This document shows, one piece after another, positions 1 to 64,000 of a DNA stretch of 64,000 nucleotides. The first letter of the stretch is position 1, and each line of letters opens with the position of its first letter. The stretch is from Luteolibacter luteus (lineage in GTDB: Bacteria; Verrucomicrobiota; Verrucomicrobiia; Verrucomicrobiales; Akkermansiaceae): assembly GCF_012913485.1 (NCBI RefSeq), contig NZ_CP051774.1:1860001-1924000 (forward strand). The letters are read 5' to 3'. A program made the position numbers and the translations under genes. The notes under the pieces were generated by a model that was not told the origin of the DNA, ran no database searches, and saw only the letters and a list, made by a program, of their open reading frames with translations.

Positions 1-3000
1 AGACCGTGACAGCGAGGACGTTTGCGGCCCCACCGAGGGAGGGATACTCCTTCAATTTCTCGGTTCTGGCGCGGGAGACATCCACCGAGACACTGCCGCG
101 CTCCGTGAACTTCAGCGCATTCGACACCAGATTCTTCAAAATCTGATCCAGCCGGTGCTCGTCGGTGAAAACCAGCTCCGGGAGATCCGGATCGATGGAA
201 AGGCTGAAATCGAGCCCCTTCTCCAAGGCGACATGGCGGAAGGTGCGATCCATGTTGTCCAACAAGTCATCGAGCCGGACTTCGGCGACCGAAATGGTGA
301 AGTTGCCGGATTCGATCTTCGACAAGTCGAGGATGTCGTTGATCAAACGCAGCAGATCACGCCCGGATCCGACGATGGTCTTGGCGAACTCGACCTGCTT
401 GGAGGTGAGGTTGCCCTCGTAGTTCGAACCGAGTTGGTCGGCGAGAATCAGAAGGCTGTTCAGCGGCGTCCGCAGTTCGTGCGACATGTTCGCGAGGAAC
501 TCGGACTTGTACTTTGAAGTCAGGGCAAGCTGCTGCGCCTTTCCTTCCAGCGCCATCCGCGCCTGTTCCACTTCGGAATTCTTCCGTTCCACCTCCTCGT
601 TCTGCTCGGCGAGCTGGGCCGCTTTGTCCTGAAGTTCCTTGTTGGTCTTCTCCAGCTCATCCTGGCGATTCTGGAGCTCGCCCGCAAGGGACTGGGACTG
701 CTTGAGGAGGTCCTCGGTAAGGGTATTCGCCTTGATGGTATTCAAGACGATACCGATACTTTCAGCGAGCTGGACGAGGAAGGTCTCGTGGGTCGAGTTG
801 AAGCCTTGGAAACTGGCCAACTCGATAACCGCCTTGACCCTGCCTTCGAAGACGATGGGCAAAACGATGATATTGACCGGCGCCGCCTCTCCAAGGCCCG
901 AGCTGATCTGAATGTAGTCGTGAGGGACATTGGTCAGCAGGATCGGCTGCTTCTCCAAGGCCGCTTGGCCCACCAGGCCTTCGCCGAGTCGATAACGATT
1001 GCTGAGGTTCTTGCGCTCGGTGAAGGCGTAGCTGGCCAGCAAGCGAAGCTCCGGATCCGGAGTATCGCTATCCATGATGTAGAAGATCCCTGTCTGAGCG
1101 GAAACCACGGGTGCCAACTCGGAAAGGATCAGCTTGCCGACGGTAAGGAGATCCTTCTGGCCCTGCAGCATGCGGGTGAACTTCGCAAGGTTCGTCTTGA
1201 GCCAGTCCTGCTCCTCGTTGCGCGAGGTCGTGTCGCGCAGGTTGCGGATCATCTCGTTGATGTTGTCCTTCACGAAGGCCACCTCGCCACGGGCGGAGAC
1301 CTGGATGCTTCGAGTCAGGTCTCCCTTCGTCACCGCCGTCGCCACCTCGGCAATCGCCCGGAGCTGGGTGGTGAGATTCGCGGCAAGCTGGTTCACGTTG
1401 TCGGTGAGGTTCAGCCATGTTCCCGAGGCGCCGGGCACGTGGGCCTGGCCACCGAGCTTCCCTTCGACACCCACCTCGCGCGCCACGCTAGTGACCTGCT
1501 CGGCAAAGGTGGCGAGCGTGCCGGTCATGCTGTTGATCGTGTCAGCGAGTTCGGCGATTTCGCCTTTCGCCTCCACCATCAGCTTCTGGTTGAGGTCGCC
1601 TCGCGCAACCGCGGTCACCACCTTCGCAATGCCGCGCACCTGGTTGGTGAGGTTACCGGCCATCGAGTTCACCGAATCGGTCAGGTCCTTCCAAGTGCCC
1701 GCCACACCTTTCACTTCGGCCTGGCCACCGAGTTTTCCTTCCGTGCCCACCTCGCGCGCCACACGGGTTACTTCCGAGGCGAAGGAACTGAGCTGGTCCA
1801 CCATCGTATTGATCGTGTTCTTCAGCTCCAGGATCTCGCCTTTGACATCGACGGTAATCTTCCGGGAAAGGTCGCCATTCGCCACCGCGGTCGTCACCGC
1901 CGCGATGTTTCGCACCTGGTTCGTCAGGTTGGAGGCCATGAAGTTCACCGAGTCGGTAAGGTCCTTCCACGTTCCCGAAACACCTTCCACCTGCGCCTGG
2001 CCACCGAGAGCTCCTTCCGAGCCCACCTCGCGCGCCACGCGGGTCACTTCTGAAGCGAACGAGCGAAGCTGGTCCACCATCGTATTGATCGTGTCCTTCA
2101 GCTCCAGAATCTCACCGCGGACATCCACCGTGATCTTCTTCGAAAGGTTGCCGGCCGCGACCGCCTTCGTGACGTCCGCGATGTTACGCACCTGGCCGGT
2201 CAGGTTGCCTGCCATCGAGTTCACCGATTCCGTGAGGTCCCGCCATGTGCCCGCGACGCCCTTCACATCGGCCTGACCACCAAGCTTCCCTTCCGTACCC
2301 ACTTCACGGGCCACACGGGTCACTTCCGAGGCGAAGGAGCTGAGCTGGTCCACCATCGTGTTGATCGTAACCTTGAGCTCCAGGATCTCGCCCTTCACAT
2401 CCACCGTGATCTTCTTCGAGAGATCGCCCTTCGCGACCGCCGTCGTCACATCGGCAATGTTACGCACTTGGTTGGTCAGGTTGCCCGCCATGAAGTTCAC
2501 CGAGTCGGTGAGATCCTTCCACGTCCCCGCAACGCCTCGCACATCCGCCTGACCGCCAAGCTTCCCTTCCGTGCCCACTTCGCGCGCCACGCGCGTCACT
2601 TCCGAGGCGAAGGAGTTCAGCTGGTCCACCATCGTATTCACCGTGTCCTTCAGCTGGAGAATTTCCCCGCGCACATCCACGGTGACCTTCTTGGAAAGGT
2701 CGCCATTCGCCACCGCGGTCGTCACATCGGCAATGTTACGCACCTGGTCGGTCAGGTTACCGGCCATTGAATTCACCGATTCCGTAAGGTCCTTCCAAGT
2801 GCCCGCCACACCTTTCACATCCGCCTGGCCACCGAGTTTCCCTTCCGTGCCCACTTCGCGCGCCACCCGGGTCACTTCCGATGCGAAGGAGCTGAGCTGG
2901 TCCACCATCGTATTGATCGTGTCCTTCAGTTGGAGAATCTCCCCTTTCACATCCACCGTAATCTTCTTCGAGAGGTCACCCTTCGCGACCGCCGTCGTCA

Positions 3001-4777
3001 CTTCGGCAATGTTACGCACCTGGTTGGTCAGGTTACCCGCCATCGAGTTCACCGAATCGGTGAGGTCCTTCCAAGTACCCGCCACGCCGCGCACTTCGGC
3101 TTGGCCACCAAGCTTTCCTTCCGTGCCCACCTCGCGCGCCACGCGCGTCACCTGATCGGCGAAGGAGCTGAGCTGGTCCACCATCGTATTGATGGTGTTT
3201 TTCATCTCCGAGATCTCGCCCTTCACATCCACCGTGATCTTCTTCGAAAGATCCCCATTCGCAATGGCGGTCGTGACGTCGGCAATGTTACGCACTTGGT
3301 CGGTCAGATTGCCCGCCATCATGTTCACATTGTCGGTCAGATCTTTCCAGGTGCCTGCCACGCCCTTCACATCCGCCTGGCCACCAAGCTTCCCTTCCGT
3401 GCCCACCTCGCGCGCCACGCGGGTCACTTCCGAGGCGAAGGCACTGAGCTGGTCCACCATCGTGTTGATCGTGTTCTTCAGCTCCAGAATCTCGCCTTTG
3501 ACATCGACGGTGATCTTCCGGGAAAGGTCGCCGGTCGCCACCGCGGTCGTCACCGCCGCAATGTTACGTACTTGGTTGGTCAGGTTACCCGCCATCGAGT
3601 TTACCGACTCAGTCAGGTCCTTCCACGTGCCCGAGACACCGGACACGTTTGCCTGGCCGCCGAGTTTCCCTTCCGTGCCCACCTCCCGGGCCACGCGCGT
3701 GACTTCCGAAGCGAAGGAGTTGAGCTGGTCCACCATCGTATTGACCGTGTTCTTCAGCTCCAGGATCTCGCCCTTCACATCCACCGTAATCTTCTTGGAA
3801 AGGTCGCCATTCGCCACCGCAGTGGTCACCGCTGCGATGTTACGCACTTGAGAGGTGAGGTTACCCGCCATCGAATTCACCGAATCCGTAAGGTCCTTCC
3901 AAGTACCCGAAACGCCTTCCACCCGCGCCTGACCGCCGAGGGCTCCTTCCGTGCCCACTTCGCGGGCCACGCGAGTCACTTCCGAAGCGAAGGACCGGAG
4001 CTGACCCACCATGGTATTGACCGTGTCCTTCAGCTCTAGGAACTCGCCTTTGACATCAACGGTGATCTTCTTGGTGAGGTCACCGTTCGCCACCGCGGTG
4101 GTCACGGTCGCGATGTTACGCACCTGGGCGGTGAGGTTACCGGCCATCAGGTTCACGTTATCGGTAAGGTCCTTCCACGTCCCTGCCACCCCCTTCACCT
4201 TCGCCTGACCGCCTAGCTTCCCCTCGGTACCCACCTCGCGCGCCACACGGGTCACTTCCGAGGCGAAGGCCCCGAGCTGTTCCACCATCGTATTCACCGT
4301 GCGGGCCGTGCGCAGGAACTCTCCTTTGAGAGGCCGACCATCCATGTCGGTCGAAATGTTCTGCGAAAGATCACCCTTGGCCACGGCCCCGATCACACGG
4401 GCCACTTCGCTGGTCGGCTGGACTAGATTGCCGACGAGGCTATTGATCGAACCCACTGCCCCGCTCCAAGCGCCTTGTACATCCCCCAAGGATGCGCGCT
4501 GGTTGATGCGTCCCTCCACGCCGACCACTTCACTGATTCGCGCCAGTTCATTGGTCAGCTCCTCATTGCGACGGATAACCTCGTTGAAAGCGTCGGCCAC
4601 CTTACCCTCGATGCCTTCCCAATCCTCAGGCATTCGCGCCGAGAAATCCCCCCGCTTGAAGGCGTTCAGGGAGGCATGGAGCTGGGCGAGCACCGAGTCT
4701 GAAGCCTTCTTGGAGGCCTTGGTCTCGGAGGCCGCTCCATTTACCGTGGTTGAGGAGGAGGCTTTTCTGGTGGGCAT
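1..4777 (-). CDS. Multi-HAMP GAF hybrid-type sensor histidine kinase (C-terminus outside window)
   Basis: At least 1592 residues are encoded and the frame runs off the left edge without a stop. Reading from the start there is a divergent HAMP-like unit (about residues 60-180), then eleven 92-residue HAMP units with recurring [12 protein letters not shown] and TVNTMVDQL motifs (to about 1190). These are followed by a GAF domain (about 1200-1345), a Glu/Gln-rich coiled coil (1346-1420), a HisKA domain with [11 protein letters not shown] (phospho-accepting His about 1433) and the start of a HATPase domain. No membrane span or signal peptide is seen, so it should be cytoplasmic. The layout matches bacterial and fungal Nik1-type group III kinases, which usually end in receiver domains; those would lie left of the window. 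The start at 4777 (MPTRKASS) has GAAGG upstream. An in-frame ATG at 4804, preceded by AGAGGG, is an equally possible start. Ligand unknown. Confidence 0.93.
1200..4235 (-). repeat. Eleven tandem 276-bp HAMP-unit repeats
   Basis: The DNA for VGTEG recurs at 1470, 1746, 2022, 2298, 2574, 2850, 3126, 3402, 3678, 3954 and 4230, exactly 276 bp apart every time. No indel has accumulated across about 3 kb. The central copies are close to identical at the protein level, while the last unit toward the kinase core (around 1200-1470) is more diverged. A further N-terminal unit is offset by an extra 15 bp. The repeats are coding and lie within the sensor kinase. Confidence 0.95.
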
Positions 4778-4938
4778 GCAGCCTTCATCTTTCGCAAAAT
4801 GCATTCCATCCCTCTTCCGCAACTTGGCATCCCTCTAGCTCAGAGGAATGGCGACAGACGGGCGGGCCGCCTAGCAGACCGACCGACGAATCAAACGTGC
4901 ATTTTGCGATTCCCGGGGATGCAACTTGCATTTTTACA

Positions 4939-4954
4939 GCGCTTGCAAAAGCGC
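4939..4954. other. Perfect hairpin GCGCTT-GCAA-AAGCGC in divergent intergenic region
   Basis: A 6-bp perfect stem closes a GCAA (GNRA-class) loop. It sits 28 nt upstream of the small HisKA gene and in the upstream region of the divergent multi-HAMP kinase. There is no T-tract, so a terminator is unlikely. It could be an operator half-site pair or a 5'-leader structure; function unknown. Confidence 0.35.
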
Positions 4955-4982
4955 GGAACTCCGGCGACTGCTTCATTGAATC

Positions 4983-5213
4983 ATGGCGACAACGACCGAC
5001 AGCATCCCTTGGGACGAAGTGTTAGGGAAAGCCGTACACGACATGCGCACACCATTGTCCGGTCTCAAAACCGCGATCGAGGTGCTCCGCCTTGCCCAAA
5101 ACGATCCCGACAAGGTCTCCCGCGTCATCTCGATGATGGAGCGGCAGACCGCCGAGCTAACCGGGATGCTGGAACGCTTGGCGAAGGAACCTGAATCCTA
5201 TCGGATCTCCTGA
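4983..5213 (+). CDS. Stand-alone HisKA (dimerisation/phosphoacceptor) domain protein, 76 aa
   Basis: The whole protein is one HisKA-like helical hairpin. It contains an H-box-like VHDMRTPLSGLKTAI motif near residues 18-32 and a second amphipathic helix (VSRVISMMERQTAELTGMLERL). There is no ATPase domain, sensor domain or membrane span. Full kinases carry this module just before the HATPase domain; here it ends in its own stop, and no HATPase-like sequence follows, because the next gene is convergent and overlaps the end by 16 nt. The putative phospho-accepting His is kept, so it might be a phosphotransfer or dimerisation partner of another kinase, for example the divergent multi-HAMP kinase. 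A remnant of a longer kinase is the alternative. Confidence 0.75.
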   Translation: MATTTDSIPWDEVLGKAVHDMRTPLSGLKTAIEVLRLAQNDPDKVSRVISMMERQTAELTGMLERLAKEPESYRIS

Positions 5214-5539
5214 TCCTCCAGAAGGGGCTGTCCAGCCACGAAGCCGCCCGCTTGGCCGGGACGACCTTCTTCGGGCAGAACGGTTAGACCAGCCTCGCGT
5301 TCGAAGTCCGTCGGCATGGGCTTCTCCATCTCCTCTTGGACTTCCAATGCTGCCGCCCGTGCCGGAAGCACCAGCGCTTGGCTCCACTGGACATGGACCA
5401 AGCCGGCCTTGGTGTCCGGAAGAGCGGTACCGGTGACACCGCCCTGCAACTTCCACCCGTCACCGATCAATTGGTTCACACGATCCTCGAACACTCCGAA
5501 ATCATCGGAAGTGACGACGGTATATTTCGTTAGGTCCAT
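5198..5539 (-). CDS. DUF1737-like small protein, 113 aa
   Basis: The start MDLTKYTVV at 5539 is preferred because the first 50 residues of the longer frame look non-coding (Arg/Pro/Ser-rich) and overlap the upstream gene. Residues 1-45 (KYTVVTSDDFGVFEDRVN, then LIGDGWKLQGGV) match the short DUF1737 fold, in which a Trp-containing GDGWKLQGG segment is typical. The rest is a Glu-rich tail with no recognised domain. It follows the acidic protein gene by 13 nt, probably in one transcript. Its 3' end overlaps the convergent HisKA gene by 16 nt. No biochemical role is known for the family. Confidence 0.65.
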   Translation of the reverse strand: MDLTKYTVVTSDDFGVFEDRVNQLIGDGWKLQGGVTGTALPDTKAGLVHVQWSQALVLPARAAALEVQEEMEKPMPTDFEREAGLTVLPEEGRPGQAGGFVAGQPLLEDQEIR

Positions 5540-5552
5540 GGGCGGTGAGTGA

Positions 5553-5846
5553 TCATTCCTCGTCCTCGTCCAGAGGAAGTGAATCTTCATGCATGGCCGC
5601 GAGTTCCGGCGAAACAGAGGGCTCCTCAGCCTCGGTGAAATCGATGTCGTCCATCGATTCCGAGGGATCGTCGCTGGAGCGGGCACCCTCTTCATAGGCG
5701 TCTGCTACCGCGTCGCGTGTCTCGTCCTCCGCCACCTCGAGTCCCTGCTCGACGAGGGTGATATTCGGGTCCTCGTCGACATAAGGCGGCGCGGCGGAGG
5801 AACTACGGGTGGAGGGGACTGGTTTAACTGGATCAATTGGTGTCAT
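5553..5846 (-). CDS. Acidic low-complexity hypothetical protein, 97 aa
   Basis: This is a very acidic protein (about a third Asp/Glu) with Pro/Ser-rich ends, and it ends DEDEE. No transmembrane span, signal peptide or recognised domain is visible. The start MTPIDPVKPV at 5846 is chosen over the longer frame from 5909, whose extra residues lie in the topoisomerase-proximal intergenic sequence. It lies between the topoisomerase IB gene and the DUF1737-like gene on the same strand. It is probably disordered; a role as a charged chaperone-like or DNA-mimic protein is speculation. Confidence 0.5.
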   Translation of the reverse strand: MTPIDPVKPVPSTRSSSAAPPYVDEDPNITLVEQGLEVAEDETRDAVADAYEEGARSSDDPSESMDDIDFTEAEEPSVSPELAAMHEDSLPLDEDEE

Positions 5847-5975
5847 GGCTTCGGTGCTTGGTTTATTCTCTTCTTCTCGCAATCCCCATTCCACGGGGAG
5901 ACGAAGCAAATTGGGGCTTGGAACCGAGTTTTAGGGGCGAACTGCAACGGTCTTATTTGGTCACAATGCAGAATA

Positions 5976-7067
5976 TCATGGCTTCACGCCTCGCGCCGCT
6001 TTCTTCCGCGCTCGAACGGGAAATCGTTCAATGAGGGAGAGAACCCGGCGCTCGTCAGCATTGAGGCGGGCGCTTTCATCCGCGCGACGCAGCCGCGGAG
6101 GTTTGGAATTCATCACGCGGTGGAGTTCACCGCCTCGGAACGCCTTCAGAATCCCGGGATGCACGTAATACTTCCGGCAAGTGGCGACGGTATGATTGAG
6201 GGCTTCTGCCGTATAGCGAATCGCGGCTACCTCCGCTCGTTTGAGGGCGGCTTGGCTTTCCTCCGGCGGAAGCTTTCCTAATTCACGCGCACACAGAAGC
6301 GTTGCCCGCCAGGTTCGGAATTGTTTCGCCGTGAAATCCCCATCCGAGACCTCCTTCAGCCAGGCATTCACATCTGCCGTCTCGACCGGGCGCAATTCAC
6401 CCGCTGCATCCTCCCATTGGAACAAATGCTGGCCGGGAAGATCCTGTAGTTCGGAAATGAGCGATACGAGCTTGGCATCGGCCACATCCGCCCGGTGCTC
6501 CTTGCCAGACTTTCCTTTGAACCGGATCACCCATTGGCCGTCCTCTTCGAAAAGATGCCGAGAAAGCAGGGATGAAAGCCCGAAGCTCTTGTTCTCCTTC
6601 ACGTAACGGCGGTTACCGACGCGAAAACCGGTCGCATCAAGCAGCGCGACGATCCCGGCAATGATCCGGTCCTTGTCCAACTCGTCTCCCGACAAGGCTG
6701 CACGAACTCTCCTCCTGATGCGCGGAAGAGCCATCGCAAAAGCCGGCAGGACCTCGAACTTCCGATCCGCCGCCAAGAGATGCCAATCGGGATGATAGCG
6801 ATACTGCTTCCTGCCACGTTGATCGATGCCAGTCGCTTGCAGGTGGCCGTTCGCCCGGATGCTCACCCACACCGATTCGTAGGCAGGCGGGATCACAAGC
6901 GAGGCAATGCGACTGCGTTCCGATCGGTCACGAAGCGTCACCCCCTCAGGAGTGAGATACCTGAAGCCCTTCCCGCTCCGCTGGCGGTGATAGCCCGGCA
7001 TTCCGTCGTGCGTGAACACCAGATGGCGCAGGCGGAGTTCCTCGAGGCGAATCAGGTTCTCGACCAT
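5976..7067 (-). CDS. DNA topoisomerase IB, poxvirus-like bacterial type
   Basis: This 363-residue protein has the usual length for bacterial TopIB. The N-terminal beta domain (GYHRQRSGKGFRYLTPEG, then IPPAYESVWVS) is followed by the catalytic domain. Visible catalytic elements are the Arg in FRVGNRRYVKENK (about residue 149), the Lys region FKGKSGKEH (about 184-189), Arg251 in KQFRTWRAT and the nucleophile Tyr301 in CRKYYVHPG. Family members relax supercoils through a 3'-phosphotyrosine intermediate without ATP. It lies 14 nt downstream of the ferritin-like gene and near ligD/ku, consistent with a DNA-maintenance cluster. A short Arg/Lys-rich tail may add DNA affinity. Confidence 0.93.
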   Translation of the reverse strand: MVENLIRLEELRLRHLVFTHDGMPGYHRQRSGKGFRYLTPEGVTLRDRSERSRIASLVIPPAYESVWVSIRANGHLQATGIDQRGRKQYRYHPDWHLLAADRKFEVLPAFAMALPRIRRRVRAALSGDELDKDRIIAGIVALLDATGFRVGNRRYVKENKSFGLSSLLSRHLFEEDGQWVIRFKGKSGKEHRADVADAKLVSLISELQDLPGQHLFQWEDAAGELRPVETADVNAWLKEVSDGDFTAKQFRTWRATLLCARELGKLPPEESQAALKRAEVAAIRYTAEALNHTVATCRKYYVHPGILKAFRGGELHRVMNSKPPRLRRADESARLNADERRVLSLIERFPVRARKKAARGVKP

Positions 7068-7081
7068 GGTGGAGGAAGGAT

Positions 7082-7510
7082 TCAGGAGAAACGGGCCATC
7101 TCGAGTTCCATGAGATTGGCTTTGATAAGCGGGAGCAGGCGGTTTCTCAATTCATCACGGAGATAGCGAGGCAGCCGCGGATCGGAGATGGCGCGGGCAT
7201 AAGCTTCAGCCAGCTGGTTTTCCCCTGCTTCCAAGGCCATGAGCGCAGCTCCCTCGCCGAAGACGATGGAGGTTCCTCCCACGGCACCGGAGAAGCGGTC
7301 AACGCCAAGCTCCGGTTCCGATGATGATCCCACCTGATCAGCGAGGAAATCGAGGTTGCCATCGTGGGCGGAGCGGATCGAAAGCAGGATGGCCTGCAAT
7401 GGATCACCGTAAAACTCCAGCGCCTCGGTGTAGGTTTCGAATGCGCCCCGTTCCATGGCGAGCAATTCGCGACAGGTTTCCAAGAGAGGGGTTTGTTCCA
7501 GAGTTTCCAT
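7082..7510 (-). CDS. Ferritin-like four-helix protein (DUF2383/PA2169-type), 142 aa
   Basis: The predicted fold is all-helical. An early segment (CRELLAMERGAFETYTEAL) looks like the Glu-containing first helix of the DUF2383 group, followed by an IRSAHDGNLDFL-type helix with His. A Gly-rich linker near the middle separates two helical pairs. Members are often stress-induced or metal-linked and are cytoplasmic. The gene immediately precedes topoisomerase IB by 14 nt, so the two are probably co-transcribed. Metal binding is inferred from the fold and is not proven by a complete EXXH pattern. Confidence 0.6.
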   Translation of the reverse strand: METLEQTPLLETCRELLAMERGAFETYTEALEFYGDPLQAILLSIRSAHDGNLDFLADQVGSSSEPELGVDRFSGAVGGTSIVFGEGAALMALEAGENQLAEAYARAISDPRLPRYLRDELRNRLLPLIKANLMELEMARFS

Positions 7511-7655
7511 TCCTATCTTTCATCAGGAGTCGCGCCAACACGGAAGATGCTGAACATCTGAACCTTGCTCGCTTCAGCCCTGGGAGCGCATTGCATAAAT
7601 CCCCTGCGGGCGGTCGACTCTTGCATGGCACGGTGCCTGCGAAAGCAACGGCACC

Positions 7656-7904
7656 ATGAAAACATGCGAATGCTGCGGAAACGCCTACGACAAGTGCTTC
7701 GACGTGACGATGAACGGGAAGACCCACAGTTTCGATTCATTCGAATGTGCAATCCAGACCCTTGCTCCCAAATGCGCTCATTGCGGATGTCGCATCATGG
7801 GACATGGCGTGGAAGGAGAGCGCGATGACATGTACTGTTGCGCCCATTGCGCGCGCGCTTCGGGAGTGGAAGGCGTGGTCGACAATGCGGCGGCAGTCGC
7901 GTGA
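7656..7904 (+). CDS. Small cysteine-rich zinc-binding protein, 82 aa
   Basis: Clustered metal-ligand residues occur as CECCGNAYDKC near the start, then FECAIQ, CAHCGC and MYCCAHCA. These suggest one or two zinc knuckles of a treble-clef or ribbon type. The N-terminal half (MKTCECCGN, then a Phe-Asp-Ser-Phe-Glu-Cys stretch) resembles a short family found next to stress genes in Actinobacteria and Verrucomicrobia. The tail is Ala/Val-rich. It is a single gene transcribed opposite to its neighbours and ends 10 nt before the ligD stop on the other strand. Exact function is unknown. Confidence 0.6.
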   Translation: MKTCECCGNAYDKCFDVTMNGKTHSFDSFECAIQTLAPKCAHCGCRIMGHGVEGERDDMYCCAHCARASGVEGVVDNAAAVA

Positions 7905-7914
7905 GAGGCCGCCT

Positions 7915-10260
7915 CTACAGCGAGGCAAACTCAGCCAGCAGCGCCTTCGGGACGGACTGGGAAATGATATTCAGCCAACTCGCCGGAGTTTCCGCCGGTT
8001 CACGAATGGTGAAACCTTGGGCCTCCAAGCCCGGAAGTTGATCCCACTCCAGCGGCATGGAAACCGCGGCCCCTGGTCGGGCGCGCAAAGCCCATGGCGC
8101 GATGCAAGTGGCACCGCGGCCATTGCGGAGCCAGTCGATGTAGATCTTCCCGCCGCGCTTCTTGAAGCTGGAGGTGATCGTGAAGCGCTGGGGATTCTGT
8201 TCCGCGACGGAGGCAGCCACCCCTTTCGCAAAAGATTTCATGACTTCCCAAGAGTGCTGGCGCTTGAGGTGGAGCACCACGTGAAGTCCCTTGCCGCCTG
8301 AAGTTTTCACCAAGGTCTGGAGACCGCGCGCCTCAAGAACGTCCCGCAGGAGAAAAGCGGCGCCCAGCACCTCTTTCCAAGGCACCGACTTGTCGGGATC
8401 GAGATCCCAGATGATCTGATCAGGCTTGTCGGGCTTCGCTAAAGACGCACCCCAAGGGTGGATCTCGATCACTCCGAATTGCACAAGGGAAATGAGGCCC
8501 TTCAAGTTCTTGATGGAGATCACCTCGGTTCCATCGTCCAGCGTGCTCATCTTCACGTGCGGCGGAACATGCGCCTTGAAGCTCTTTTGGAAGAACATGT
8601 CACTGCCGATCCCGTCGGGAGCCCTCAGAAGGGCAAGCGGCCGGTCCTTCAAATGCGGCAAGATGAGTTCCCCCACCCGCTCGTAGTAGCGCGCGACCTC
8701 CAGCTTGGTGATCGAGTCGTCGGAATAAACGACGCGCTCGGGATGCGTGATCTCGATCCCGGCAACGGTAACTCCCTTGCCCTTGGCGGATGCTTTTTCC
8801 ACGGCATCAAGATGGACGTCGCTTGCCGGTTTGTCTTCCCGCAATGAGAGGAAACTTCCCTGGCGGATTGAACCCTCATGGGTCAACTCAGCGAATTCGA
8901 TCTCGGCCACAAGGTCCGGCTTGATCCACGTCACGCCCTTTTCCCCGGGAAAAGGACCGCGCGGCATCTTCCGCGAGGCCATCTGCTTGAGGAGCGAGCG
9001 CCGCGACTCGTCGGAGAATCCAGTGCCCACCTTGCCTCTCGGGATCAGCTTCCCATTCTCATAGGATGCCAACACCAGGGCCCCGAAGGCGGGACAAGAA
9101 TTTCGAGGCTCCGTGTAGCCACAGATGACGAACTCCTGGCGGGGACGGCATTTCGACTTCGTCCAATCCTTCCGGCTCTCCGGGACATATCGCCCGCTTG
9201 CCCGTTTGCTGATGATCCCTTCGAGCCCCAGCTTGCACGCTTGGAGGAAAAGATCGGCACCGCTGTCGGCGGGCCAAACCTTGGAGCGGCGCAACGGCCC
9301 TTGCTCCTCGGGAAGCAACTTCGCCAAGTACTTCACGCGCTCCACAAGGGGCAACTCTTTCAAATTCCTTCCATCCAAGTTCAAAAGATCGAAAGCAACG
9401 AAGGTGATGGCCCTGCCCTTCCCCGACTTCAATGCCTCCTGAAGTGCACTGAAACTCGAGTGACCCTTGGAATTGAAGACCACCGCCTCTCCATCCATCA
9501 CGAAATCCCCCCCCTTCAGCTTCTCCAGGCGGCTCGCGACATCCGCGAAACGATCCGTCCAATCCAGTTGCTTCCGCGTGTAGAGCTTTACCTCACCTTT
9601 CTTCCTCACGGCGATCAAGCGGTAGCCATCAAGCTTGATCTCGTGAACCCATTCCTTGCCTTCCGGCACCGTTGGCACCGGTCGGGAAAGCTGCGGGAGG
9701 ACAAACGCCACGGCTTCCGCGGTGGGTTCGACCGGCGTTCCGGTAGGATGCGTCTCCGGATCCAGCTTTCGCAGCAGCCAATTTGGCTCTGCACTCATTC
9801 TTGCGAGAAGATAGGGCCCCTCCAATCTTTTGCCGCGGAGGATAAACTTCAACTTGCCCTTCTCGTAGGCTTTACGCCAATCGCGGTCGAGCGGTTCCCA
9901 GGTTCCACTATCCCAGATGTCGACGGTTCCCGCTCCGTAGTTCCCTTTGGGAATCACGCCGTGAAACGAAGCATAGCTTACCGGGTGATCTTCCACGTGA
10001 ACCGCCAGACGCTTGGCATGGATGTCTTCGGGAATGCCTTTCGGCACTGCCCAGCTGGCAAGCACTCCATTCATCTCCAGACGGAAATCAAAGTGATGAT
10101 GGCTGGCATCATGTTCCTGCACGACGAAGATCCGCCCCTCCTTCTTGCCCCGACCCGCGGCAGGCTCCGGGGTCGCCTTGAAGTTCCGCTTCTTGCGGTA
10201 CGGCTCAAGCTGAGCGGGCTTTCTTGCGGGCTGTTTTTTTGCTGGCGGCTTTCTTGGCAT
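7915..10260 (-). CDS. ligD: Multifunctional ATP-dependent DNA ligase LigD (PE-ligase-polymerase)
   Basis: This 781-residue end-joining enzyme has its domains in the Pseudomonas order. After a basic tail (1-40) comes the 3'-phosphoesterase (about 41-165) with HDASHHHFDFRLEMNG (His50, His56, Asp58, Arg60). The ligase follows (about 195-480) with nucleotidyl-accepting Lys209 in HEIKLDGYR. The polymerase/primase is about 490-781, with catalytic DLDP near 618-621. The start MPRKPPAKK at 10260 is the only Met before the PE domain; a longer frame from 10389 would read through the ku tail. The chosen start overlaps the 3' end of ku by 56 bp, implying translational coupling. With Ku it performs non-homologous end joining. 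Confidence 0.96.
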   Translation of the reverse strand: MPRKPPAKKQPARKPAQLEPYRKKRNFKATPEPAAGRGKKEGRIFVVQEHDASHHHFDFRLEMNGVLASWAVPKGIPEDIHAKRLAVHVEDHPVSYASFHGVIPKGNYGAGTVDIWDSGTWEPLDRDWRKAYEKGKLKFILRGKRLEGPYLLARMSAEPNWLLRKLDPETHPTGTPVEPTAEAVAFVLPQLSRPVPTVPEGKEWVHEIKLDGYRLIAVRKKGEVKLYTRKQLDWTDRFADVASRLEKLKGGDFVMDGEAVVFNSKGHSSFSALQEALKSGKGRAITFVAFDLLNLDGRNLKELPLVERVKYLAKLLPEEQGPLRRSKVWPADSGADLFLQACKLGLEGIISKRASGRYVPESRKDWTKSKCRPRQEFVICGYTEPRNSCPAFGALVLASYENGKLIPRGKVGTGFSDESRRSLLKQMASRKMPRGPFPGEKGVTWIKPDLVAEIEFAELTHEGSIRQGSFLSLREDKPASDVHLDAVEKASAKGKGVTVAGIEITHPERVVYSDDSITKLEVARYYERVGELILPHLKDRPLALLRAPDGIGSDMFFQKSFKAHVPPHVKMSTLDDGTEVISIKNLKGLISLVQFGVIEIHPWGASLAKPDKPDQIIWDLDPDKSVPWKEVLGAAFLLRDVLEARGLQTLVKTSGGKGLHVVLHLKRQHSWEVMKSFAKGVAASVAEQNPQRFTITSSFKKRGGKIYIDWLRNGRGATCIAPWALRARPGAAVSMPLEWDQLPGLEAQGFTIREPAETPASWLNIISQSVPKALLAEFASL

Positions 10261-11116
10261 GTTTCGCGGCTTTCTTGGCCGCCTTCTTCGCGGCCGGTTG
10301 CTTGCCCTTGGATTTCTTCTGGCCCACGCTGCGTTCGAGGTAGTCGGCAAGATCAACAATCTTTCCTTTCGGCGAGCTCTCCTGCTCATCGGAGCTCTTC
10401 ACATCGTCCACGGTCTCACCGGTGCTGATCTTCTTCTCGATGTAATCCATCAGCGTCTTCCGATACTCGTCGTGGAACTCCTCAGGGTCCCACTTGGTGG
10501 TCATCTCATCGATAAGGCGCTCGGCTAGGTCCAGCTCCCGCTTCACCGGGTACCACTCCTTGTCCTTCGAGGATGGCAATTCGAGCTTCGCCGAAGCTTT
10601 GATCTCCTGCGGAAAGCGGAGGAGCATCAGTACCAGCACGTCATACCTCACGAACATCGCGGAAAGATACTCCCGCGTGCGAATCACCACGCGGGAAATG
10701 CCGGCCTTCCCCGACTTCCGCATCGCCTCACGCAGCAATGCATAGGCTTTCCGCCCGCGCTTCTCGGGTTCGAGATAGTAAGGCTTGTCGAAGAGCAAGG
10801 GATCGATGTCTTCCAAGGCGACGAATTCCGAGATCTCAATCATCTTCGTGAGCTTCGGCTCGACGGCTGCAAGTTCTTCCTCCGAAAGCAGGATAAACTG
10901 GCCCTCCTCGTATTCGTAGCCTTTCACCATCCGGTCCCACGGAACCTCCTCGCCGGAGTCTGCATTCACCCGCTCGTATCGTATCCGCGCGTGATTCTTG
11001 CTATCCACCATGTGGAGCTGCACATCGGGACGCTGTTCCGCGCCGGTGAGAGAGACCGGGATATTCACCAAGCCGAAGGCGATGGACCCTTTCCAGATGG
11101 AACGTGCCATAGACAT
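10205..11116 (-). CDS. ku: Non-homologous end-joining protein Ku
   Basis: The 303-residue bacterial Ku core is recognised by SIWKGSIAFGLVNIPVSL at the start and by RVNADSGEEV, FDKPYYLEPEKRG and RTREYLSAMFVR in the beta-barrel ring. The core ends around residue 255. It is followed by a Lys/Ala-rich low-complexity tail (KKAAKKAAKHAKKAA) typical of actinobacterial and other extended Ku proteins, where the tail improves DNA binding. It forms a homodimeric ring on DNA ends and recruits LigD, whose gene starts inside the ku 3' end. The start may be MSMARS (11116) or MARS (11110). Confidence 0.96.
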   Translation of the reverse strand: MSMARSIWKGSIAFGLVNIPVSLTGAEQRPDVQLHMVDSKNHARIRYERVNADSGEEVPWDRMVKGYEYEEGQFILLSEEELAAVEPKLTKMIEISEFVALEDIDPLLFDKPYYLEPEKRGRKAYALLREAMRKSGKAGISRVVIRTREYLSAMFVRYDVLVLMLLRFPQEIKASAKLELPSSKDKEWYPVKRELDLAERLIDEMTTKWDPEEFHDEYRKTLMDYIEKKISTGETVDDVKSSDEQESSPKGKIVDLADYLERSVGQKKSKGKQPAAKKAAKKAAKHAKKAASKKTARKKARSA

Positions 11117-11291
11117 TCGCTTTCGCAGTGCGCGTGCCGATAAGCTTATCCGCTAAAATCCCGGGAATTCGCGACCTGCTCCGTTTGCAAATTGCCCTTT
11201 CTCGCCGCCTCGCATCGCGAAATGCAAAAAGGCCCCGCAGCGCATGGGCATTTTCTGACCCTTGCGAACGGGACCTCCTCACTTGGCGGCT

Positions 11292-11768
11292 TCAGTCCTC
11301 AACGGCGATCTTCACCGAAGGGATTTGAACGGAATCTACCACTCGATAGTTCTCGTCAACTGCCACCACGTTCCCTCCTGCCACGTAGTAATGGACCTTC
11401 TCGATCCTGGGCAGAACCGCCACCAGCTTCGGGGGGGCAGCGATCAGATAAGGTCTCTCCTCTTCCTTAACCACGACACCTGGAGCGATGCGGGTAGTGC
11501 GCCAAACTTTCGGCACCCGTTTGATGTCGACCGTTCCCACAAGATCCGGCGGGAGGCCGTAGAGTTCGCTCTTGTAGGGATCGAAGTATTTCACGACATG
11601 CGTTTGAGCCTCCGGATTGAAGCTATGGGTCGTCACGGTCCTTTTCTCGGTCACACTCCCGTCGGGGTTCTCGATGACTTCGGTTTTCTCGACGGTCCGT
11701 TCCACCTGCGCGAGAAGAGGGAAGGTCACAAGCGCCGCGAGGCTGAAGGCTGTTGCGATGGTTTTCAT
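11292..11768 (-). CDS. Exported hypothetical protein, 158 aa
   Basis: The start MKTIATAFSLAALVTFPLLAQ is a clear Sec signal peptide, probably cleaved after LLA. The frame is open far upstream, but that extension is antisense to the uracil-DNA glycosylase gene and is not used. The mature part has a Val/Thr/Glu-rich segment (VERTVEKTEV), then YGLPPDLVGTVDIKRVPKVW and a C-terminal VAVDENYRVVDSVQIP. The last motif resembles DUF1236-type exported proteins, which often end with a residue stretch on being read out as a phrase such as DxxYRVVD. Periplasmic location is likely; function unknown. Confidence 0.6.
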   Translation of the reverse strand: MKTIATAFSLAALVTFPLLAQVERTVEKTEVIENPDGSVTEKRTVTTHSFNPEAQTHVVKYFDPYKSELYGLPPDLVGTVDIKRVPKVWRTTRIAPGVVVKEEERPYLIAAPPKLVAVLPRIEKVHYYVAGGNVVAVDENYRVVDSVQIPSVKIAVED

Positions 11769-11882
11769 GGTTCGTTGCTTTCGGTTCACGGTGCCGCGTT
11801 TCGGTTCGGCAACCATCCCGCCAATTCGCAATGACCATACCAATCGATTGCACGCTCTGGATACTTCGCTGACATTGTCGCG

Positions 11883-12026
11883 ATGAAACAACTGCTTATC
11901 GCCTCCTTTTATGGCCTTGTTATTCTCTTCGCTTCTTCCTGTGCCCCAATGATCGAGAACGGCAAGGACCACCGGCATGACCCGCGATTCAAGAAAGATA
12001 AAGAGGAGAAACATCAACAAGCTTGA
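11883..12026 (+). CDS. Small lipoprotein, 47 aa
   Basis: The ORF MKQLLIASFYGLVILFASSC- encodes a short signal peptide ending in the lipobox FASSC (lipidated Cys20). It is followed by a very polar, His/Lys/Glu-rich 27-residue mature part (KDHRHDPRFKKDKEEKHQQA). This looks like an entericidin- or VirB7-style tiny lipoprotein, but no family is recognised. It lies divergent from the exported protein at 11292-11768, and a GC hairpin follows directly after its stop. Confidence 0.6.
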   Translation: MKQLLIASFYGLVILFASSCAPMIENGKDHRHDPRFKKDKEEKHQQA

Positions 12027-12041
12027 GCCGGTTTTTCCGGC
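12027..12041 (+). terminator. Possible short terminator hairpin after small lipoprotein
   Basis: GCCGG-TTTTT-CCGGC begins at the base after the stop codon. The stem is only 5 bp and no T-tract follows, so it is a weak candidate. Confidence 0.3.
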
Positions 12042-12143
12042 GGACATCCGGCGACCCAAAAGTGCATCCCGCACGCTGGAGATAGTAGTTTTGCGCGGCA
12101 GCATCTCCGCCAAATGCGGTTCGTGGAATGCTAGGAGATCTCC

Positions 12144-12782
12144 ATGAACCGGACTAAGCCTTCTGTCGACACACCTCCGAAAGCCTCGCTTTCGAAATTG
12201 AAGAAGGAAGCGATCCATTGCCGCAATTGCCCCCTTTGGAAGAACGCGACCCAAACCGTATTCGGTGAAGGGCCGGCGAAGGCACGAATCATCATCGTCG
12301 GAGAACAACCCGGGGATCAGGAAGACTTGGCTGGACGTCCCTTCGTAGGTCCGGCCGGACGCTTGCTCGACAAGGCGCTTGCGGAGGCGGGACTCGATCG
12401 CTCGAAGACATGGGTCACCAATGCCGTAAAGCATTTCAAGTGGAAGCCCCGGGGAAAGATCCGTCTCCACCAGAAGCCTTCCGCGGGTGAAATCTCCGCC
12501 TGCAAGCCTTGGCTGCTCGGCGAACTTCGCGCCATCCATCCCGAAGTGCTGGTCATCATGGGAGCCACGGCGGCTCGCTCTCTATTAGGAAATAAAATCC
12601 GGGTAACGGTGGACCGGGGCTTGATCGAAGCGCCGGAAATTGCTCCGCAGGTGGTGCTTACCATTCATCCATCATCCCTCCTGCGCATTCGCGGGTCAGA
12701 TGAAGAGCGGGCCGCGGCCTACGACGCTTTTGTCCGGGACTTGCGCTTGGCTTCCGGACGCCCGGGGGGTGGCTCCTCATAG
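12144..12782 (+). CDS. udgX: UdgX-type family 4-like uracil-DNA glycosylase
   Basis: This 212-residue protein has 4Fe-4S ligands in CRNCPLW (about residues 26-29) and ACKPW. It has the UdgX active-site motif GEQPGDQED (about 53-61) and the UdgX-specific insertion KPRGKIRLHQKPS, whose His matches the residue that becomes covalently linked to the abasic site in characterised Mycobacterium UdgX (KRRIH motif). The late motif IHPSSLLR is also kept. AGGAG precedes the ATG at good distance. UdgX excises uracil from single- and double-stranded DNA and stays attached to the sugar. Its 3' end overlaps the convergent DUF72 gene by 64 bp. It lies with ku/ligD and topoisomerase IB in a repair neighbourhood. 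Confidence 0.88.
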   Translation: MNRTKPSVDTPPKASLSKLKKEAIHCRNCPLWKNATQTVFGEGPAKARIIIVGEQPGDQEDLAGRPFVGPAGRLLDKALAEAGLDRSKTWVTNAVKHFKWKPRGKIRLHQKPSAGEISACKPWLLGELRAIHPEVLVIMGATAARSLLGNKIRVTVDRGLIEAPEIAPQVVLTIHPSSLLRIRGSDEERAAAYDAFVRDLRLASGRPGGGSS

Positions 12783-13660
12783 CGGGGATCCATTCCCAGA
12801 CGTCGCGCCAGAGCCATGGCATCAAAAGGCGCGTGGACCTTCACGTCATTGTCAAAGTAGGCGAACACATCACGCCCGGACTTCGTGGGCGCCGGTGCAG
12901 GGGTAATCCGCTTGGTGCCGCGGGGCGATCCACCCTTCGCCCATCGGCTGATTTTCTTCTCCCAGTTGTCCAACGCGGATGGCGAGTAACCGCTTGTGTA
13001 GAGTTCCTCGTCCCCGTGAAGGCGTAGATAGATGAAATCCGAAGTCACATCTTCCATGAAGGGCCATTTGCCAGCGGTGTCGGCAACCACCAGCGCCACA
13101 TCGTGTTCCCGGAGTAGCGATACGAACTCCTCGCATTGGAACGAGAAGTGCCGGACCTCCATCGCGTGCCTCACCGGACCATCCGCCCGCGGCTTCAATG
13201 CCGCTTTCCCCGGCAGCCGGCCTTCATGCCGGCGAGCCAGTTTCGCCATTCCATCCATATCCCGCGGCAGGAGTGAAAAGAACTCATCTAACAGCGCAGG
13301 ATCGAATTTGAAACTCGGCGGAAACTGCCAGAGCACCGGCCCCAGCTTCCGCCCTAGTTCAAGAAGTCCGGAGGCGAAGAAATTCGCCATCGGCTTCTTC
13401 ACCTCCCGCAGCCTGCGGATGTGGGTGATGAAACGGTTAGCCTTGACCGAGAAGACGAAATCGTCCGGCACTTCACCCGACCACTTGTGAAAACTCGTCG
13501 CCCGCTGGAGCGAGTAGAATGTCCCGTTGATCTCGATCGTCCGCAGGGCCCGCGAGGCATAGGCGAGTTCCGAACGATGCGGAAGATCATCCGGGTAAAA
13601 GACCCCGCGCCAAGGCGGATAGGTCCAGCCCGAGATGCCGATGCGGATTTTCCCGGCCAT
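12719..13660 (-). CDS. DUF72 (YecE-like) TIM-barrel protein
   Basis: The 313-residue protein shows the family's N-terminal GISGWTYPPWRGVFYP, the EINGTFYSL strand, FSVKANRFITH, GPVLWQFPPSF and a late DVFAYFDNDVKVHAPFDA segment. It begins MAGKIRIGIS at 13660 and ends inside the udgX 3' end on the other strand. DUF72 proteins are cytoplasmic TIM-barrel proteins with no settled reaction; they often lie near DNA-repair or Fe-S genes. A Lys/Arg-rich tail follows the domain. Confidence 0.9.
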   Translation of the reverse strand: MAGKIRIGISGWTYPPWRGVFYPDDLPHRSELAYASRALRTIEINGTFYSLQRATSFHKWSGEVPDDFVFSVKANRFITHIRRLREVKKPMANFFASGLLELGRKLGPVLWQFPPSFKFDPALLDEFFSLLPRDMDGMAKLARRHEGRLPGKAALKPRADGPVRHAMEVRHFSFQCEEFVSLLREHDVALVVADTAGKWPFMEDVTSDFIYLRLHGDEELYTSGYSPSALDNWEKKISRWAKGGSPRGTKRITPAPAPTKSGRDVFAYFDNDVKVHAPFDAMALARRLGMDPRYEEPPPGRPEAKRKSRTKAS

Positions 13661-14028
13661 CCTCCACTATCCGCGGAATCCAGGCCGCTGTCCAACAGCC
13701 GTGCCCTTCTCCCGGTAATGATTCTCCCGCTGGCAGTTGAAAGTCCCTGTCGCGACGTGCGATCAATGGGGATCCAATGACGATCAAGAGCTTCCTATCG
13801 ATGGCATTTTCTACAGGGCCATTGTCCAATTTCAACTCGTCGGCACCCGAGACCCACCTGTTATTTTTCCTATTTTTAGCAGGCGGAACAGGGAATGGCA
13901 GTGGACCCATCTTCCCAAGCGCTCCCTGCTGAAGTAGATCACCCCCGTAGGTCACCTTTGACATGGTTCCTCTCACTTCTCGACAAAGTCCTTTCGATTC
14001 CCCAAGATGAGTTAGCTGTGGAGAAGGC
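13661..14028. other. Intergenic stretch without an intact gene
   Basis: 368 bp lie between two divergent genes. The only coding-like signal is a short minus-strand stretch resembling an IS66 transposase end (listed separately). A GGAG sits just before the kinase start at 14029. No palindrome or RNA gene was recognised. Confidence 0.6.
13746..13838 (-). pseudogene. Decayed IS66-family transposase fragment
   Basis: One minus-strand frame reads ELKLDNGPVENAIDRKLL followed by IVIGSPLIARRD. IS66 transposases end with a block of the form IDNNxVENAIRPIALGRKNWLFxGSPxAGxRAA. The DN-x-VENAI start and the RK..-IGSP end match, with about six residues lost in between. The rest of the transposase is absent. 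It appears to be the scar of an old insertion at the edge of the repair block. Confidence 0.5.
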
Positions 14029-15567
14029 ATGACCTATCTCCTTGTCGCGAACAGCTCTCCCATGAACGCGGTCGAAGTTCTTTGGCTATTGGTAATTGGT
14101 GCCTGCTTGATGTTGGCATTGGTGCAAGTGTTAGCTCCGGCGAGGAACCGGGCCTGCTTGTGGGTGGCCCTGCTGGCTATTTCACTCGCGGGCATCGGTG
14201 CCGGGGAACTCGCCGCGATGCTGGCAACCACACCCCAAGCGTATGCTGAAGCACTCCACTGGATGCAGATCCCCGTTTACACAGCCTGCGTTTCCATCGT
14301 CGGCTACGTTCAATGGTTCCTCGGTGGCGGCAGGACTTGGCTGGGCCATCTGGTATTGGCACTCAGCGCGCTCTGCTTGGCTTTCAACCTTCTCACCGGT
14401 CTGGGTCAGAATCCTTCCGGGATCTCCGCGCTGCGGGAAATTCACTTCCTCGGGCAGGACGTAGCAGTGGCGGAGATGGTGTCCGGTCCGCGAGCGTGGC
14501 TGGCAGGGACAGCACTCCTGCTGCTGGCCGCCTTCCTGAGCGACGCGGCTTGGAGGCTGTGGCGAAAGGAGGAGCGGTTGCACGCACTGGCCCTGGGAGG
14601 ATGTGCACTGCTGTTCATCGCTTTTTCCCCTCTCCAAGCTGCTCTTCTCCCGGCCGGGAAGACCGCAATGCCCTATCTCATCGGCTTCCCTTTTGGTGCC
14701 TCCCTTACTGTCATTGCCTACGAGGGACGCCGGAGGATGTCCGGGGCTCGCCCCGCGGAAGGCCCCGGGCACCGGAACGAGAATGAGGCGGACCCTGCCT
14801 CCGGCTCCGGAGAGTTTGCCCGGGTTACCCTGGTGAGTACCCTGAACGAATTCTCCGGCTCCTTGGCCCACGAGCTCAATCAGCCTCTGGCCATCATCCT
14901 TGCCAACGCTCAGGCAGCCCAGCGGCTCCTCACCCAGTCACCGCCGGACCTCAATGAGGTGAAGGAAATCCTTTCCGATATCGTGGATGAGGATCGACGG
15001 GCCGGAGATGTAATCCAACGGCTGCGGGCGCTGCTCAAGCGGGAGGAGACCAAGATGGAGCCGCTCAACCTCAACGAGCTGGTGATAGAGGTGCTACATC
15101 GCACTCATCGGGAACTCAGCGGGCACGGGATCAAGGCCAGCCGATGCCTCGACGGGAAGCTCCCGGAGGCGAAGGGGGACCGCGTTCAGCTCCAGCAGGT
15201 GCTCCTCAATTTGATCACCAATGCCGCGGAAGCCATGATCCGTCAGCCTCAGGAAATGCGGCGTCTGGACGTATCTACTTCCACCAAACACGACAGCGTC
15301 TGGCTGACCATTCGCGACCAAGGCACCGGTCTCCCGGAGAAGATCGAGCAGATCTTCATCCCCTTCCACACGACCAAAGCGGAAGGACTGGGCATGGGTC
15401 TGGCGATCTCACGATCGATCATGACCGCCCATGGCGGGCACTTGCGGGCGAGCTCAAATCCCGATGGGGGAGCAATCTTCGAACTCGAGCTTCCCGCTTT
15501 GCTCGCCGAGCCGCAAATTCGGACATCTCCCGTCGTCACGCGACACGGGAAGATTCCTATTCATTAA
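14029..15567 (+). CDS. Membrane sensor histidine kinase
   Basis: The 512-residue protein has about seven predicted membrane segments in residues 13-240 (for example WLLVIGACLMLALVQVLA and LAGTALLLLAAFLSDAAW). No PAS domain is visible. The HisKA H-box is LAHELNQPLAIILANAQAA, a form typical of FixL/DctB-like kinases. The HATPase core follows with the N-box NLITNAAEAM, G1 DQGTGLP and G2 GLGMGLAISRS. No receiver is attached. GGAG lies five bases before the ATG. The nearest response regulators are the FixJ-type (18989) and CheY-type (19696) genes downstream on the same strand, which are plausible partners. The signal sensed is unknown. Confidence 0.9.
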   Translation: MTYLLVANSSPMNAVEVLWLLVIGACLMLALVQVLAPARNRACLWVALLAISLAGIGAGELAAMLATTPQAYAEALHWMQIPVYTACVSIVGYVQWFLGGGRTWLGHLVLALSALCLAFNLLTGLGQNPSGISALREIHFLGQDVAVAEMVSGPRAWLAGTALLLLAAFLSDAAWRLWRKEERLHALALGGCALLFIAFSPLQAALLPAGKTAMPYLIGFPFGASLTVIAYEGRRRMSGARPAEGPGHRNENEADPASGSGEFARVTLVSTLNEFSGSLAHELNQPLAIILANAQAAQRLLTQSPPDLNEVKEILSDIVDEDRRAGDVIQRLRALLKREETKMEPLNLNELVIEVLHRTHRELSGHGIKASRCLDGKLPEAKGDRVQLQQVLLNLITNAAEAMIRQPQEMRRLDVSTSTKHDSVWLTIRDQGTGLPEKIEQIFIPFHTTKAEGLGMGLAISRSIMTAHGGHLRASSNPDGGAIFELELPALLAEPQIRTSPVVTRHGKIPIH

Positions 15568-15607
15568 CAAACACGTTTCTCAGATCATGGGGCTTCTCGA
15601 AGCGATA

Positions 15608-15623
15608 TAGCACCAAAGTGCAG
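15608..15623. promoter_or_regulatory. Weak copy of the shared palindrome (TAGCACCAAAGTGCAG)
   Basis: It matches TTGCACC-AA-GGTGCAA at 13 of 16 positions and lies 105 nt upstream of the NTF2-like gene at 15729. It is less convincing than the other copies and could be chance. Confidence 0.35.
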
Positions 15624-15728
15624 TTCACAAAATTTGGGATTTTATTATATCAAAGAGGAGACTGCCGGAAGAGGAGGTGAGTTTCCATCATCTCTGCAGC
15701 TTCCGGCGAACCTTCCCATCCTCGCCGA

Positions 15729-16658
15729 ATGAAAACGAAACTGCTGTCCGCCGGGCTAGCCCTGGCGATGATTCCTGCTTCCGGCCTCTGTGCTGAAGAG
15801 GCAGCCCCTGACCCCGAGATCGCCGGCTTGGAGAAAGCAGCCAAGGATTTCGTGGCCGCCTTCAACAAGAAAGACGCTGCGGCAGTCGCCGCGCTCTTCA
15901 CGGAAAACGGAGAGATTACCGATCTCGATGCCAGTGAAGTGACGAGCGGGCGAGCTGATATCCAAGCCCGCTACGAGGCGATCTTCGCCGCTCCGAAGGC
16001 CCCGCAGATCGCCGTGGAGGTGGACTCGGTGCGACTGGTGGGCAAGGGCCTGGCGATCGAGGATGGGACCGTGCACTCCACGCCACCGGGTGAGGATGCG
16101 GTGCCAACATCCATGAACTACACCGCGGTGCTCCAGAAAGGCGATTCCGGTGAATGGCAGATCGCCAGCACGCGGGACCGCGGGGATGCCTCGGACGCCG
16201 CCGGTGAGCTCGCTGAGCTGGCCTCCGACCTGAAGGGAGATTGGACCACCACGGTCGATGGCATGCGGGTGGATCTTGCCTTTGGATGGGATGATTCGGG
16301 CAAGTATTTGATCGGAGAAATGCTGGTCACCGCCGCGGATGCGGAACCGCTTTCCACCAATATCCGCATAGGTTGGGACCCCGCCCACCAGACCATCACC
16401 TGGTGGACCTTTGACGACGGCGGCGGCTTTGCCAAGGGCGACTGGACCAAGCTGGAGGACGACCAGTGGATGATCCACACCGAGGGCACCACCTCCGACG
16501 GAGAGCTCACCAGCGCCAACCAAACCCTCACCTTTGACGGGGAAGACGCCTTTACCTGGACCGCCACCGAGCGGCTCGTGGATGGCGAGAAACAGCCGGA
16601 CATTGAAATGCGGGTCGTCCGGCAAACGCCCGACCCGGCGGCGAAAGTGGAAAAGTGA
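15729..16658 (+). CDS. Exported NTF2/SnoaL-like (DUF4440-type) protein, 309 aa
   Basis: A Sec signal peptide (MKTKLLSAGLALAMIPASGLCA) is followed by an NTF2-like domain at about residues 30-150. The domain start LEKAAKDFVAAFNKKDAAAVAALF, then GRADIQARYEAIFA and a late GEWQIASTRDR strand, is typical of the SgcJ/EcaC group (TIGR02246). Residues 160-300 form a second, beta-rich domain (LKGDWTTTVDG, then ITWWTFDDGGGFAKGDWTK) resembling lipocalin-like exported domains. The next gene starts 19 nt later, so the two are probably one transcript. Periplasmic; ligand or reaction unknown. Confidence 0.75.
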   Translation: MKTKLLSAGLALAMIPASGLCAEEAAPDPEIAGLEKAAKDFVAAFNKKDAAAVAALFTENGEITDLDASEVTSGRADIQARYEAIFAAPKAPQIAVEVDSVRLVGKGLAIEDGTVHSTPPGEDAVPTSMNYTAVLQKGDSGEWQIASTRDRGDASDAAGELAELASDLKGDWTTTVDGMRVDLAFGWDDSGKYLIGEMLVTAADAEPLSTNIRIGWDPAHQTITWWTFDDGGGFAKGDWTKLEDDQWMIHTEGTTSDGELTSANQTLTFDGEDAFTWTATERLVDGEKQPDIEMRVVRQTPDPAAKVEK

Positions 16659-16677
16659 AATCGAACCTCCTCAAGCC

Positions 16678-18894
16678 ATGAAACGTTTTGCATCGATCAT
16701 CGTGGCCATCATTGGCCTGTCATTTTTCACCGCTGAACTGGAAGCACGCGGAGGCGGTGCCCGGGGCGGCGGAGGCGGAGGTTCTCGAGGCGGAGGTGGA
16801 GCGCGCGGCGGAGGCGGTGGTTACGGCGGAGGCGGCATGAGCCGCGGAGGGGGAGGCAGCCGCAGCTACAGCGGTAGCAATCGGGGCTATAGCGGAGGGA
16901 GTTCCGCGCGCCGTAGCCCTGCGACCGGCTCAAAGGTATCGAGACCACAATCGAGACCACAGTCGCGGCCGTCGACCTCATCGCGCCCTTCCACGAAGCC
17001 AGCCACGAGGCCTTCTACCAAACCTGCCACAAGGCCGTCGACGAGGCCATCGACGGGAGGCGGAGCCAATCGTCCGGCAACCCGTCCTGATACCGGGGGC
17101 ACACGTCCCGGAGGCGGCATGAACAACACGCGCCCGGGTGGGGCAAAACCTTCGACACTCCCGGGAATGGTGGGCTATCCCAGCCGTCCCGGAGGTCCGG
17201 GCGGTGCTGGTGGCGCAGGACGCCCCGGCGGACCTGGAGGCCCGGGCGGTCCCGGGGGCATTGGTGGCGCCGGTCGTCCGGGTGGACCGGGCGGTCCTGG
17301 TGGCATCGGTGACGCAGGTCGTCCCGGCGGCCCGGGCGGACCTGGAGGCCCAGGTGGAATTGGCGGCGCAGGTCGTCCCGGTGGACCGGGAGGCCCGGGT
17401 GGAGCTGGTGGCGTCGGCCGTCCCGGGGGGCCAGGTGGTCCCGGAGGGATCGGTGGCGTCGGTCGTCCGGGTGGACCGGGCGGGATTGGCGGTTTCGGCC
17501 GCCCCGGTGGGGTGGGTGGCATCGGTGGCCCCGGTCGTCCAGGAAGCATTGGCCGCCCTGGTGGGATCGGTGGCATCGGTGGGGTCGGTATTGCCGGCGG
17601 CATCGGAGGCCTCGGTGGCTTGGGCGGACTCGGTGGCCCCGGCGGGATCGGCGGCGTCGGTGGAATCGGTGGCGCTGGCAGCGGTTGGGATTCCAACCGC
17701 TGGGGCGGCAACCACGGTGTCTGGGGCAACAACAACACCAACATCCGCATCAACAACAACTTCCGGAATAACAACAACTTCGCTTGGAACCCGAATTGCT
17801 GGGGCGGACATCCATGGTGGGGCGCAGGCCATGGCCATCACTGGCATCACGGCCACTGGGGTCATTGCTGGAACGGCGGCTACGGGCACAACCACTGGTG
17901 GTACGACGATGATGACTTCGGTGAAGGATTCATGTGGGGCATCGCCGCATGGAGCCTCGGCAGCATGATCTTCGACATGGGCTACCAGTCGTATAGCAAC
18001 CCCTACCCTGCCCCTCCGGTGCAGAACAGCACGGTGGTCTATACCCAGCCGATGTCGGTCACCGGTGCAGCCAATCCGCCGGGTGACGAGAAGACCGCCG
18101 CAGCAGCCGACGAAAAGTCTGACGATGCCTTGGAAAAATCCCGGGCAGCCTTCAGAACCGGTGACTACACCACCGCCCTGCAAGCTGCTGACGAAGCGAT
18201 TGCAGCAACACCGGATGACGGAACCCTACACGAGTATCGTGCGCTGATTCTCTTCGCTCTTAACCGCTATGGCGATGCAGCCGGGGTTTTGAATCCAGTC
18301 CTTGCCTCAGGACCCGGCTGGAGCTGGGAAACGATGGTCGGCTTCTACACCAGCACGAGCGTCTATGAAGAACAGCTTCGGAGACTGGAAGCATGGGTCG
18401 ACGCCAGCCCCAACAAGGCGGAGGGTCACTTCCTCTTGGGCTACCACTACCTGGTCTGCGGGCACATGGAGAAGGCCTACGATGAATTCGACAAGACCAC
18501 CAAGCTGCAACCGGCAGACGGGATCGCCAAGCAATTGCGCGACCTGACCAAGAACTCGCTGCCGGATGGCGGTGATCCGGACGGTCAACCCCCACCACGG
18601 CCCGACCCGGTGCCGAAGGAAAAACTGCTCGGCACCTGGACCTCGGACGCATCCGGCGGGAAGATCACCTTCAAGCTCGAAAACGACGACAAGTTCACTT
18701 GGAGCTTCACCGGCAACGGGAAAACTTCGGAGATGAAGGGAAGCTGGGGTCTCAATGACAAGGGCCTTCTCATCATGAATGCGGACAATTCCCAGATGGT
18801 CACCGCGGTCAAGTTGGACGGGGACTCGAAGATGAACTTCCTCATCATCGGCGGACCCGACGGCGATCCCGGCCTGAACTTCACCAAGGGCTGA
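16678..18894 (+). CDS. Exported Gly-rich collagen-like protein with TPR and C-terminal lipocalin-like domain
   Basis: The 738-residue start MKRFASIIVAIIGLSFF is a signal peptide; the frame is open upstream but that part overlaps the previous gene. In order: RGGG repeats (25-80), a Thr/Pro/Arg linker with repeated RPSTKPAT (100-130), a G-x-y repeat region based on RPGGPGGPGG (171-338), an Asn-rich stretch, then a Trp/His/Asn-rich block (375-420; HGHHWHHGHWGHCWNGG). A hydrophobic segment (GFMWGIAAWSLGSMIF), a TPR-like helical region (480-622) and a C-terminal beta domain (GTWTSDASGGKITFKLENDD) follow. Similar modular proteins occur in Planctomycetes and Verrucomicrobia. A surface or matrix role is inferred. 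The His-rich block could bind metal. Confidence 0.75.
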   Translation: MKRFASIIVAIIGLSFFTAELEARGGGARGGGGGGSRGGGGARGGGGGYGGGGMSRGGGGSRSYSGSNRGYSGGSSARRSPATGSKVSRPQSRPQSRPSTSSRPSTKPATRPSTKPATRPSTRPSTGGGANRPATRPDTGGTRPGGGMNNTRPGGAKPSTLPGMVGYPSRPGGPGGAGGAGRPGGPGGPGGPGGIGGAGRPGGPGGPGGIGDAGRPGGPGGPGGPGGIGGAGRPGGPGGPGGAGGVGRPGGPGGPGGIGGVGRPGGPGGIGGFGRPGGVGGIGGPGRPGSIGRPGGIGGIGGVGIAGGIGGLGGLGGLGGPGGIGGVGGIGGAGSGWDSNRWGGNHGVWGNNNTNIRINNNFRNNNNFAWNPNCWGGHPWWGAGHGHHWHHGHWGHCWNGGYGHNHWWYDDDDFGEGFMWGIAAWSLGSMIFDMGYQSYSNPYPAPPVQNSTVVYTQPMSVTGAANPPGDEKTAAAADEKSDDALEKSRAAFRTGDYTTALQAADEAIAATPDDGTLHEYRALILFALNRYGDAAGVLNPVLASGPGWSWETMVGFYTSTSVYEEQLRRLEAWVDASPNKAEGHFLLGYHYLVCGHMEKAYDEFDKTTKLQPADGIAKQLRDLTKNSLPDGGDPDGQPPPRPDPVPKEKLLGTWTSDASGGKITFKLENDDKFTWSFTGNGKTSEMKGSWGLNDKGLLIMNADNSQMVTAVKLDGDSKMNFLIIGGPDGDPGLNFTKG
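17188..17690 (+). repeat. Collagen-like Gly-rich coding repeats
   Basis: Degenerate 12-45 bp units encode RPGGPGGPGG(I/A/V)GG(A/V)G about a dozen times with varied lengths and codons. Pro follows Gly instead of occupying regular X-Y positions throughout, so a true triple helix is uncertain. The unit number is expected to vary between strains. Confidence 0.85.
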
Positions 18895-18906
18895 TCCGAT
18901 CTATCC

Positions 18907-18938
18907 AAGCCGGGGTGGTATTTCCGCCGCCCCGGCTT
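18907..18938 (+). terminator. Rho-independent-type terminator after Gly-rich gene
   Basis: AAGCCGGGG pairs perfectly with CCCCGGCTT (9-bp stem, 14-nt loop), starting 12 nt after the stop codon and followed by a pyrimidine-rich CTTCCCGCTTTT. It separates the Gly-rich protein gene from the FixJ-type regulator. Confidence 0.7.
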
Positions 18939-18988
18939 CTTCCCGCTTTTCGACCCACCCCCTCGAACTCTCCAAGCACCATGAACAG

Positions 18989-19627
18989 ATGATCTCCGAG
19001 ACGATTCACCTCCTCGACGACGAAGCCGGGATGCGGAAAGCATTGTCCCGGCTCTTGCATGCTGAAGGCTATGATGTGCGCGCGTTTGCATCGCCCCAGG
19101 AATTCCTGTCCACTTGCAATGCCTCGGAAATCGGCTGCCTGCTCTTGGATGTCGCGATGCCCGGGCTCGATGGCATCGAACTGCAGCGGCGCCTAGTTCG
19201 GGCAGGAGCAAGGTTCCCGATCATTTTCCTGACAGGTCATGGGGACATCCCGATGACCGTACGAGCCGTCCAGGCTGGTGCCGTGGATTTCCTCACCAAG
19301 CCCGTGGACGAGACCCATTTGTTGCGTGCCGTAAAACGCGCGCTGGAAATTGCGGCAGAACAGAAGGAGGAACGCGATGAGACAGCGCGGGCGGCGGCTC
19401 GCTTCAGCCGGCTAACGCCCCGCGAACGCGAGGTGATGGAGTGCGTGGTGGCCGGCAAACCGAACAAGCTCATCGCGGTCGATCTCGGCACCTGTGAACA
19501 AACGGTGAAGGTACATCGTGGCCGCGTGATGGAGAAGATGGGTGCCGAATCTCTGGCCGATCTGATCCGCTTCGCCGATCGGCTGAACATCGGAAAGAAG
19601 GCCGCATCCAGTGCCTCTGTGAACTGA
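18989..19627 (+). CDS. FixJ-type response regulator (REC + LuxR HTH)
   Basis: 212 residues. The receiver is at 1-125 with an acidic pocket (LLDDE), phospho-accepting Asp in CLLLDVAMPG (about 54), the Thr in IIFLTGHGD and the Lys in FLTKPVD. A LuxR-type HTH occupies 135-200 (SRLTPREREVMECVVAG, then recognition helix CEQTVKVHRGRVMEKM). The HTH is nearly identical to that of the regulator at 63019-63675, so both should bind the same DNA. It is probably the output partner of the kinase at 14029, as FixJ is for FixL. The gene just downstream carries the shared palindrome. Confidence 0.92.
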   Translation: MISETIHLLDDEAGMRKALSRLLHAEGYDVRAFASPQEFLSTCNASEIGCLLLDVAMPGLDGIELQRRLVRAGARFPIIFLTGHGDIPMTVRAVQAGAVDFLTKPVDETHLLRAVKRALEIAAEQKEERDETARAAARFSRLTPREREVMECVVAGKPNKLIAVDLGTCEQTVKVHRGRVMEKMGAESLADLIRFADRLNIGKKAASSASVN

Positions 19628-19652
19628 ACGTGGCACTATTCTGGAACGCCGG

Positions 19653-19668
19653 TTGAACCAAGGTGCAA
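19653..19668. promoter_or_regulatory. Shared palindromic operator, copy 1 (TTGAACCAAGGTGCAA)
   Basis: Arms TTGAACC and GGTGCAA flank AA, followed by TGGCGG. It ends 27 nt before the CheY-like regulator start. It has one arm mismatch. A dimeric LuxR/FixJ-type activator is a plausible binder. Confidence 0.6.
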
Positions 19669-19695
19669 TGGCGGAAGGCCATCTAACACGCTTTT

Positions 19696-20091
19696 ATGGT
19701 AAGCGTGAAGCGCCTTCCCGTGATTGCCGTCCTCGATGACGAGCCGCAGCTGCACAAGGCGCTGCGCCGTCTGCTGGTTGGGCACGGATTTGCAGTGGTC
19801 AACTTTGAACATGGCAGGGATGCCTTGGCAGCCCTCGAGGCGCAGCCGATGGACTGCCTCCTTCTCGACCTGCACATGCCCGAGTTCACCGGCTTCGACG
19901 TCTTGGAGGGGATCACGGCTCGCCGAATTACGACACCAGTGATCGTACTGACCGGGCACGGGGAGCCCAATACGGCACAGCGCGTGATCGCCATGGGTGC
20001 CGTCGCCTACCTGACCAAGCCGGTCGATGAAGCCGCCCTCCTGTCGGCGATTTCCGAGGCGACCGGCACAGCCTCCTGGAACGCCTTCTAA
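19696..20091 (+). CDS. Stand-alone CheY-like response regulator, 131 aa
   Basis: This is a receiver domain only. The acidic pair is in VLDDEPQLHKAL, phospho-accepting Asp in CLLLDLHMPEF (about 58), Thr in VIVLTGHGE and Lys in YLTKPVDE. There is no output domain after residue 125. It resembles the receiver half of the FixJ-type regulators and may be a phosphate sink or protein-interaction regulator. No Shine-Dalgarno is evident; the shared palindrome ends 27 nt upstream. The SpoIIAA-like gene follows. Confidence 0.9.
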   Translation: MVSVKRLPVIAVLDDEPQLHKALRRLLVGHGFAVVNFEHGRDALAALEAQPMDCLLLDLHMPEFTGFDVLEGITARRITTPVIVLTGHGEPNTAQRVIAMGAVAYLTKPVDEAALLSAISEATGTASWNAF

Positions 20092-20129
20092 CGAGAAATC
20101 ACCCTCTCAAAAGGGGGAGGGGCTCATGA

Positions 20130-20145
20130 TTGAACCAAGGTTCAA
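20130..20145. promoter_or_regulatory. Shared palindromic operator, copy 2 (TTGAACCAAGGTTCAA)
   Basis: Perfect 7-bp arms flank AA, followed by TGGCGG. It ends 37 nt before the preferred SpoIIAA-like start at 20183. An in-frame ATG at 20126 with a strong GGGGGAGGGG would place the site inside the gene; spacing at the other copies argues against that start. Confidence 0.65.
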
Positions 20146-20182
20146 TGGCGGCTCATGGCAGCATCTGACAGCATTTCAGACG

Positions 20183-20542
20183 ATGAGCGCAACCCTTCTC
20201 GACGCTGCTGACGGCATCGTCACCATCACGATAAACGGCAGACTCTCGCCGGAGGACCTCGCTGCCGCGCATGCCTCGGCCGGTGCTTACCTCCGCGAGT
20301 GGGCCGGCGGATCCCTACTGATCCACGGAGAGCACTTTCAAGGATGGACCCGTGAAGGCGACTGGGCGGATCTGGCCTTCCAAACCGCCAACGACGACTT
20401 GATTCGCAAGATGGCAATCGTCGGAGACACCCGATGGCAGGACTTGGTGGTGATCTTCACCGCAAAGCGGATGCGGCCCTTCCCGATCGAATATTTCCCC
20501 ATCGGCCAAACCGACGAGGCCCTCGCCTGGCTGAAGTCCTAA
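20183..20542 (+). CDS. SpoIIAA-like (STAS_2) protein, 119 aa
   Basis: The family pattern is complete: DGIVTITINGRLSPEDL at the start, a mid-segment HGEHFQGWTREGDWADLAF, then IRKMAIVGDTRWQD and a terminal QTDEALAWL helix. Members adopt a STAS-like fold and occur in many stress clusters with no known reaction. The start MSATLL at 20183 aligns with the family; the longer ATG at 20126 has a better ribosome-binding site but adds residues encoded by the palindrome. A paralogue is at 50745-51107. The SYLF lipoprotein follows by 32 nt. Confidence 0.82.
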   Translation: MSATLLDAADGIVTITINGRLSPEDLAAAHASAGAYLREWAGGSLLIHGEHFQGWTREGDWADLAFQTANDDLIRKMAIVGDTRWQDLVVIFTAKRMRPFPIEYFPIGQTDEALAWLKS

Positions 20543-20574
20543 ACTCTCCTCCATTGATCAGAAGAGAACACACC

Positions 20575-21153
20575 ATGACCCGAATCCTCCATCACTTGAA
20601 GCGTGCCGCCGGCGTCCTTGTCGGTTGCCTTTTGTTGAACCAATGTGCCACTGGCCCGACGAGTTCGGGTGCCAGTGCCTCACAGATCTCCGCCGATTCC
20701 CATTCGGCCCTCAGGGATCTCTATCGCACCAATCCCAAAGCTCGCCAACTCGGCAATCACGCCAAAGGCATCTTGATTTTCCCTAGCATTGCCAAGGGAG
20801 GTTTCGTCGTCGGTGGCATGGGTGGAAACGGCGCACTGATTCGGCCCGACGGCAGCATCCACGACTACTACCAGACCGGCGGACTTTCCTACGGCCTTCA
20901 GGCGGGCGTGCAGAAATACGGTTACGCATTGTTCCTGATGGACCGCGAGGCCTTCGCAAACATCAACCGGGCTGAGGGCTGGGAAGTCGGCAGCAGTCCG
21001 AGTCTCGTCGTAGTCGACAAGGGCGTGGCCGGATCGCTTTCCACGACCACCATCGACAAGGGAACCTACGCGTTCTTCTTCAACCAGAGCGGCCTCATGG
21101 GAGGACTTGGCCTCCAAGGAACCAAGATCACTCGAATTCACCCGGGCCGCTGA
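20575..21153 (+). CDS. SYLF/Ysc84-domain lipoprotein
   Basis: Signal peptide and lipobox LLLNQCATG (lipidated Cys about 22), then the SYLF (Ysc84) domain over most of the remaining 170 residues. Visible signs are HAKGILIFPSIAKGGFVVGG, the GLQAGVQKYGYALFLM strand and a C-terminal FNQSGLMGGLGLQGTKITRI, which is the typical end. SYLF domains bind membrane lipids; bacterial members sit on the periplasmic side of the envelope. Start at 20575 (MTRILHH) because the longer frame overlaps the SpoIIAA-like gene. Envelope-stress role inferred from neighbours. Confidence 0.88.
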   Translation: MTRILHHLKRAAGVLVGCLLLNQCATGPTSSGASASQISADSHSALRDLYRTNPKARQLGNHAKGILIFPSIAKGGFVVGGMGGNGALIRPDGSIHDYYQTGGLSYGLQAGVQKYGYALFLMDREAFANINRAEGWEVGSSPSLVVVDKGVAGSLSTTTIDKGTYAFFFNQSGLMGGLGLQGTKITRIHPGR

Positions 21154-21172
21154 CCCCCTTCTGAGGCAGCCG

Positions 21173-21188
21173 TTGCACCAAGGTGCAA
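21173..21188. promoter_or_regulatory. Shared palindromic operator, copy 3 (TTGCACCAAGGTGCAA)
   Basis: Perfect 7-bp arms flank AA, followed by TGGCTG. It lies between the SYLF gene and the DUF3313-like gene, ending 41 nt before the latter's start at 21230. Confidence 0.65.
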
Positions 21189-21229
21189 TGGCTGCCCTAG
21201 CCCCGATCTGCCAGCATCCTGCAACAATC

Positions 21230-21940
21230 ATGAATCCCATCCTTCTGCGACGCGTCGCCGCGATCTCGCTTTCCGCCACCGCTCTTTTCGTTACCTCTTG
21301 TGCTTCCTCCTCGCAAAATGGACGAGGCGCTTTCCTGGAAAAAAGCTGGGCCTCGACGGAGTTCAAGCAGACCGACGTCCAGAAGAAATACAGCTCGGTT
21401 CATATCGCGCCGGTCGATACATCGAACTTGGCAAAACAGGACTGGTGGCAGAGCCAGAACGCCCGGGTGCAATCGGGAGTCCTCAAGCGGGACGCACGAA
21501 AACTCGCACAACAGCTGGAAACCTCCCTCGCCCGCGAAATCCGCGCCTATCCGGGAAACCGGCTTTCCGTTGTCTCCCGTCCAGGCCCGAACACCTTGAC
21601 GATCCGGATGGCAATCACCGAGCTCACACCTTCGAAGGCCTACTGGAACATGGGCGCTACCGCTGCAGGTTTCGTGGTACCGGGAGCCGGACTTCTAAGC
21701 ATGGCTGGCAGCGGCAGCATCGCCGTCTCAGGCACCCTGCAGGACAGCAAGGGCAAAGTAGCCTCTTTCTCAGACCGCCGCAGTGATCCCGTCTCGCCGG
21801 TGAATCTCCGCAGCTACGAGTGGTACGGCGGCGCCGAGGCGAACATCGAAATCTGGGCCAAGCAAGGCGCGCAATTCCTCAACACGCCTCCAGGATCAAC
21901 AGTCAAGCGGACCTCCGGCGTCACCTTGAATCCATTCTAA
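21230..21940 (+). CDS. DUF3313-like lipoprotein, 236 aa
   Basis: Signal peptide with lipobox ALFVTSCASSS (Cys about 24). The mature protein has KKYSSVHIAPVDTSNL, a Trp pair in QDWWQSQNARV, LARREI-type helix EIRAYPGN, and LTIRMAITELTPSKA, followed by a Gly/Ala-rich stretch (GATAAGFVVPGAGLLSMAGSGS). This pattern fits DUF3313-type outer-membrane lipoproteins, though I am not certain of the family. The start at 21230 is used because the longer frame covers the palindrome. Periplasmic; role unknown. Confidence 0.65.
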   Translation: MNPILLRRVAAISLSATALFVTSCASSSQNGRGAFLEKSWASTEFKQTDVQKKYSSVHIAPVDTSNLAKQDWWQSQNARVQSGVLKRDARKLAQQLETSLAREIRAYPGNRLSVVSRPGPNTLTIRMAITELTPSKAYWNMGATAAGFVVPGAGLLSMAGSGSIAVSGTLQDSKGKVASFSDRRSDPVSPVNLRSYEWYGGAEANIEIWAKQGAQFLNTPPGSTVKRTSGVTLNPF

Positions 21941-21994
21941 CCACGAGGCGGTCCAGCGATCGCGCGTCCACAATCCGAGCTTGAGGCAACTTCT

Positions 21995-22984
21995 ATGACA
22001 CGAACCCTTCTGATCCTAAGCCTGGCAGCCGGAATCGCGGCTGCACAGGAATCCGCTACAACCGACATCGAAGCGCGCCGGCAATCAGTCGCCACGCTCA
22101 AACAGCATCTCGCCATGCGCGAACAACGCCTGGCTGAAGTCAGCGCCGAGATTCGCCAGCGCGGCGAAGCGACCGACAAGAAGATCGGTGACTTGGTCAA
22201 CATGCTCTCCGGTCTCAAGGACTCCCAGTCCTCCAAGCGCCGGGTGACTGAGACCAAAGCCGAGGCGATTGCCGGACTTAAGAAGATGCTCGAAGTCTAC
22301 AAGCGCGAGCGGAACGCCATCATCACGCAATTGCGCAGCGATCAGTCCGTGCCCGAGGAAGAATTGAAGGGTGACATGGCCACGATCGATGCGCTCACCG
22401 AGAAGCGTGTGGCCCAGATCCTTGAGCTTGTGAAGTCCATGCCTGGCGGCGAAGACGTGGCGAAGTACGAGCAGGATAGCAGCTACGAAGCCAACGGGGT
22501 TTACTACGAAAACAGCCGCGTCAGCGAAGAGTGGCGGCAGAACCGCCGCGACCGCGTCCAGACGGAAAAGCAGCGGAAAGAGGTCCAAGACGCTCTCAAG
22601 AAAGCAATCGCGGACCTCGAAGCCCGGGGCAACACGCTGAAGTCGCAGCTCGCCAGCGGGAAACTCAGCGAGACCGAAAAGGCCATCTTCGAGCAGGAGC
22701 TGGATCATGTGACCAAGCTCTCCGATGTCCGGAAGTCACAGCTCGCCGATGTCACAGCGCCTTCCAACGCGGCTGAAATGGGCGCCTCCAAAGACGAGGC
22801 GGACGACCTCAAGCAGATGCTGCGCGACGCACGCCGTGATATTGCAGACGACTTCGCACGCACCGTGCGCCTCTATCACTCGGTGGTGGCAGAACGCCAG
22901 AAGATCCATGAAGTGAAGGATAATCTCGCGGCACGCGAGAAGTGGCTCGCGGAGAACGATCCTGCGGCAAAGAAGAGCGAATAA
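21995..22984 (+). CDS. Exported coiled-coil protein, 329 aa
   Basis: Signal peptide MTRTLLILSLAAGIAAAQ, cleaved near AAAQE. The remainder is almost wholly helical, Glu/Lys/Arg/Ala-rich coiled coil (for example LKQHLAMREQRLAEVSAEI and VAERQKIHEVKDNL). A less helical middle (YEQDSSYEANGVYYENSRVSE) interrupts it around residues 160-180. No enzyme motif is seen. It resembles periplasmic scaffold or envelope-spacer proteins found in Verrucomicrobia. It is 54 nt after the DUF3313-like gene and 41 nt before the next gene, so probably in one transcript. Confidence 0.7.
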   Translation: MTRTLLILSLAAGIAAAQESATTDIEARRQSVATLKQHLAMREQRLAEVSAEIRQRGEATDKKIGDLVNMLSGLKDSQSSKRRVTETKAEAIAGLKKMLEVYKRERNAIITQLRSDQSVPEEELKGDMATIDALTEKRVAQILELVKSMPGGEDVAKYEQDSSYEANGVYYENSRVSEEWRQNRRDRVQTEKQRKEVQDALKKAIADLEARGNTLKSQLASGKLSETEKAIFEQELDHVTKLSDVRKSQLADVTAPSNAAEMGASKDEADDLKQMLRDARRDIADDFARTVRLYHSVVAERQKIHEVKDNLAAREKWLAENDPAAKKSE

Positions 22985-23025
22985 CCCGGCATCTCCGGCC
23001 GGAAAGATTCAAATCCAGCAACCTC

Positions 23026-23412
23026 ATGAGTATTTCCCAACGCCTGTCGAATCACTTCAGTGCCTGCCGCCTCATCAGCTTGGCGAAGCTCAAGGCCGCA
23101 TCGGAGATCCTGAACAAGGACAGCAACGGACCCTACTTGATCATGCAGCACGGCTATGAGCCCGGTGACGCATCCATGCGGGCCGGAGACTACCTGCTCG
23201 GCAGATCCGGAGCATGGCTAGGCACCCACTGGTTCATTCGTATGCCAGTGCAAGATCGAAGAAAGGAGTTTCTCTTCGGCACCGTCGCCGAAGTGATGGA
23301 ACTCATGGAAACGCTTACCAGCAAAGTCAGCGTTATCAGCACCAAGCCTGACAACGTCCGGGAAGATGGCCCGGTGGACGAGGAATTACAGAAGGCAATC
23401 GAAGGAAAATAA
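23026..23412 (+). CDS. Hypothetical protein, 128 aa
   Basis: No family recognised. It has no signal peptide. The sequence starts MSISQRLSNHFSACRLISL and contains YLIMQHGYEPGDASMRAGDY, then LGTHWFIRMPVQDRRKEFLFGTVAEVMELMETL. The last part resembles a small alpha/beta domain. It sits 15 nt before the polyphosphate kinase start and may be co-translated with it. The start at 23026 is chosen; the longer frame overlaps the coiled-coil gene. Confidence 0.55.
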   Translation: MSISQRLSNHFSACRLISLAKLKAASEILNKDSNGPYLIMQHGYEPGDASMRAGDYLLGRSGAWLGTHWFIRMPVQDRRKEFLFGTVAEVMELMETLTSKVSVISTKPDNVREDGPVDEELQKAIEGK

Positions 23413-23427
23413 ACCGTTCCTAAAGCC

Positions 23428-24360
23428 ATGAAATACAATCTGGACCCCGACAGGAAAATCAAGATCGAGGTCAGCGAAGGCGACCGGGTCGACTTCAAGC
23501 TTCGCGACATTCTTGTCATCCCCGATCACCAGATATCCCTTAAGAAGGATTTCGATCCCGATTTCACCGGTGGCTATGAAGACAAGGCTGGAGCCTTGCA
23601 GCGCGTGGCCGCTAACGTGCAGCGCTTGGCGGAGCTCCAGGAGAAGCTCTATGCACAGGACGTCTATGGCATTCTGATTATCTTCCAGGCGATCGATGCC
23701 GCCGGAAAAGACGGGGCCATCCGCCATGTGATGTCAGGGATCAATCCCCAAGGGTGCCATGTCACCAGCTTTAAGGCCCCCTCTTCCGAAGATCTCGACC
23801 ACGACTATCTGTGGCGCGCGACAAAGGTCCTGCCCGCACGAGGAATGATCGGGATCTTTAACCGCTCCTACTATGAAGAGGTGCTGGCGGTGAAGGTGCA
23901 TCCGGAATTTCTGGCCAAGCAGAACTTGCCCGGGAAGCCCGGCGGCAAAGCCTTCTGGGCACGCCGCTACAAGGAGATCAACCGCTTCGAAAAGTATCTC
24001 ACCAGCAACGGGATCATTCCCATCAAGTTCTTCCTGAATCTGTCCCGAAAGGAACAGAAGAAGCGCTTCATCGCCCGGATCGATGAACCAAAGAAAAACT
24101 GGAAGTTTTCGGTCGCCGATTTCAAGGAGCGAGCCTTGTGGGACGACTACCAGCAAGCCTTCGAAGACATGCTGAACCACACGAGCACGGAACATGCGCC
24201 GTGGTTCGTCATTCCCTCCGACAACAAGTGGTTCGCACGATTGGCAATTTCGGAAGCGATCTGCGTCGTGCTGGAACAATTGAAGCTGAAGTTCCCCGAG
24301 GTTTCCGAGGAACGGCGCGCTGAACTCCTCAAGATCCGCGAAGAGCTTGAGAAGGACTAG
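23428..24360 (+). CDS. ppk2: Polyphosphate kinase 2 family protein
   Basis: 310 residues, the usual one-domain PPK2 length. The Walker A-like loop is FQAIDAAGKDGAIRHVM (about 90-106), followed by the family signatures GCHVTSFKAPS, HDYLWRATKVLPARG and a Walker B-like IGIFNRSYYEEVL. A lid segment around KRFIARIDEPKKNWKFS completes the core. PPK2 enzymes transfer phosphate between polyphosphate and nucleotides; the one-domain layout does not by itself fix NDP versus NMP preference. The gene closes the stress-protein run and is followed by the RND pump 50 nt later. Confidence 0.93.
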   Translation: MKYNLDPDRKIKIEVSEGDRVDFKLRDILVIPDHQISLKKDFDPDFTGGYEDKAGALQRVAANVQRLAELQEKLYAQDVYGILIIFQAIDAAGKDGAIRHVMSGINPQGCHVTSFKAPSSEDLDHDYLWRATKVLPARGMIGIFNRSYYEEVLAVKVHPEFLAKQNLPGKPGGKAFWARRYKEINRFEKYLTSNGIIPIKFFLNLSRKEQKKRFIARIDEPKKNWKFSVADFKERALWDDYQQAFEDMLNHTSTEHAPWFVIPSDNKWFARLAISEAICVVLEQLKLKFPEVSEERRAELLKIREELEKD

Positions 24361-24410
24361 CCGGGATAACTTTGCATAGACCCTCCGATTCCTTTCAACC
24401 GCTCACACCG

Positions 24411-25589
24411 ATGGATTGCCCGACGTCCTATTATCTCCGCCTTCGCGGGAGACATCTGCTCCTCGCAGCCGCCATTCCCTTCGCTTCCTGCAAGAAAGAG
24501 GAATCAGCCTCCGGCCCGCCGCCCCCGCCCGCGGTGTCCGTTGTTCCGGCATCCACCCGCCCGGTAGACATTGTTCGCAGTTGGACAGGCTCCCTCGACG
24601 GATCGGTGAACGTCGATATCCGTCCCCGCGTGTCCGGCTACCTGCAGTCGCGGGGATATTCCGATGGTCAGACGGTGAAGAAGGGCGACCTTCTTTTCAC
24701 GATCGATCCGCGTCCTTTCGAGGCGGAACTCCGGCAGGCCGAAGCCGACCACCTCAAGGCGATCGCCCAGCGCACGAAGGCAGAACAAGACGTAGCTCGT
24801 TACCGGCCTCTCGCGGAGAAGCGTGCGATCAGCCAGGAAGAGCTGGAACATTCGATCCAAGCGCATGAGGCGGCCGATGCCAATGTCGCTGCCGCTCTCG
24901 CCGTCATCGACCAAGCCAAACTGAATCTGGGTTTCACTAAGATCTACAGCGAGATCGACGGCGTAGCCGGCTTCGCCAATCGCGAGATCGGGGACCTTGT
25001 CGGACCTCTCGACTCCAAGCCCCTCGCCACGGTTTCCACGGTCGATCCGATCAAGGTTAGCTTCCAGGTGAGCGAGCAGGAGTATCTCCAAGCAAAGCGG
25101 AAGCGGGAGGAAGTTGGGAAGCCCGAGGTCGATATTCCCAATATTCCGGTCGGCCTTATCCTCGCGGACGGTCACCGCCACCCACAACCCGGCAAGCTGG
25201 TGAGCATCAGCCGCGAAGTGAATACCTACACTGGTACTTTCGAACTCACTGCTCACTTCCCGAATCCAGGCAATATCCTTCGTCCGGGACAATTCGCCCG
25301 CGTCGATGCCGTCATGGGCACTGTCAATGCAGTCCTCGTCCCGCAGCGGGCCGTTTCTGAAGTGCAAGGCGCCTATCAAGTGGCCGTCGTCGCCGACGGC
25401 AAGGCGTTGATCCGTCCGGTAACGGTCGGCCAACGCTCGGGTACCGATTGGGTGATCGAGACGGGCCTCCAGGCAGGCGAGAACGTGATCGTCGAGGGTC
25501 TCCAGAAGGTTCGCAACGACACACCGGTCGAGGCCAGCCCTTGGACTCCGCCCAGCGCCCCAGAGCAGCCCAAAACGGAGGGGAAATAA
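24411..25589 (+). CDS. RND efflux periplasmic adaptor (membrane fusion) lipoprotein
   Basis: 392 residues from MDCPTSYYL; the longer start at 24372 precedes a less credible extension. Lipobox AIPFASCKKEE at about residue 26. Hallmarks are the lipoyl half-motif SGSLDG-like start, RPRVSGYLQSRGYSDGQTVKKGDLLFTIDPRPF, a helical hairpin (QAEADHLKAIAQRTKAEQDVARY), and the beta-barrel LKFTKIYSEIDGVAG-type segment. The C-terminal VPQRAVSEVQGAYQVAV is typical of the HlyD/AcrA family. It bridges the inner-membrane pump (next gene, 6 nt away) and outer-membrane channel. Confidence 0.93.
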   Translation: MDCPTSYYLRLRGRHLLLAAAIPFASCKKEESASGPPPPPAVSVVPASTRPVDIVRSWTGSLDGSVNVDIRPRVSGYLQSRGYSDGQTVKKGDLLFTIDPRPFEAELRQAEADHLKAIAQRTKAEQDVARYRPLAEKRAISQEELEHSIQAHEAADANVAAALAVIDQAKLNLGFTKIYSEIDGVAGFANREIGDLVGPLDSKPLATVSTVDPIKVSFQVSEQEYLQAKRKREEVGKPEVDIPNIPVGLILADGHRHPQPGKLVSISREVNTYTGTFELTAHFPNPGNILRPGQFARVDAVMGTVNAVLVPQRAVSEVQGAYQVAVVADGKALIRPVTVGQRSGTDWVIETGLQAGENVIVEGLQKVRNDTPVEASPWTPPSAPEQPKTEGK

Positions 25590-25595
25590 TTACGC

Positions 25596-28500
25596 ATGGC
25601 CTCTTTCTTCGTTAATCGCCCCATCGTCGCGATGGTGATCTCGATCCTGATGACCATCATCGGGATCATCACCTACTTCCGTCTGCCAGTCGCGCAGTTC
25701 CCCGACATCGTCCCTCCGGAAATTCAGGTGAAAACCACCTACACCGGAGCTGACGCACTCACGGTCGAGCAATCGGTCGCCACGCCCATCGAACAGCAGA
25801 TGAGCGGCGTGGACAACATGAACTACATGCAGTCCGTCAACGGCAACGACGGCACGCTGAAGCTGACGGTGAATTTCGAGGTCGGCACCGATGTGAATGA
25901 GGACCAGATCCTCTCCCAGATGCGGTCCAACCAAGCTTCATCCCAGCTACCACAGGACGTGAACAAGTTCGGTGTGACGGTGCAGAAGTCCACCTCGTCG
26001 CCACTGATCATGTTCGCGCTCTTCTCGCCGAACGGAACCTATGACAACGTCTTCCTGGCGAACTACGCGAACATCAACCTGAACGACGAATTCACCCGCG
26101 TGAAGGGCATCGCGAGCGTGACCGTTTTCGGTGCCGGCCAGTACGCGATGCGCATCTGGGTGAAGCCGGACCAACTCGCGAAGCTCGGCGTGACCATCCC
26201 GGAGATCCTGCAGGCCGTACAGACGCAGAACACGGTGAACCCTGCCGGCACGATCGGCGGCGAGCCGATCCCGAAGGGTCAGGAATTCACCTATGCCGTG
26301 CGCGCCCAAGGACGTTTGCAGACTCCGGAGGAATTCGGTGACATTATTGTCCGCGCCAATGCGGATGGCTCGATGCTGCGGGTGAAGGATGTGGCACGCA
26401 TCGAACTCGGCGCGCAGAACTATGCGATCAATGGCCGTCTGAACGGCAAGCCCGCCGCGCTCGTAGCCCTCTACCAGCTTCCTGGCTCGAACGCCATTGC
26501 GGCCGCCGATGGCGCAAAGGACACGATGAAGCGCCTCGCGGAGAAGTTCCCCACCGATCTCGATTACGTCATCTGTCTCGATACCACCCTGGCCGTGACC
26601 GAGGGCATGGCCGAGATCCAGCACACGTTAATCGAAGCCCTAGTGCTGGTGATTCTGGTCGTCTTCATCTTCCTCCAGGGGTGGCGGGCGACTTTGATCC
26701 CGCTGTTGGCGGCTCCCGTCTCCCTGATCAGCACCTTCGTGCTATTCCCGGCGTTCGGCTTCACCGTCAATACGCTCTCGCTCTTTGGCCTCGTGCTCGC
26801 GATCGGCTTGGTCGTGGATGACGCGATCATCGTGGTGGAAGCGGTGGAGCATCACATTGAGCACGGCCTCAGCCCGCGGGAAGCAACGCTCAAGGCGATG
26901 TCGGAGGTAAGCGGCCCGGTAGTAGCAATCGCATTGATCCTTGCCGCCGTGTTCGTGCCGACCGCCTTCATTCCAGGCATCACCGGCCGCCTTTACCAGC
27001 AGTTCGCGGTGACCATCGCCATCTCGATGCTAATCTCGGCCTTCAATGCGCTCACGCTTTCGCCAGCCCTCGCGGCGATCCTCCTGAAGCCTAAGAAGAA
27101 GAGCACTGGGCCGTTGCAGAAATTCTTCGATTGGTTCAACCGCGTGTTCGGCAGGGCCACCGATGGCTTTGTCAGCGGTTGCCATTTCTTCATCCGCAAG
27201 TGGGTAATCGCGCTGATCGTTCTGGGCTGCTTCATCGCCCTAGCCGCGAAGCTTGGCAAAGCGGTCCCGGGCAGCTTCCTACCGGAAGAAGACCAAGGTT
27301 ACTTCTTTGCCCAGATCATCTTGCCGGACGCGGCCTCCATGCAGCGCACCGACGAGGTAATGAAGGAGTGCGAAAAAATTCTGAAGGACACGCCCGGGGT
27401 GGAATACTACAGCACGGTCACCGGCTACAACTTCCTGACAGGTGTCAACACCAGCTATAGCGGGATCTTCTTCATCTCCCTGAAGGGTTGGTCCGAACGA
27501 AAGGCACCCGAGGAGCAGTATGACGCCATCCTCAAGCACGTGAACACCAAGTTCGCCGGAATTCCCTCTGCCCGGGCCTTCGCGTTCTCTCCTCCGGCCA
27601 TTCCCGGGATCGGCACCAGCGGTGGTGTGACCTTCCTGCTTCAGGACCGCTCCGGCAAAGATGTGGCCTTCCTCGCGGAGAACGTGATGAAGTTCTTGGC
27701 TGCGGCCCGCGAACGGAAGGAACTGGCAGGAGTGACACCGATGTTCTCGCCCTCCGTTCCCCAGGTTTTCCTGAATGTGGACCGGGAAAAGGTGCTCAAG
27801 CAGAGCGTCGACTTGGGGGACGTCTACAAGACGCTGCAAACCTTCATGGGCGGCTACTTCGTAAACTACTTCAACCGCTTCGGACGTCAGTGGCAGGTGT
27901 TCGTCCAAGCCGATGGCGATTACCGGACGAACGTCGACCAAGTCGGCCAGTTCTTCGTGAGGAACAACGATGGAGGGATGGTTCCACTGAGCGCGCTCAC
28001 CTACTCGAAGCCGGTCAGCGGCCCGGAGTTCACGATGCGCTACAACCTCTATCGCTCCGCACAAATCAATGCCACACCAGCACCCGGATATTCGTCCGGA
28101 CAGGCGATGGCAGCGATGGAGGATGTCTTCAAGCAGACCATGTCCAGCGATCTTGGCTTCGGCTACCTGGGTATGAGCTATCAGGAAAAGCGGGCGCAAG
28201 AGGGCGTATCCTCGACCGCGATCTTCGCGATGTCGCTGCTCTTCGTCTTCCTGATCCTGGCGGCTCAGTATGAAAGCTGGAGCCTGCCCTTCAGCGTGCT
28301 GCTCAGCGTCCCGGTAGCCGTCTGCGGCGCCTTCGGGGCCCTGTTGGTGGGCAAATACGAGAACAACATCTATGCCCAGATCGGACTGGTCGTGTTGATC
28401 GGCCTCTCTGCGAAGAACGCCATTCTTATCGTCGAGTTCGCGAAGATGAAATACGAGGAAGGCCTGCCTTTGATCGAAGCGGCTTTGGAAGGAGCCAAGC

Positions 28501-28751
28501 TCCGGCTGAGACCGATCCTCATGACAAGCTTTGCCTTCATGCTAGGCTGCGTTCCTCTGGCCACGGCCACCGGTGCGGGTGCCCTGTCCCGGCAGGTCAT
28601 GGGCTTCGTGATCATCGGCGGCATGATCTTCGCCAGCTTCCTCGCCATCTTCCTGATCCCGGTGCTCTACTACATGGTGGAGAAAATCGCGGGCAAGAAG
28701 AAGCCCCAGAATACCGATACGCCACCTCCCGCTCCGCACGCCCATGCTTGA
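25596..28751 (+). CDS. RND multidrug efflux pump, HAE1/AcrB family
   Basis: 1051 residues with the standard AcrB plan: TM1 (ASFFVNRPIVAMVISILMTIIG), periplasmic porter/docking loops (YTGADALTVEQSVATPIEQ), TM2-6 with GLVLAIGLVVDDAIIVVEAVEHH, loops with FFAQIILPDAASMQRTDEVM, then TM8-12 with LAAQYESWSLPFSV and RLRPILMTS. The proton-relay Asp pair is in VVDDAI and Lys in SAKNAIL. It is translated with the adaptor and the OMF (ATGC-type 8-nt overlap at its end). It should export hydrophobic/amphiphilic compounds by H+ antiport; substrate unknown. Confidence 0.96.
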   Translation: MASFFVNRPIVAMVISILMTIIGIITYFRLPVAQFPDIVPPEIQVKTTYTGADALTVEQSVATPIEQQMSGVDNMNYMQSVNGNDGTLKLTVNFEVGTDVNEDQILSQMRSNQASSQLPQDVNKFGVTVQKSTSSPLIMFALFSPNGTYDNVFLANYANINLNDEFTRVKGIASVTVFGAGQYAMRIWVKPDQLAKLGVTIPEILQAVQTQNTVNPAGTIGGEPIPKGQEFTYAVRAQGRLQTPEEFGDIIVRANADGSMLRVKDVARIELGAQNYAINGRLNGKPAALVALYQLPGSNAIAAADGAKDTMKRLAEKFPTDLDYVICLDTTLAVTEGMAEIQHTLIEALVLVILVVFIFLQGWRATLIPLLAAPVSLISTFVLFPAFGFTVNTLSLFGLVLAIGLVVDDAIIVVEAVEHHIEHGLSPREATLKAMSEVSGPVVAIALILAAVFVPTAFIPGITGRLYQQFAVTIAISMLISAFNALTLSPALAAILLKPKKKSTGPLQKFFDWFNRVFGRATDGFVSGCHFFIRKWVIALIVLGCFIALAAKLGKAVPGSFLPEEDQGYFFAQIILPDAASMQRTDEVMKECEKILKDTPGVEYYSTVTGYNFLTGVNTSYSGIFFISLKGWSERKAPEEQYDAILKHVNTKFAGIPSARAFAFSPPAIPGIGTSGGVTFLLQDRSGKDVAFLAENVMKFLAAARERKELAGVTPMFSPSVPQVFLNVDREKVLKQSVDLGDVYKTLQTFMGGYFVNYFNRFGRQWQVFVQADGDYRTNVDQVGQFFVRNNDGGMVPLSALTYSKPVSGPEFTMRYNLYRSAQINATPAPGYSSGQAMAAMEDVFKQTMSSDLGFGYLGMSYQEKRAQEGVSSTAIFAMSLLFVFLILAAQYESWSLPFSVLLSVPVAVCGAFGALLVGKYENNIYAQIGLVVLIGLSAKNAILIVEFAKMKYEEGLPLIEAALEGAKLRLRPILMTSFAFMLGCVPLATATGAGALSRQVMGFVIIGGMIFASFLAIFLIPVLYYMVEKIAGKKKPQNTDTPPPAPHAHA

Positions 28752-30165
28752 GCTTCGCTCCCTAGGATTGCTTTCCGCCGTTCTCCTCGCCGGCTGCAAT
28801 GTCGGCCCGAATTTCGAGGACCCGCTGACAAGCGTACCGATGTCCTTCCGCTTCGATGCGAACGCGAGTTCGAGCTCAATCGCTGATCTTCCTTGGTGGA
28901 AGGTTTACCACGATCCAAAGCTCCAGTCGCTGATCAACGAGGCGCTTTCGAATAACCATGACCTCCGCATCGCAATCACCCGGGTGGAGCAAGCGCGACA
29001 AGTTGCGCTTCAGACGCGATCTCTGGGGCTGCCGTCGGTCGATTATGGAGGCGGGATAAGCCGGGGACGAAACCAGGCTGGAGGAACCGGCTCCTTCACC
29101 GGCGGTCGCACAGCGGACGATGCCACGGCGCTTCTATCGGTGGTTTGGGAGGTGGACCTGTGGGGACGGATCCGGCGCCTCAGCGAAGCCGACCTCGCCC
29201 GCTATCTGGCTACCGATGAAGCCCGCTGCGGGGTGATTGTGTCGCTAATCGGCGATGTGGCACAAACTTACTTCGAACTGCTAGAGTTGGACCTCGAGAA
29301 GGAGATCGCCATCCGCTCCCGCGACTCCTTCCAAGAGAGCTTCAATCTATTCGACAGCCGTCTCCAAGGAGGTGTCGCATCCACGATCGAGACCTCACGG
29401 GCGAAAGCTGCTACGGCGCAAGCCGCGGCGACCATCCCGGACATTGAACGCTTGATCGCGCAAAAGGAGAATCAACTCTCAATCCTAACCGGCCGCGCCC
29501 CTGGCCCGATTCATCCGCGTGGAAAGCTCGACGACAATGTGGTCTCGCGGGCCGTGCCGGCGGGCTTGCCCTCGTCGATGATCCGCCGTCGGCCGGACAT
29601 CCGGCAATCCGAGCAATTGCTACGCGCCGCCAACGCCGAGGTAGGGGCCGCGATCGCGGAATACTATCCGAAAATCGGGCTTACCGCCTTTGCTGGCCGG
29701 ATCAGTCCGGATCTTTCCGATCTCTCCGATGGAGTGGGTAACGCGTGGTCCGTCGCTTCAAGCATCTCGGGACCGATCTTCAACGGAGGACGATTGAAGG
29801 CACAGGAAGCTCAGGCTCGGGCCGCTTTTGATGAAGCCAAGCTTCGGCATGAAAAGACTGTTCTTGTCGCCCTCGGAGAAGTCTCGAATGCCTTGGTATC
29901 GCGCCAGAAATTCGCCGCGGCGCGAGCCGACCAAGAACAGGCGGTGCACTCCCTGACTGATTCCGTAGGCGTTTCGACCGAACGCTACAGTGCCGGGCGC
30001 GCTAACTACTTCGAGATTCTCGATGCGCAGCTCGAGCTCTTCCCGACGGAGCTGCAGCTCGCCCGCATCCGGCTCAACGAATACTTGGCCGTGGTCGGAC
30101 TCTATCGCGCACTCGGGGGAGGCTGTTCTTCGGAAGCAGTCTCTTCGTCGAAACAGGGCCTGTGA
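28744..30165 (+). CDS. Outer-membrane efflux lipoprotein, NodT/OprM family
   Basis: 473 residues with lipobox LLAGCNVGPNFEDP, the classic start of OprM-like proteins. Two homologous halves carry WWKVYHDPKLQSLINEALSNNHDLRIA and LLRAANAEVGAAIAEYYPKIGLTAFAG, and a final YSAGRANYFEILDAQLELF. These form the trimeric beta-barrel/alpha-tunnel channel. The gene starts 8 nt before the end of the RND pump gene. It completes a tripartite operon. Confidence 0.95.
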   Translation: MLELRSLGLLSAVLLAGCNVGPNFEDPLTSVPMSFRFDANASSSSIADLPWWKVYHDPKLQSLINEALSNNHDLRIAITRVEQARQVALQTRSLGLPSVDYGGGISRGRNQAGGTGSFTGGRTADDATALLSVVWEVDLWGRIRRLSEADLARYLATDEARCGVIVSLIGDVAQTYFELLELDLEKEIAIRSRDSFQESFNLFDSRLQGGVASTIETSRAKAATAQAAATIPDIERLIAQKENQLSILTGRAPGPIHPRGKLDDNVVSRAVPAGLPSSMIRRRPDIRQSEQLLRAANAEVGAAIAEYYPKIGLTAFAGRISPDLSDLSDGVGNAWSVASSISGPIFNGGRLKAQEAQARAAFDEAKLRHEKTVLVALGEVSNALVSRQKFAAARADQEQAVHSLTDSVGVSTERYSAGRANYFEILDAQLELFPTELQLARIRLNEYLAVVGLYRALGGGCSSEAVSSSKQGL

Positions 30166-30251
30166 GCTGAATCCGGCACCGGGCGTTTTCTATGGAAATC
30201 CGCTCCTCCGCTGGTTAGATATCAGCCATAGCCGGTCGGCGAACCCAATCC

Positions 30252-31961
30252 ATGCCCGACAAGAAAGCCGCAGTCTCACGCGAGACCTTGTATCGCCTTG
30301 GCCGGGTCGTGCGGATGTTCCTCCGCTCCAAGACCGGCTCGCGTGCGCGCTGGCTCCTGGCAGGCCTGCTGACACTCATGCTGATGATCAACGGCATGAA
30401 CGTGCTCAACAGCTACGTCGGCCGCGATTTCTTTTCCGCGATCGAGGCACGCGACCATGCAGGTTTCGTTCGCCAGGCTTGGCTCTATGTGGCTGTCTTC
30501 GCCGGCTCTACGGTGGTAGCCGTGTTCTTCCGGTTCTGCGAGGAGCGGCTCGCACTTCTCTGGCGTGAGTGGCAGACACAACGGGTGGTCCGGGGCTACC
30601 TGGACAAGCACATCTACCTGCACCTCAAGGAGACTGGCTCGATCACCAATCCGGACCAGCGCATGACCGAGGACATCCGGGCGCTGACTACGACCTCGCT
30701 GTCCTTTCTGCTGATGATCCTGAACGGGACTTTCACCACCATTTCCTTCTCCGGAGTATTGTGGTCGATTAGCCCCATCCTCTTTGCGGTGGCGGTCATC
30801 TATGCGGCCGCCGGCTCCTGCCTGACCTTCTGGCTGGGACGTCCGCTGATTCAGCTCAACTATCAGCAGGCAGACCGTGAAGCGGATTTCCGCTCCGAGC
30901 TCATCTACGTTCATCAGAATGCAGAAGGACTCGCCTTCACCCGAGATGAAAGCCGGATGAAAGACCGGCTCGCTGCGCGCATTGACCAATTGGTTGGCAA
31001 CTTTCGGAAGATCATCTCGGTGAACCGCAACCTGAATTTCTTCACGGGCGGCTACAACTACATGATCCAGCTGATCCCGGCCCTCTTTGTAGCGCCGATG
31101 TTCATTGCCGGAGGAGTGGAGTTCGGGGTGATCGGTCAATCGACCATGGCTTTCGCGACCCTTGTCGGGGCATTCTCACTGGTGGTGACGCAGTTCCAAT
31201 CGATCTCGTCCTATGCATCGGTCGTTGCGCGCCTGAGCGAACTCGTGGATGCCTCTGAATCCGCAGTGGTCCGCGATTCCAAGTCTTGCCTCGACTGCAA
31301 GATGGATGCCGAGCGAATCATTTATTCCCGTCTCTGCTTGCGGGCTTCGGACACGGACGAGCGTCTGCTCTTGGAGAACCTTGATGCTACCTTTGTGCCA
31401 GGCCGAACGGTTCTCGTGACCGGACCCAATCCCTCGGCGAAGATGGCACTCTTCCGTGCCACGGCAGGCCTTCATGAAGCGGGAAGCGGTAGCATTCAGC
31501 GCCCCCCCTTGGCCAAGATGGCCTTCGTCCTGGAACAGCCCTATCTGCCCCCAGGCTCGCTTCGCGAGGTATTGACCCCACCCGGTGTGGAGCCGCTTCC
31601 GGACGCGACGATTCTCGGCATCCTCGATGAACTGAAGCTCGAAGTTCCTGGATCCACGAAGCATGATTTCGACAGCCAACGCCGCTGGGACGACGTCCTG
31701 AACCTCGGAGAAGGCCAGCTACTCGCAATCGCACGAGCCCTTCTCTCGGCCCCCGAGTTCATCTTTCTGGACCATTTGGAATCCGCGCTTGATAGCGACG
31801 AATTCGCGCTCGTCCGAGCGGCTATTTCCCGCCACGGGGCTTCTGCTGTCGTATTCAGCGACGGTCGGTCCGGGGGCAACGGCTATGATGCCGTTCTTCA
31901 TATCGCCGCAGATGGGAGCTGGAAATGGGAGGAAAAGACCGCAGCACCTCCTGCGGTCTAA
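30252..31961 (+). CDS. ABC transporter fused permease/ATPase (SbmA/YddA-like) with degenerate ATPase
   Basis: 569 residues. The N-terminal ABC_membrane_2/SbmA-like domain (1-320) has several helices (LLAGLLTLMLMINGMNVL, LYVAVFAGSTVVAVFF, FSGVLWSISPILFAVAVIY) and the family's LDKHIYLHLKETGSITNPDQR signature. The ATPase domain follows (about 350-560), but Walker A is GPNPSAKM (Gly391-Met398), lacking the usual second Gly and Ser/Thr. Walker B ends FLDHLESALD, with His508 where the catalytic Glu belongs. Signature LGEGQ is near normal. It is likely to bind nucleotide poorly or not hydrolyse it. It could be a regulatory or transport-only protein. A pyrophosphate-rich role is not suggested. Confidence 0.88.
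   Translation: MPDKKAAVSRETLYRLGRVVRMFLRSKTGSRARWLLAGLLTLMLMINGMNVLNSYVGRDFFSAIEARDHAGFVRQAWLYVAVFAGSTVVAVFFRFCEERLALLWREWQTQRVVRGYLDKHIYLHLKETGSITNPDQRMTEDIRALTTTSLSFLLMILNGTFTTISFSGVLWSISPILFAVAVIYAAAGSCLTFWLGRPLIQLNYQQADREADFRSELIYVHQNAEGLAFTRDESRMKDRLAARIDQLVGNFRKIISVNRNLNFFTGGYNYMIQLIPALFVAPMFIAGGVEFGVIGQSTMAFATLVGAFSLVVTQFQSISSYASVVARLSELVDASESAVVRDSKSCLDCKMDAERIIYSRLCLRASDTDERLLLENLDATFVPGRTVLVTGPNPSAKMALFRATAGLHEAGSGSIQRPPLAKMAFVLEQPYLPPGSLREVLTPPGVEPLPDATILGILDELKLEVPGSTKHDFDSQRRWDDVLNLGEGQLLAIARALLSAPEFIFLDHLESALDSDEFALVRAAISRHGASAVVFSDGRSGGNGYDAVLHIAADGSWKWEEKTAAPPAV
31937..31958 (-). terminator. Rho-independent terminator of the minus-strand operon
   Basis: On the minus strand GACCGCAG-GAGGTG-CTGCGGTC is followed by TTTTCC, a good 8-bp stem plus T-tract, 20 nt after the stop of the GH94 gene. 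It overlaps the last codons of the convergent ABC gene on the plus strand. Confidence 0.75.
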
Positions 31962-31977
31962 TCATCACCGGGATTTT

Positions 31978-34900
31978 TCAGGACATCCTGATCCGGATTT
32001 CATGAGTTCCGCCGCTACTTGGTAACGTCGCACGGGCTGCATCTCCATCGACGCCGAGGGGAACCCCGTCCAGCGTGACGGAGTCGATGGTCTTTGCAAA
32101 GCCGCCGGGAGCCTCGACAATCACACGATAGCTGGCCGCCCCGTTGGGTAGGCGGCCTTCGATGGTGAATCCCTCCCAATCGTCAGGAATGCAGGGCTTC
32201 AGCACGATGGTCGATCCGCCGTCGATCGTCAGGCCGAGGATAGACTCAAGTGCAACACGGTACATCCACCCGGAGGATCCGGTATACCAAGTCCATCCTC
32301 CGCGGCCGATGTGGGGTTGCGCACCATAAACATCTGCCGCCACGGCATAGGGCTCCACCTTGTAAACATCAGCCGCTTCAGGCGTGCGCGAATGAGAAAT
32401 CGGCGTGAGCATTTCCCACAGACGCAGTGCCCGATTATTCTCGCCGTGCTCCGCGATCGACTGGACTGCCCAGCAAGCAGCATGGGTGTATTGCCCACCA
32501 TTCTCGCGCACGCCGGCGACGTAGCCCTTAATGTAGCCCGGATCATTGGGCGTATTGACGAAGGGTGGCGTCAGCAGGCGAATGATCCCTTCTCTTTCTG
32601 AAACGAGTTCTCGCTCCATCGCTTCCATGGCCAGGTCCGCACGATCGGGCGGTGCCGCTTTGGAGATGATCGCCCAAGACTGGGCCAAGGTATCGATCTT
32701 GCACTCGTCACTCTCACGGGAGCCAAGGGGAGCGCCGTTATCGTAGTAAGCGCGGCGATACCACTCACCGTCCCAGCCTCCATCGTTCAGGGCTGCGAGC
32801 AGCTTGACCCGATGATCTTCATATCGTGTGGCACGTTCAACATCGCCACGGCTCCGGCACACCGGGATGAACTCTCCCAGAATCCGATAAAGGAAGAAGC
32901 CCACCCACACACTTTCGCCCCGTCCTTCGCGGCCAACGCGGCTCATTCCATCATTCCAATCCCCTGTTCCCATCAAGGGCAGGCCGTGGGCTCCCGTCAC
33001 CAGCGAACGGTCAATGGTCCGGCAACAATGGTCGTAAAACGAGCCATCCTCTCCTGACAATTCAGGTTCGAGGTAGTTCTCATCGTGACCTTCTGCCAAC
33101 AGCGGGGCCTTGAGGTACGGGAGCACCTCATCGAGCAGAGAGCTATCGCCGGTTGCCCCCAGATAATCGCATGTCAATAGCGGCAACCACAAGAGATCAT
33201 CGGAGAAACGAGTCCTCAGGCCACGACCGATAGGTTCCGCGTGCCACCAGTGGAGAACATCCCCTTCCACGAACTGATGACGGGCATGTAGGAGCAACTG
33301 GCGTCTTGCGAAGGAAGGGTCCAAGGCAAGAAGCGAAGCGGAGTCCTGAAGTTGATCCCGATATCCAAAGGCTCCGCTCGATTGATAAAAGGCAGTACGT
33401 GCCCACATCCGGCAGCACAATGTTTGATAGGGAAGCCATCCGTTTACCATCAGGTCCAGAATGGGAGATGGCGTGCTGACCTTTACTCCAGCTGCCAGCG
33501 ACCTCCAAAAATCCCGCATCTCCGCAAGCGCCGCACGGACGGTCTCCGGATCACGATAACGACCGACCAACTCGTCCACGGCCCGATCCGACATTTCCTC
33601 CCCGAGGAGAATGATGCATTCGGCACTGGACCCTGCCTGCAAGGTAAACGCCGACTGTTGGACAAAGCAGGGATCGAGTCCCGCTCCACAAGCCCCCCCC
33701 AGCTCCCCACCACGGCAAAGAGCGGCCGGATTCGCCGGAGAACCATGGCGACCGAGGAACTCAAAGCGGTCACAGGTGAAGTCATTCGATTCGGTAGCGA
33801 CCCCACTTACCGTGAGTGTAGAAAAGGCGATCCCTCCACGGAAGTCGCCCGCTGCAAGATTCACCGCTCGCAGGCTCCCATCGGCACCCGGGCGCGTCAC
33901 GATCAAACTGGGCTGCGCTGGCAGCGTTCCCATCACCAAGCGCTGATACGCTGTGATTGAAAGCCTCTTCGCAACTCCGGATCGATTGGTCAACCGAACG
34001 ACGACAATCTTCACGGGGTCATGCCGCGGCACGAACATCGTCGTCTCCTGAGATATTCCCTGACAGGTCGAGATGAAACGGGTGGCACCATGGCCATGAC
34101 GAATTTCATGGTCGCCGCCAGAAGGGACCGGTCCCGGCAAAGGACTCCAGACTTCGCCGGTCTCCAGATCGCGGAGATAGAAAGCTTCACCGTGGGGGTC
34201 CGATGCCGGCTCGTTCGACCAGGGGGTGAGCCGGTTCGCCTGGCTATTGCGCGTCCATGTGCACCCCGCCCCGTTCTCGCTCACTAGAAAGCCAGCAACC
34301 TCGTTCGCCACGACATTGATCCATGGCATTGGCGGACGTTTGCCACCCTTTGGAAGGCGAATCACATACTCGCTGCCATCGTGACTGAAGCCACCGTAGC
34401 CATTGAAGAAGCGAAGATCTTCCAAGGCCTCCGATCCCGACCCACTCTCTCCCGCCACTTGGATCTCCTTTGGAACACAGGGTACGTGATTGGTGGAGAC
34501 ATCGGGCAAGCTGCCCCGGACGACTAGGGAAGCGATCGCGAAGAGCATCGCCACTCCCTCCTCGCCCAGTTCCTTGGGCTTGAATGTAAAGACCCGGTCA
34601 TCCAGACCATCAGGTACGCCAGCGCCCGAGTCATCCAGCACGACGAAATTGGTATAGAATCCCTTTGTTCCCCAATAGCCACGGGCTTTTAGCGCCTCTT
34701 GCGTCGGTGCTGCAGCCCAACCATCGCAGAGGATCATGGTTGGCCGGTCGCGCGGGATTGGAGGCAACGCCGTCCCCTCAAGCACTCGCGGCGAGGGGAT
34801 CAGACCACGATGTCCATAGTTCATCGCGGCAGCCAGCGACTGAAACTTTGAGGCTGTCTTATCATCGATACCAAGTTCAACCCGGACGTTCTCCTCCGCG

Positions 34901-35748
34901 TCGACGGCATCAAGTAACTCCTGATCCACCGCGGTGATTCCGCGGAATTTCCCAGCAAGCTTGAGTGCCTCGGCTTTGTTTTCCGCAATGCCGGTGACGA
35001 AACCGATCACCGATTCTCCTTCCGTATCCAATTCCACCACGGTCCGGAGACTCAAGCAGGGATCAAGGACATTCCCTACCGAGCCAGAAAGCTCGTCCAC
35101 TTCCAGAGCCTGAGGGTGGACCACGCTTCGTCCCCGCCCCAGAAATCGAAGCCGGTCGCTTTCGCACGAGGTCGCGCCCGCTCCGGCCAGCGAGTGAAAC
35201 AGGCAAGGCCAGGTTTCATCCGCCCCGCGTGAACGGCGCTCGGCAATCAAGGTCGAGGATGCAGGCTCATAGGAGGTCTGCACGAAGAGCTTCGAGAACG
35301 CAGGATGGCCGATATCCGCCCCCTGCCAGGTAAGCACGGCTTCAAGAAAGCTCGTTACCTCGATCCGCCTCGGACGTTTGGTAAGGTTGGTCAATTGTAG
35401 ACGTCGCACTTCAAGGTCGTCCCCGGGAGAAACGGCGACATCGAGCTGCGCACGAATACCGCGTGTCTCGCTAACAATCCTGAAGACCCCGGGAAGGTCC
35501 GACGATTGATAAGCGGTACTCTTGCACTTCACCGGCTGCATCGCCGCAGACCAAAGCGCTCCATTATCGAGATCCCTCAGGTAGATGAACTGGCCTTGGG
35601 AATCCTCCACCGGATCGCCATGCCAGCGGTTTACCACGTGGCCATAACGCCGCGACTGTCCGGTACCAGCTGCGGTGATAAAGGTGAAATAGCGACCGTT
35701 CGATAGCAGCCGGGCGTGCGGCGAGGGAAGCATGGGATTGGGTTTCAT
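31978..35748 (-). CDS. GH94 family phosphorylase-like protein (NdvB C-terminal type, no GT84 domain)
   Basis: 1256 residues. Two successive GH94 N-terminal supersandwich modules (about 1-320 and 480-760) share RLLSNGRYFTFITAAGTGQSRR / MPWINVVANEVAGFLVSENG and the RLTPWSNEPASDPHGEAFY linker seen in NdvB. The (alpha/alpha)6 barrel (about 780-1180) has FYQSSGAFGYRDQLQD, then GTGDWNDGM (930-935; the Asp of DWND is the expected general acid) and GGWTWYTGSSGWMYR. Characterised relatives phosphorolyse beta-1,2-glucans to glucose 1-phosphate; cyclic-glucan synthases add a GT84 domain, absent here. So an oligoglucan phosphorylase is the best guess. Overlaps the upstream gene by ATGA. Confidence 0.85.
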   Translation of the reverse strand: MKPNPMLPSPHARLLSNGRYFTFITAAGTGQSRRYGHVVNRWHGDPVEDSQGQFIYLRDLDNGALWSAAMQPVKCKSTAYQSSDLPGVFRIVSETRGIRAQLDVAVSPGDDLEVRRLQLTNLTKRPRRIEVTSFLEAVLTWQGADIGHPAFSKLFVQTSYEPASSTLIAERRSRGADETWPCLFHSLAGAGATSCESDRLRFLGRGRSVVHPQALEVDELSGSVGNVLDPCLSLRTVVELDTEGESVIGFVTGIAENKAEALKLAGKFRGITAVDQELLDAVDAEENVRVELGIDDKTASKFQSLAAAMNYGHRGLIPSPRVLEGTALPPIPRDRPTMILCDGWAAAPTQEALKARGYWGTKGFYTNFVVLDDSGAGVPDGLDDRVFTFKPKELGEEGVAMLFAIASLVVRGSLPDVSTNHVPCVPKEIQVAGESGSGSEALEDLRFFNGYGGFSHDGSEYVIRLPKGGKRPPMPWINVVANEVAGFLVSENGAGCTWTRNSQANRLTPWSNEPASDPHGEAFYLRDLETGEVWSPLPGPVPSGGDHEIRHGHGATRFISTCQGISQETTMFVPRHDPVKIVVVRLTNRSGVAKRLSITAYQRLVMGTLPAQPSLIVTRPGADGSLRAVNLAAGDFRGGIAFSTLTVSGVATESNDFTCDRFEFLGRHGSPANPAALCRGGELGGACGAGLDPCFVQQSAFTLQAGSSAECIILLGEEMSDRAVDELVGRYRDPETVRAALAEMRDFWRSLAAGVKVSTPSPILDLMVNGWLPYQTLCCRMWARTAFYQSSGAFGYRDQLQDSASLLALDPSFARRQLLLHARHQFVEGDVLHWWHAEPIGRGLRTRFSDDLLWLPLLTCDYLGATGDSSLLDEVLPYLKAPLLAEGHDENYLEPELSGEDGSFYDHCCRTIDRSLVTGAHGLPLMGTGDWNDGMSRVGREGRGESVWVGFFLYRILGEFIPVCRSRGDVERATRYEDHRVKLLAALNDGGWDGEWYRRAYYDNGAPLGSRESDECKIDTLAQSWAIISKAAPPDRADLAMEAMERELVSEREGIIRLLTPPFVNTPNDPGYIKGYVAGVRENGGQYTHAACWAVQSIAEHGENNRALRLWEMLTPISHSRTPEAADVYKVEPYAVAADVYGAQPHIGRGGWTWYTGSSGWMYRVALESILGLTIDGGSTIVLKPCIPDDWEGFTIEGRLPNGAASYRVIVEAPGGFAKTIDSVTLDGVPLGVDGDAARATLPSSGGTHEIRIRMS

Positions 35749-38700
35749 GGCAAAGGATGAAAGGAGAGAAGCACCTTGGCTGGAAATTCGCGGACGATCA
35801 CTTCGTCGGCACTAAAGGCCGCAGCAGGCTTTCCGTTTACCGTGACCGATCGGATCGGAGCCGGACAAGGCGGACGCAGGACAAAGCCCCCTTCGGGCAT
35901 ATCGAGATTCCCTCCGATCTCAACCGTCATGACATCTCCCGGCTTCAAGGTCAGATCGAGCGGCCCATACCAGGTCCTTAGCCCTTTGACCGAGATCCCA
36001 TTTCTACGTCCCAGCCAGTCGTGGGAAACTCCGGACGCGAGGACCAAGGCATCATCGGATTCGCGCTCCCATGCGAACATGCTGGCAAAGGCGAGCATAT
36101 ACTCAGCCGCGATCCATGTATGGGGCACGTCTCCGAGGTGTCCCGGACTACGGGGATCCCTCCAAGAGATTTCCGGCCACTGGTTCCAGCGTAAGGGACG
36201 CCTGTCATCGAGAAATCGCTCCATCAACTCGACGGCCTCTTCCCTTCTTCCGAGCCTCACCAAGGCACCGACGATCCGGATCTCGTAGGCAGTGTAATTG
36301 TTCCACTCCATCTCTCCGCTGTGCTTCCGCCGGAAGTCGCGAACGAAAAGATCGAACATCGCATCAAGCTGCTCCGATGGCATGTCATCCGCCGCATGGA
36401 GCAAGGAGATCGCATTGGAAGTCGCGGTGGGATCGAAGTCCGCCCATTCGACCGAGCCAGGAATGTAATTGAGCTTCTTCTCCGCGATAACGATGCGGAT
36501 GGACGCGCGGATCGATTCTCTAAGGGCACGGGCAAGATCCTCAAAAGCTTCAGAGTCCTTCCTCTTCCCCAAGCGAGTCGCAATCGCTGCGGCATCGAGC
36601 AATCCGCGAAGAGCCCAGAAATCATCCCAATAGGAGTGCACCGGGTGCGCCAGATAGCCTTCGTGGCTCGCAGATTCCGGCAGCAGGCCGTAGCGATCCT
36701 TCTTGTCGGGAGCCAGATACTCCGCAGTCATCCGGCGGGCACGAAGCCGCTCGATGAACCGCGCGGCCTTTCGCACATGCGGCCACATTTCCTTCAGGAA
36801 AGAGAGATCGCCACTGAACCGATAGCACTCGCGCACTCCATAGATGAGCTGCCCGTGGCTATCGTGTTCAACAAGCCAGTCCGGACCGTTGCGATCAACG
36901 CAACAGGGAACGAAGCCCGAGGGCCGCTGAAAGGGCGCATACCAGCGGAGGAACTCCGGCAAGGCCAAACTTTCTCCCGCGCGCAGCAGGGCCGCACCCA
37001 TGATCACGCCATCACGGATCCAAGAACGGGTGTAGCGACGCGGTCCGGGCTGCAACGCGGGACCATCCCGATTGATGAGGATTTGTCCAGCAGCAGTCTT
37101 GAAGGTATCTGCCGCATCCCGCGCCATCGCTCGGGGGAAGCGGAAACTCACGGCATCCAACCTTTTGCCCAAATCGCGGAGGGCCTCAGCGAATTGAGCT
37201 CCCCCATCAAGGCGAGCCACGCTAGCGACCTGTCGCGCGCTATTCTTTTCGCCAAAAGGCACCGCGACAAAAATGTCCCGATGCCCGCCCGCAGGGATCT
37301 TCAGTGAGAAGCCCATGGCCGCGGAGGCAAAGCCGAAATCATCTTCGACCTCCGTCTGATCGGGCAAGGTGCCGGCTGCCAGGTGTTCAGTCACCGATCC
37401 TTGCTCGAAGGAAGCCATGCCGATCGACGAGGGCCTAGCCAGCGGCACCACGGCCTTCCCGCCATTCACCCATAGGACATCATTTTTCCATGCGAGGCGG
37501 CTGATCTTGCTGACACCCCCAAGATGCTTCCATTCCTGCCAAGGCGGATTGACTTGGAACGGGCGGGCCGCGACGAACAAAGTCACCCGGCAAGCCTCCT
37601 CGGTGAGATTGCTCACACGGTAGCGGACGAATAGAACGGACGCCGCCCCCTTCCCGGTAGCAAAGGCGGTGGTTGACAGTCTCATCTGCTCCATGGTCCA
37701 GGACGATGTGGGAATCGGCAGGCCGTCCTTCTCCATTTCCACCGAACGCCGGGCATCCGCCCAAGTGATCAGGTCGCCATTGCGCTTCAGAAAGGGCTCA
37801 AGCGAGAAGGAACCTTTATCCGGCTCCACCATGCCCTCTTCATTGATCAAGGCACAGGTGATGCCATCAGGTCCCCCGGCACAGGTCCAATAGCTTTGCT
37901 CGCGATAAAGGTAGCGCGGGTAATAACCCCGCGTACTTGCCGAGGCGACCGCATGAAAGGTTTCGATCAGTGTCTTCGAAAAAGCGAAGGACTGGACCGA
38001 CAAGCGTTTCACGCCCGGGCAGGGGACACCAAAGACGATTCTCAGGAAGCGGGACCGAGTAAGCGAAAGGTGTATAAAGCTCCGCGAACCACGGGCATCG
38101 CGTGCGGAATGAAGATCTCTCCACTGCTTGCCGTCGTCCGAAGACTGAACCGTAAAGGCGCGCCTAGCGGGCCGGGGCAGCCAGTCGATGATCAAGCCAC
38201 CATACTCGCGAGGCTCATGGAAATCGATGCTCAGCCAAGGCTCCGCATCATCGGTGAGGCTCTTCCAGCCCGCTCCGGGATGAGCGGCAAGCAAAGCCAA
38301 GGGATTCGATCCACGAGCCGAGCTGGAGGTTGTGATCCTCGGCTTCCTCCTCAGTGTCCGGTCTTGGAAACGGAATTGATCGATCCAAATCGTCCCCTTC
38401 CCGCCCGGGCCCGCGCTTAACACGAACTCGATCGCTCCCAGCTCGCGGATCGCCCCGCCACCCGCCGGACCCCACGCAAAGCTGATGCCGCTGCCGTGGA
38501 GATGGAGCTCGCGTGGCTGCTCGCGGAAATCAAACTCCTCTTCCTGCCAGCGCCACACGTTCTTTCCCGACGGATCTGCCAGCTTGAATTCCAGCTTGTT
38601 CTTCGGTGCGCTCCCGCGAACCCGGAAGGCAAATGCGTAGTCGGCAGGCATGCGCCGGGAGAACTCCTTGCGGGCCACCACAAAACCGCCTCCGCCGTGG

Positions 38701-38840
38701 AAATCGAAATCCAACCTCAAGGCCCCTCCCTCCACTGAAATGTGCATCTCGGCCTCTCCGGAGGCAAAAGCACGCCAGCCCCCGGCAGAGGAAAAGTCAT
38801 CGAGCACGGATTCTCTCATGGGTTTGTTAGAAGATGTCAC
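35745..38840 (-). CDS. Large carbohydrate-active protein: CBM-like + F5/8C + (alpha/alpha)6 barrel
   Basis: 1031 residues. The N-terminal beta-sandwich (about 10-170) resembles CIA30/CBM-type modules (RLDFDFHGGGGFVVARKEFS). Residues 180-300 form a discoidin (F5/8 type C) domain (SIDFHEPREYGGLIIDW, FTVQSSDDGKQWRDLHSARD). The rest is a glycosidase-like barrel with YTRSWIRDGVIMGAALLRAG, YWDDFWALRGLLDAAAIA and WNNYTAYEIRIVGAL. No signal peptide, so cytoplasmic. No assigned GH family from memory. The GTG start at 38840 has AGAGGGA upstream and overlaps the previous stop (GTGA); ATG at 38819 is an alternative. Coupled to the GH94 gene, so it may process the same beta-glucan. Confidence 0.75.
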   Translation of the reverse strand: MTSSNKPMRESVLDDFSSAGGWRAFASGEAEMHISVEGGALRLDFDFHGGGGFVVARKEFSRRMPADYAFAFRVRGSAPKNKLEFKLADPSGKNVWRWQEEEFDFREQPRELHLHGSGISFAWGPAGGGAIRELGAIEFVLSAGPGGKGTIWIDQFRFQDRTLRRKPRITTSSSARGSNPLALLAAHPGAGWKSLTDDAEPWLSIDFHEPREYGGLIIDWLPRPARRAFTVQSSDDGKQWRDLHSARDARGSRSFIHLSLTRSRFLRIVFGVPCPGVKRLSVQSFAFSKTLIETFHAVASASTRGYYPRYLYREQSYWTCAGGPDGITCALINEEGMVEPDKGSFSLEPFLKRNGDLITWADARRSVEMEKDGLPIPTSSWTMEQMRLSTTAFATGKGAASVLFVRYRVSNLTEEACRVTLFVAARPFQVNPPWQEWKHLGGVSKISRLAWKNDVLWVNGGKAVVPLARPSSIGMASFEQGSVTEHLAAGTLPDQTEVEDDFGFASAAMGFSLKIPAGGHRDIFVAVPFGEKNSARQVASVARLDGGAQFAEALRDLGKRLDAVSFRFPRAMARDAADTFKTAAGQILINRDGPALQPGPRRYTRSWIRDGVIMGAALLRAGESLALPEFLRWYAPFQRPSGFVPCCVDRNGPDWLVEHDSHGQLIYGVRECYRFSGDLSFLKEMWPHVRKAARFIERLRARRMTAEYLAPDKKDRYGLLPESASHEGYLAHPVHSYWDDFWALRGLLDAAAIATRLGKRKDSEAFEDLARALRESIRASIRIVIAEKKLNYIPGSVEWADFDPTATSNAISLLHAADDMPSEQLDAMFDLFVRDFRRKHSGEMEWNNYTAYEIRIVGALVRLGRREEAVELMERFLDDRRPLRWNQWPEISWRDPRSPGHLGDVPHTWIAAEYMLAFASMFAWERESDDALVLASGVSHDWLGRRNGISVKGLRTWYGPLDLTLKPGDVMTVEIGGNLDMPEGGFVLRPPCPAPIRSVTVNGKPAAAFSADEVIVREFPAKVLLSFHPLP

Positions 38841-41134
38841 GCTTCCCTCTGAATTCCATCAATGAATCCGCGCGCGCCATTTCCCAAGTTGGCGGCGTTT
38901 GCCTCGTCCGTGTCGATGTGCATCGCGAGAGCGAATTTCGGGTCGACGCGAACCCTCACATCGCCGAAGACCATCTCCCGGTCCCCATCCACGCGAACTC
39001 GTACCGACGCCTTGTCGTTCACCCCGTAACGCAGGGCATCCGCGGGGGTCATATGGATGTGACGGAGGGCACAGATCACGCCTTTGTCGAGCTCCACGCT
39101 ACCCGCCGGGCCCTCCAAGATGCAGCCGGGTGTACCTTCGATGTCCCCGGACTCGCGGATCGGAGGCTGGATGCCGATCTTGAATTGCTCCGTCATGGCA
39201 ATTTCCACTTGAGTAGTCTTCCGCGCCGGGCCTAGCACCCGGACCCGTTCGATCCGGCCTTTGGGCCCGACGATGGCGAGTTGCTCCTTGCAGGCATACT
39301 GTCCGGGTTGAGAGAGATCGGCATGTTTCGTCAGCTCGTGGCCAGGGCCGAAGAGGGCTTCCACGTGCTCCTTAGACAAATGGATATGGTGAGCGGAAAC
39401 CTCGATCGGAATCGGCTCTGTCCGGCATGCCTCGCTGGCGCGGACGAGATAATCGCGGCTCAGCCCCTTCAAGCTCTCGCGCGCGATCATGCGTTCCTCG
39501 TCGGTCGGCAAGACAAGGATCTGAACTGCAGAGGAATCCGTGGAGATCCGGTCAACCTCCTTGCCAGTGGCAGCTCGGTTGCGCGTCTCATCCAGATGGA
39601 TTCCCATGCACTGCAATCCTTGCACCGCTGCACCACGCACTCCGGCACTTCCTTGCCCGATACCGGCAGTGAAAACCAAAACATCAATCCCGCCCAACGC
39701 AGCGACAAGCGCTCCGATTCCTTTGCGGACCCGATAGCAAAAGACTTTGAAAGCAATCAGGGCACGTGCATCTCCGAGATCGGCCGCGGCCTCGATCTCA
39801 CGCATGTCGCCCGAGATTCCAGAAAGGCCGAGCAAGCCGCTTTCCTTGTTGAGAAGCCTGTCCAGCTGGGCCGCATCCAATCCACCGCGTTGCAGATGGA
39901 GAAGCACTCCGGAATCGATATCCCCACAACGGGTCCCCATCACCAGACCTTCCGCAGGGGTGAAACCCATCGTGGTATCTACCGAGCGCCCATGGTCAAT
40001 GGCGCACAAGGAAGCACCGCTACCCAAATGGCAGCTCACGATCTTCAGCTCCCTCGGATGTTTCTTAAGAAAGTGGGCGGCGGCGAGTACCACATGCCCG
40101 TGCGAGGATCCATGAAAGCCATAACGCCGGATAGACTCGGTCTCGTAGTAGCGTGATGGGAGGCCGTAGAGAAAAGCGTGGGCTGGAAGGGTCGCGTGAA
40201 AGGCAGTATCGAAGACGGCCACTTGAGGCACCGCGGGAAACAAACGGAGGGCCTCGCGGATGCCGGCAACGTTGACCGGATTGTGCAAAGGTGCCAGCGT
40301 TGCAAGCTTATCGAGCTCTTCCAACACATGGCCATCAATGATCGTTGGACCCGTGAAACGCTCTCCGCCATGGACCACCCGGTGACCGACCACCGTGATC
40401 GAAGAGAGTTCGGAAATGACTCCGAAGCCCCGATCCAGCAACACTTCCATCATCGCGGCAAAGGCCTCTGGATGACCTCCTAGGGGGAGCTTCCGGTTCA
40501 CTTCGCAGCGGGGTCCATGCTGGACCAGACGCGTGCCACTCGCTCCGATCCTCTCGATCTGCCCATGCGCATCATTCTGTGGGCGCGCGGTATCGAAGAT
40601 ACTCCACTTCAGGGAGGAAGAGCCGCAATTGAGAACGAGCACGCATTCAGGGCGCTCACCTTTTAGCTCGAGCAAAGCACTCATATCCTCCTTTCGGGCA
40701 ATGGCGGCCGCCTTGGCAGGATCCCCCATCACCAGTCGGAACCTCTCCCCGATCGTCCTGGAAATTTGCTGGACCGCTCCAGCATCCGCCATGATGTGGG
40801 AACGGAAGAGCGTCAGCGGGATGAGCATCACCTTGCAGGCTGAAACCGCCGTCAGGTCCGCGAGAACATTCTCGCCGCTCATGAGAGCCATCTCACCGAA
40901 GGTGTCCCCGGGATTAAAACGAGCGAGCTCGCGGGGCCCTGAATCATCGTCAATCGTCGCAAGCACTTCCCCTTCCAGAACGACCCCAAGAAAATGCACT
41001 TCATCTCCGGCATGAGCGATCCTCTCACCGGGGACAAAAGCTTCGATACCCGATCCATCGGCAAGTTCCTTGAGCCGTACCGTGTCAAAGCCCGCGAAGA
41101 GCTTCACCTTTGTACTGAGAAAATCTTCGGTCAT
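38837..41134 (-). CDS. CNB-acetate kinase-PduL phosphotransacylase fusion
   Basis: 765 residues in three parts. (1) CNB-like domain, about 8-135, with FNPGDTFGEMALMSGEN (Glu81); the usual Arg after it is missing (NVLADLTA). (2) Full acetate kinase, about 163-555: VLNCGSSSLKWSIFD, HRVVHGGERF, FDTAFHATLP, RRYGFHGSSHGHV, TRCGDID, FTAGIGQGSAG and TDEERMIA, covering the expected catalytic Arg, Asp, His and Glu residues. (3) PduL-type phosphotransacylase, about 575-765: VSAHHIHLSKEH, LRHIHMTPADALRYG and AMHIDTDEA, the zinc-binding His set. Together it could convert acetyl-CoA to acetate plus ATP without a free acetyl phosphate pool. Start MTEDFLSTKV at 41134 overlaps the phosphorylase stop (ATGA). 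Confidence 0.93.
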   Translation of the reverse strand: MTEDFLSTKVKLFAGFDTVRLKELADGSGIEAFVPGERIAHAGDEVHFLGVVLEGEVLATIDDDSGPRELARFNPGDTFGEMALMSGENVLADLTAVSACKVMLIPLTLFRSHIMADAGAVQQISRTIGERFRLVMGDPAKAAAIARKEDMSALLELKGERPECVLVLNCGSSSLKWSIFDTARPQNDAHGQIERIGASGTRLVQHGPRCEVNRKLPLGGHPEAFAAMMEVLLDRGFGVISELSSITVVGHRVVHGGERFTGPTIIDGHVLEELDKLATLAPLHNPVNVAGIREALRLFPAVPQVAVFDTAFHATLPAHAFLYGLPSRYYETESIRRYGFHGSSHGHVVLAAAHFLKKHPRELKIVSCHLGSGASLCAIDHGRSVDTTMGFTPAEGLVMGTRCGDIDSGVLLHLQRGGLDAAQLDRLLNKESGLLGLSGISGDMREIEAAADLGDARALIAFKVFCYRVRKGIGALVAALGGIDVLVFTAGIGQGSAGVRGAAVQGLQCMGIHLDETRNRAATGKEVDRISTDSSAVQILVLPTDEERMIARESLKGLSRDYLVRASEACRTEPIPIEVSAHHIHLSKEHVEALFGPGHELTKHADLSQPGQYACKEQLAIVGPKGRIERVRVLGPARKTTQVEIAMTEQFKIGIQPPIRESGDIEGTPGCILEGPAGSVELDKGVICALRHIHMTPADALRYGVNDKASVRVRVDGDREMVFGDVRVRVDPKFALAMHIDTDEANAANLGNGARGFIDGIQREA

Positions 41135-43599
41135 GTTTGGGAAGGTTTTGCGTTCACGTTCCAGATGCGTTCGCAATATTCACGGATGGAACGGTCCGAG
41201 GAGAAGCGACCCATCCGCGCCACGTTGAGAATCGAGCTAGAGGTCCAAGCATCGGAGTCACCCCACAGCTCACCAACACGCTGCTGGGCATCCAGATAGG
41301 CACGGAAGTCCGCGAGCAAGAGGTAGGGGTCGCCGTGGAGGAGATTGTCCACCACTGGACGGAAGAGATCCGGATCGCCGCCAAGGGCACCGCTCGCAAT
41401 GAAATCAATCGTTTCCCTTAGCAACGAATCAGACTCGTAGTAAGTTTGCGGCTGGTATCCTCCTGCCTTGAGAGCCGATACCTCCGAGGCGGTCAAACCG
41501 AAGAGGAAGAAATTCTCCGCGCCCACGGCATCGCGGATCTCCACGTTGGCTCCATCCAGGGTGCCGATCGTGAGAGCTCCATTGAGCGACATCTTCATGT
41601 TGCCCGTTCCGGAGGCCTCCATCCCTGCAAGGGAAATCTGCTCGGAGAGATCGGCTGCCGGATAGATGTGCTGGGCATTCTTCACGTTGAAATCCGGGAA
41701 GAAGACCACCTTGAGCCGCCCCGCCACGTCGGGATCTTGATTCACGAGTTCTCCGGTCGCCGTAACGAGGCGGATGATGCGTTTCGCGAGGAAATAGCCT
41801 GGTGCCGCTTTTCCTCCGAAGATGAAGGTTCGGGGCACGACCCCAGCATCAGGATCCCGCTTGATCGAGAGATAAAGCGAGAGAACGTGAAGCAAATTGA
41901 GATGTTGGCGCTTGTATTCATGGATGCGCTTCACCTGCACATCGAAGAGCGAGTCGGGGGTAACCACGATACCCGTCCGCTCCTGGATCAAGGCCGCGAG
42001 CCTCCGCTTGTTAGCGAGCCTTACCTCCCTCCATTCCCGCCGGAATCCGGGATCGGCGGCAAGGGGCTCAAGCCGCCCCAGACAAGAAAGATCGCCAGGC
42101 CACCCGGCACCGAGTTCACGCTCGAGCAGTCCCGCCAGCCCCGGATTGGCCAAGGCAACGAAGCGGCGTGGCGTCACGCCATTGGTAACATTGTCAAATT
42201 TCTCCGGCCATAGCGCGGCAAAGTCAGCGAGCACGGTCTTCTTGAGGAGCTCCGAATGCAGCGCGGCCACCCCATTGATCTTGTGGCTTCCCACGCAGGC
42301 GAGATTGGCCATGCGCACATATCGTGCTCCGTGTTCATCGATGAGCGACAGCCTCGCCAAGCGAGCATCGTCATCAGGAAAGGCCGTACGGACCTCATCG
42401 AGGAAGCGGTGATTGATCCCGTAGATGATCTCCAGATGACGAGGGAGCACGCTGCCGAAGAGCTCGACCGGCCACTTCTCCAAGGCCTCCGGCAATAGAG
42501 TATGATTGGTGTAAGAAAAGGTCTTCTGGGTGATCGCCCAAGCATCGTCCCACTCAAGAGCATGCTCATCCACCAGAAGACGCATCAGCTCGGCCACCCC
42601 GATCGCGGGATGCGTGTCATTGAGCTGAACTGCCCAACTTTCGTCAAACGCTGCCACCTTCCCACCAGACATCGCCACTAGGCGCAGCATGTCTTGCAGG
42701 GCACAACTGGTGAAAAAGAACTGCTGCTTGAGCCGGAGTTCTTTTCCTCGATGAAGCTCGTCATTCGGATAGAGCACCTTGCTAAGGTTCTCGGAATCGA
42801 CCTTCTGTTCGACAGCACGGTCGTAGTCACCGTGATTGAAGGCCTCAAAGTCGAAAGACTCGACAGCTTCGGACTTCCAAAGCCGCATCAACGAGCAGGT
42901 GCCGGAGCCATAGCCGGTGATCGGCGTGTCATAGGCCTCGCCCTTGATCACAATGGAAGGAACCCACCGCACCCGGGTTCGCCCCTGATCATCCGTCCAA
43001 GTCTCCGTATGCCCGCCGAACTTCACCTGCTTGGCAATCCCAAGACGATGGATCTCCCATGGATTCCCGCCGCTCAACCATTTATCGGTCCCTTCGACCT
43101 GCCATCCATCACGAATCACCTGGTCAAAGATCCCGAACTCATAGCGGATTCCGTAGCCGATCGACTGCACCTCCACGGTGGCCAGGGAATCCAGATAGCA
43201 TGAGGCAAGACGCCCGAGTCCTCCATTGCCAAGGCCGGGCTCTTCTTCTTCGGCGAGCACCCTGTCGAGGTCGATTCCAATCCCGCCAAGTGCCTCCCGC
43301 GTCGCCTCGGCGATCCCTAGATTGAGCAGGTGATTTGCCAAGTGCGGACCGGGCAAGAATTCGGCGGATAGATAGGCGACCCGGCGCATCATCTTCACGA
43401 CACCCTGCTCAAAGCTCTGAACTGCGCGCGCCACGACGTGGTCCCGCACGGTCAACGCCAGAGCAAGGTAGTGATCGTGCGCACTGGCATAGTTCGGCAG
43501 GCGGCCCAGCGCGCAGACGAGATTATCCAGGAAGGCTTGTCGAAGATTCTCCGCGCTGGTGCCGGTCCGGATCGTGTTGGAGGGAGAAATCGCGTTCAT
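41131..43599 (-). CDS. glgP: Glycogen/starch phosphorylase
   Basis: 822 residues, near family length. Signs: VAYLSAEFLPGPHLANHLLNLG and GLGNGGLGRLASCYLDSLAT, SWAVQLNDTHPAIGVAEL, TNGVTPRRF, and the PLP-binding region EASGTGNMKMSLNGALTIGTLDGANVEI. It releases glucose 1-phosphate from glycogen. Start MNAISPSN (ATG 43599, GAAGG just before); a TTG start nine bases earlier is possible. Short N-terminal regulatory residues relative to muscle enzymes, so likely unregulated by phosphorylation. It is 15 nt after the MBL-fold fragment and followed by the CNB-AckA-PduL gene with ATGA overlap. Confidence 0.96.
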   Translation of the reverse strand: MNAISPSNTIRTGTSAENLRQAFLDNLVCALGRLPNYASAHDHYLALALTVRDHVVARAVQSFEQGVVKMMRRVAYLSAEFLPGPHLANHLLNLGIAEATREALGGIGIDLDRVLAEEEEPGLGNGGLGRLASCYLDSLATVEVQSIGYGIRYEFGIFDQVIRDGWQVEGTDKWLSGGNPWEIHRLGIAKQVKFGGHTETWTDDQGRTRVRWVPSIVIKGEAYDTPITGYGSGTCSLMRLWKSEAVESFDFEAFNHGDYDRAVEQKVDSENLSKVLYPNDELHRGKELRLKQQFFFTSCALQDMLRLVAMSGGKVAAFDESWAVQLNDTHPAIGVAELMRLLVDEHALEWDDAWAITQKTFSYTNHTLLPEALEKWPVELFGSVLPRHLEIIYGINHRFLDEVRTAFPDDDARLARLSLIDEHGARYVRMANLACVGSHKINGVAALHSELLKKTVLADFAALWPEKFDNVTNGVTPRRFVALANPGLAGLLERELGAGWPGDLSCLGRLEPLAADPGFRREWREVRLANKRRLAALIQERTGIVVTPDSLFDVQVKRIHEYKRQHLNLLHVLSLYLSIKRDPDAGVVPRTFIFGGKAAPGYFLAKRIIRLVTATGELVNQDPDVAGRLKVVFFPDFNVKNAQHIYPAADLSEQISLAGMEASGTGNMKMSLNGALTIGTLDGANVEIRDAVGAENFFLFGLTASEVSALKAGGYQPQTYYESDSLLRETIDFIASGALGGDPDLFRPVVDNLLHGDPYLLLADFRAYLDAQQRVGELWGDSDAWTSSSILNVARMGRFSSDRSIREYCERIWNVNAKPSQT

Positions 43600-43614
43600 G
43601 GCCTTCAAATGGTG

Positions 43615-43812
43615 TTAAAGTTCGACAGCTCCACCCGCCGGCGGAACCTCGGCTGAAATGGCGTAGCTCCCAGGAATTTGCCGCCGGGAATGTCTCTTGC
43701 GGCGCCCCTGAAACATCCCGAATTCGATCATGATCCGGACCTGCCGGGTCTCGGCGATGTAACAAAAGCCGGTTGCTCCGCCACCTGAAGCGCCAAGGCA
43801 CCTGATCTTCAT
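43615..43812 (-). pseudogene. Truncated metallo-beta-lactamase-fold (RNA-specificity type) protein
   Basis: The 65-residue ORF starts MKIRCLGASGGGATGFCYI, then ETRQVRIMIEFGMFQGRR. This is the exact start expected for MBL-fold RNA-metabolising exonucleases (consensus MKIxFLGAAxxVTGSCYLxE..., ..LIDCGLFQG). Everything after the first beta strands, including the HxHxDH metal motif, is absent, and the tail (RRKRHSRRQIPGSYAI) is unrelated. Its ATG overlaps the stop of the LOG gene (ATGA), so coupling survived while the gene body was lost. It may be a pseudogene or a decayed small ORF; glgP follows. Confidence 0.6.
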
Positions 43813-44561
43813 GACGGAATGGATCTTTCGTCCGGCCTGCCTTGGGACCGCAGCCATTCTTCGCGGCGGGCGCGCAGCAGTTCGATGGTTTCTTCCACGG
43901 ACCCCGCGCACAGCGGAATGTCAAGGTCCTCGGGACTTGCGAGCGCTTGCCCCTCTTGAAGCATCCACTCGCGGCTCCAGTTCACCAATTCACCCCACAT
44001 CTTCCCGACGAGAATCAGGGGGGTGTTGTAGAGGCGGCGTACTTGGAGCAATTGCCAAGCGAGCGACATCTCCAAGAGTGTCCCGATCCCGCCAGGCACC
44101 ACTACAAAGGCATCCGACGCGATCATGAAATGATGCAGCCGGGAGAAGAAGGTACCATGCCCGTAGGCCTTGCCGACGTAAGGGTTCACCGCCTGCTCGA
44201 ATGGCAGATCGATGCGGATTCCCACGGACCGGTGCAATGCGTCCGGATCTACCGAGAGCGCTCCTTCATTGGCTGCCTGCATGAGGCCCGGACCGCCGCC
44301 GCTAATGATATCGCAACCCATTTCCGTCAGCCCAGCCGCGAGCTGCTTCACGCTCTCATAGGCAGACGTGCCCGGCTGAAGGCGGGCCGACCCGAAAATG
44401 GTGACGCGGTAATTGGAACGGAACGTCCGGCGCAAGCGCGTCAGCTCGTTCACGGAATCCCACATTCCGATGATCGCTCGCTCGAGCACCGCTACGGTGG
44501 CGTCCTCATCGCCAAGGCGAATGATATCGGACTGGCCGAAGTTGCTACCTGGGTTGGTCAT
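43809..44561 (-). CDS. LOG-family Rossmann protein (TIGR00730-like)
   Basis: 250 residues. Core signatures VTIFGSARLQPGTSAYESVKQL, CDIISGGGPGLMQAANEGA, then GTFFSRLHHFMIASDAFVVVPGGIGTLLE. The PGGxGTxxE motif binds the nucleotide phosphate; relatives are LOG cytokinin-activating phosphoribohydrolases. In bacteria the role is often nucleotide-monophosphate hydrolysis to a base and ribose 5-phosphate. It lies 19 nt after GlgX and overlaps the MBL fragment start by ATGA. Its link to glycogen use is unclear. Confidence 0.88.
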   Translation of the reverse strand: MTNPGSNFGQSDIIRLGDEDATVAVLERAIIGMWDSVNELTRLRRTFRSNYRVTIFGSARLQPGTSAYESVKQLAAGLTEMGCDIISGGGPGLMQAANEGALSVDPDALHRSVGIRIDLPFEQAVNPYVGKAYGHGTFFSRLHHFMIASDAFVVVPGGIGTLLEMSLAWQLLQVRRLYNTPLILVGKMWGELVNWSREWMLQEGQALASPEDLDIPLCAGSVEETIELLRARREEWLRSQGRPDERSIPS

Positions 44562-44580
44562 GGGCTTTTCAAAGAGATGT

Positions 44581-46704
44581 TCAGGAGAATTTGGCCCGCA
44601 GTACGGCTAGCGAGCGGCTCTGCAGCGGATAGATGGACATCGCAGGGAAGCTCTCATGAGGAGCTTCCGGATTGGAGGTATCGAACTCGCGGGCCCAATG
44701 GAGGTTCCGGTGACGCGCTCCTAGCCGGAAGGAAACGGGCTCATCATGTGCATTGAAAATGATGACAAACGTGTCGCCGGTAATCCGTTCTCCCTGCTCC
44801 CCCGTTTCCTCGATCTGATCTCCTGGCAAGGCCATACCGAAGCAACGGGCGTGGCTCGCATTCCAGTCCGCATCTGTCATCTCCTCACCATCCGGTCGGA
44901 TCCAGTAAAGATCCTTGATCGAAGCGCCATGGATAGGGCGTCCTTGAAAAAATCGCCGCCGCTGGAAGACCGGTTCCGAGCGACGCAGGCGAAGCACATC
45001 CCGGGTGAAAGCGAGCAATGCACGCTGGGCAGGACAGAGACTCCAATCCAGCCACGCCAGCGGAGAATCGTGGCAATAGGGGTTATTGTTGCCGAGTTGG
45101 GTGTTTCCGAATTCATCACCGGAATTCAGCATCGGCACTCCTTGTGAGAGCAGCAGTGTCGCGAGGAGATTCCGCTGCTGCCGCTCGCGTAAGGAGTTGA
45201 TGGCTCGATCCGTCGTCGGCCCTTCGATTCCGCAATTCCAACTATGATTCTCATCACAGCCGTCGCGATTCTCCTCGCCATTGGCCTCGTTGTGCTTCGC
45301 GTTGTAACTCACCAGATCACGAAGCGTGAATCCGTCGTGAGCCGTGATGAAATTGAGGCTCGCACTTGGTCGCCGTCCATTGTGCGAATAGAGATCACTG
45401 CTTCCGGCAAGGCGGGTGGCCAACTCCCCCACCGAGCCGCCCTGCCCTTTCCAGAAGCGCCTCACGCAATCGCGATACTTGCCATTCCACTCGCTCCAAA
45501 GCACCGGGAAATTCCCGACCTGATAGCCATTCGGCCCCAGATCCCACGGCTCGGCGATAAGCTTGACCCGGGAAAGCACGGGATCCTGATGGATGATATC
45601 GAAAAAGGCACCCAGCCGGTCCACCTCCCACAGTTCACGGGCGAGAGCACTGGCCAGATCGAAACGAAAGCCATCCACATGCATCTCCTGCACCCAGTGC
45701 CGCAGCGAGTCCATGATGAGCTGCAGGGAGTGAGGATGAGCCACGTTCAATGAATTTCCACAGCCGGTGAAGTCAACGTAGTGCGTTCGGTCCTCGGCCA
45801 GCCTGTAATAGGCTGCATTATCGATGCCGCGGAAGGAAAGCATCGGGCCGCAATGATTGCCTTCACCAGTGTGATTGTAGACCACATCAAGGATCACTTC
45901 CATGCCCGCGGAGTGAAGCACGCGGACCATCTCCTGAAACTCGGCCACGGCCCCTTCCGGACCACTCGCGGAAAACCGGGGATCCGGCGCAAAGTAGCCC
46001 AAGGTATTATACCCCCAGTAGTTCGTCCTTCCGGATTCGGCCAGATGGGGCTCATCCACATGATAGTGAACAGGCAGCAGTTCCACCGCCGTGACCCCAA
46101 GATCCTTGAGATGACCAACGGCTGCGGGAGAAGCGAGTGCCGCGTAGGTGCCGCGCAGCCTTTCCGGCACTCCGGGATGTTGACGGGTGAAGCCCTTCAC
46201 ATGCAGTTCATACACCACCGTCTGATGCCACGGTGTGAGGGGCGGACGATCACCGTGCCACGCGAAGGAAAAATCGGCGACACGGGCTAGCGGAGCAAAG
46301 GGAGCGCTATCGCTTTCATCGTCCATGATCGCCGGATGCCAGCGAACGTCTCGCGCAATCTCCTTTGCATATGGATCGAGCAGTACCTTGCAGGGCCGGA
46401 AGAGATGGCCTTTTGCCGGAGCATGGGGGCCATAGACTCGGTAGCCGTAGATCTGACCGGCCCGGACATCCGGAAGATATCCATGCCAGACTTGGGCCGT
46501 TCGCTCTGGTAGCGCGATGCGCCGAGACTCGGCCTCCGCATCGACAGAATCGAACAAGCAAAGCTCCACCCGCGTGGCGTGATCGGAAAAGAGCGCGAAA
46601 TTTACGCCGCGGCCATCGAAGGTCGCCCCCAACGGGACCGGCTTCCCGGGCCACACCGGGAAATCCGCCACCGGAACATCCACCTCTGGCAGGGGCCGGT
46701 TCAT
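44581..46704 (-). CDS. glgX: Glycogen debranching enzyme GlgX
   Basis: 707 residues. N-terminal CBM48 (PVPLGATFDGRGVNFALFSDHATRVELCLF), then GH13 barrel regions LHVKGFTRQHPGVPE, DVVYNHTGEGN, the nucleophile region HVDGFRFDLASALA, KLIAEPWDLGPNGY and FITAHDGFTLRDLVSYN. GlgX hydrolyses alpha-1,6 branches in phosphorylase-limit dextrins, the natural partner of GlgP. Start overlaps the stop of the dehydrogenase gene by ATGA; the next gene is 19 nt away. Confidence 0.95.
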   Translation of the reverse strand: MNRPLPEVDVPVADFPVWPGKPVPLGATFDGRGVNFALFSDHATRVELCLFDSVDAEAESRRIALPERTAQVWHGYLPDVRAGQIYGYRVYGPHAPAKGHLFRPCKVLLDPYAKEIARDVRWHPAIMDDESDSAPFAPLARVADFSFAWHGDRPPLTPWHQTVVYELHVKGFTRQHPGVPERLRGTYAALASPAAVGHLKDLGVTAVELLPVHYHVDEPHLAESGRTNYWGYNTLGYFAPDPRFSASGPEGAVAEFQEMVRVLHSAGMEVILDVVYNHTGEGNHCGPMLSFRGIDNAAYYRLAEDRTHYVDFTGCGNSLNVAHPHSLQLIMDSLRHWVQEMHVDGFRFDLASALARELWEVDRLGAFFDIIHQDPVLSRVKLIAEPWDLGPNGYQVGNFPVLWSEWNGKYRDCVRRFWKGQGGSVGELATRLAGSSDLYSHNGRRPSASLNFITAHDGFTLRDLVSYNAKHNEANGEENRDGCDENHSWNCGIEGPTTDRAINSLRERQQRNLLATLLLSQGVPMLNSGDEFGNTQLGNNNPYCHDSPLAWLDWSLCPAQRALLAFTRDVLRLRRSEPVFQRRRFFQGRPIHGASIKDLYWIRPDGEEMTDADWNASHARCFGMALPGDQIEETGEQGERITGDTFVIIFNAHDEPVSFRLGARHRNLHWAREFDTSNPEAPHESFPAMSIYPLQSRSLAVLRAKFS

Positions 46705-47723
46705 GGACTTTGCCGGGCACCCTCCACCAGCACCGTATCTGGCAGGAAAGGAAGCCCCTTGGAAGAAGCGTTCAGATTCTCAACGGTCACTCGCGCGATC
46801 TCCGCCAAGGCTTCCTTGGTTAGGAATGCCTGGTGCGCGGTAATCAGCACGTTTGGGAAGGTGAGTAGGCGGGCGAGGTCATCGTCATGCAGGATCGTGC
46901 CGGACAAATCCTCGAAAAAGACTCCTTCTTCCTCCTCATAGACATCCAGGGCCACTCCCCCGAGACGTCCGCCTTTGAGGGCTCCGATCAAGGCGCGGGT
47001 ATCGATCAGGGCACCGCGGCTGACATTAACCAAAATCACTCCGGGTTTCATCAGAGCTAGGGTTTCCTCACGAATCATATGATGCGTTTCGGGTGTCAGC
47101 GGTGTGTGCAGGGAAATGACCTCCGATTCGGTGGCAAGGGTCCGGGGATCAGTATACTCGATGTCATGCACGGCGGCCCATTCCGGAGACGGAAAGGGAT
47201 CATAGGCCAGGACGCGCATGCCAAAGCCCCGGAGAATCTGCGCCGCGATCCGACCGATCTTTCCCGTACCAACAATCCCTGCCGTCTTTCCATGGAGATC
47301 GAAGCCTACCAGGCCATTGAGCGAGAAATTCAGATCGTGGACGCGGTTGTTCGCGCGAGGAATCTTTCGATTGAGGGCAAGCAAGAGAGCCACAGCATGC
47401 TCCGCAACGGCGTATGGGGAATAGGCAGGCACACGGGTTACGGACATCCCCAGCTCCTTCGCGGCAATCAGATCCACTCCATTGAACCCGGCACAGCGTA
47501 GCGCGATGTGTCCTACCCCGAGTGCTTTGAGTGCTTCCAAGCAGGCCCTGTCACCATGATCATTAACAAAGATGCAAACCGCGGAAGCTCCCCCCGCCAT
47601 GACCGCGGTATCCACCGAGAGACGGGACTCGAGGAATTGCCATTCCATCCCGCTGCCCTTTGAGGCAAGCTCGAGTTGCTCGCGGTCGTAGGGCTTGGTG
47701 TCGAAAACAACGGTGCGGTTCAT
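46701..47723 (-). CDS. ldhA: D-2-hydroxyacid dehydrogenase, probably D-lactate dehydrogenase
   Basis: 340 residues. Substrate-binding region RCAGFNGVDLIAAKELGM, Rossmann fold GKTAGIVGTGKIGRIAAQIL, catalytic Arg in NVSRGALIDT, Glu in DVYEEEEGVFFED and His in LITAHQAFLTKEAL. The HQAFLT motif and RCAG.N are typical of fermentative LdhA. It would reduce pyruvate to D-lactate with NADH. The gene is 33 nt downstream of phosphofructokinase and is coupled to glgX, arguing for a fermentation role. Confidence 0.9.
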   Translation of the reverse strand: MNRTVVFDTKPYDREQLELASKGSGMEWQFLESRLSVDTAVMAGGASAVCIFVNDHGDRACLEALKALGVGHIALRCAGFNGVDLIAAKELGMSVTRVPAYSPYAVAEHAVALLLALNRKIPRANNRVHDLNFSLNGLVGFDLHGKTAGIVGTGKIGRIAAQILRGFGMRVLAYDPFPSPEWAAVHDIEYTDPRTLATESEVISLHTPLTPETHHMIREETLALMKPGVILVNVSRGALIDTRALIGALKGGRLGGVALDVYEEEEGVFFEDLSGTILHDDDLARLLTFPNVLITAHQAFLTKEALAEIARVTVENLNASSKGLPFLPDTVLVEGARQSP

Positions 47724-47756
47724 CGTCGGAAGCTTGTCATGATTTGATTCCCGTTC

Positions 47757-48998
47757 CTAAACCGAACAATCCGGCTGACCGGTCGCCGCAAGAACCGAGC
47801 GCCACCAGCCGCTGTCGGGATCGAGCCGCTTCACGTGAACCGCGAGCAACTCGATCGGCACATGGATGAACCGTTCATGGAGAAAGCCGATGACCACGCC
47901 GGTCTTTCCAGCCATGGCAGCATGGACGGCATGCCGGGCAAAGAGATCGCAGAGCAGGGCATCCTCACAATTCGCCGGGCAGCTTCTCACCAGATAGCTG
48001 GGATCGAAGTAACGCATCACCACCGGCACGCCGACCTCCTTGAAATGCCGCTCGATCTGCCCCTTAAGGAACAAGCCGATATCCTTCAACATCAGATTTC
48101 CGGAAGCATCCTTTGCACCTTCGCCACATTCGAGAAGCTCTTGCCCTGCTCCTTCCGCCACGGCGATCACAGCATGGGTCTTCTGACGCATGCGCTTCTC
48201 CAAGGCCTCAAGAAAGGAGTCCAGCCTGAATGGCACTTCCGGTATCAGCGCGAAGTTCACATCTTGGCTCGCGATTGTCGCGCCCGCGGTAATGAAGCCA
48301 GCGTGGCGCCCCATTAACTTCACCAATCCAATCCCTCCCGGCGTGCTGCGAGCCTCAGTATGGGCACGATCAAGCACCCGGACAGCCTCTTCGACGGCGC
48401 TGAAGTAACCGAAAGTCCGCGCGACAAAGCCCACATCATTGTCGATGGTCTTCGGAACTCCGACAACCGAGAGAGGATGATTGCGCCGGCGGGCTTCTTG
48501 ATAGAGGGCATTTGCACCGCGTTGCGTTCCATCACCTCCGACCGTGAAGAGAATGTTCACACCACGTCGGATGAGATTGTCCACCGCTCGCTCAATGTCG
48601 ACCGGCCCACGTGAAGTTCCGAGAATCGTGCCACCCTGTCGATGAATCCCCTCGATGTACTCCGGCGTGATGGTTGCCGGCTCGGCACCATTCGCAGGAT
48701 CCAGCCCGGCGTAGCCGCCGCGGAAACCCAGCACCTCGGCAATGCCATAGCCGTAATGAAGCTCGAGGAAGAGCGAACGGATCACATTGTTCAACCCGGG
48801 ACACAGACCGCCACAGGTCACAATACCGGCCCGCGTCTTCGCAGGATCGAAGAAGATCTTCTCCCGCGGTCCCGCCAGCTCAAACAAGATCCCGGGATCC
48901 GATCCGGATTCGATCCGCTCGGGAATACGAAGTCCATCGTCCACGGTGTGGTGGAGCCCGGAAACAATGGTGGCTTGGCCTAGGGAAGGAGTTTCCAT
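47757..48998 (-). CDS. 6-phosphofructokinase (TP0108-like, probably ATP-dependent)
   Basis: 413 residues. Signatures TRAGIVTCGGLCPGLNNVIRS, the phosphate-loop GGDGTQRGANAL, VPKTIDNDVGFVARTFGY and MGRHAGFIT. GGDG (not GGDD) at the nucleotide site indicates ATP use, although the Lys in PKTIDND is shared with pyrophosphate-dependent forms; plant-type ATP-PFKs have the same mixture. It is the committed glycolytic step for the glucose phosphates made by GlgP/GH94. 33 nt before ldhA. Confidence 0.93.
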   Translation of the reverse strand: METPSLGQATIVSGLHHTVDDGLRIPERIESGSDPGILFELAGPREKIFFDPAKTRAGIVTCGGLCPGLNNVIRSLFLELHYGYGIAEVLGFRGGYAGLDPANGAEPATITPEYIEGIHRQGGTILGTSRGPVDIERAVDNLIRRGVNILFTVGGDGTQRGANALYQEARRRNHPLSVVGVPKTIDNDVGFVARTFGYFSAVEEAVRVLDRAHTEARSTPGGIGLVKLMGRHAGFITAGATIASQDVNFALIPEVPFRLDSFLEALEKRMRQKTHAVIAVAEGAGQELLECGEGAKDASGNLMLKDIGLFLKGQIERHFKEVGVPVVMRYFDPSYLVRSCPANCEDALLCDLFARHAVHAAMAGKTGVVIGFLHERFIHVPIELLAVHVKRLDPDSGWWRSVLAATGQPDCSV

Positions 48999-49067
48999 GA
49001 CCTTGATCGATGCTGTCCCGCCTTTCCACGGCGGTCTATTGGACTTTGGTTTACGGGCCGGACGGAT

Positions 49068-50738
49068 TCAGCCGAAGAGGGCGATCGCCAGCACTTGGGC
49101 TGAAAGGATCCGCATCAACGTGGTAAGCGGATAAACGGTCGCATATCCGACGGTGGGAGCGTCGGAGCCGGCAATATTCGAGGCAAAGGCAAGAGCTGGC
49201 GGATCCGTCATGCTGCCGGCAAGCAGACCACTGAGATCCATGAAGTTCATCTTCAGCACCACCCGCGCAAAAACACCCACCAGCAGAAGCGGCACCATGG
49301 TCACCGCGATCCCGGCCAGCAGCCACTGAAGGCCAGTCGCACTAAAGACAGTAGCGAAGAATTTCGCCCCCGCACCCAATCCCACCGCCGCAAAGAAGAG
49401 CGCGATCCCGAACTCACGAAAGGCAAGATTGGTATTCACTGGCATATGCCACACTTGGCGACGAATGCGCCCCACCCGCCCCAAGATCAACGCCACGATC
49501 AATGGACCACCCGCAAGCCCGAGCTTCACCGGTTGTGGCATGCCAGGCACCATGATCGGGAGGGTTCCCAGCGCGATGCCCATCACGATCCCGATGAAGA
49601 GCGGGATAAAATGGGTTTCGTTAAGTTCCTTTAGCGAGTTCCCCAAGACCTTCGCGGCGCGATCGAGATCAGCCGCGCTTCCCACGATCTGCACCTGATC
49701 CCCGAATTGCAGCCGCAAACCAGGAATGGCGGACATCTCCAAGTCGGCGCGGGTCACTCGCGTCACCGCGACGTCAAAGCGCTTGTCCAATCCAAGCTGG
49801 CTCACGGTCTTCCCGAGAACCGCCCGGTCCGTCACCGCCACCCGCCGGAAGGTGATGTTCGATTCCACCACGGCGAGATCCTCTTCACTTCGATGGCCGA
49901 TCACTCGTTCGAAGCGGTCGAGCGCGCCGGGCGTCCCAACAGCCACCAGCAGATCTCCCAAGTGAAGGCTGCTCTCCTCATGTGCGATCAAAGTTTCGCT
50001 ACCATGCCTCAGACGGGAAATCGTAACACCAGCCTCTAGACGTCCAGGAACCTCGGCCAACCGTATCCCCTCCAGATTTGGATTGCCCACCTCCAGCGTA
50101 CGCCGCTCCAAGGGATCAACTTGGCGACGATTCGCCGCGGCAAATTCGTCAGCTTCTTTTGGAGCGTTGATCGAGAAGACCTGCTTCAAGACCAGAAGTG
50201 TTCCAATGATGGCCACGATGGCCGCTGGGTAAGTGACAGCGTAGGCCAAGGCAGGCATCCCAAGTTGGTCGGCGGAGACTCCCTCCATCGTGCTGATCGC
50301 CTGGGTTCCCGCGCCCAGGGCCGGAGTATTTGTGGTGGCCCCCGAGTAGATGCCTAGCACTGCGGCCGGATCAAATCCTCCCAGCTTGGCAGCCAAGGGC
50401 GCAGCAATCGCTCCGATCACGACAACCGCGGCGGCCAGCAGGTTCATCTTTAAGCCCTTTTCCCTGAGCGCCGCAAAGAAGCCGGGCCCCAATTGCAAAC
50501 CAATCGTAAAAACGAAGAGCACGAGGCCGAACTCCTTCACGAAATCAAGCGTCGCATGATCCACCGGTTGCCCGAAGTGACCGACGATAATCCCGGCAAA
50601 AAGAACTCCTGCGGTTCCCAAGCCGACCCCGCGGAACTTCAAGCTTCCGAGAAACATCCCAAGCACACAGACAAAAGCCAACGCACCGATCGCGTGGGCA
50701 ATCGGCTGCGTCTGATGAAGCTCGAAGAGCCAGCGCAT
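49068..50738 (-). CDS. AspT/YidE-family aspartate:alanine exchanger-like transporter
   Basis: 556 residues. Two membrane blocks (about 10-190 and 375-555) surround two cytosolic RCK_C/TrkA_C-like domains (about 200-370; LAEVPGRLEAGVTISRL and IPGLRLQFGDQVQIVG). The repeated motif GATTNTPALGAGT and GSMTDPPALAFASN is characteristic of the AAE family. AspT of Tetragenococcus exchanges aspartate for alanine, generating proton-motive force. With aspartase and Dcu nearby, a role in aspartate or C4 acid import is likely; exact substrate unproven. 6 nt after the SpoIIAA-like gene. Confidence 0.85.
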   Translation of the reverse strand: MRWLFELHQTQPIAHAIGALAFVCVLGMFLGSLKFRGVGLGTAGVLFAGIIVGHFGQPVDHATLDFVKEFGLVLFVFTIGLQLGPGFFAALREKGLKMNLLAAAVVVIGAIAAPLAAKLGGFDPAAVLGIYSGATTNTPALGAGTQAISTMEGVSADQLGMPALAYAVTYPAAIVAIIGTLLVLKQVFSINAPKEADEFAAANRRQVDPLERRTLEVGNPNLEGIRLAEVPGRLEAGVTISRLRHGSETLIAHEESSLHLGDLLVAVGTPGALDRFERVIGHRSEEDLAVVESNITFRRVAVTDRAVLGKTVSQLGLDKRFDVAVTRVTRADLEMSAIPGLRLQFGDQVQIVGSAADLDRAAKVLGNSLKELNETHFIPLFIGIVMGIALGTLPIMVPGMPQPVKLGLAGGPLIVALILGRVGRIRRQVWHMPVNTNLAFREFGIALFFAAVGLGAGAKFFATVFSATGLQWLLAGIAVTMVPLLLVGVFARVVLKMNFMDLSGLLAGSMTDPPALAFASNIAGSDAPTVGYATVYPLTTLMRILSAQVLAIALFG

Positions 50739-50744
50739 GCAACA

Positions 50745-51107
50745 CTAGGTAAGAATCCACTGCCGGGCGACTCCGATATCCTTCGGCTCAAAATGGCGGA
50801 TCTCCGCGGAAACGAAGTGCGAGATCAAATGCTCCGCGAGGTCTCCCAAGGCGGAGTCAGTCACCACCGCGATCTTCTTGATATGCCGGTGGTGGTCGCG
50901 GACAAAGCGGACGTGGGCGACCATGGCTCCAAACGAAGCCCAACCTGGAAAATTCCGTGCCTCCACGATCAGGCCGGTGAGATCTCCCTCCCTGGCAAGA
51001 AAGGGATCAACCACACCGGACAGCTTCCAGAAGTCCGACTGCTCCAGTGGCTCGGCGGGCCGGACATGAAGAATGCCCCGCGCCTCATCCAGATCATACT
51101 CGATCAT
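50745..51107 (-). CDS. SpoIIAA-like (STAS_2) protein, 120 aa
   Basis: Second family member in the window. Pattern: MIEYDLDEARGILHVRPAEPLEQSDF, GLIVEARNFPGWASFGAMVAH, then IKKIAVVTDSALGDL and a terminal ARQWIL. No enzyme residues. The gene sits between PEP carboxykinase and the AspT-like transporter (23 and 6 nt gaps), so it is probably co-transcribed. A scaffold or anti-anti-sigma-like role is possible but not shown by the sequence. Confidence 0.8.
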   Translation of the reverse strand: MIEYDLDEARGILHVRPAEPLEQSDFWKLSGVVDPFLAREGDLTGLIVEARNFPGWASFGAMVAHVRFVRDHHRHIKKIAVVTDSALGDLAEHLISHFVSAEIRHFEPKDIGVARQWILT

Positions 51108-51130
51108 GGCTATAAAGGTTTGGCTGGAGA

Positions 51131-52714
51131 TCAGGGAATCGGCCCGGCGGCCTTCACTTCAGCACTCGCCCCTGGGGCATAGGTTTGGAAGTTCTTCACG
51201 AACAGGCCCGCGAGTTTCTTCGCGGTAGCATCGTAGGCAGCCTTGTCTGCCCAGGCATCTCGCGGGCGCAGAATCTCCGAAGGCACGCCGGGCACCTCCG
51301 TCACGATGTCGAAGCCGAAGACGGGATCGCGTTCGGTTTTCGCCTTGGCCAGCGAGCCATCATGGATCGCATCGATGATCGCCCGGGTGTTCTTCAGGCT
51401 AATGCGCTTGCCCACTCCGTGGCCACCGCCACCCCAGCCGGTATTCACGAGCCAGACGCGTGCGTTGTGCTTGCGCATCTTGTCTGCCAGCAATTCGGCG
51501 TATTTGCTCGGATGCCAGGCAAGGAAGGGCCCGCCGAAACATGGCGAAAAGGTCGCCTGCGGCTCGGTCACACCCATCTCGGTTCCTGCCACCTTCGCCG
51601 TATATCCGCTGATGAAGTGATACATCGCGTGGGCCGGGGAAAGAGCGCTGACCGGCGGCAAGACCCCGAACGCGTCACAAGTCAGGAAAATCACATCGGT
51701 CGGATGACCCGCGACACAAGGGATCCTCGCATTCTGGATGAACTCGATGGGATAGGCTCCACGCGTATTCTGGGTGATGCTGGTATCGGTATAGTCGACG
51801 TCGTGATCTTCATCGAGCACCACGTTCTCCAGAACCGCGCCGAAACGCAGCGCCTGGAAAATATCCGGCTCGCTTTCAGGCGCGAGATTGATCGCCTTGG
51901 CGTAGCAGCCGCCTTCGATATTGAAGATCCCGTCGTCACTCCAGCAGTGCTCGTCATCACCGATGAGGTGGCGCTTCGGGTCCGCGGAGAGCGTGGTCTT
52001 CCCGGTGCCACTCAATCCGAAAAGCAAGGAAGACACCCCTGTCTCCTTGTCGGCGGTGGCCGAGCAATGCATCGAAAGCACGCCACGTCGCGGGGCAAAG
52101 TAATTCGCCACGGTGAAGACGCCCTTCTTCATCTCCCCTGCGTATTCGGTGCCCAGGATCACCAGTTCCCGATCTTCCAAACTCAGATCGATGCTCGTCG
52201 TCGACCCCATGCCCGTCGTCAGGCGATTCGCGGGAAAGGCTCCGGCGTTGTAGATCACCAAATCCGGCTCCCCGAAGCTGGCGAGCTCGTCCCTGCTCGG
52301 CCGGATCAGCATCGTATGCATGAACAACGCGTGGTAGGGACGCGAACAAATCACACGAACCTTGATCCGATACTTCGGATCCCAGCCCGCAAAGCCATCG
52401 AAGCAATAGAGCCGCTCCCGGGTATTGAGATAGTCGATCGCCCGCTGGCGATTGATGAGATAGGTCGGATGATCGAGCGGGATATTCACTGGGCCCCACC
52501 AGATGTCATTCTCCGAGGCCGGATCCTTGACGACCCGCTTGTCCTTGGGCGAACGGCCCGTCTTGGCACCGGAATAGGCGACCAATGCTCCGTTCTCGGC
52601 AATGCTTGCGTCTTTCTCATACCGGATCGCATGCTCATACAGCGTGCTGGGAGAAAGATTGCGGTAGACTTCTGTGACGGTCAGACCTGTCGAAGAGAGA
52701 TCAATGGCAGACAT
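51131..52714 (-). CDS. pckA: Phosphoenolpyruvate carboxykinase (ATP)
   Basis: 527 residues from MSAIDLSST (52714); the frame is open further but would run into intergenic sequence. P-loop GLSGTGKTTLSADP, metal/ATP site GDDEHCWSD and substrate region RSPKDKRVV-type segment. It interconverts oxaloacetate and PEP. In fermenting bacteria it can run in the carboxylating, ATP-forming direction to feed fumarate/aspartate, which would suit this operon. The upstream 116-nt gap contains a copy of the shared palindrome. Confidence 0.96.
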   Translation of the reverse strand: MSAIDLSSTGLTVTEVYRNLSPSTLYEHAIRYEKDASIAENGALVAYSGAKTGRSPKDKRVVKDPASENDIWWGPVNIPLDHPTYLINRQRAIDYLNTRERLYCFDGFAGWDPKYRIKVRVICSRPYHALFMHTMLIRPSRDELASFGEPDLVIYNAGAFPANRLTTGMGSTTSIDLSLEDRELVILGTEYAGEMKKGVFTVANYFAPRRGVLSMHCSATADKETGVSSLLFGLSGTGKTTLSADPKRHLIGDDEHCWSDDGIFNIEGGCYAKAINLAPESEPDIFQALRFGAVLENVVLDEDHDVDYTDTSITQNTRGAYPIEFIQNARIPCVAGHPTDVIFLTCDAFGVLPPVSALSPAHAMYHFISGYTAKVAGTEMGVTEPQATFSPCFGGPFLAWHPSKYAELLADKMRKHNARVWLVNTGWGGGGHGVGKRISLKNTRAIIDAIHDGSLAKAKTERDPVFGFDIVTEVPGVPSEILRPRDAWADKAAYDATAKKLAGLFVKNFQTYAPGASAEVKAAGPIP

Positions 52715-52795
52715 GGCTTTACAGCGGTTTGGGAAACTGGGCCCGAAATCCGATCCCAGCCTTCCCTTCATGAACCGCCGGGAGCCAGATGACTA

Positions 52796-52811
52796 TTGCA
52801 CCTTGGTGCTA
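52796..52811. promoter_or_regulatory. Shared palindromic operator, copy 4 (minus strand TAGCACCAAGGTGCAA)
   Basis: One mismatch in one arm. It lies between the CNB-aspartase stop (52831) and the pckA start (52714), about 81 nt upstream of the latter. Confidence 0.55.
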
Positions 52812-52830
52812 CCCCCGTTTTCCAGTATCC

Positions 52831-54684
52831 TCAAACAACGCGCGGCCGCGTCATCTTCTCGGGCGAAAGCAGATCATCGAGCTGCTCCTTGGCCAACCAA
52901 CCTTTCGCGAGGACGAGGTCATAAACGCTACCACCCGTCGCAAGTGCCTCCTTGGCGATCGCGGCACTCCGCTCGTAGCCAAGCACCGGGTTGAGCGCGG
53001 TCACCAGTCCGATCGAGTGACGGACATACTCAAGGCAGCGTTCGCGGTTGGCTTGGATTCCCGCAATACAGCGGGCATTCAGGATCACGGCAGCATTCCG
53101 CAAAAGCGTAAGACCGAAGAGCAGGTTAAAGGCGATGACCGGCTCAGCCATGTTCAATTCCAGCTCACTGGCTTCAGACGCCATCGACACGGTCACATCA
53201 GCACCGATGATCTGGAAGCATACTTGGCTGACCACCTCCGGGATCACCGGGTTCACCTTCCCGGGCATGATCGAAGAACCTGGCTGCATCGAGGGCAGGC
53301 GGATCTCATAAAGCCCGCAACGCGGCCCGGACGAGAGCCAGCGCAGGTCATTGCAGATCTTCGAAAGCTGCACTGCAGCCGTCTTCATGGCACTGCTCAT
53401 CAGCGCGAAGCATCCGCTATCCTGCGTGGCTTCCACCAGATTCGCGGCCAGGTTCACGGGCAACCCGCTGATCTCCGCAAGTTGCTTCGTGCAGAGTTCG
53501 GCATAGCCGGGAGGGCTGTTGATGCCGGTACCGATGGCAGTAGCCCCCATGTTGATCTCATAGAGCTCTTCCGAAGCACGCTCCAGGTATCGGATGCCAT
53601 CGCCAATCATCACCGCATAGGCTCCGAACTCCTGTCCCAGCGTCATCGGCACGGCGTCCTGGTTCTCGGTACGGCCCATCTTGAGGACGTCGGCAAATTC
53701 GGCAGCCTTCGCTTCCAAAGCCTCCTTCAACTCACGCAGTGCGGAAACCGCATCCCGTAAGGTCAGGATCACACCAAGTTTGATCGCTGTCGGATACGCG
53801 TCGTTGGTCGATTGGGAGCGGTTGACATCGTCATTGGGATGCAGGTGCTCATATTGCCCCTTACGATGCCCCAAGAGCTCCAAGGCACGGTTCGCGATCA
53901 CTTCGTTCGCGTTCATGTTGGTCGAGGTGCCCGCTCCACCTTGGATCATGTCGACGGTGAAATGGGAATGCCATTGCCCGGCGATCACCTCGTCGCAAGC
54001 GGCCACGATCGCATCGGCCCGTTCGGGCTTGAGCACGCCCAACTGCTTGTTCGCGATGGCAGCCGCTTTCTTCACGTAGCCAAAGCTCCGGACGAAGTGA
54101 CTGAAGTGGCTGAGAGGGATCCCGGAAAGGGGGAAGTTCTCCATTCCGCGCAGGGTCTGCACCCCGTAGTAGGCGCTATCCGGCAACTCTCGCTCGCCAA
54201 GCGAATCGTGCTCCTTCCGCCAAGTGGAGACCACCGAAGGCCCGGCTCCGGCGGCATGGCGGTTCGCGTCCCGCAAGCGGACACTCAGACGCCGGGCCAC
54301 ATGACCGACCATACGATAGAAGGTCTCCGGCTTGGAGCTTCTCAATTCATCGAAGACCTCACGCGGGATCCTCAGCACCTTCACCTTGGAAAGCGCCACT
54401 GCCGAAGAGGAGTGGGGAAGATCGTCCAGCATCACGCCCTCCCCAAAGGCTGCTCCGCGGGTCAAGGTGGCCAGCCGCGTCGTGCTACCGTGAACCCCCG
54501 CCACGATCTCGATCTCGCCTTCTTCCACAATTCCCATCCACTGGCGGGGTGTGGATTCATGGAACAAATAGTCGCCTGATTGATACTCGTGGGAGCCACC
54601 TTGGGTCAGCAGCGCTTCGAGTTCATCAGGTGAAATGCCAATGGTACCGGCAATGTCCCGGACTCGGTTTTCTGAAAAGTTCAT
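52831..54684 (-). CDS. CNB-aspartate ammonia-lyase fusion
   Basis: 617 residues. The N-terminal CNB-like domain (about 5-135) has YQSGDYLFHESTPRQWM and TRGAAFGEGVMLDDLP; the residue after is HSSSAVA, so the usual phosphate-binding Arg is absent. A linker (about 136-155) leads to a full aspartase (about 156-617): TVDMIQGGAGTSTNMNANEV, NDAYPTAIKLG, PMTLGQEFGAYA, LGATAIGTG-type GATAIGTGIN, and signature GSSIMPGKVNPVIPEVV (469-485). This matches AspA more than FumC. It interconverts aspartate and fumarate plus ammonia. Start ATG 54684; a GTG at 54708 would overlap the Dcu stop. Confidence 0.93.
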   Translation of the reverse strand: MNFSENRVRDIAGTIGISPDELEALLTQGGSHEYQSGDYLFHESTPRQWMGIVEEGEIEIVAGVHGSTTRLATLTRGAAFGEGVMLDDLPHSSSAVALSKVKVLRIPREVFDELRSSKPETFYRMVGHVARRLSVRLRDANRHAAGAGPSVVSTWRKEHDSLGERELPDSAYYGVQTLRGMENFPLSGIPLSHFSHFVRSFGYVKKAAAIANKQLGVLKPERADAIVAACDEVIAGQWHSHFTVDMIQGGAGTSTNMNANEVIANRALELLGHRKGQYEHLHPNDDVNRSQSTNDAYPTAIKLGVILTLRDAVSALRELKEALEAKAAEFADVLKMGRTENQDAVPMTLGQEFGAYAVMIGDGIRYLERASEELYEINMGATAIGTGINSPPGYAELCTKQLAEISGLPVNLAANLVEATQDSGCFALMSSAMKTAAVQLSKICNDLRWLSSGPRCGLYEIRLPSMQPGSSIMPGKVNPVIPEVVSQVCFQIIGADVTVSMASEASELELNMAEPVIAFNLLFGLTLLRNAAVILNARCIAGIQANRERCLEYVRHSIGLVTALNPVLGYERSAAIAKEALATGGSVYDLVLAKGWLAKEQLDDLLSPEKMTRPRVV

Positions 54685-54704
54685 TGGATCTTGGGATTGA
54701 AGGT

Positions 54705-56033
54705 TCACGCCATGATCTTGCCGATGAGCAGACCGACGACAACTGCCACGGTGGTACTAACCAAGCCAGGCAGCAGGAATGAGTGATTGATGACGTATTT
54801 GCCGATCCGGGTGGTGCCCGAGCGATCGAAGTTGATAGCGGCAATGATCGTGCCGTAATTGGGGATCAGGAAATAGCCGTTCACAGCGGGGAACATCCCG
54901 ATCAGGAAGGGCGGCGCGATCCCGAGTGAAAGCCCCAGCGGCATCAGGGCCCGGGCTGTCGCAGCCTGGCTATACAACAACACCGAGGCGAAGAAGAGTC
55001 CGAAGGCAAAGGACCATGGCGCGGCCTTCGCCATGCCTCCGAGACCGCCGATGATCTCATCCTTGTGCGCGGCGATGAAGGTATCTCCCATCCAAGCGAG
55101 GCCGAAGATGCCCACCACCGCGGTGATCCCGGCGCGGCAGGTGGAGGTCTGCGGGATCAGGTCCGGCTTTACCTTGCAAATCGTCATCGAGGCTGCGGCA
55201 ACCGCGAGCATCACCATCTCGATCGCAACCGGCATCGGCACGCTGATCGGCTTCCCATCCGCGCCCTCGAGCGTCCGGAGGGACGGGACAAGACCGAGCA
55301 CCACCACGAATGCGACGCCAATCAGGAAGATGATGGCACTCGTGCGCGCGGACTTTGGCAGGGCCTCGGCTTCACCTGCTTTCACGGGCGCGGGGATCTT
55401 TCCTGCCGCTAGCAAAGCCTGATACTCGGGGTCTTCAGAGAGTTCTTTGCCCACCCGGGTTTGGACCAGCGCAGCGACGATCACCCCGCTCAGGGTGGCC
55501 GGCACGCAGATCATCAAGATCTGAGGCAGCCCCCACGGAAGATTCTGGCTGTGAAACAGTCCGATCATCGCCGCCGTCGCAGCGGCCACCGGGCTCGCTG
55601 TGATCGCCTGCTGTGAGGCAATTGTCGCAATCGCCATCGGCCGCTCCGGACGAATGCCATTCTGGTGTGCGACCTCATAGATGACCGGCAGCAGGGGATA
55701 GACGATATGACCCGTCCCCGCGAGGAAGGTGAACGCGTAAGTGGTAAGTGGGGCGACAATGGTCACTTGCTTCGGGTTCTTCCGGATGATCTTCTCCGCA
55801 ACCCGTACCAGGAACTGGATGCCACCGGCAGCCTCCATCACCGAGGCTGCCATGATCACGGCTAGGATGATCAGCATCACATCCACCGGCGGGCCAGTGG
55901 GTGCCACCCCCATCAGGAAGAGGACCACCAATCCGATACCGCCCCACAAGCCGAGGCCAACACCGCCCACCCGCGCGCCTACTGCCAGCGCGGTGATGAT
56001 GACGAGGAAATGAACAATTAGCATCACACTCAT
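54705..56033 (-). CDS. Anaerobic C4-dicarboxylate transporter, DcuA/DcuB family
   Basis: 442 residues, about ten membrane spans. Family hallmarks VDVMLIILAVIMAASVMEAAGG, TFLAGTGHIVYPLLPVIYEVAHQNGIRPERPMA, then SQQAITASPVAAATAAMI. Dcu carriers exchange aspartate, fumarate and succinate under anoxia. It overlaps the porin stop by ATGA and the aspartase by its terminal GTGA, an aspartate/fumarate import-and-lysis set. Confidence 0.95.
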   Translation of the reverse strand: MSVMLIVHFLVIITALAVGARVGGVGLGLWGGIGLVVLFLMGVAPTGPPVDVMLIILAVIMAASVMEAAGGIQFLVRVAEKIIRKNPKQVTIVAPLTTYAFTFLAGTGHIVYPLLPVIYEVAHQNGIRPERPMAIATIASQQAITASPVAAATAAMIGLFHSQNLPWGLPQILMICVPATLSGVIVAALVQTRVGKELSEDPEYQALLAAGKIPAPVKAGEAEALPKSARTSAIIFLIGVAFVVVLGLVPSLRTLEGADGKPISVPMPVAIEMVMLAVAAASMTICKVKPDLIPQTSTCRAGITAVVGIFGLAWMGDTFIAAHKDEIIGGLGGMAKAAPWSFAFGLFFASVLLYSQAATARALMPLGLSLGIAPPFLIGMFPAVNGYFLIPNYGTIIAAINFDRSGTTRIGKYVINHSFLLPGLVSTTVAVVVGLLIGKIMA

Positions 56034-57544
56034 TTGACCAGATCGTAGCGGATCACGAAGTTAAGCCGATGGGCATCGCCATCGGACCCATCGTAGGTTT
56101 CCTTGGTTCCGTAGAGGTACTCAAAGCCCATGCGGAATGAGCTTGTCGGCTGCCACACCAGGTTCGCACCAAAGCTCGCCGTGGTTTCTGGCGTTAAAGC
56201 GGCGACGGACGGCGGCAAATCAGCCATCACCCAACTCGCGGCGAGCGTGGAACGAAAGTGTTCGTTCCAGCGGTGGGTGTAGCCCACCATCGGCGCAAAG
56301 ATCGGTATGGCCTCCAGGTCATTTCCCACCCACGCCGCATCAAGATTCGTGCCACTGAAGTCATTCACATAGCGCGAGATTCCCTCGCCGTAGGCGAGCT
56401 GTGCGGAAAGATCATCGCTCTCGGTGATGTGCCAGGTACCCGAAAGGCTGGCACCCCAGCCCATGGTATCGCCATCCGGACCAGTATCGCTTTCGAAGCT
56501 CAAGCTCCGTCCGATGCCGGCGAGCTGCAAGTTCCCGACATCGCCTTCCCATCGGCCGCCAATGATCACATCCGGTGTGACACTGCGAGTTTCCGAGTCG
56601 TCGGGAATCGTGCTACCGAGGATGTCGCTCTGCGGATATTCGATGCTGATGTAGGCGTGCCCTTCACCGCAGTCCTCCCACAGCGGATGAGTGTATCGAA
56701 GTTGGGCCTGACGCCGGTTGATAATGCCGGCCGGCCCCTGATAATCCAGCACGTCGGGCCACGCATCCGGGTTCATGAAGCCGGAGAACGTTTGGCCGAT
56801 CAGGAAATTCCATGCCTGCCCATAGAAGTGCCGGACCCGGAAGCTCATCGTATTCGATGAAGAATCCCCGAAGAAATCGTTCTCATTGTAGATGCGGAGA
56901 TTGCCGAGGGCTTCGGTGGGTCTCCGGATTTCCAAGCTGATGCGCGTGCCCTTGCCATGGATTGTCGACCGTTCGTCCCCACTAAAGCCGGCTTGGTCTC
57001 CTACGGGGATAGTCGAAGGAACAAAGAGATTGGGGTTCCCATTATTGGCAAAGTCCGCAATCGCATCGACTCGGGCGGAACCGCCAATCTTGAACATCGT
57101 CTGCGTGCCGGGGATCACCACGAATCCCTTCAAGGCAGGATCCAGAGGCCGGTTCTCAGGACGAGGAGCCGCCTGCTGGAGATCTTGGAAGCCATCATAG
57201 TCTCGTACCTTGGCTTGGGCACCGGCGGCACCCGGTTGCGGAGCCACCACGGTGGCGACCTGGACCTCGGGAGGATCTGCCGGCTTGTTTGAAGCCGCGG
57301 CCTTTGAAGCTTGCCCCCGCTTGGGAGGAGGCGAGGACTTCTGCCCCGCTCGTTCGTCCTCCAAGGTAGCAATTCGCCCTTTCAGCTCGGCGATCGTCTG
57401 CTCCATCGTCGCGAGGGTTTTCTTCATCTCCTCCATATCATCGCCACGAGCGACGGCAAGCGGTGCCATGGTGGCAGCCAAGCAAAGCCAAGTGGCATTG
57501 TTAGGGATGCGGCTGGAAGACGACCCGAGCATAGGTTTTTCCAT
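56030..57544 (-). CDS. DcaP-like outer-membrane porin
   Basis: 504 residues from MEKPMLGSSS; signal peptide near AAT..AVARGDD. A short coiled coil (MKKTLATMEQTIAELKGRIATLEDE) and Pro/Ala/Thr linker precede the beta-barrel, which shows IPGTQTMFKIGGSARVDA, LRIYNENDFFGDSSSNTMSFR and HFYGQAWNFLIGQTFSGFMN, features of DcaP trimeric porins for dicarboxylates. The final VIRYDLVK is barrel-like. It begins the operon with dcu and aspartase, consistent with dicarboxylate entry. Start could also be 57532 (MLGSSS). Confidence 0.85.
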   Translation of the reverse strand: MEKPMLGSSSSRIPNNATWLCLAATMAPLAVARGDDMEEMKKTLATMEQTIAELKGRIATLEDERAGQKSSPPPKRGQASKAAASNKPADPPEVQVATVVAPQPGAAGAQAKVRDYDGFQDLQQAAPRPENRPLDPALKGFVVIPGTQTMFKIGGSARVDAIADFANNGNPNLFVPSTIPVGDQAGFSGDERSTIHGKGTRISLEIRRPTEALGNLRIYNENDFFGDSSSNTMSFRVRHFYGQAWNFLIGQTFSGFMNPDAWPDVLDYQGPAGIINRRQAQLRYTHPLWEDCGEGHAYISIEYPQSDILGSTIPDDSETRSVTPDVIIGGRWEGDVGNLQLAGIGRSLSFESDTGPDGDTMGWGASLSGTWHITESDDLSAQLAYGEGISRYVNDFSGTNLDAAWVGNDLEAIPIFAPMVGYTHRWNEHFRSTLAASWVMADLPPSVAALTPETTASFGANLVWQPTSSFRMGFEYLYGTKETYDGSDGDAHRLNFVIRYDLVK

Positions 57545-57676
57545 ATGGAAATCCGATGCACCGGACAAAGAGATTCCAGTAATACCAAAGTAGCATGCCC
57601 GGCGGGAAACCCATGCTCGACTTGCCGATCCGGCGGGCGGGTAATGACAAGACCGCTTTCCATTCTTCATCCTATC

Positions 57677-58969
57677 ATGAAGAGAGCCTTACTTGTCTGC
57701 CTCGCCCTGCTCCCATTCCTCACCAGTTGCGGAAACTTCCGACGGCTGGCGGGAGACCTGAAGGTCATTGATGAAGAATATCGAATCTACGGAGTCATCC
57801 GGAATGCGGACACCCAGAAAGTGCCGGTCTATGCCGGCGTGGTGGAGTGGCATCGAGGCGACGCACGTGTCTACTCCGGTGATCGCATCGAACTTCCACC
57901 CGGTGGCGCCTTCGCATTCTCGGTAAAGAGCCCGCTTCACCAACATGTGGTCGCTTTCGCCGATCGCAATCGCAGCGGCACCTATGATTCCGGCGAACCC
58001 ATGTGGATCCACACGGGCACCGATGGAAAGCCGAGCCCGGTGAAGCTCGATGGCGAACACCGCGCCGCAAAGGTCGATGGGCAACTCTCCTCCGGAACCA
58101 TCCCGCGGGATCTCCACGACGCCATGACGGCTTTCCTGGCAGGCCGCAGCGTCAATGAAGTGGTGACCAACCACGGCGTCAGGCTGAGCGTCGGCGAAGG
58201 CGCCAAGCTCGACGAGCCCCGCTTCGCCGCCACCCGTGGGGAGGATGGTCTCTGGACCCCGGCCACCATGGCGATCACCAGTGGCTTCGGCATCTACTTT
58301 CTGGAACCCTACGATCCCAGTCGAACCCCGGTCCTTTTCATCCACGGAGCCGCCGGATCGCCGCAGGATTGGCGCTTCGCCATGGAGCGGCTTGATCGCC
58401 AGCGCTATCAGGCGTGGTTCGCCTTCTATCCTTCCGGCGGACGCTTGGACAACTCTGCGGAACTCTTGAATCAGGGAGTCAAACTGCTGCATCAGCGCTA
58501 TGAGTTCAGGCGTCTCCACGTCGTGGCTCATAGCATGGGCGGCCTCATGGCCCGCCGTTTCGTTCAGAAGAACGTGCTCGAAGATCGGCAAAAATATATC
58601 AATACCTTCATCACCTTCTCCTCGCCATGGGGAGGGCATGAAGCCGCCGCGGCAGGGGTAAAGTGGGCACCGTCCGTTGTTCCCTCTTGGCGCGACATGG
58701 AGCAGGGATCCTCCTTCCTCGACCACCTCTTCGACCAAAGGCTGAAGGGCAAGGTGAACCACCACCTCTTCTACAGCCACCACAGCTCGCGCTCGTTCTC
58801 GATGCCTGCCGAAAACGACGGAACCGTTAGCGTGGCCAGCCAGCTTCGGCCGGAGGCAAAGGACGATGCCGTCAGCATCCAAGGCTACAATGAAGACCAC
58901 GTCTCGATCCTTTCCGCTCCCGCGGCCCTGACCCGCGCCAAGGCGGTTCTCGATGCCGCCACGCCATGA
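57677..58969 (+). CDS. Alpha/beta-hydrolase lipoprotein
   Basis: 430 residues. Signal with lipobox LLPFLTSCGNF (Cys about 18). An N-terminal beta-rich region (20-200; VKSPLHQHVVAFADRNRSG) is followed by the hydrolase fold: VLFIHGAAGSPQDW (oxyanion), VVAHSMGGLMAR (Ser nucleophile) and a late EDHVSIL (His). It is divergent from the porin and overlaps the SulP gene start by ATGA, so the two are coupled. Outer-membrane or periplasmic lipid/ester hydrolase; substrate unknown. Confidence 0.88.
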   Translation: MKRALLVCLALLPFLTSCGNFRRLAGDLKVIDEEYRIYGVIRNADTQKVPVYAGVVEWHRGDARVYSGDRIELPPGGAFAFSVKSPLHQHVVAFADRNRSGTYDSGEPMWIHTGTDGKPSPVKLDGEHRAAKVDGQLSSGTIPRDLHDAMTAFLAGRSVNEVVTNHGVRLSVGEGAKLDEPRFAATRGEDGLWTPATMAITSGFGIYFLEPYDPSRTPVLFIHGAAGSPQDWRFAMERLDRQRYQAWFAFYPSGGRLDNSAELLNQGVKLLHQRYEFRRLHVVAHSMGGLMARRFVQKNVLEDRQKYINTFITFSSPWGGHEAAAAGVKWAPSVVPSWRDMEQGSSFLDHLFDQRLKGKVNHHLFYSHHSSRSFSMPAENDGTVSVASQLRPEAKDDAVSIQGYNEDHVSILSAPAALTRAKAVLDAATP

Positions 58970-60642
58970 ACCCCCTCCGAAACCTGCCTGTCCTCTCCTG
59001 GCTGCGCGCCTATCCCCGCGACTGGTTCCGCGGTGATCTGATCGCCGGGATCACGCTGGCAGCCTACCTTTTACCCGCAGGACTCGGCGATGCTTCACTC
59101 GCAGGGTTGCCAGCTCAAGCGGGCCTCTATGCCTGTCTTTTCAGCGGCCTGGTCTTCTGGATCTTCTGTGGTTCCCGCCATACCGCGATCACCGTCACCT
59201 CTGCCATCTCCCTCCTGATAGGAGCATCGCTCGCGCCGATGTCCGGGGGAGACCCGGTCCGCCATGCGGCGTTGGCTGCATGCACGGCCCTGCTTGTCGC
59301 CCTGATCGCTTTTCTCGCCTGGCTGGCAAAGGCAGGCACGATCGTGAATTTCATCTCGGAGTCGGTGATGATCGGATTCAAGTGCGGCGTCGCTCTCTTT
59401 CTGGCGAGCACCCAGCTTCCAAAGCTTTTCGGATATAGCGGCGGCCACGGCGACTTCTGGGAACGCAGCAGCCATTTCTTCAAACACCTCGATCAGACCA
59501 AGCCTGCCGCACTGGCTACCGGCCTTGTCGCCCTTACGATCCTCATCCTTGGAAAGATCTTCCTGAAGAACAAGCCGATCGCCCTGGTGGTTGTCATTGG
59601 GGGGATTGTCGTTGCCAGCATGTTGGATCTGGAGAGCCGTGGCGTGAAGATGCTCGGCGAAATCCCCCACGGTCTTCCACCATTCGTGCTTCCTGCGGTG
59701 AGCTGGAACGATATCAACGAGCTCCTTCCGCTCGCCTTCGCCTGCTTCCTGTTAGGCGCAGTAGAGACGGCAGCGATCGGGCGGATGTTCGCCGCAAAGC
59801 ACGGTGGACGTTTCGAAAGCAATCAGGAGTTCCTGGCCCTCGCAGCATCCAACCTCGCCGCCGGGCTCGGCCAAGGTTTTCCTGTCAGCGGGGGCATGTC
59901 CCAATCGCTCGTCAATGAGAGCGGCGGCGCCCGCAGTCCGCTTTCAGGGCTCTTCGCGGCGCTCATCGTTCTGGGAGTCACGCTATTCCTCTCGGGCCTG
60001 CTCAAGAATCTCCCCCAACCTGCACTCGCAGCCATCGTGCTGGTCGCGGTCGCCGGCCTCTTCAAGCTGAAGGCTCTCATCCACCTCTGGCGCGGCTACC
60101 GTGCCGAGTTCATCGCGGCGATGGCCGCACTCCTCGGCGTGCTAGGCTCCGGCCTGCTGCGCGGCGTTCTCGTCGGAGCGATCATTTCTTTGTTCCTGCT
60201 GATCCGCCGCGCTTCACGCCCTCACGTCGCCAGCTTGGGCCGAATCCCCGGCACCCGCCGTTTTTCCGATCTCGCCCGTCACCCGGACAACGAAATAATT
60301 CCAAGCCTCCTGATCTTCCGCCCGGAAGCCAGCCTCGTCTATTTCAACATCGACCATCTGCGTGATGCAGTGATGGCTTCCGTCGACACGGCCGCGACCC
60401 GCCCGCAACTCGTCCTGATCGATCTCTCTTCGTCTCCTCACATCGATCTTCAAGCCGCTGAAACGCTTGGCATGCTCCATCGCGAGCTCGCCACTGGAGG
60501 GGTCCAACTCCAGTTTGTCGAAGCTCACGCGGCGGCGCGCGGCACCTTGCGGAACGAGGGCTTGGAAGAGAAGGCGGGCACCCTCAGTCGCTTCACTTCG
60601 GTGGCGGACGCAGTGGACGCATTCACCCGTGGCGCCACCTGA
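58966..60642 (+). CDS. SulP-family inorganic anion transporter with STAS domain
   Basis: 558 residues. SulP core with RGDLIAGITLAAYLLPAGLGDASLAGLPAQAGLY, IGFKCGVALFLASTQLPK and FPVSGGMSQSLVNESGGA. The C-terminal STAS domain (about 440-545) has LVLIDLSSSPHIDLQAAETLG. SulP proteins move sulfate, bicarbonate or other anions. Start ATG overlaps the hydrolase stop. The K-channel-like gene starts 4 nt after its stop. Confidence 0.93.
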   Translation: MNPLRNLPVLSWLRAYPRDWFRGDLIAGITLAAYLLPAGLGDASLAGLPAQAGLYACLFSGLVFWIFCGSRHTAITVTSAISLLIGASLAPMSGGDPVRHAALAACTALLVALIAFLAWLAKAGTIVNFISESVMIGFKCGVALFLASTQLPKLFGYSGGHGDFWERSSHFFKHLDQTKPAALATGLVALTILILGKIFLKNKPIALVVVIGGIVVASMLDLESRGVKMLGEIPHGLPPFVLPAVSWNDINELLPLAFACFLLGAVETAAIGRMFAAKHGGRFESNQEFLALAASNLAAGLGQGFPVSGGMSQSLVNESGGARSPLSGLFAALIVLGVTLFLSGLLKNLPQPALAAIVLVAVAGLFKLKALIHLWRGYRAEFIAAMAALLGVLGSGLLRGVLVGAIISLFLLIRRASRPHVASLGRIPGTRRFSDLARHPDNEIIPSLLIFRPEASLVYFNIDHLRDAVMASVDTAATRPQLVLIDLSSSPHIDLQAAETLGMLHRELATGGVQLQFVEAHAAARGTLRNEGLEEKAGTLSRFTSVADAVDAFTRGAT

Positions 60643-60646
60643 TCCG

Positions 60647-61099
60647 ATGCTGCCCGGCCTCTTCGCGTCATTCCTTCTGCTAGCCGCCTGCGTCGTCATC
60701 CACGCCATCGGCCTCGCCCTCTTGCTCCGTTGGGCCTACGCGCGCCCGCCCTCCGTTGGCAGGCATCCGTGGAAGCTTACGATCTTCATCGTCCACATTG
60801 CTTGGTGGCTAACATTTCTGCACCTCATCCAGATCGTGCTCTGGGCGCTCTACTACGTTGGCAAAGGCTGCCTCCCCGATTTCGAAACGGCGCTCTATTT
60901 CTCAGGCGTCAGCTACTCTACCCTGGGCTACGGCGATGTCGTGCTCCCCCATGAGTGGCGAATGCTCGGCCCCACCGAGGGGCTGACCGGCATCCTCATG
61001 TGCGGCCTCTCCACCGCGATCTTCTTTGGCATTGCCCACCGACTCCTGGAAGCGCGCGCCAAGGGGAAGATTGGAGATGTTGACCATCCGTTCAAGTAA
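60647..61099 (+). CDS. Small K+-channel-like (Ion_trans_2) protein, 150 aa
   Basis: Three hydrophobic segments (FASFLLLAACVVIHAIGLAL, TIFIVHIAWWLTFLHLIQIV, LTGILMCGLSTAIFFGIAH). A pore helix plus selectivity filter STLGYGDVVLP lies before the last one. No cytosolic domain. MLPGLFASF at 60647 is chosen; the longer frame overlaps SulP. With SulP directly before it, it may balance charge during anion transport, an inference. Confidence 0.85.
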   Translation: MLPGLFASFLLLAACVVIHAIGLALLLRWAYARPPSVGRHPWKLTIFIVHIAWWLTFLHLIQIVLWALYYVGKGCLPDFETALYFSGVSYSTLGYGDVVLPHEWRMLGPTEGLTGILMCGLSTAIFFGIAHRLLEARAKGKIGDVDHPFK

Positions 61100-61273
61100 G
61101 CCCAAACCGAGGACCCGTTCCCGCTACGAGGCGGAGCATGCTGCAGCCCGTTGCCAACATGCCCCGCCTGTACCTGTAGCGTCACACTACCGGATGGAAC
61201 CAGGCAAACTTCCCCCCGCCTGGTGGCCCGGACCGGTCGCTTGGCCAGCCGGGTTGAAATCTGGGTGTCTTTG

Positions 61274-62950
61274 TCAGTTCTTTAGATGGCGATGCAGCAG
61301 GAGAATTCGGCGCACCTCCGCAATCGCTTCCTCGTTCTGATGCGCGCTGTGACCGGAGGGCACGATCTTCTCGGAGATCGCGCCTTCCATGTGTGAACTC
61401 CAATAAGGAACCACGCCATCCGAGGAATCCGGGCTGTTTCCCTTGCCTCGGTCCCCGATGATCGTGTGGTAAGGAATCCCCGGCGTGAGCGGCAGCTTGT
61501 TGATCGCTTTCACGAAGCGATTGTTCGGCGTCAAGGTATCGACACTGCTCGGCACGCGTTCGAGCTTCAGATCGTCTGCCTCAAAGGTAGTCGCCTGCAG
61601 CATCTCGGATCCTGCATGCAGCAGCTTGACCGGAGAACGGATGATTCCCGAAGCCCAGCGCACGATTCTGCGGGAGGCAAGGTTGCTGCCCTTCAGCGGA
61701 GCAGCAATGTAGATCACCCGGCCTACTTCCTTCCGGTGGTCGAAGATGATGGCATCACTCGCAAGCCTGTGCGTTTCCGGCGAGAGCTTCGTTTCCTCGG
61801 GCCGCTTCTTGAAGAGCTCCAGCCACAGCTTGTCGCCCGTATCCGTCATCAGCAACCGGCTGATGCATCCACCCATGCTATGACCGACCACCACCATGTT
61901 CTTCATCGGGTAGCGCTTTCCGATCGCATCCAGCTCCTTTCGCAGCAAGGCGGCGGAATAAGGATAAGGGTAGCCACTAGGATAACTATAGAACCAGAAC
62001 TGGAAGTTCTTCCGGATCTCCGGATCATCGCGCAGTGTATTGATCATCGGCGTCCAGGTAGCCTGCGAGTCCATGAGACCATGGATCACCAGCACTACCG
62101 TCTTGTTCGGATCATAGGGCTGAAGCCGGGCGATGCGGGCGGTCTCTGCATACTTCTCCGGCGTTAGCATGCGCATGATCTCGAGCTTCCGCGGCTCCGT
62201 ACTCGCCAGCATTACCGCAAGGGGCACCGTGAAATCGGCGGCCATCGGCTGAACCCGGCCGGCAAAGCGCACCTCTTCCTCCGCCAATGGATCCTCAAAT
62301 GAAACCACCGCCTTGTTTCCTTCGAAGCGCACCAAGGCGGTGACCCCGTAGTAGATCCTGGGAATCGTGAAATCCTGCTTCGCCCGCTCGTTCATCCCTT
62401 TCCCCTTTGCCACCAGCGGCGCGCCAATCCCCGGCCGAACGGTCCGGTTTTTCACATAGGACCCTTCCAACGCGATGCGGTCGGCCGGAGTGAAATCGAA
62501 TAGAGCTGGATCCCAGCCCGGACGAGAATCCTTCCGGTGGGTAAGGACGATCTCTCCTTCCGAGGATGGCACCACAAAAGGTCGTCCCCACGGGTCCAGC
62601 TTCGCTTTCCGGATCACGTCAAACACCCGCGCGACGGCGTAATTATAGGCATCCCGCGTCTGGGTTTCCCCGGGATTCACCTTCAGCCGGGCCTCCGCAT
62701 GACGGACCGCCACCAACCAGTTGCCGATCGCGGCCGCAGGATCCTTGCTTTCCTCCTTCTGAGCAGTGACAATTTTTTGCTCGGGAATCGCCAAGGAGGT
62801 AAAGGCGGATCTCAAGGGCCGGAAGACAGGCTTTGTTTCAGAAACGGAAGCATAGCCAGAGCATCCCGTATGGATCGAAGCTCCGGCAAAGAGCCCCGTC
62901 ATCACAAGGCTCAAGCGTAGGAAGGACAGCAAGGACGAACAACCTTTCAT
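61274..62950 (-). CDS. Alpha/beta-hydrolase lipoprotein (GHSMGG type)
   Basis: 558 residues from MKGCSSLLSF. Signal with lipobox ASIHTGCSGY (Cys about 30). The N-terminal ~270 residues are a distinct domain (WLVAVRHAEARLKVNPGETQTRDAYNYAVARVFDVIR). The hydrolase has VVLVIHGLMDSQATWTPM, VVVGHSMGGCISRLLM, and a late SGHSAHQNEEA. A longer version of the same general type as 57677. Copy 5 of the shared palindrome lies 47 nt upstream. Confidence 0.88.
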   Translation of the reverse strand: MKGCSSLLSFLRLSLVMTGLFAGASIHTGCSGYASVSETKPVFRPLRSAFTSLAIPEQKIVTAQKEESKDPAAAIGNWLVAVRHAEARLKVNPGETQTRDAYNYAVARVFDVIRKAKLDPWGRPFVVPSSEGEIVLTHRKDSRPGWDPALFDFTPADRIALEGSYVKNRTVRPGIGAPLVAKGKGMNERAKQDFTIPRIYYGVTALVRFEGNKAVVSFEDPLAEEEVRFAGRVQPMAADFTVPLAVMLASTEPRKLEIMRMLTPEKYAETARIARLQPYDPNKTVVLVIHGLMDSQATWTPMINTLRDDPEIRKNFQFWFYSYPSGYPYPYSAALLRKELDAIGKRYPMKNMVVVGHSMGGCISRLLMTDTGDKLWLELFKKRPEETKLSPETHRLASDAIIFDHRKEVGRVIYIAAPLKGSNLASRRIVRWASGIIRSPVKLLHAGSEMLQATTFEADDLKLERVPSSVDTLTPNNRFVKAINKLPLTPGIPYHTIIGDRGKGNSPDSSDGVVPYWSSHMEGAISEKIVPSGHSAHQNEEAIAEVRRILLLHRHLKN

Positions 62951-62997
62951 GGGACAGTTTGGCAGCACATTTCAGCGGAAGCCGGGAGGCTCCGCCA

Positions 62998-63013
62998 TTG
63001 AACCTTGGTTGCA
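62998..63013. promoter_or_regulatory. Shared palindromic operator, copy 5 (minus strand TGCAACCAAGGTTCAA)
   Basis: The downstream arm is perfect and continues TGGCGG as in copies 1 and 2; the other arm is imperfect. Its position is 47 nt before the hydrolase lipoprotein start, and 5 nt past the FixJ-type gene stop. Confidence 0.55.
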
Positions 63014-63018
63014 CGCCT

Positions 63019-63675
63019 TCATCGCGGGAGGAGCTCCAAGGCCTTCCTCGAGAACTCGATATGGCGTGCCATGCGGATCAGATCGGCGAGCGATTCCGCC
63101 TCCATCTTTTCCATGACCCGGCCCCGGTGGACCTTCACCGTCTGCTCGCATGTCCCAAGATCAGCCGCGATGATCTTGTTCGGCATCCCCTCCACCACCC
63201 GCTCCATCACCTCGCGCTCCCGCGAGGTCAGACGGCTGAAACGGGTGGCGGCCCTTAGGCTTTCCTCGCTCTCCCGCTTCCGCGCAGCCCCGAAAGCCAG
63301 CGCCCTTCTGACAGCTTGGAACAACACGGCACCACTCACCGGCTTTGTAAGATAATCCACGGCACCTGCTTGGATGGCTTGAACCGCGGTGGGGATATCT
63401 CCATTACCGGTCAGAAAGAGGATCGGAAATCTAGCTCCCGCACGCACCAGCCGCCGTTGCAGTTCCAGTCCGCCAAGTCCCGGCAACGAGACATCAAGCA
63501 GCAGGCAATCCACCTCGCCCGCATGGCAGGAGGCGAGAAAATCCTCGGCACTGGAGAAGTCGCGGACTTCGTAACCTTCGACGCGCAACAGACGGGACAG
63601 GGCCCTGCGGCAGCCTTCGTCATCATCGATGAGATGGATCGTTTTTCCAGACATGTTCATGGGGTAGGGAATCAT
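63019..63675 (-). CDS. FixJ-type response regulator (REC + LuxR HTH), paralogue of 18989
   Basis: 218 residues. Receiver with IHLIDDDEG, phospho-accepting Asp in CLLLDVSLPG, Thr in ILFLTGNGD and Lys in YLTKPVS. HTH SRLTSREREVMERVVEG, then recognition helix CEQTVKVHRGRVMEKM, identical to the other regulator, so the operator should be shared. ATG at 63675 overlaps the AraC-type stop (ATGA); MNMSGK at 63660 is an alternative. Its partner kinase is not seen here. Confidence 0.92.
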   Translation of the reverse strand: MIPYPMNMSGKTIHLIDDDEGCRRALSRLLRVEGYEVRDFSSAEDFLASCHAGEVDCLLLDVSLPGLGGLELQRRLVRAGARFPILFLTGNGDIPTAVQAIQAGAVDYLTKPVSGAVLFQAVRRALAFGAARKRESEESLRAATRFSRLTSREREVMERVVEGMPNKIIAADLGTCEQTVKVHRGRVMEKMEAESLADLIRMARHIEFSRKALELLPR

Positions 63676-64000
63676 TGCATCGGGCGGGTGAGCCTGCGGG
63701 TATCCACCGCGGCGTGATCAGGGCGAGGGCGCAGCGCATGCGGCACCTCGCAGCCCGCATCGAGAAAGGCGCGGGTCGCCTCACGGAGGCCTCGGAATCC
63801 GCACTGCCCGGCGATAAAGTCCGGCGTCAGCTCCGTCCGCAGCAGGAGACGGCGCACTTCCTCCAGTTGGCATTGGCGGATGGCAGCCCGCAGGGTCAGT
63901 CCGGTGGCGGCCAGAAAGCTCCGGCTGAATCGCGGCAGGGAAACCTGCTGAGTCTCCTTGACCACCCGCGCCGGTGTCAGCCCCTCGCAGGCATGGCGGC
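63672..64000 (-). CDS. AraC-type HTH regulator, C-terminal part (start outside window)
   Basis: The frame is open to the window edge. It ends with a helix-turn-helix of AraC type: QQVSLPRFSRSFLAATGLTLRAAI, then LEEVRRLLLRTELTPDFIAGQCGFRGLREATRAFLDAGC. Only one and a half helix motifs are visible. It overlaps the FixJ-type start by ATGA, so the two regulators are co-translated. Effector domain not seen. Confidence 0.72.
   Translation of the reverse strand, partial: RHACEGLTPARVVKETQQVSLPRFSRSFLAATGLTLRAAIRQCQLEEVRRLLLRTELTPDFIAGQCGFRGLREATRAFLDAGCEVPHALRPRPDHAAVDTRRLTRPMQ

Follow-up and report, generated by a model that had tools for sequence, protein, structure and literature searches.

Architecture and setting of the fusion gene

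On the minus strand of the window (the whole 64-kb stretch of DNA analysed here), one open frame running from an ATG at 41134 to a stop codon at 38837 (38837..41134; 765 residues plus stop) encodes a CNB domain followed by a complete acetate kinase (AckA) and a complete PduL phosphotransacylase, confirming as a real protein the unbroken three-part frame described in the first-pass annotation of this DNA. The CNB region (residues 1–140; 40715..41134, minus strand) matches cNMP_binding PF00027 over residues 32–114 (53.8 bits against a curated Pfam cut-off of 27.5, E = 2e-14). It is followed by the kinase domain (residues 165–552; 39479..40642, minus strand), which matches Acetate_kinase PF00871 over its full length (436.6 bits against 22, E = 9e-131), also exceeds the cut-off of TIGR00016 (432.3 against 293.4 bits) and superimposes on 1g99 with a TM-score of 0.88 (target length), and by the PduL domain (residues 576–750; 38885..39409, minus strand), with a full-length match to PTAC/PduL PF06130 (265.2 bits against 25, E = 3e-79).

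The gene lies in a 13-gene run, all on the minus strand, that combines glucan phosphorolysis with lactate, PEP carboxykinase (PEPCK) and C4-dicarboxylate transport functions. Upstream, its first four bases, ATGA, are shared with the glycogen phosphorylase gene (41131..43608; PF00343, TIGR02093), and its 3′ end overlaps by four bases the next gene, which encodes a glycosidase-like protein (35745..38840; PF00754, and a weak PF17389 match below cut-off) and is followed by a gene for a GH94 phosphorylase-type protein (31978..35748; PF17167, PF06165). On the upstream side are genes for a LOG-family (lysine decarboxylase-like) protein (43809..44561; PF03641), the glycogen debranching enzyme GlgX (44581..46704; TIGR02100 above cut-off), a D-2-hydroxyacid dehydrogenase of D-lactate type (46701..47723; PF02826/PF00389, with NCBIfam D-lactate models below cut-off), an ATP-type 6-phosphofructokinase (47757..48998; NF005301), an AspT/YidE-type transporter (49068..50738; PF06826, NF003007 above cut-off), an ATP-type PEPCK (51131..52771; PF01293), a second CNB-fused enzyme, consisting of a CNB domain and an aspartate ammonia-lyase (52831..54708; PF00027, PF00206, PF10415; NF008909 above cut-off and TIGR00839 just under it, at 668 against 681 bits), an anaerobic C4-dicarboxylate transporter of the Dcu type (54705..56033; PF03605, TIGR00770 above cut-off) and a DcaP-type outer membrane porin (56030..57670; PF19577). 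Across the 64 kb, a scan with an FNR consensus returned two one-mismatch matches against 1.7 expected, and neither is close to the fusion gene; FNR control was rejected on these grounds. Promoter and terminator scans found 3 and 19 candidates, against 6.0 and 16.3 in shuffled sequence, and were uninformative.

For comparison, 79 loci were fetched as relatives and 80 rows were kept of 239 candidates, split into 35 rows of class A and 45 of class B, the latter a proteobacterial sister branch.

The CNB domain and its possible ligand

Modelled alone, the CNB region reaches a pLDDT of 86.4 and the fold matches listed for it are CNB folds, the best being, by a small margin, three entries of trypanosomatid PKA regulatory subunits. 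Its phosphate-binding-cassette stretch (residues 79–96; 40847..40900, minus strand) keeps the FGE motif with its Glu and has lost the phosphate-binding Arg, in agreement with what had been read from the cassette initially; it also carries Asp at the Thr position. The loss is general, with no Arg at position 90 in any of the 80 aligned rows; one position earlier (89), Arg occurs in 7 of the 35 class A and 39 of the 45 class B rows, the window protein not being among them. Because this Arg is missing at its position throughout the set, cAMP would be an unlikely ligand, as had been suspected, despite the class III cyclase domains (PF00211) present in the window genome and, in all, in 16 of the 17 genomes searched.

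The same degeneracy raises the alternative that both enzymatic activities hold and that the CNB domain, which could be structural, senses nothing, acting instead as a dimerisation or docking module that, for example, brings the acetate enzyme and the aspartase into one assembly. The domain is also the least conserved of the three, with 14 of 140 positions conserved at 95% or more, compared with 134 of 393 in AckA and 85 of 175 in PduL. It is nevertheless under purifying selection, as are the other two (dN/dS at most 0.16 for each; 7 pairs), and the ribose-contact Glu is kept in all 35 class A rows, so that a CNB domain without a ligand seems rather unlikely to us.

Active sites of the kinase and PduL domains

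In M. thermophila numbering, the kinase domain contains N7, S10–12, K14, R91, H123, D148, H180, R241 and E384 together with the acetate determinants V93, L122 and P232, and its nucleotide loops also keep G239, R285 and G331 next to S10–12 and K14. The initial statement that all recognisable acetate kinase motifs are present thus stands for the catalytic and acetate-binding residues, but not for three others, which are changed: Asn211, in the PHOSPHATE2 loop, is replaced by Ser372 (40019..40021, minus strand), Glu334 by Gln and Asn335 by Gly, giving GIGQGS instead of the GIGENS of canonical kinases in the ADENOSINE loop (residues 487–500; 39635..39676, minus strand). These nucleotide-loop changes, which had been missed, are lineage-specific; CNB-headed class A proteins have GIGQG, whereas the CNB-less fusions L105, L106, L107 and L119 retain the canonical GIGEN.

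The roles assigned to these positions follow in part published work, in which N211S lowers the activity of the M. thermophila kinase about 200-fold, while a Cryptococcus kinase with a natural Ser at this position prefers ATP (PMC4390882). The first of these observations, the three substitutions themselves and the state of class B, in which the nucleotide-site residues of the kinase are lost next to an intact PduL, would all fit a window kinase that is weak or altered, using another nucleotide or pyrophosphate, in a protein whose main role is that of a regulated phosphotransacylase or of a sensor for acetyl phosphate. The Cryptococcus precedent speaks against this, as do the conserved kinase residues of class A and the retention of the Gly331 equivalent (Gly491; a position changed throughout the 45 class B rows), the residue whose pocket is closed off in the pyrophosphate enzyme; a pyrophosphate-dependent kinase is accordingly not favoured. 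Moreover, several genomes lack another acetate kinase: among 12 class A genomes examined, the fusion is the sole PF00871 match in six, a PF01515 (Pta) match is absent from five, and four lack both a further acetate kinase match and a Pta match. We consider an impaired kinase quite unlikely.

In the PduL domain, the zinc ligands H48, H50, E109, H157, H159 and H204 and the phosphate-binding R103 are all present, the His motifs first recognised there being among them; most CoA residues are kept as well, with Ala in place of the CoA contact Lys70. The fusion has Gln at position 77, a residue tied to users of acetyl- or propionyl-CoA in PMC4784909. A microcompartment enzyme was rejected, the window genome (G000) having no match to the shell domain PF00936 (controls positive in 2 of 14). 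With both active sites largely intact by their residues, conversion of acetyl-CoA to acetate and ATP, as first suggested, would be the natural reading of the chain.

Gene neighbourhoods and direction of the proposed reaction

The glucan and fermentation setting is partly kept in G003, G740, G745 and L004, and in L004 and G745 the CNB-aspartase gene directly adjoins the fusion. The CNB domains of the two enzymes were probably gained separately, because they are only 25% identical. Another genome of the genus, G718, keeps the sugar genes with the fusion reduced to a 22-residue relic, so that the fusion is not indispensable to the run. Outside Verrucomicrobiota other genes surround the fusion, and no neighbour is shared by all loci (ten genes, six loci, Pfam); several belong to central metabolism, namely lactate/malate dehydrogenase, pyruvate kinase, serine dehydratase, a sugar-phosphate enzyme fusion and a LOG protein. 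Among the class B neighbours run against Pfam are sulfite and PAPS reductase, YcaO and TauE, together with genes for signalling or the cell wall, and these have no visible functional link to the fusion.

Acetate kinase and phosphotransacylase both catalyse reversible half-reactions, and the protein might run from acetate and ATP to acetyl-CoA in order to scavenge acetate. A separate Pta gene in the window genome, which may provide a route there besides the PduL part, is compatible with this direction; the surrounding genes, for glycogen breakdown and for lactate and C4 acids, point the other way and make scavenging improbable, slightly more so than an impaired kinase.

Recurrence across genomes

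The three-domain design is found in bacteria of several phyla: there were 239 candidates, and 76 of the 79 fetched loci have a frame of at least 740 residues. On trees, one of them calculated without L005, L022, L040 and L079, the three-domain forms cluster together; in the trees that included stand-alone forms (without L005, L022, L040, L079 and L108, and with class B represented by 8 of its 45 rows), the fused parts lie apart from the few stand-alone rows included. An assembly or frameshift artefact, or chance read-through across adjacent genes, might be imagined from other genomes of the family, where AckA and PduL are separate genes near each other, but is virtually dismissed by the recurrent long frame, by the tree grouping and by the whole fusion in 4 of 145 genomes of the same family. 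Because the design recurs in several phyla, the fusion probably serves as a functional energy enzyme under regulation.

Proposed function

We propose, with a probability of roughly 0.6, that the protein is a bifunctional, CNB-gated enzyme forming acetate and ATP within a glucan fermentation run. Phosphorolysis would open glycogen and other glucans; the C-terminal PduL would convert acetyl-CoA and phosphate to acetyl phosphate, whose phosphoryl group the central kinase would pass to ADP, yielding acetate and ATP, possibly with channelling of acetyl phosphate within the chain; and the CNB domain would gate both activities through a ligand other than cAMP. The run would yield D-lactate and acetate, along with C4-dicarboxylates by way of aspartase, PEPCK and Dcu, and the second CNB-fused enzyme suggests that both the acetate and the aspartase steps may be set by a single signal or a single class of signal. 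Weighing against a bifunctional enzyme are N211S and the changed Glu334 and Asn335, the separate Pta, the G718 relic, the differing neighbours outside Verrucomicrobiota and, in the structural model of the fusion, some loops near the active sites with pLDDT below 50.

A wider picture, which we offer tentatively and would sooner doubt than assert, is that of a post-translational fermentation switch in several phyla, in which CNB domains read a small molecule of energy or purine status that is not a cyclic nucleotide and act on a one-chain route from acetyl-CoA to acetate and ATP, in some Verrucomicrobiota also on the adjacent aspartase, with one signal for both anoxic branches; the proteobacterial branch would have become a regulated phosphotransacylase or acetyl-phosphate sensor through loss of the kinase nucleotide site. 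If the fusion works as proposed, a single ligand-gated protein would be an on/off point for substrate-level ATP from acetyl-CoA, the CNB-aspartase would offer a second protein in which to seek the same ligand, and the fusion would be a natural test case for the channelling of acetyl phosphate. This compound also acetylates proteins, and its confinement inside one protein would therefore matter for signalling.

Comparison with known systems

No characterised example had been known to the first-pass annotation. AckA–PduL multidomain proteins without an encapsulation peptide, for which channelling was proposed, have in fact been in print since 2016 (Erbilgin et al., PMC4784909); they share with the window protein the fusion of an acetate kinase to PduL, and the passage of that paper on fusions makes no mention of a CNB domain. 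The literature searched (titles and abstracts, mostly excluding subscription papers) contained no description of a CNB-headed AckA–PduL, and a search similarly limited in its access found no paper on a CNB–aspartate ammonia-lyase fusion; within this scope, the CNB-headed form and the partner gene alone seem to be without a published description. The mycobacterial protein acetyltransferase Pat, a different enzyme, likewise joins a CNB domain, whose ligand is cAMP, to an enzyme of acetate metabolism, and its NCBIfam model matches the window CNB weakly.

The trypanosomatid PKA regulatory subunit is a nucleoside-binding CNB protein in which Glu311 sets the ligand (PMC10959531); like the window CNB it has no phosphate-binding Arg, and a V/L-A-D stretch aligns, but the window protein has Ala83 in place of the key Glu, which 2 of the 35 class A rows do carry, and a full nucleoside cassette was thus rejected. 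The PduL domain shares its metal, phosphate and most CoA residues with R. palustris PduL (5cuo), from which it differs in being fused, in having Ala at Lys70 and in belonging to a genome without a shell match. Finally, the kinase domain has the fold and catalytic residues of the stand-alone M. thermophila acetate kinase (1g99/1tuu), and departs from it in being fused at both ends and in its changed N211, E334 and N335.

Architecture of the fused protein

The gene at 41134..38837 (-) encodes, in the single unbroken 765-residue frame that had been read from the DNA, a cNMP-binding (CNB) domain (residues 32-114, Pfam E 2e-14), a whole acetate kinase (AckA; residues 165-552, E 9e-131) and a whole PduL phosphotransacylase (residues 576-750, E 3e-79), all over cut-off; NCBIfam concurs on the kinase (TIGR00016) and on PduL (NF011652). 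Its start lies within an ATGA overlap with the glycogen phosphorylase gene, and its 3' end overlaps the following gene by 4 bases. Foldseek matches an AlphaFold2 model of the protein (20 aligned rows; mean pLDDT 77.6, pTM 0.63; pLDDT <50 in loops 315-326, 392-411, 606-612 and 637-639) to the acetate kinase of Methanosarcina thermophila (1g99; TM 0.88, normalized by target length), to PduL (5cuo; 0.70) and to CNB proteins.

Artificial joining of separate genes by a frameshift is ruled out by the length of the homologous frames and the low dN/dS of each domain. Among the best 80 of 239 stretches found to encode a relative in a contig scan of genomes, which make up 79 loci, the frame spans at least 740 residues in 76/79, the others being L005 (in-frame stop, 644), L022 (709) and L040 (contig end, 656). 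All three domains recur in 80/80 rows, as detected with profiles made from these same rows and hence not independent. Between the window and L007, a Haloferula locus, dN/dS is 0.16 for CNB, 0.076 for AckA and 0.045 for PduL, although dS in this pair is close to saturation (1.4-1.7); dN/dS ranges per domain from 0 to 0.144 in six further pairs.

By record title, the rows belong to Verrucomicrobiota, Planctomycetota, Bacteroidota, Fibrobacterota, Spirochaetota, Myxococcota, Hydrogenedentes and Pseudomonadota, although most come from metagenome bins and individual labels may be wrong. Across the sampled genomes the whole fusion is rare: it is found in 4/145 of the window's family, and PduL occurs in 35/288 of its phylum, only two of them, the window's own genome and G236 (stop inside), having a fusion-sized frame. 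In the phylum of G007, another fusion-bearing genome, PduL is present in 59/392 genomes, ten of which (G007 included) carry it in frames of 771-808 residues; the two such loci fetched, L109 and L110, contain all three domains. The stop of L005 (7980-9920 (+), Verrucomicrobium sp. BvORR034) falls inside the PduL part, and the frame is whole in L004, from a related strain.

Catalytic domains and two classes of fusion

The 80 aligned rows comprise class A (35, window included) and class B (45 loci, L035-L081 without L037 and L040), all Pseudomonadota by title. In M. thermophila numbering, the window kinase keeps N7, S10-S12, K14, R91, V93, L122, H123, D148, H180, P232, G239, R241, R285, G331 and E384, of which H123, D148, H180, R241 and E384 are catalytic residues. 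The first-pass annotation, which had seen all recognizable acetate kinase motifs, is thus upheld at most checked residues and fails at three: N211 is Ser (Asn in 32/35 class A rows), E334 is Gln (as in 34/35) and N335 is Gly (as in 33/35).

According to PMC4390882, the specific activity of M. thermophila AckA is 883 in the wild type versus 4.4 in N211S, and a Cryptococcus enzyme that naturally has Ser at this position, like the window protein, prefers ATP. PMC5517563 links pyrophosphate use to occlusion of the pocket at Gly331, a feature absent from the window protein. Because of this ATP preference and the unoccluded pocket, we would expect it to use ADP/ATP, perhaps at a low rate or with altered nucleotide preference. 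Position 334 is Glu in four CNB-less AckA-PduL rows (L105, L106, L107 and L119), in all five stand-alone rows (of nine) that the search pattern caught and in 45/45 class B rows, although class B has a CNB; E334Q therefore marks lineage and need not depend on that domain.

Class B keeps R91, H123, D148, H180 and R241 in 45/45 rows and has lost S10, S12, K14, N211, G239, G331 and E384 in 45/45 and R285 in 42/45, so that its nucleotide side is broken and its acyl-phosphate side whole; class B may be a non-kinase or an other-donor enzyme. The PduL residues named in PMC4784909 are kept in both classes where covered, barring R97 (one row) and K70, a CoA contact that is Ala in the window and not commonly Lys in either class. 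In quick trees, whose support values are not bootstraps, class B is nested within class A for AckA, where its stem measures 0.81, as against 0.14 for PduL, which fits a changed use of the kinase part alone. Three-domain rows form one group (support 99 for AckA, 88 for PduL). The CNB-less fusions may share this origin, the grouping with them having support 69 (AckA; set including three stand-alone kinases) and 93 (PduL). In Rhodocyclus purpureus, class B is present as two copies in tandem (L076, 7797-10298 plus the frame that follows).

PF00871 was searched in 19 genomes, 12 with class A and seven with class B loci. The fusion is the sole match in 6/12 class A genomes; a seventh, G008, adds no more than a stop-containing fragment of 171 residues, and the remaining five have additional copies. 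Extra matches occur in 7/7 class B genomes, three of them checked to be without CNB and PduL and the others judged by frame length. Pta (PF01515) is unmatched in 5/12 class A genomes, weak or partial in 2/12 and clear in 5/12; it is present in 4/4 class B genomes searched. In these searches, four class A genomes (G001, G007, G009 and G012) had no Pta match and no acetate kinase besides the fusion, which suggests that both catalytic domains are functional, an argument weakened by incomplete bins. The window's genome yielded no second AckA or PduL and one Pta gene, at another place.

The CNB domain and its possible ligand

The window CNB cassette reads FGEMALMSGENVLADLTA. As had been noted, it keeps the ribose-contact Glu (E81; 35/35 class A and 0/45 class B rows) and lacks the cyclic-phosphate-binding Arg: none of the 80 rows has Arg at position 90, and the window has none at 89 either. 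Arg at 89 is found in 7/35 class A and 39/45 class B rows, where it could be a shifted phosphate ligand. The cassette Thr position is Asp in 28/35 class A and 44/45 class B rows. Given the absent Arg and this Asp, cyclic phosphate binding is hard to reconcile with the window CNB. The best three Foldseek matches of the CNB modeled alone (pLDDT 86.4) are trypanosomatid PKA regulatory subunits, which bind purine nucleosides according to PMC10959531; their margin is small (5.8e-12 to 2.2e-11 versus 2.5e-11 for cAMP-bound GlxR), and the top match is a mutant protein, one site of which holds cAMP. Unlike in those subunits, the nucleoside-setting Glu is Ala in the window, leaving a nucleoside ligand as a lead, no more.

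Gene setting and a second CNB-fused enzyme

The fusion gene belongs to a run of 13 on one strand, from 57670 to 31978, that begins with a DcaP porin, a Dcu transporter, a CNB-aspartase and PEPCK, continues through a YidE-type transporter, phosphofructokinase, a D-2-hydroxyacid dehydrogenase, GlgX and a LOG protein, and ends with glycogen phosphorylase, CNB-AckA-PduL itself, a glycosidase-like protein and a GH94 protein. The widest gap, 392 bases, precedes the YidE-type gene. The Haloferula genome of L007 (L132) has nine of the 13 in unchanged order, and G740 (L130) keeps seven sugar-half genes together with the fusion. In G718, of the window's genus, the sugar half is kept and the fusion is reduced to a 22-residue end match (91% identity); this relic (L133, about 8332-8397 (-)) adjoins the glycosidase-like gene.

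The third gene, at 52831-54708 (-), joins a CNB to aspartate ammonia-lyase; its CNB retains FGE, and His occupies the cassette Arg position. Complete in 3/17 genomes searched (window, L004 and L007) and also seen in L131 and L005, it lies directly upstream of the fusion in L004, L005 (whose fusion gene has the stop) and L131 (G745), in the consecutive order Dcu, CNB-aspartase, CNB-AckA-PduL. Because the two CNBs are only 25% identical over 110 positions, they were probably acquired separately; a CNB on each of two linked enzymes is the best argument for what would be a shared signal.

Eight CNB matches occur in the window's genome, including frames that by eye resemble a CNB-thioredoxin-reductase-type protein (L091, 169-1866 (-)) and glutaminase-STAS-CNB (L086, 1-1860 (+)), the latter with further matches close by. 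In Ca. Brocadia pituitae, a 1096-residue frame with RpiB-type isomerase, transaldolase and phosphoglucose isomerase domains adjoins the fusion (L019, 3078-6368 (+)), and L021 has a similar one. Elsewhere in the window lie a polyphosphate kinase 2 family gene (23428-24360 (+)) and an RND efflux pump gene (25596-28751).

Comparison with known systems

The first-pass annotation knew of no characterized example; the literature searched, covering few subscription papers, yielded no description of either the CNB-headed form or CNB-aspartase, and the AckA-PduL fusion itself, with the channeling idea, is already in print in PMC4784909. We accordingly rate the finding as ordinary enzymes in a previously noted fusion, carrying an unreported regulatory head and accompanied by a striking neighbor.
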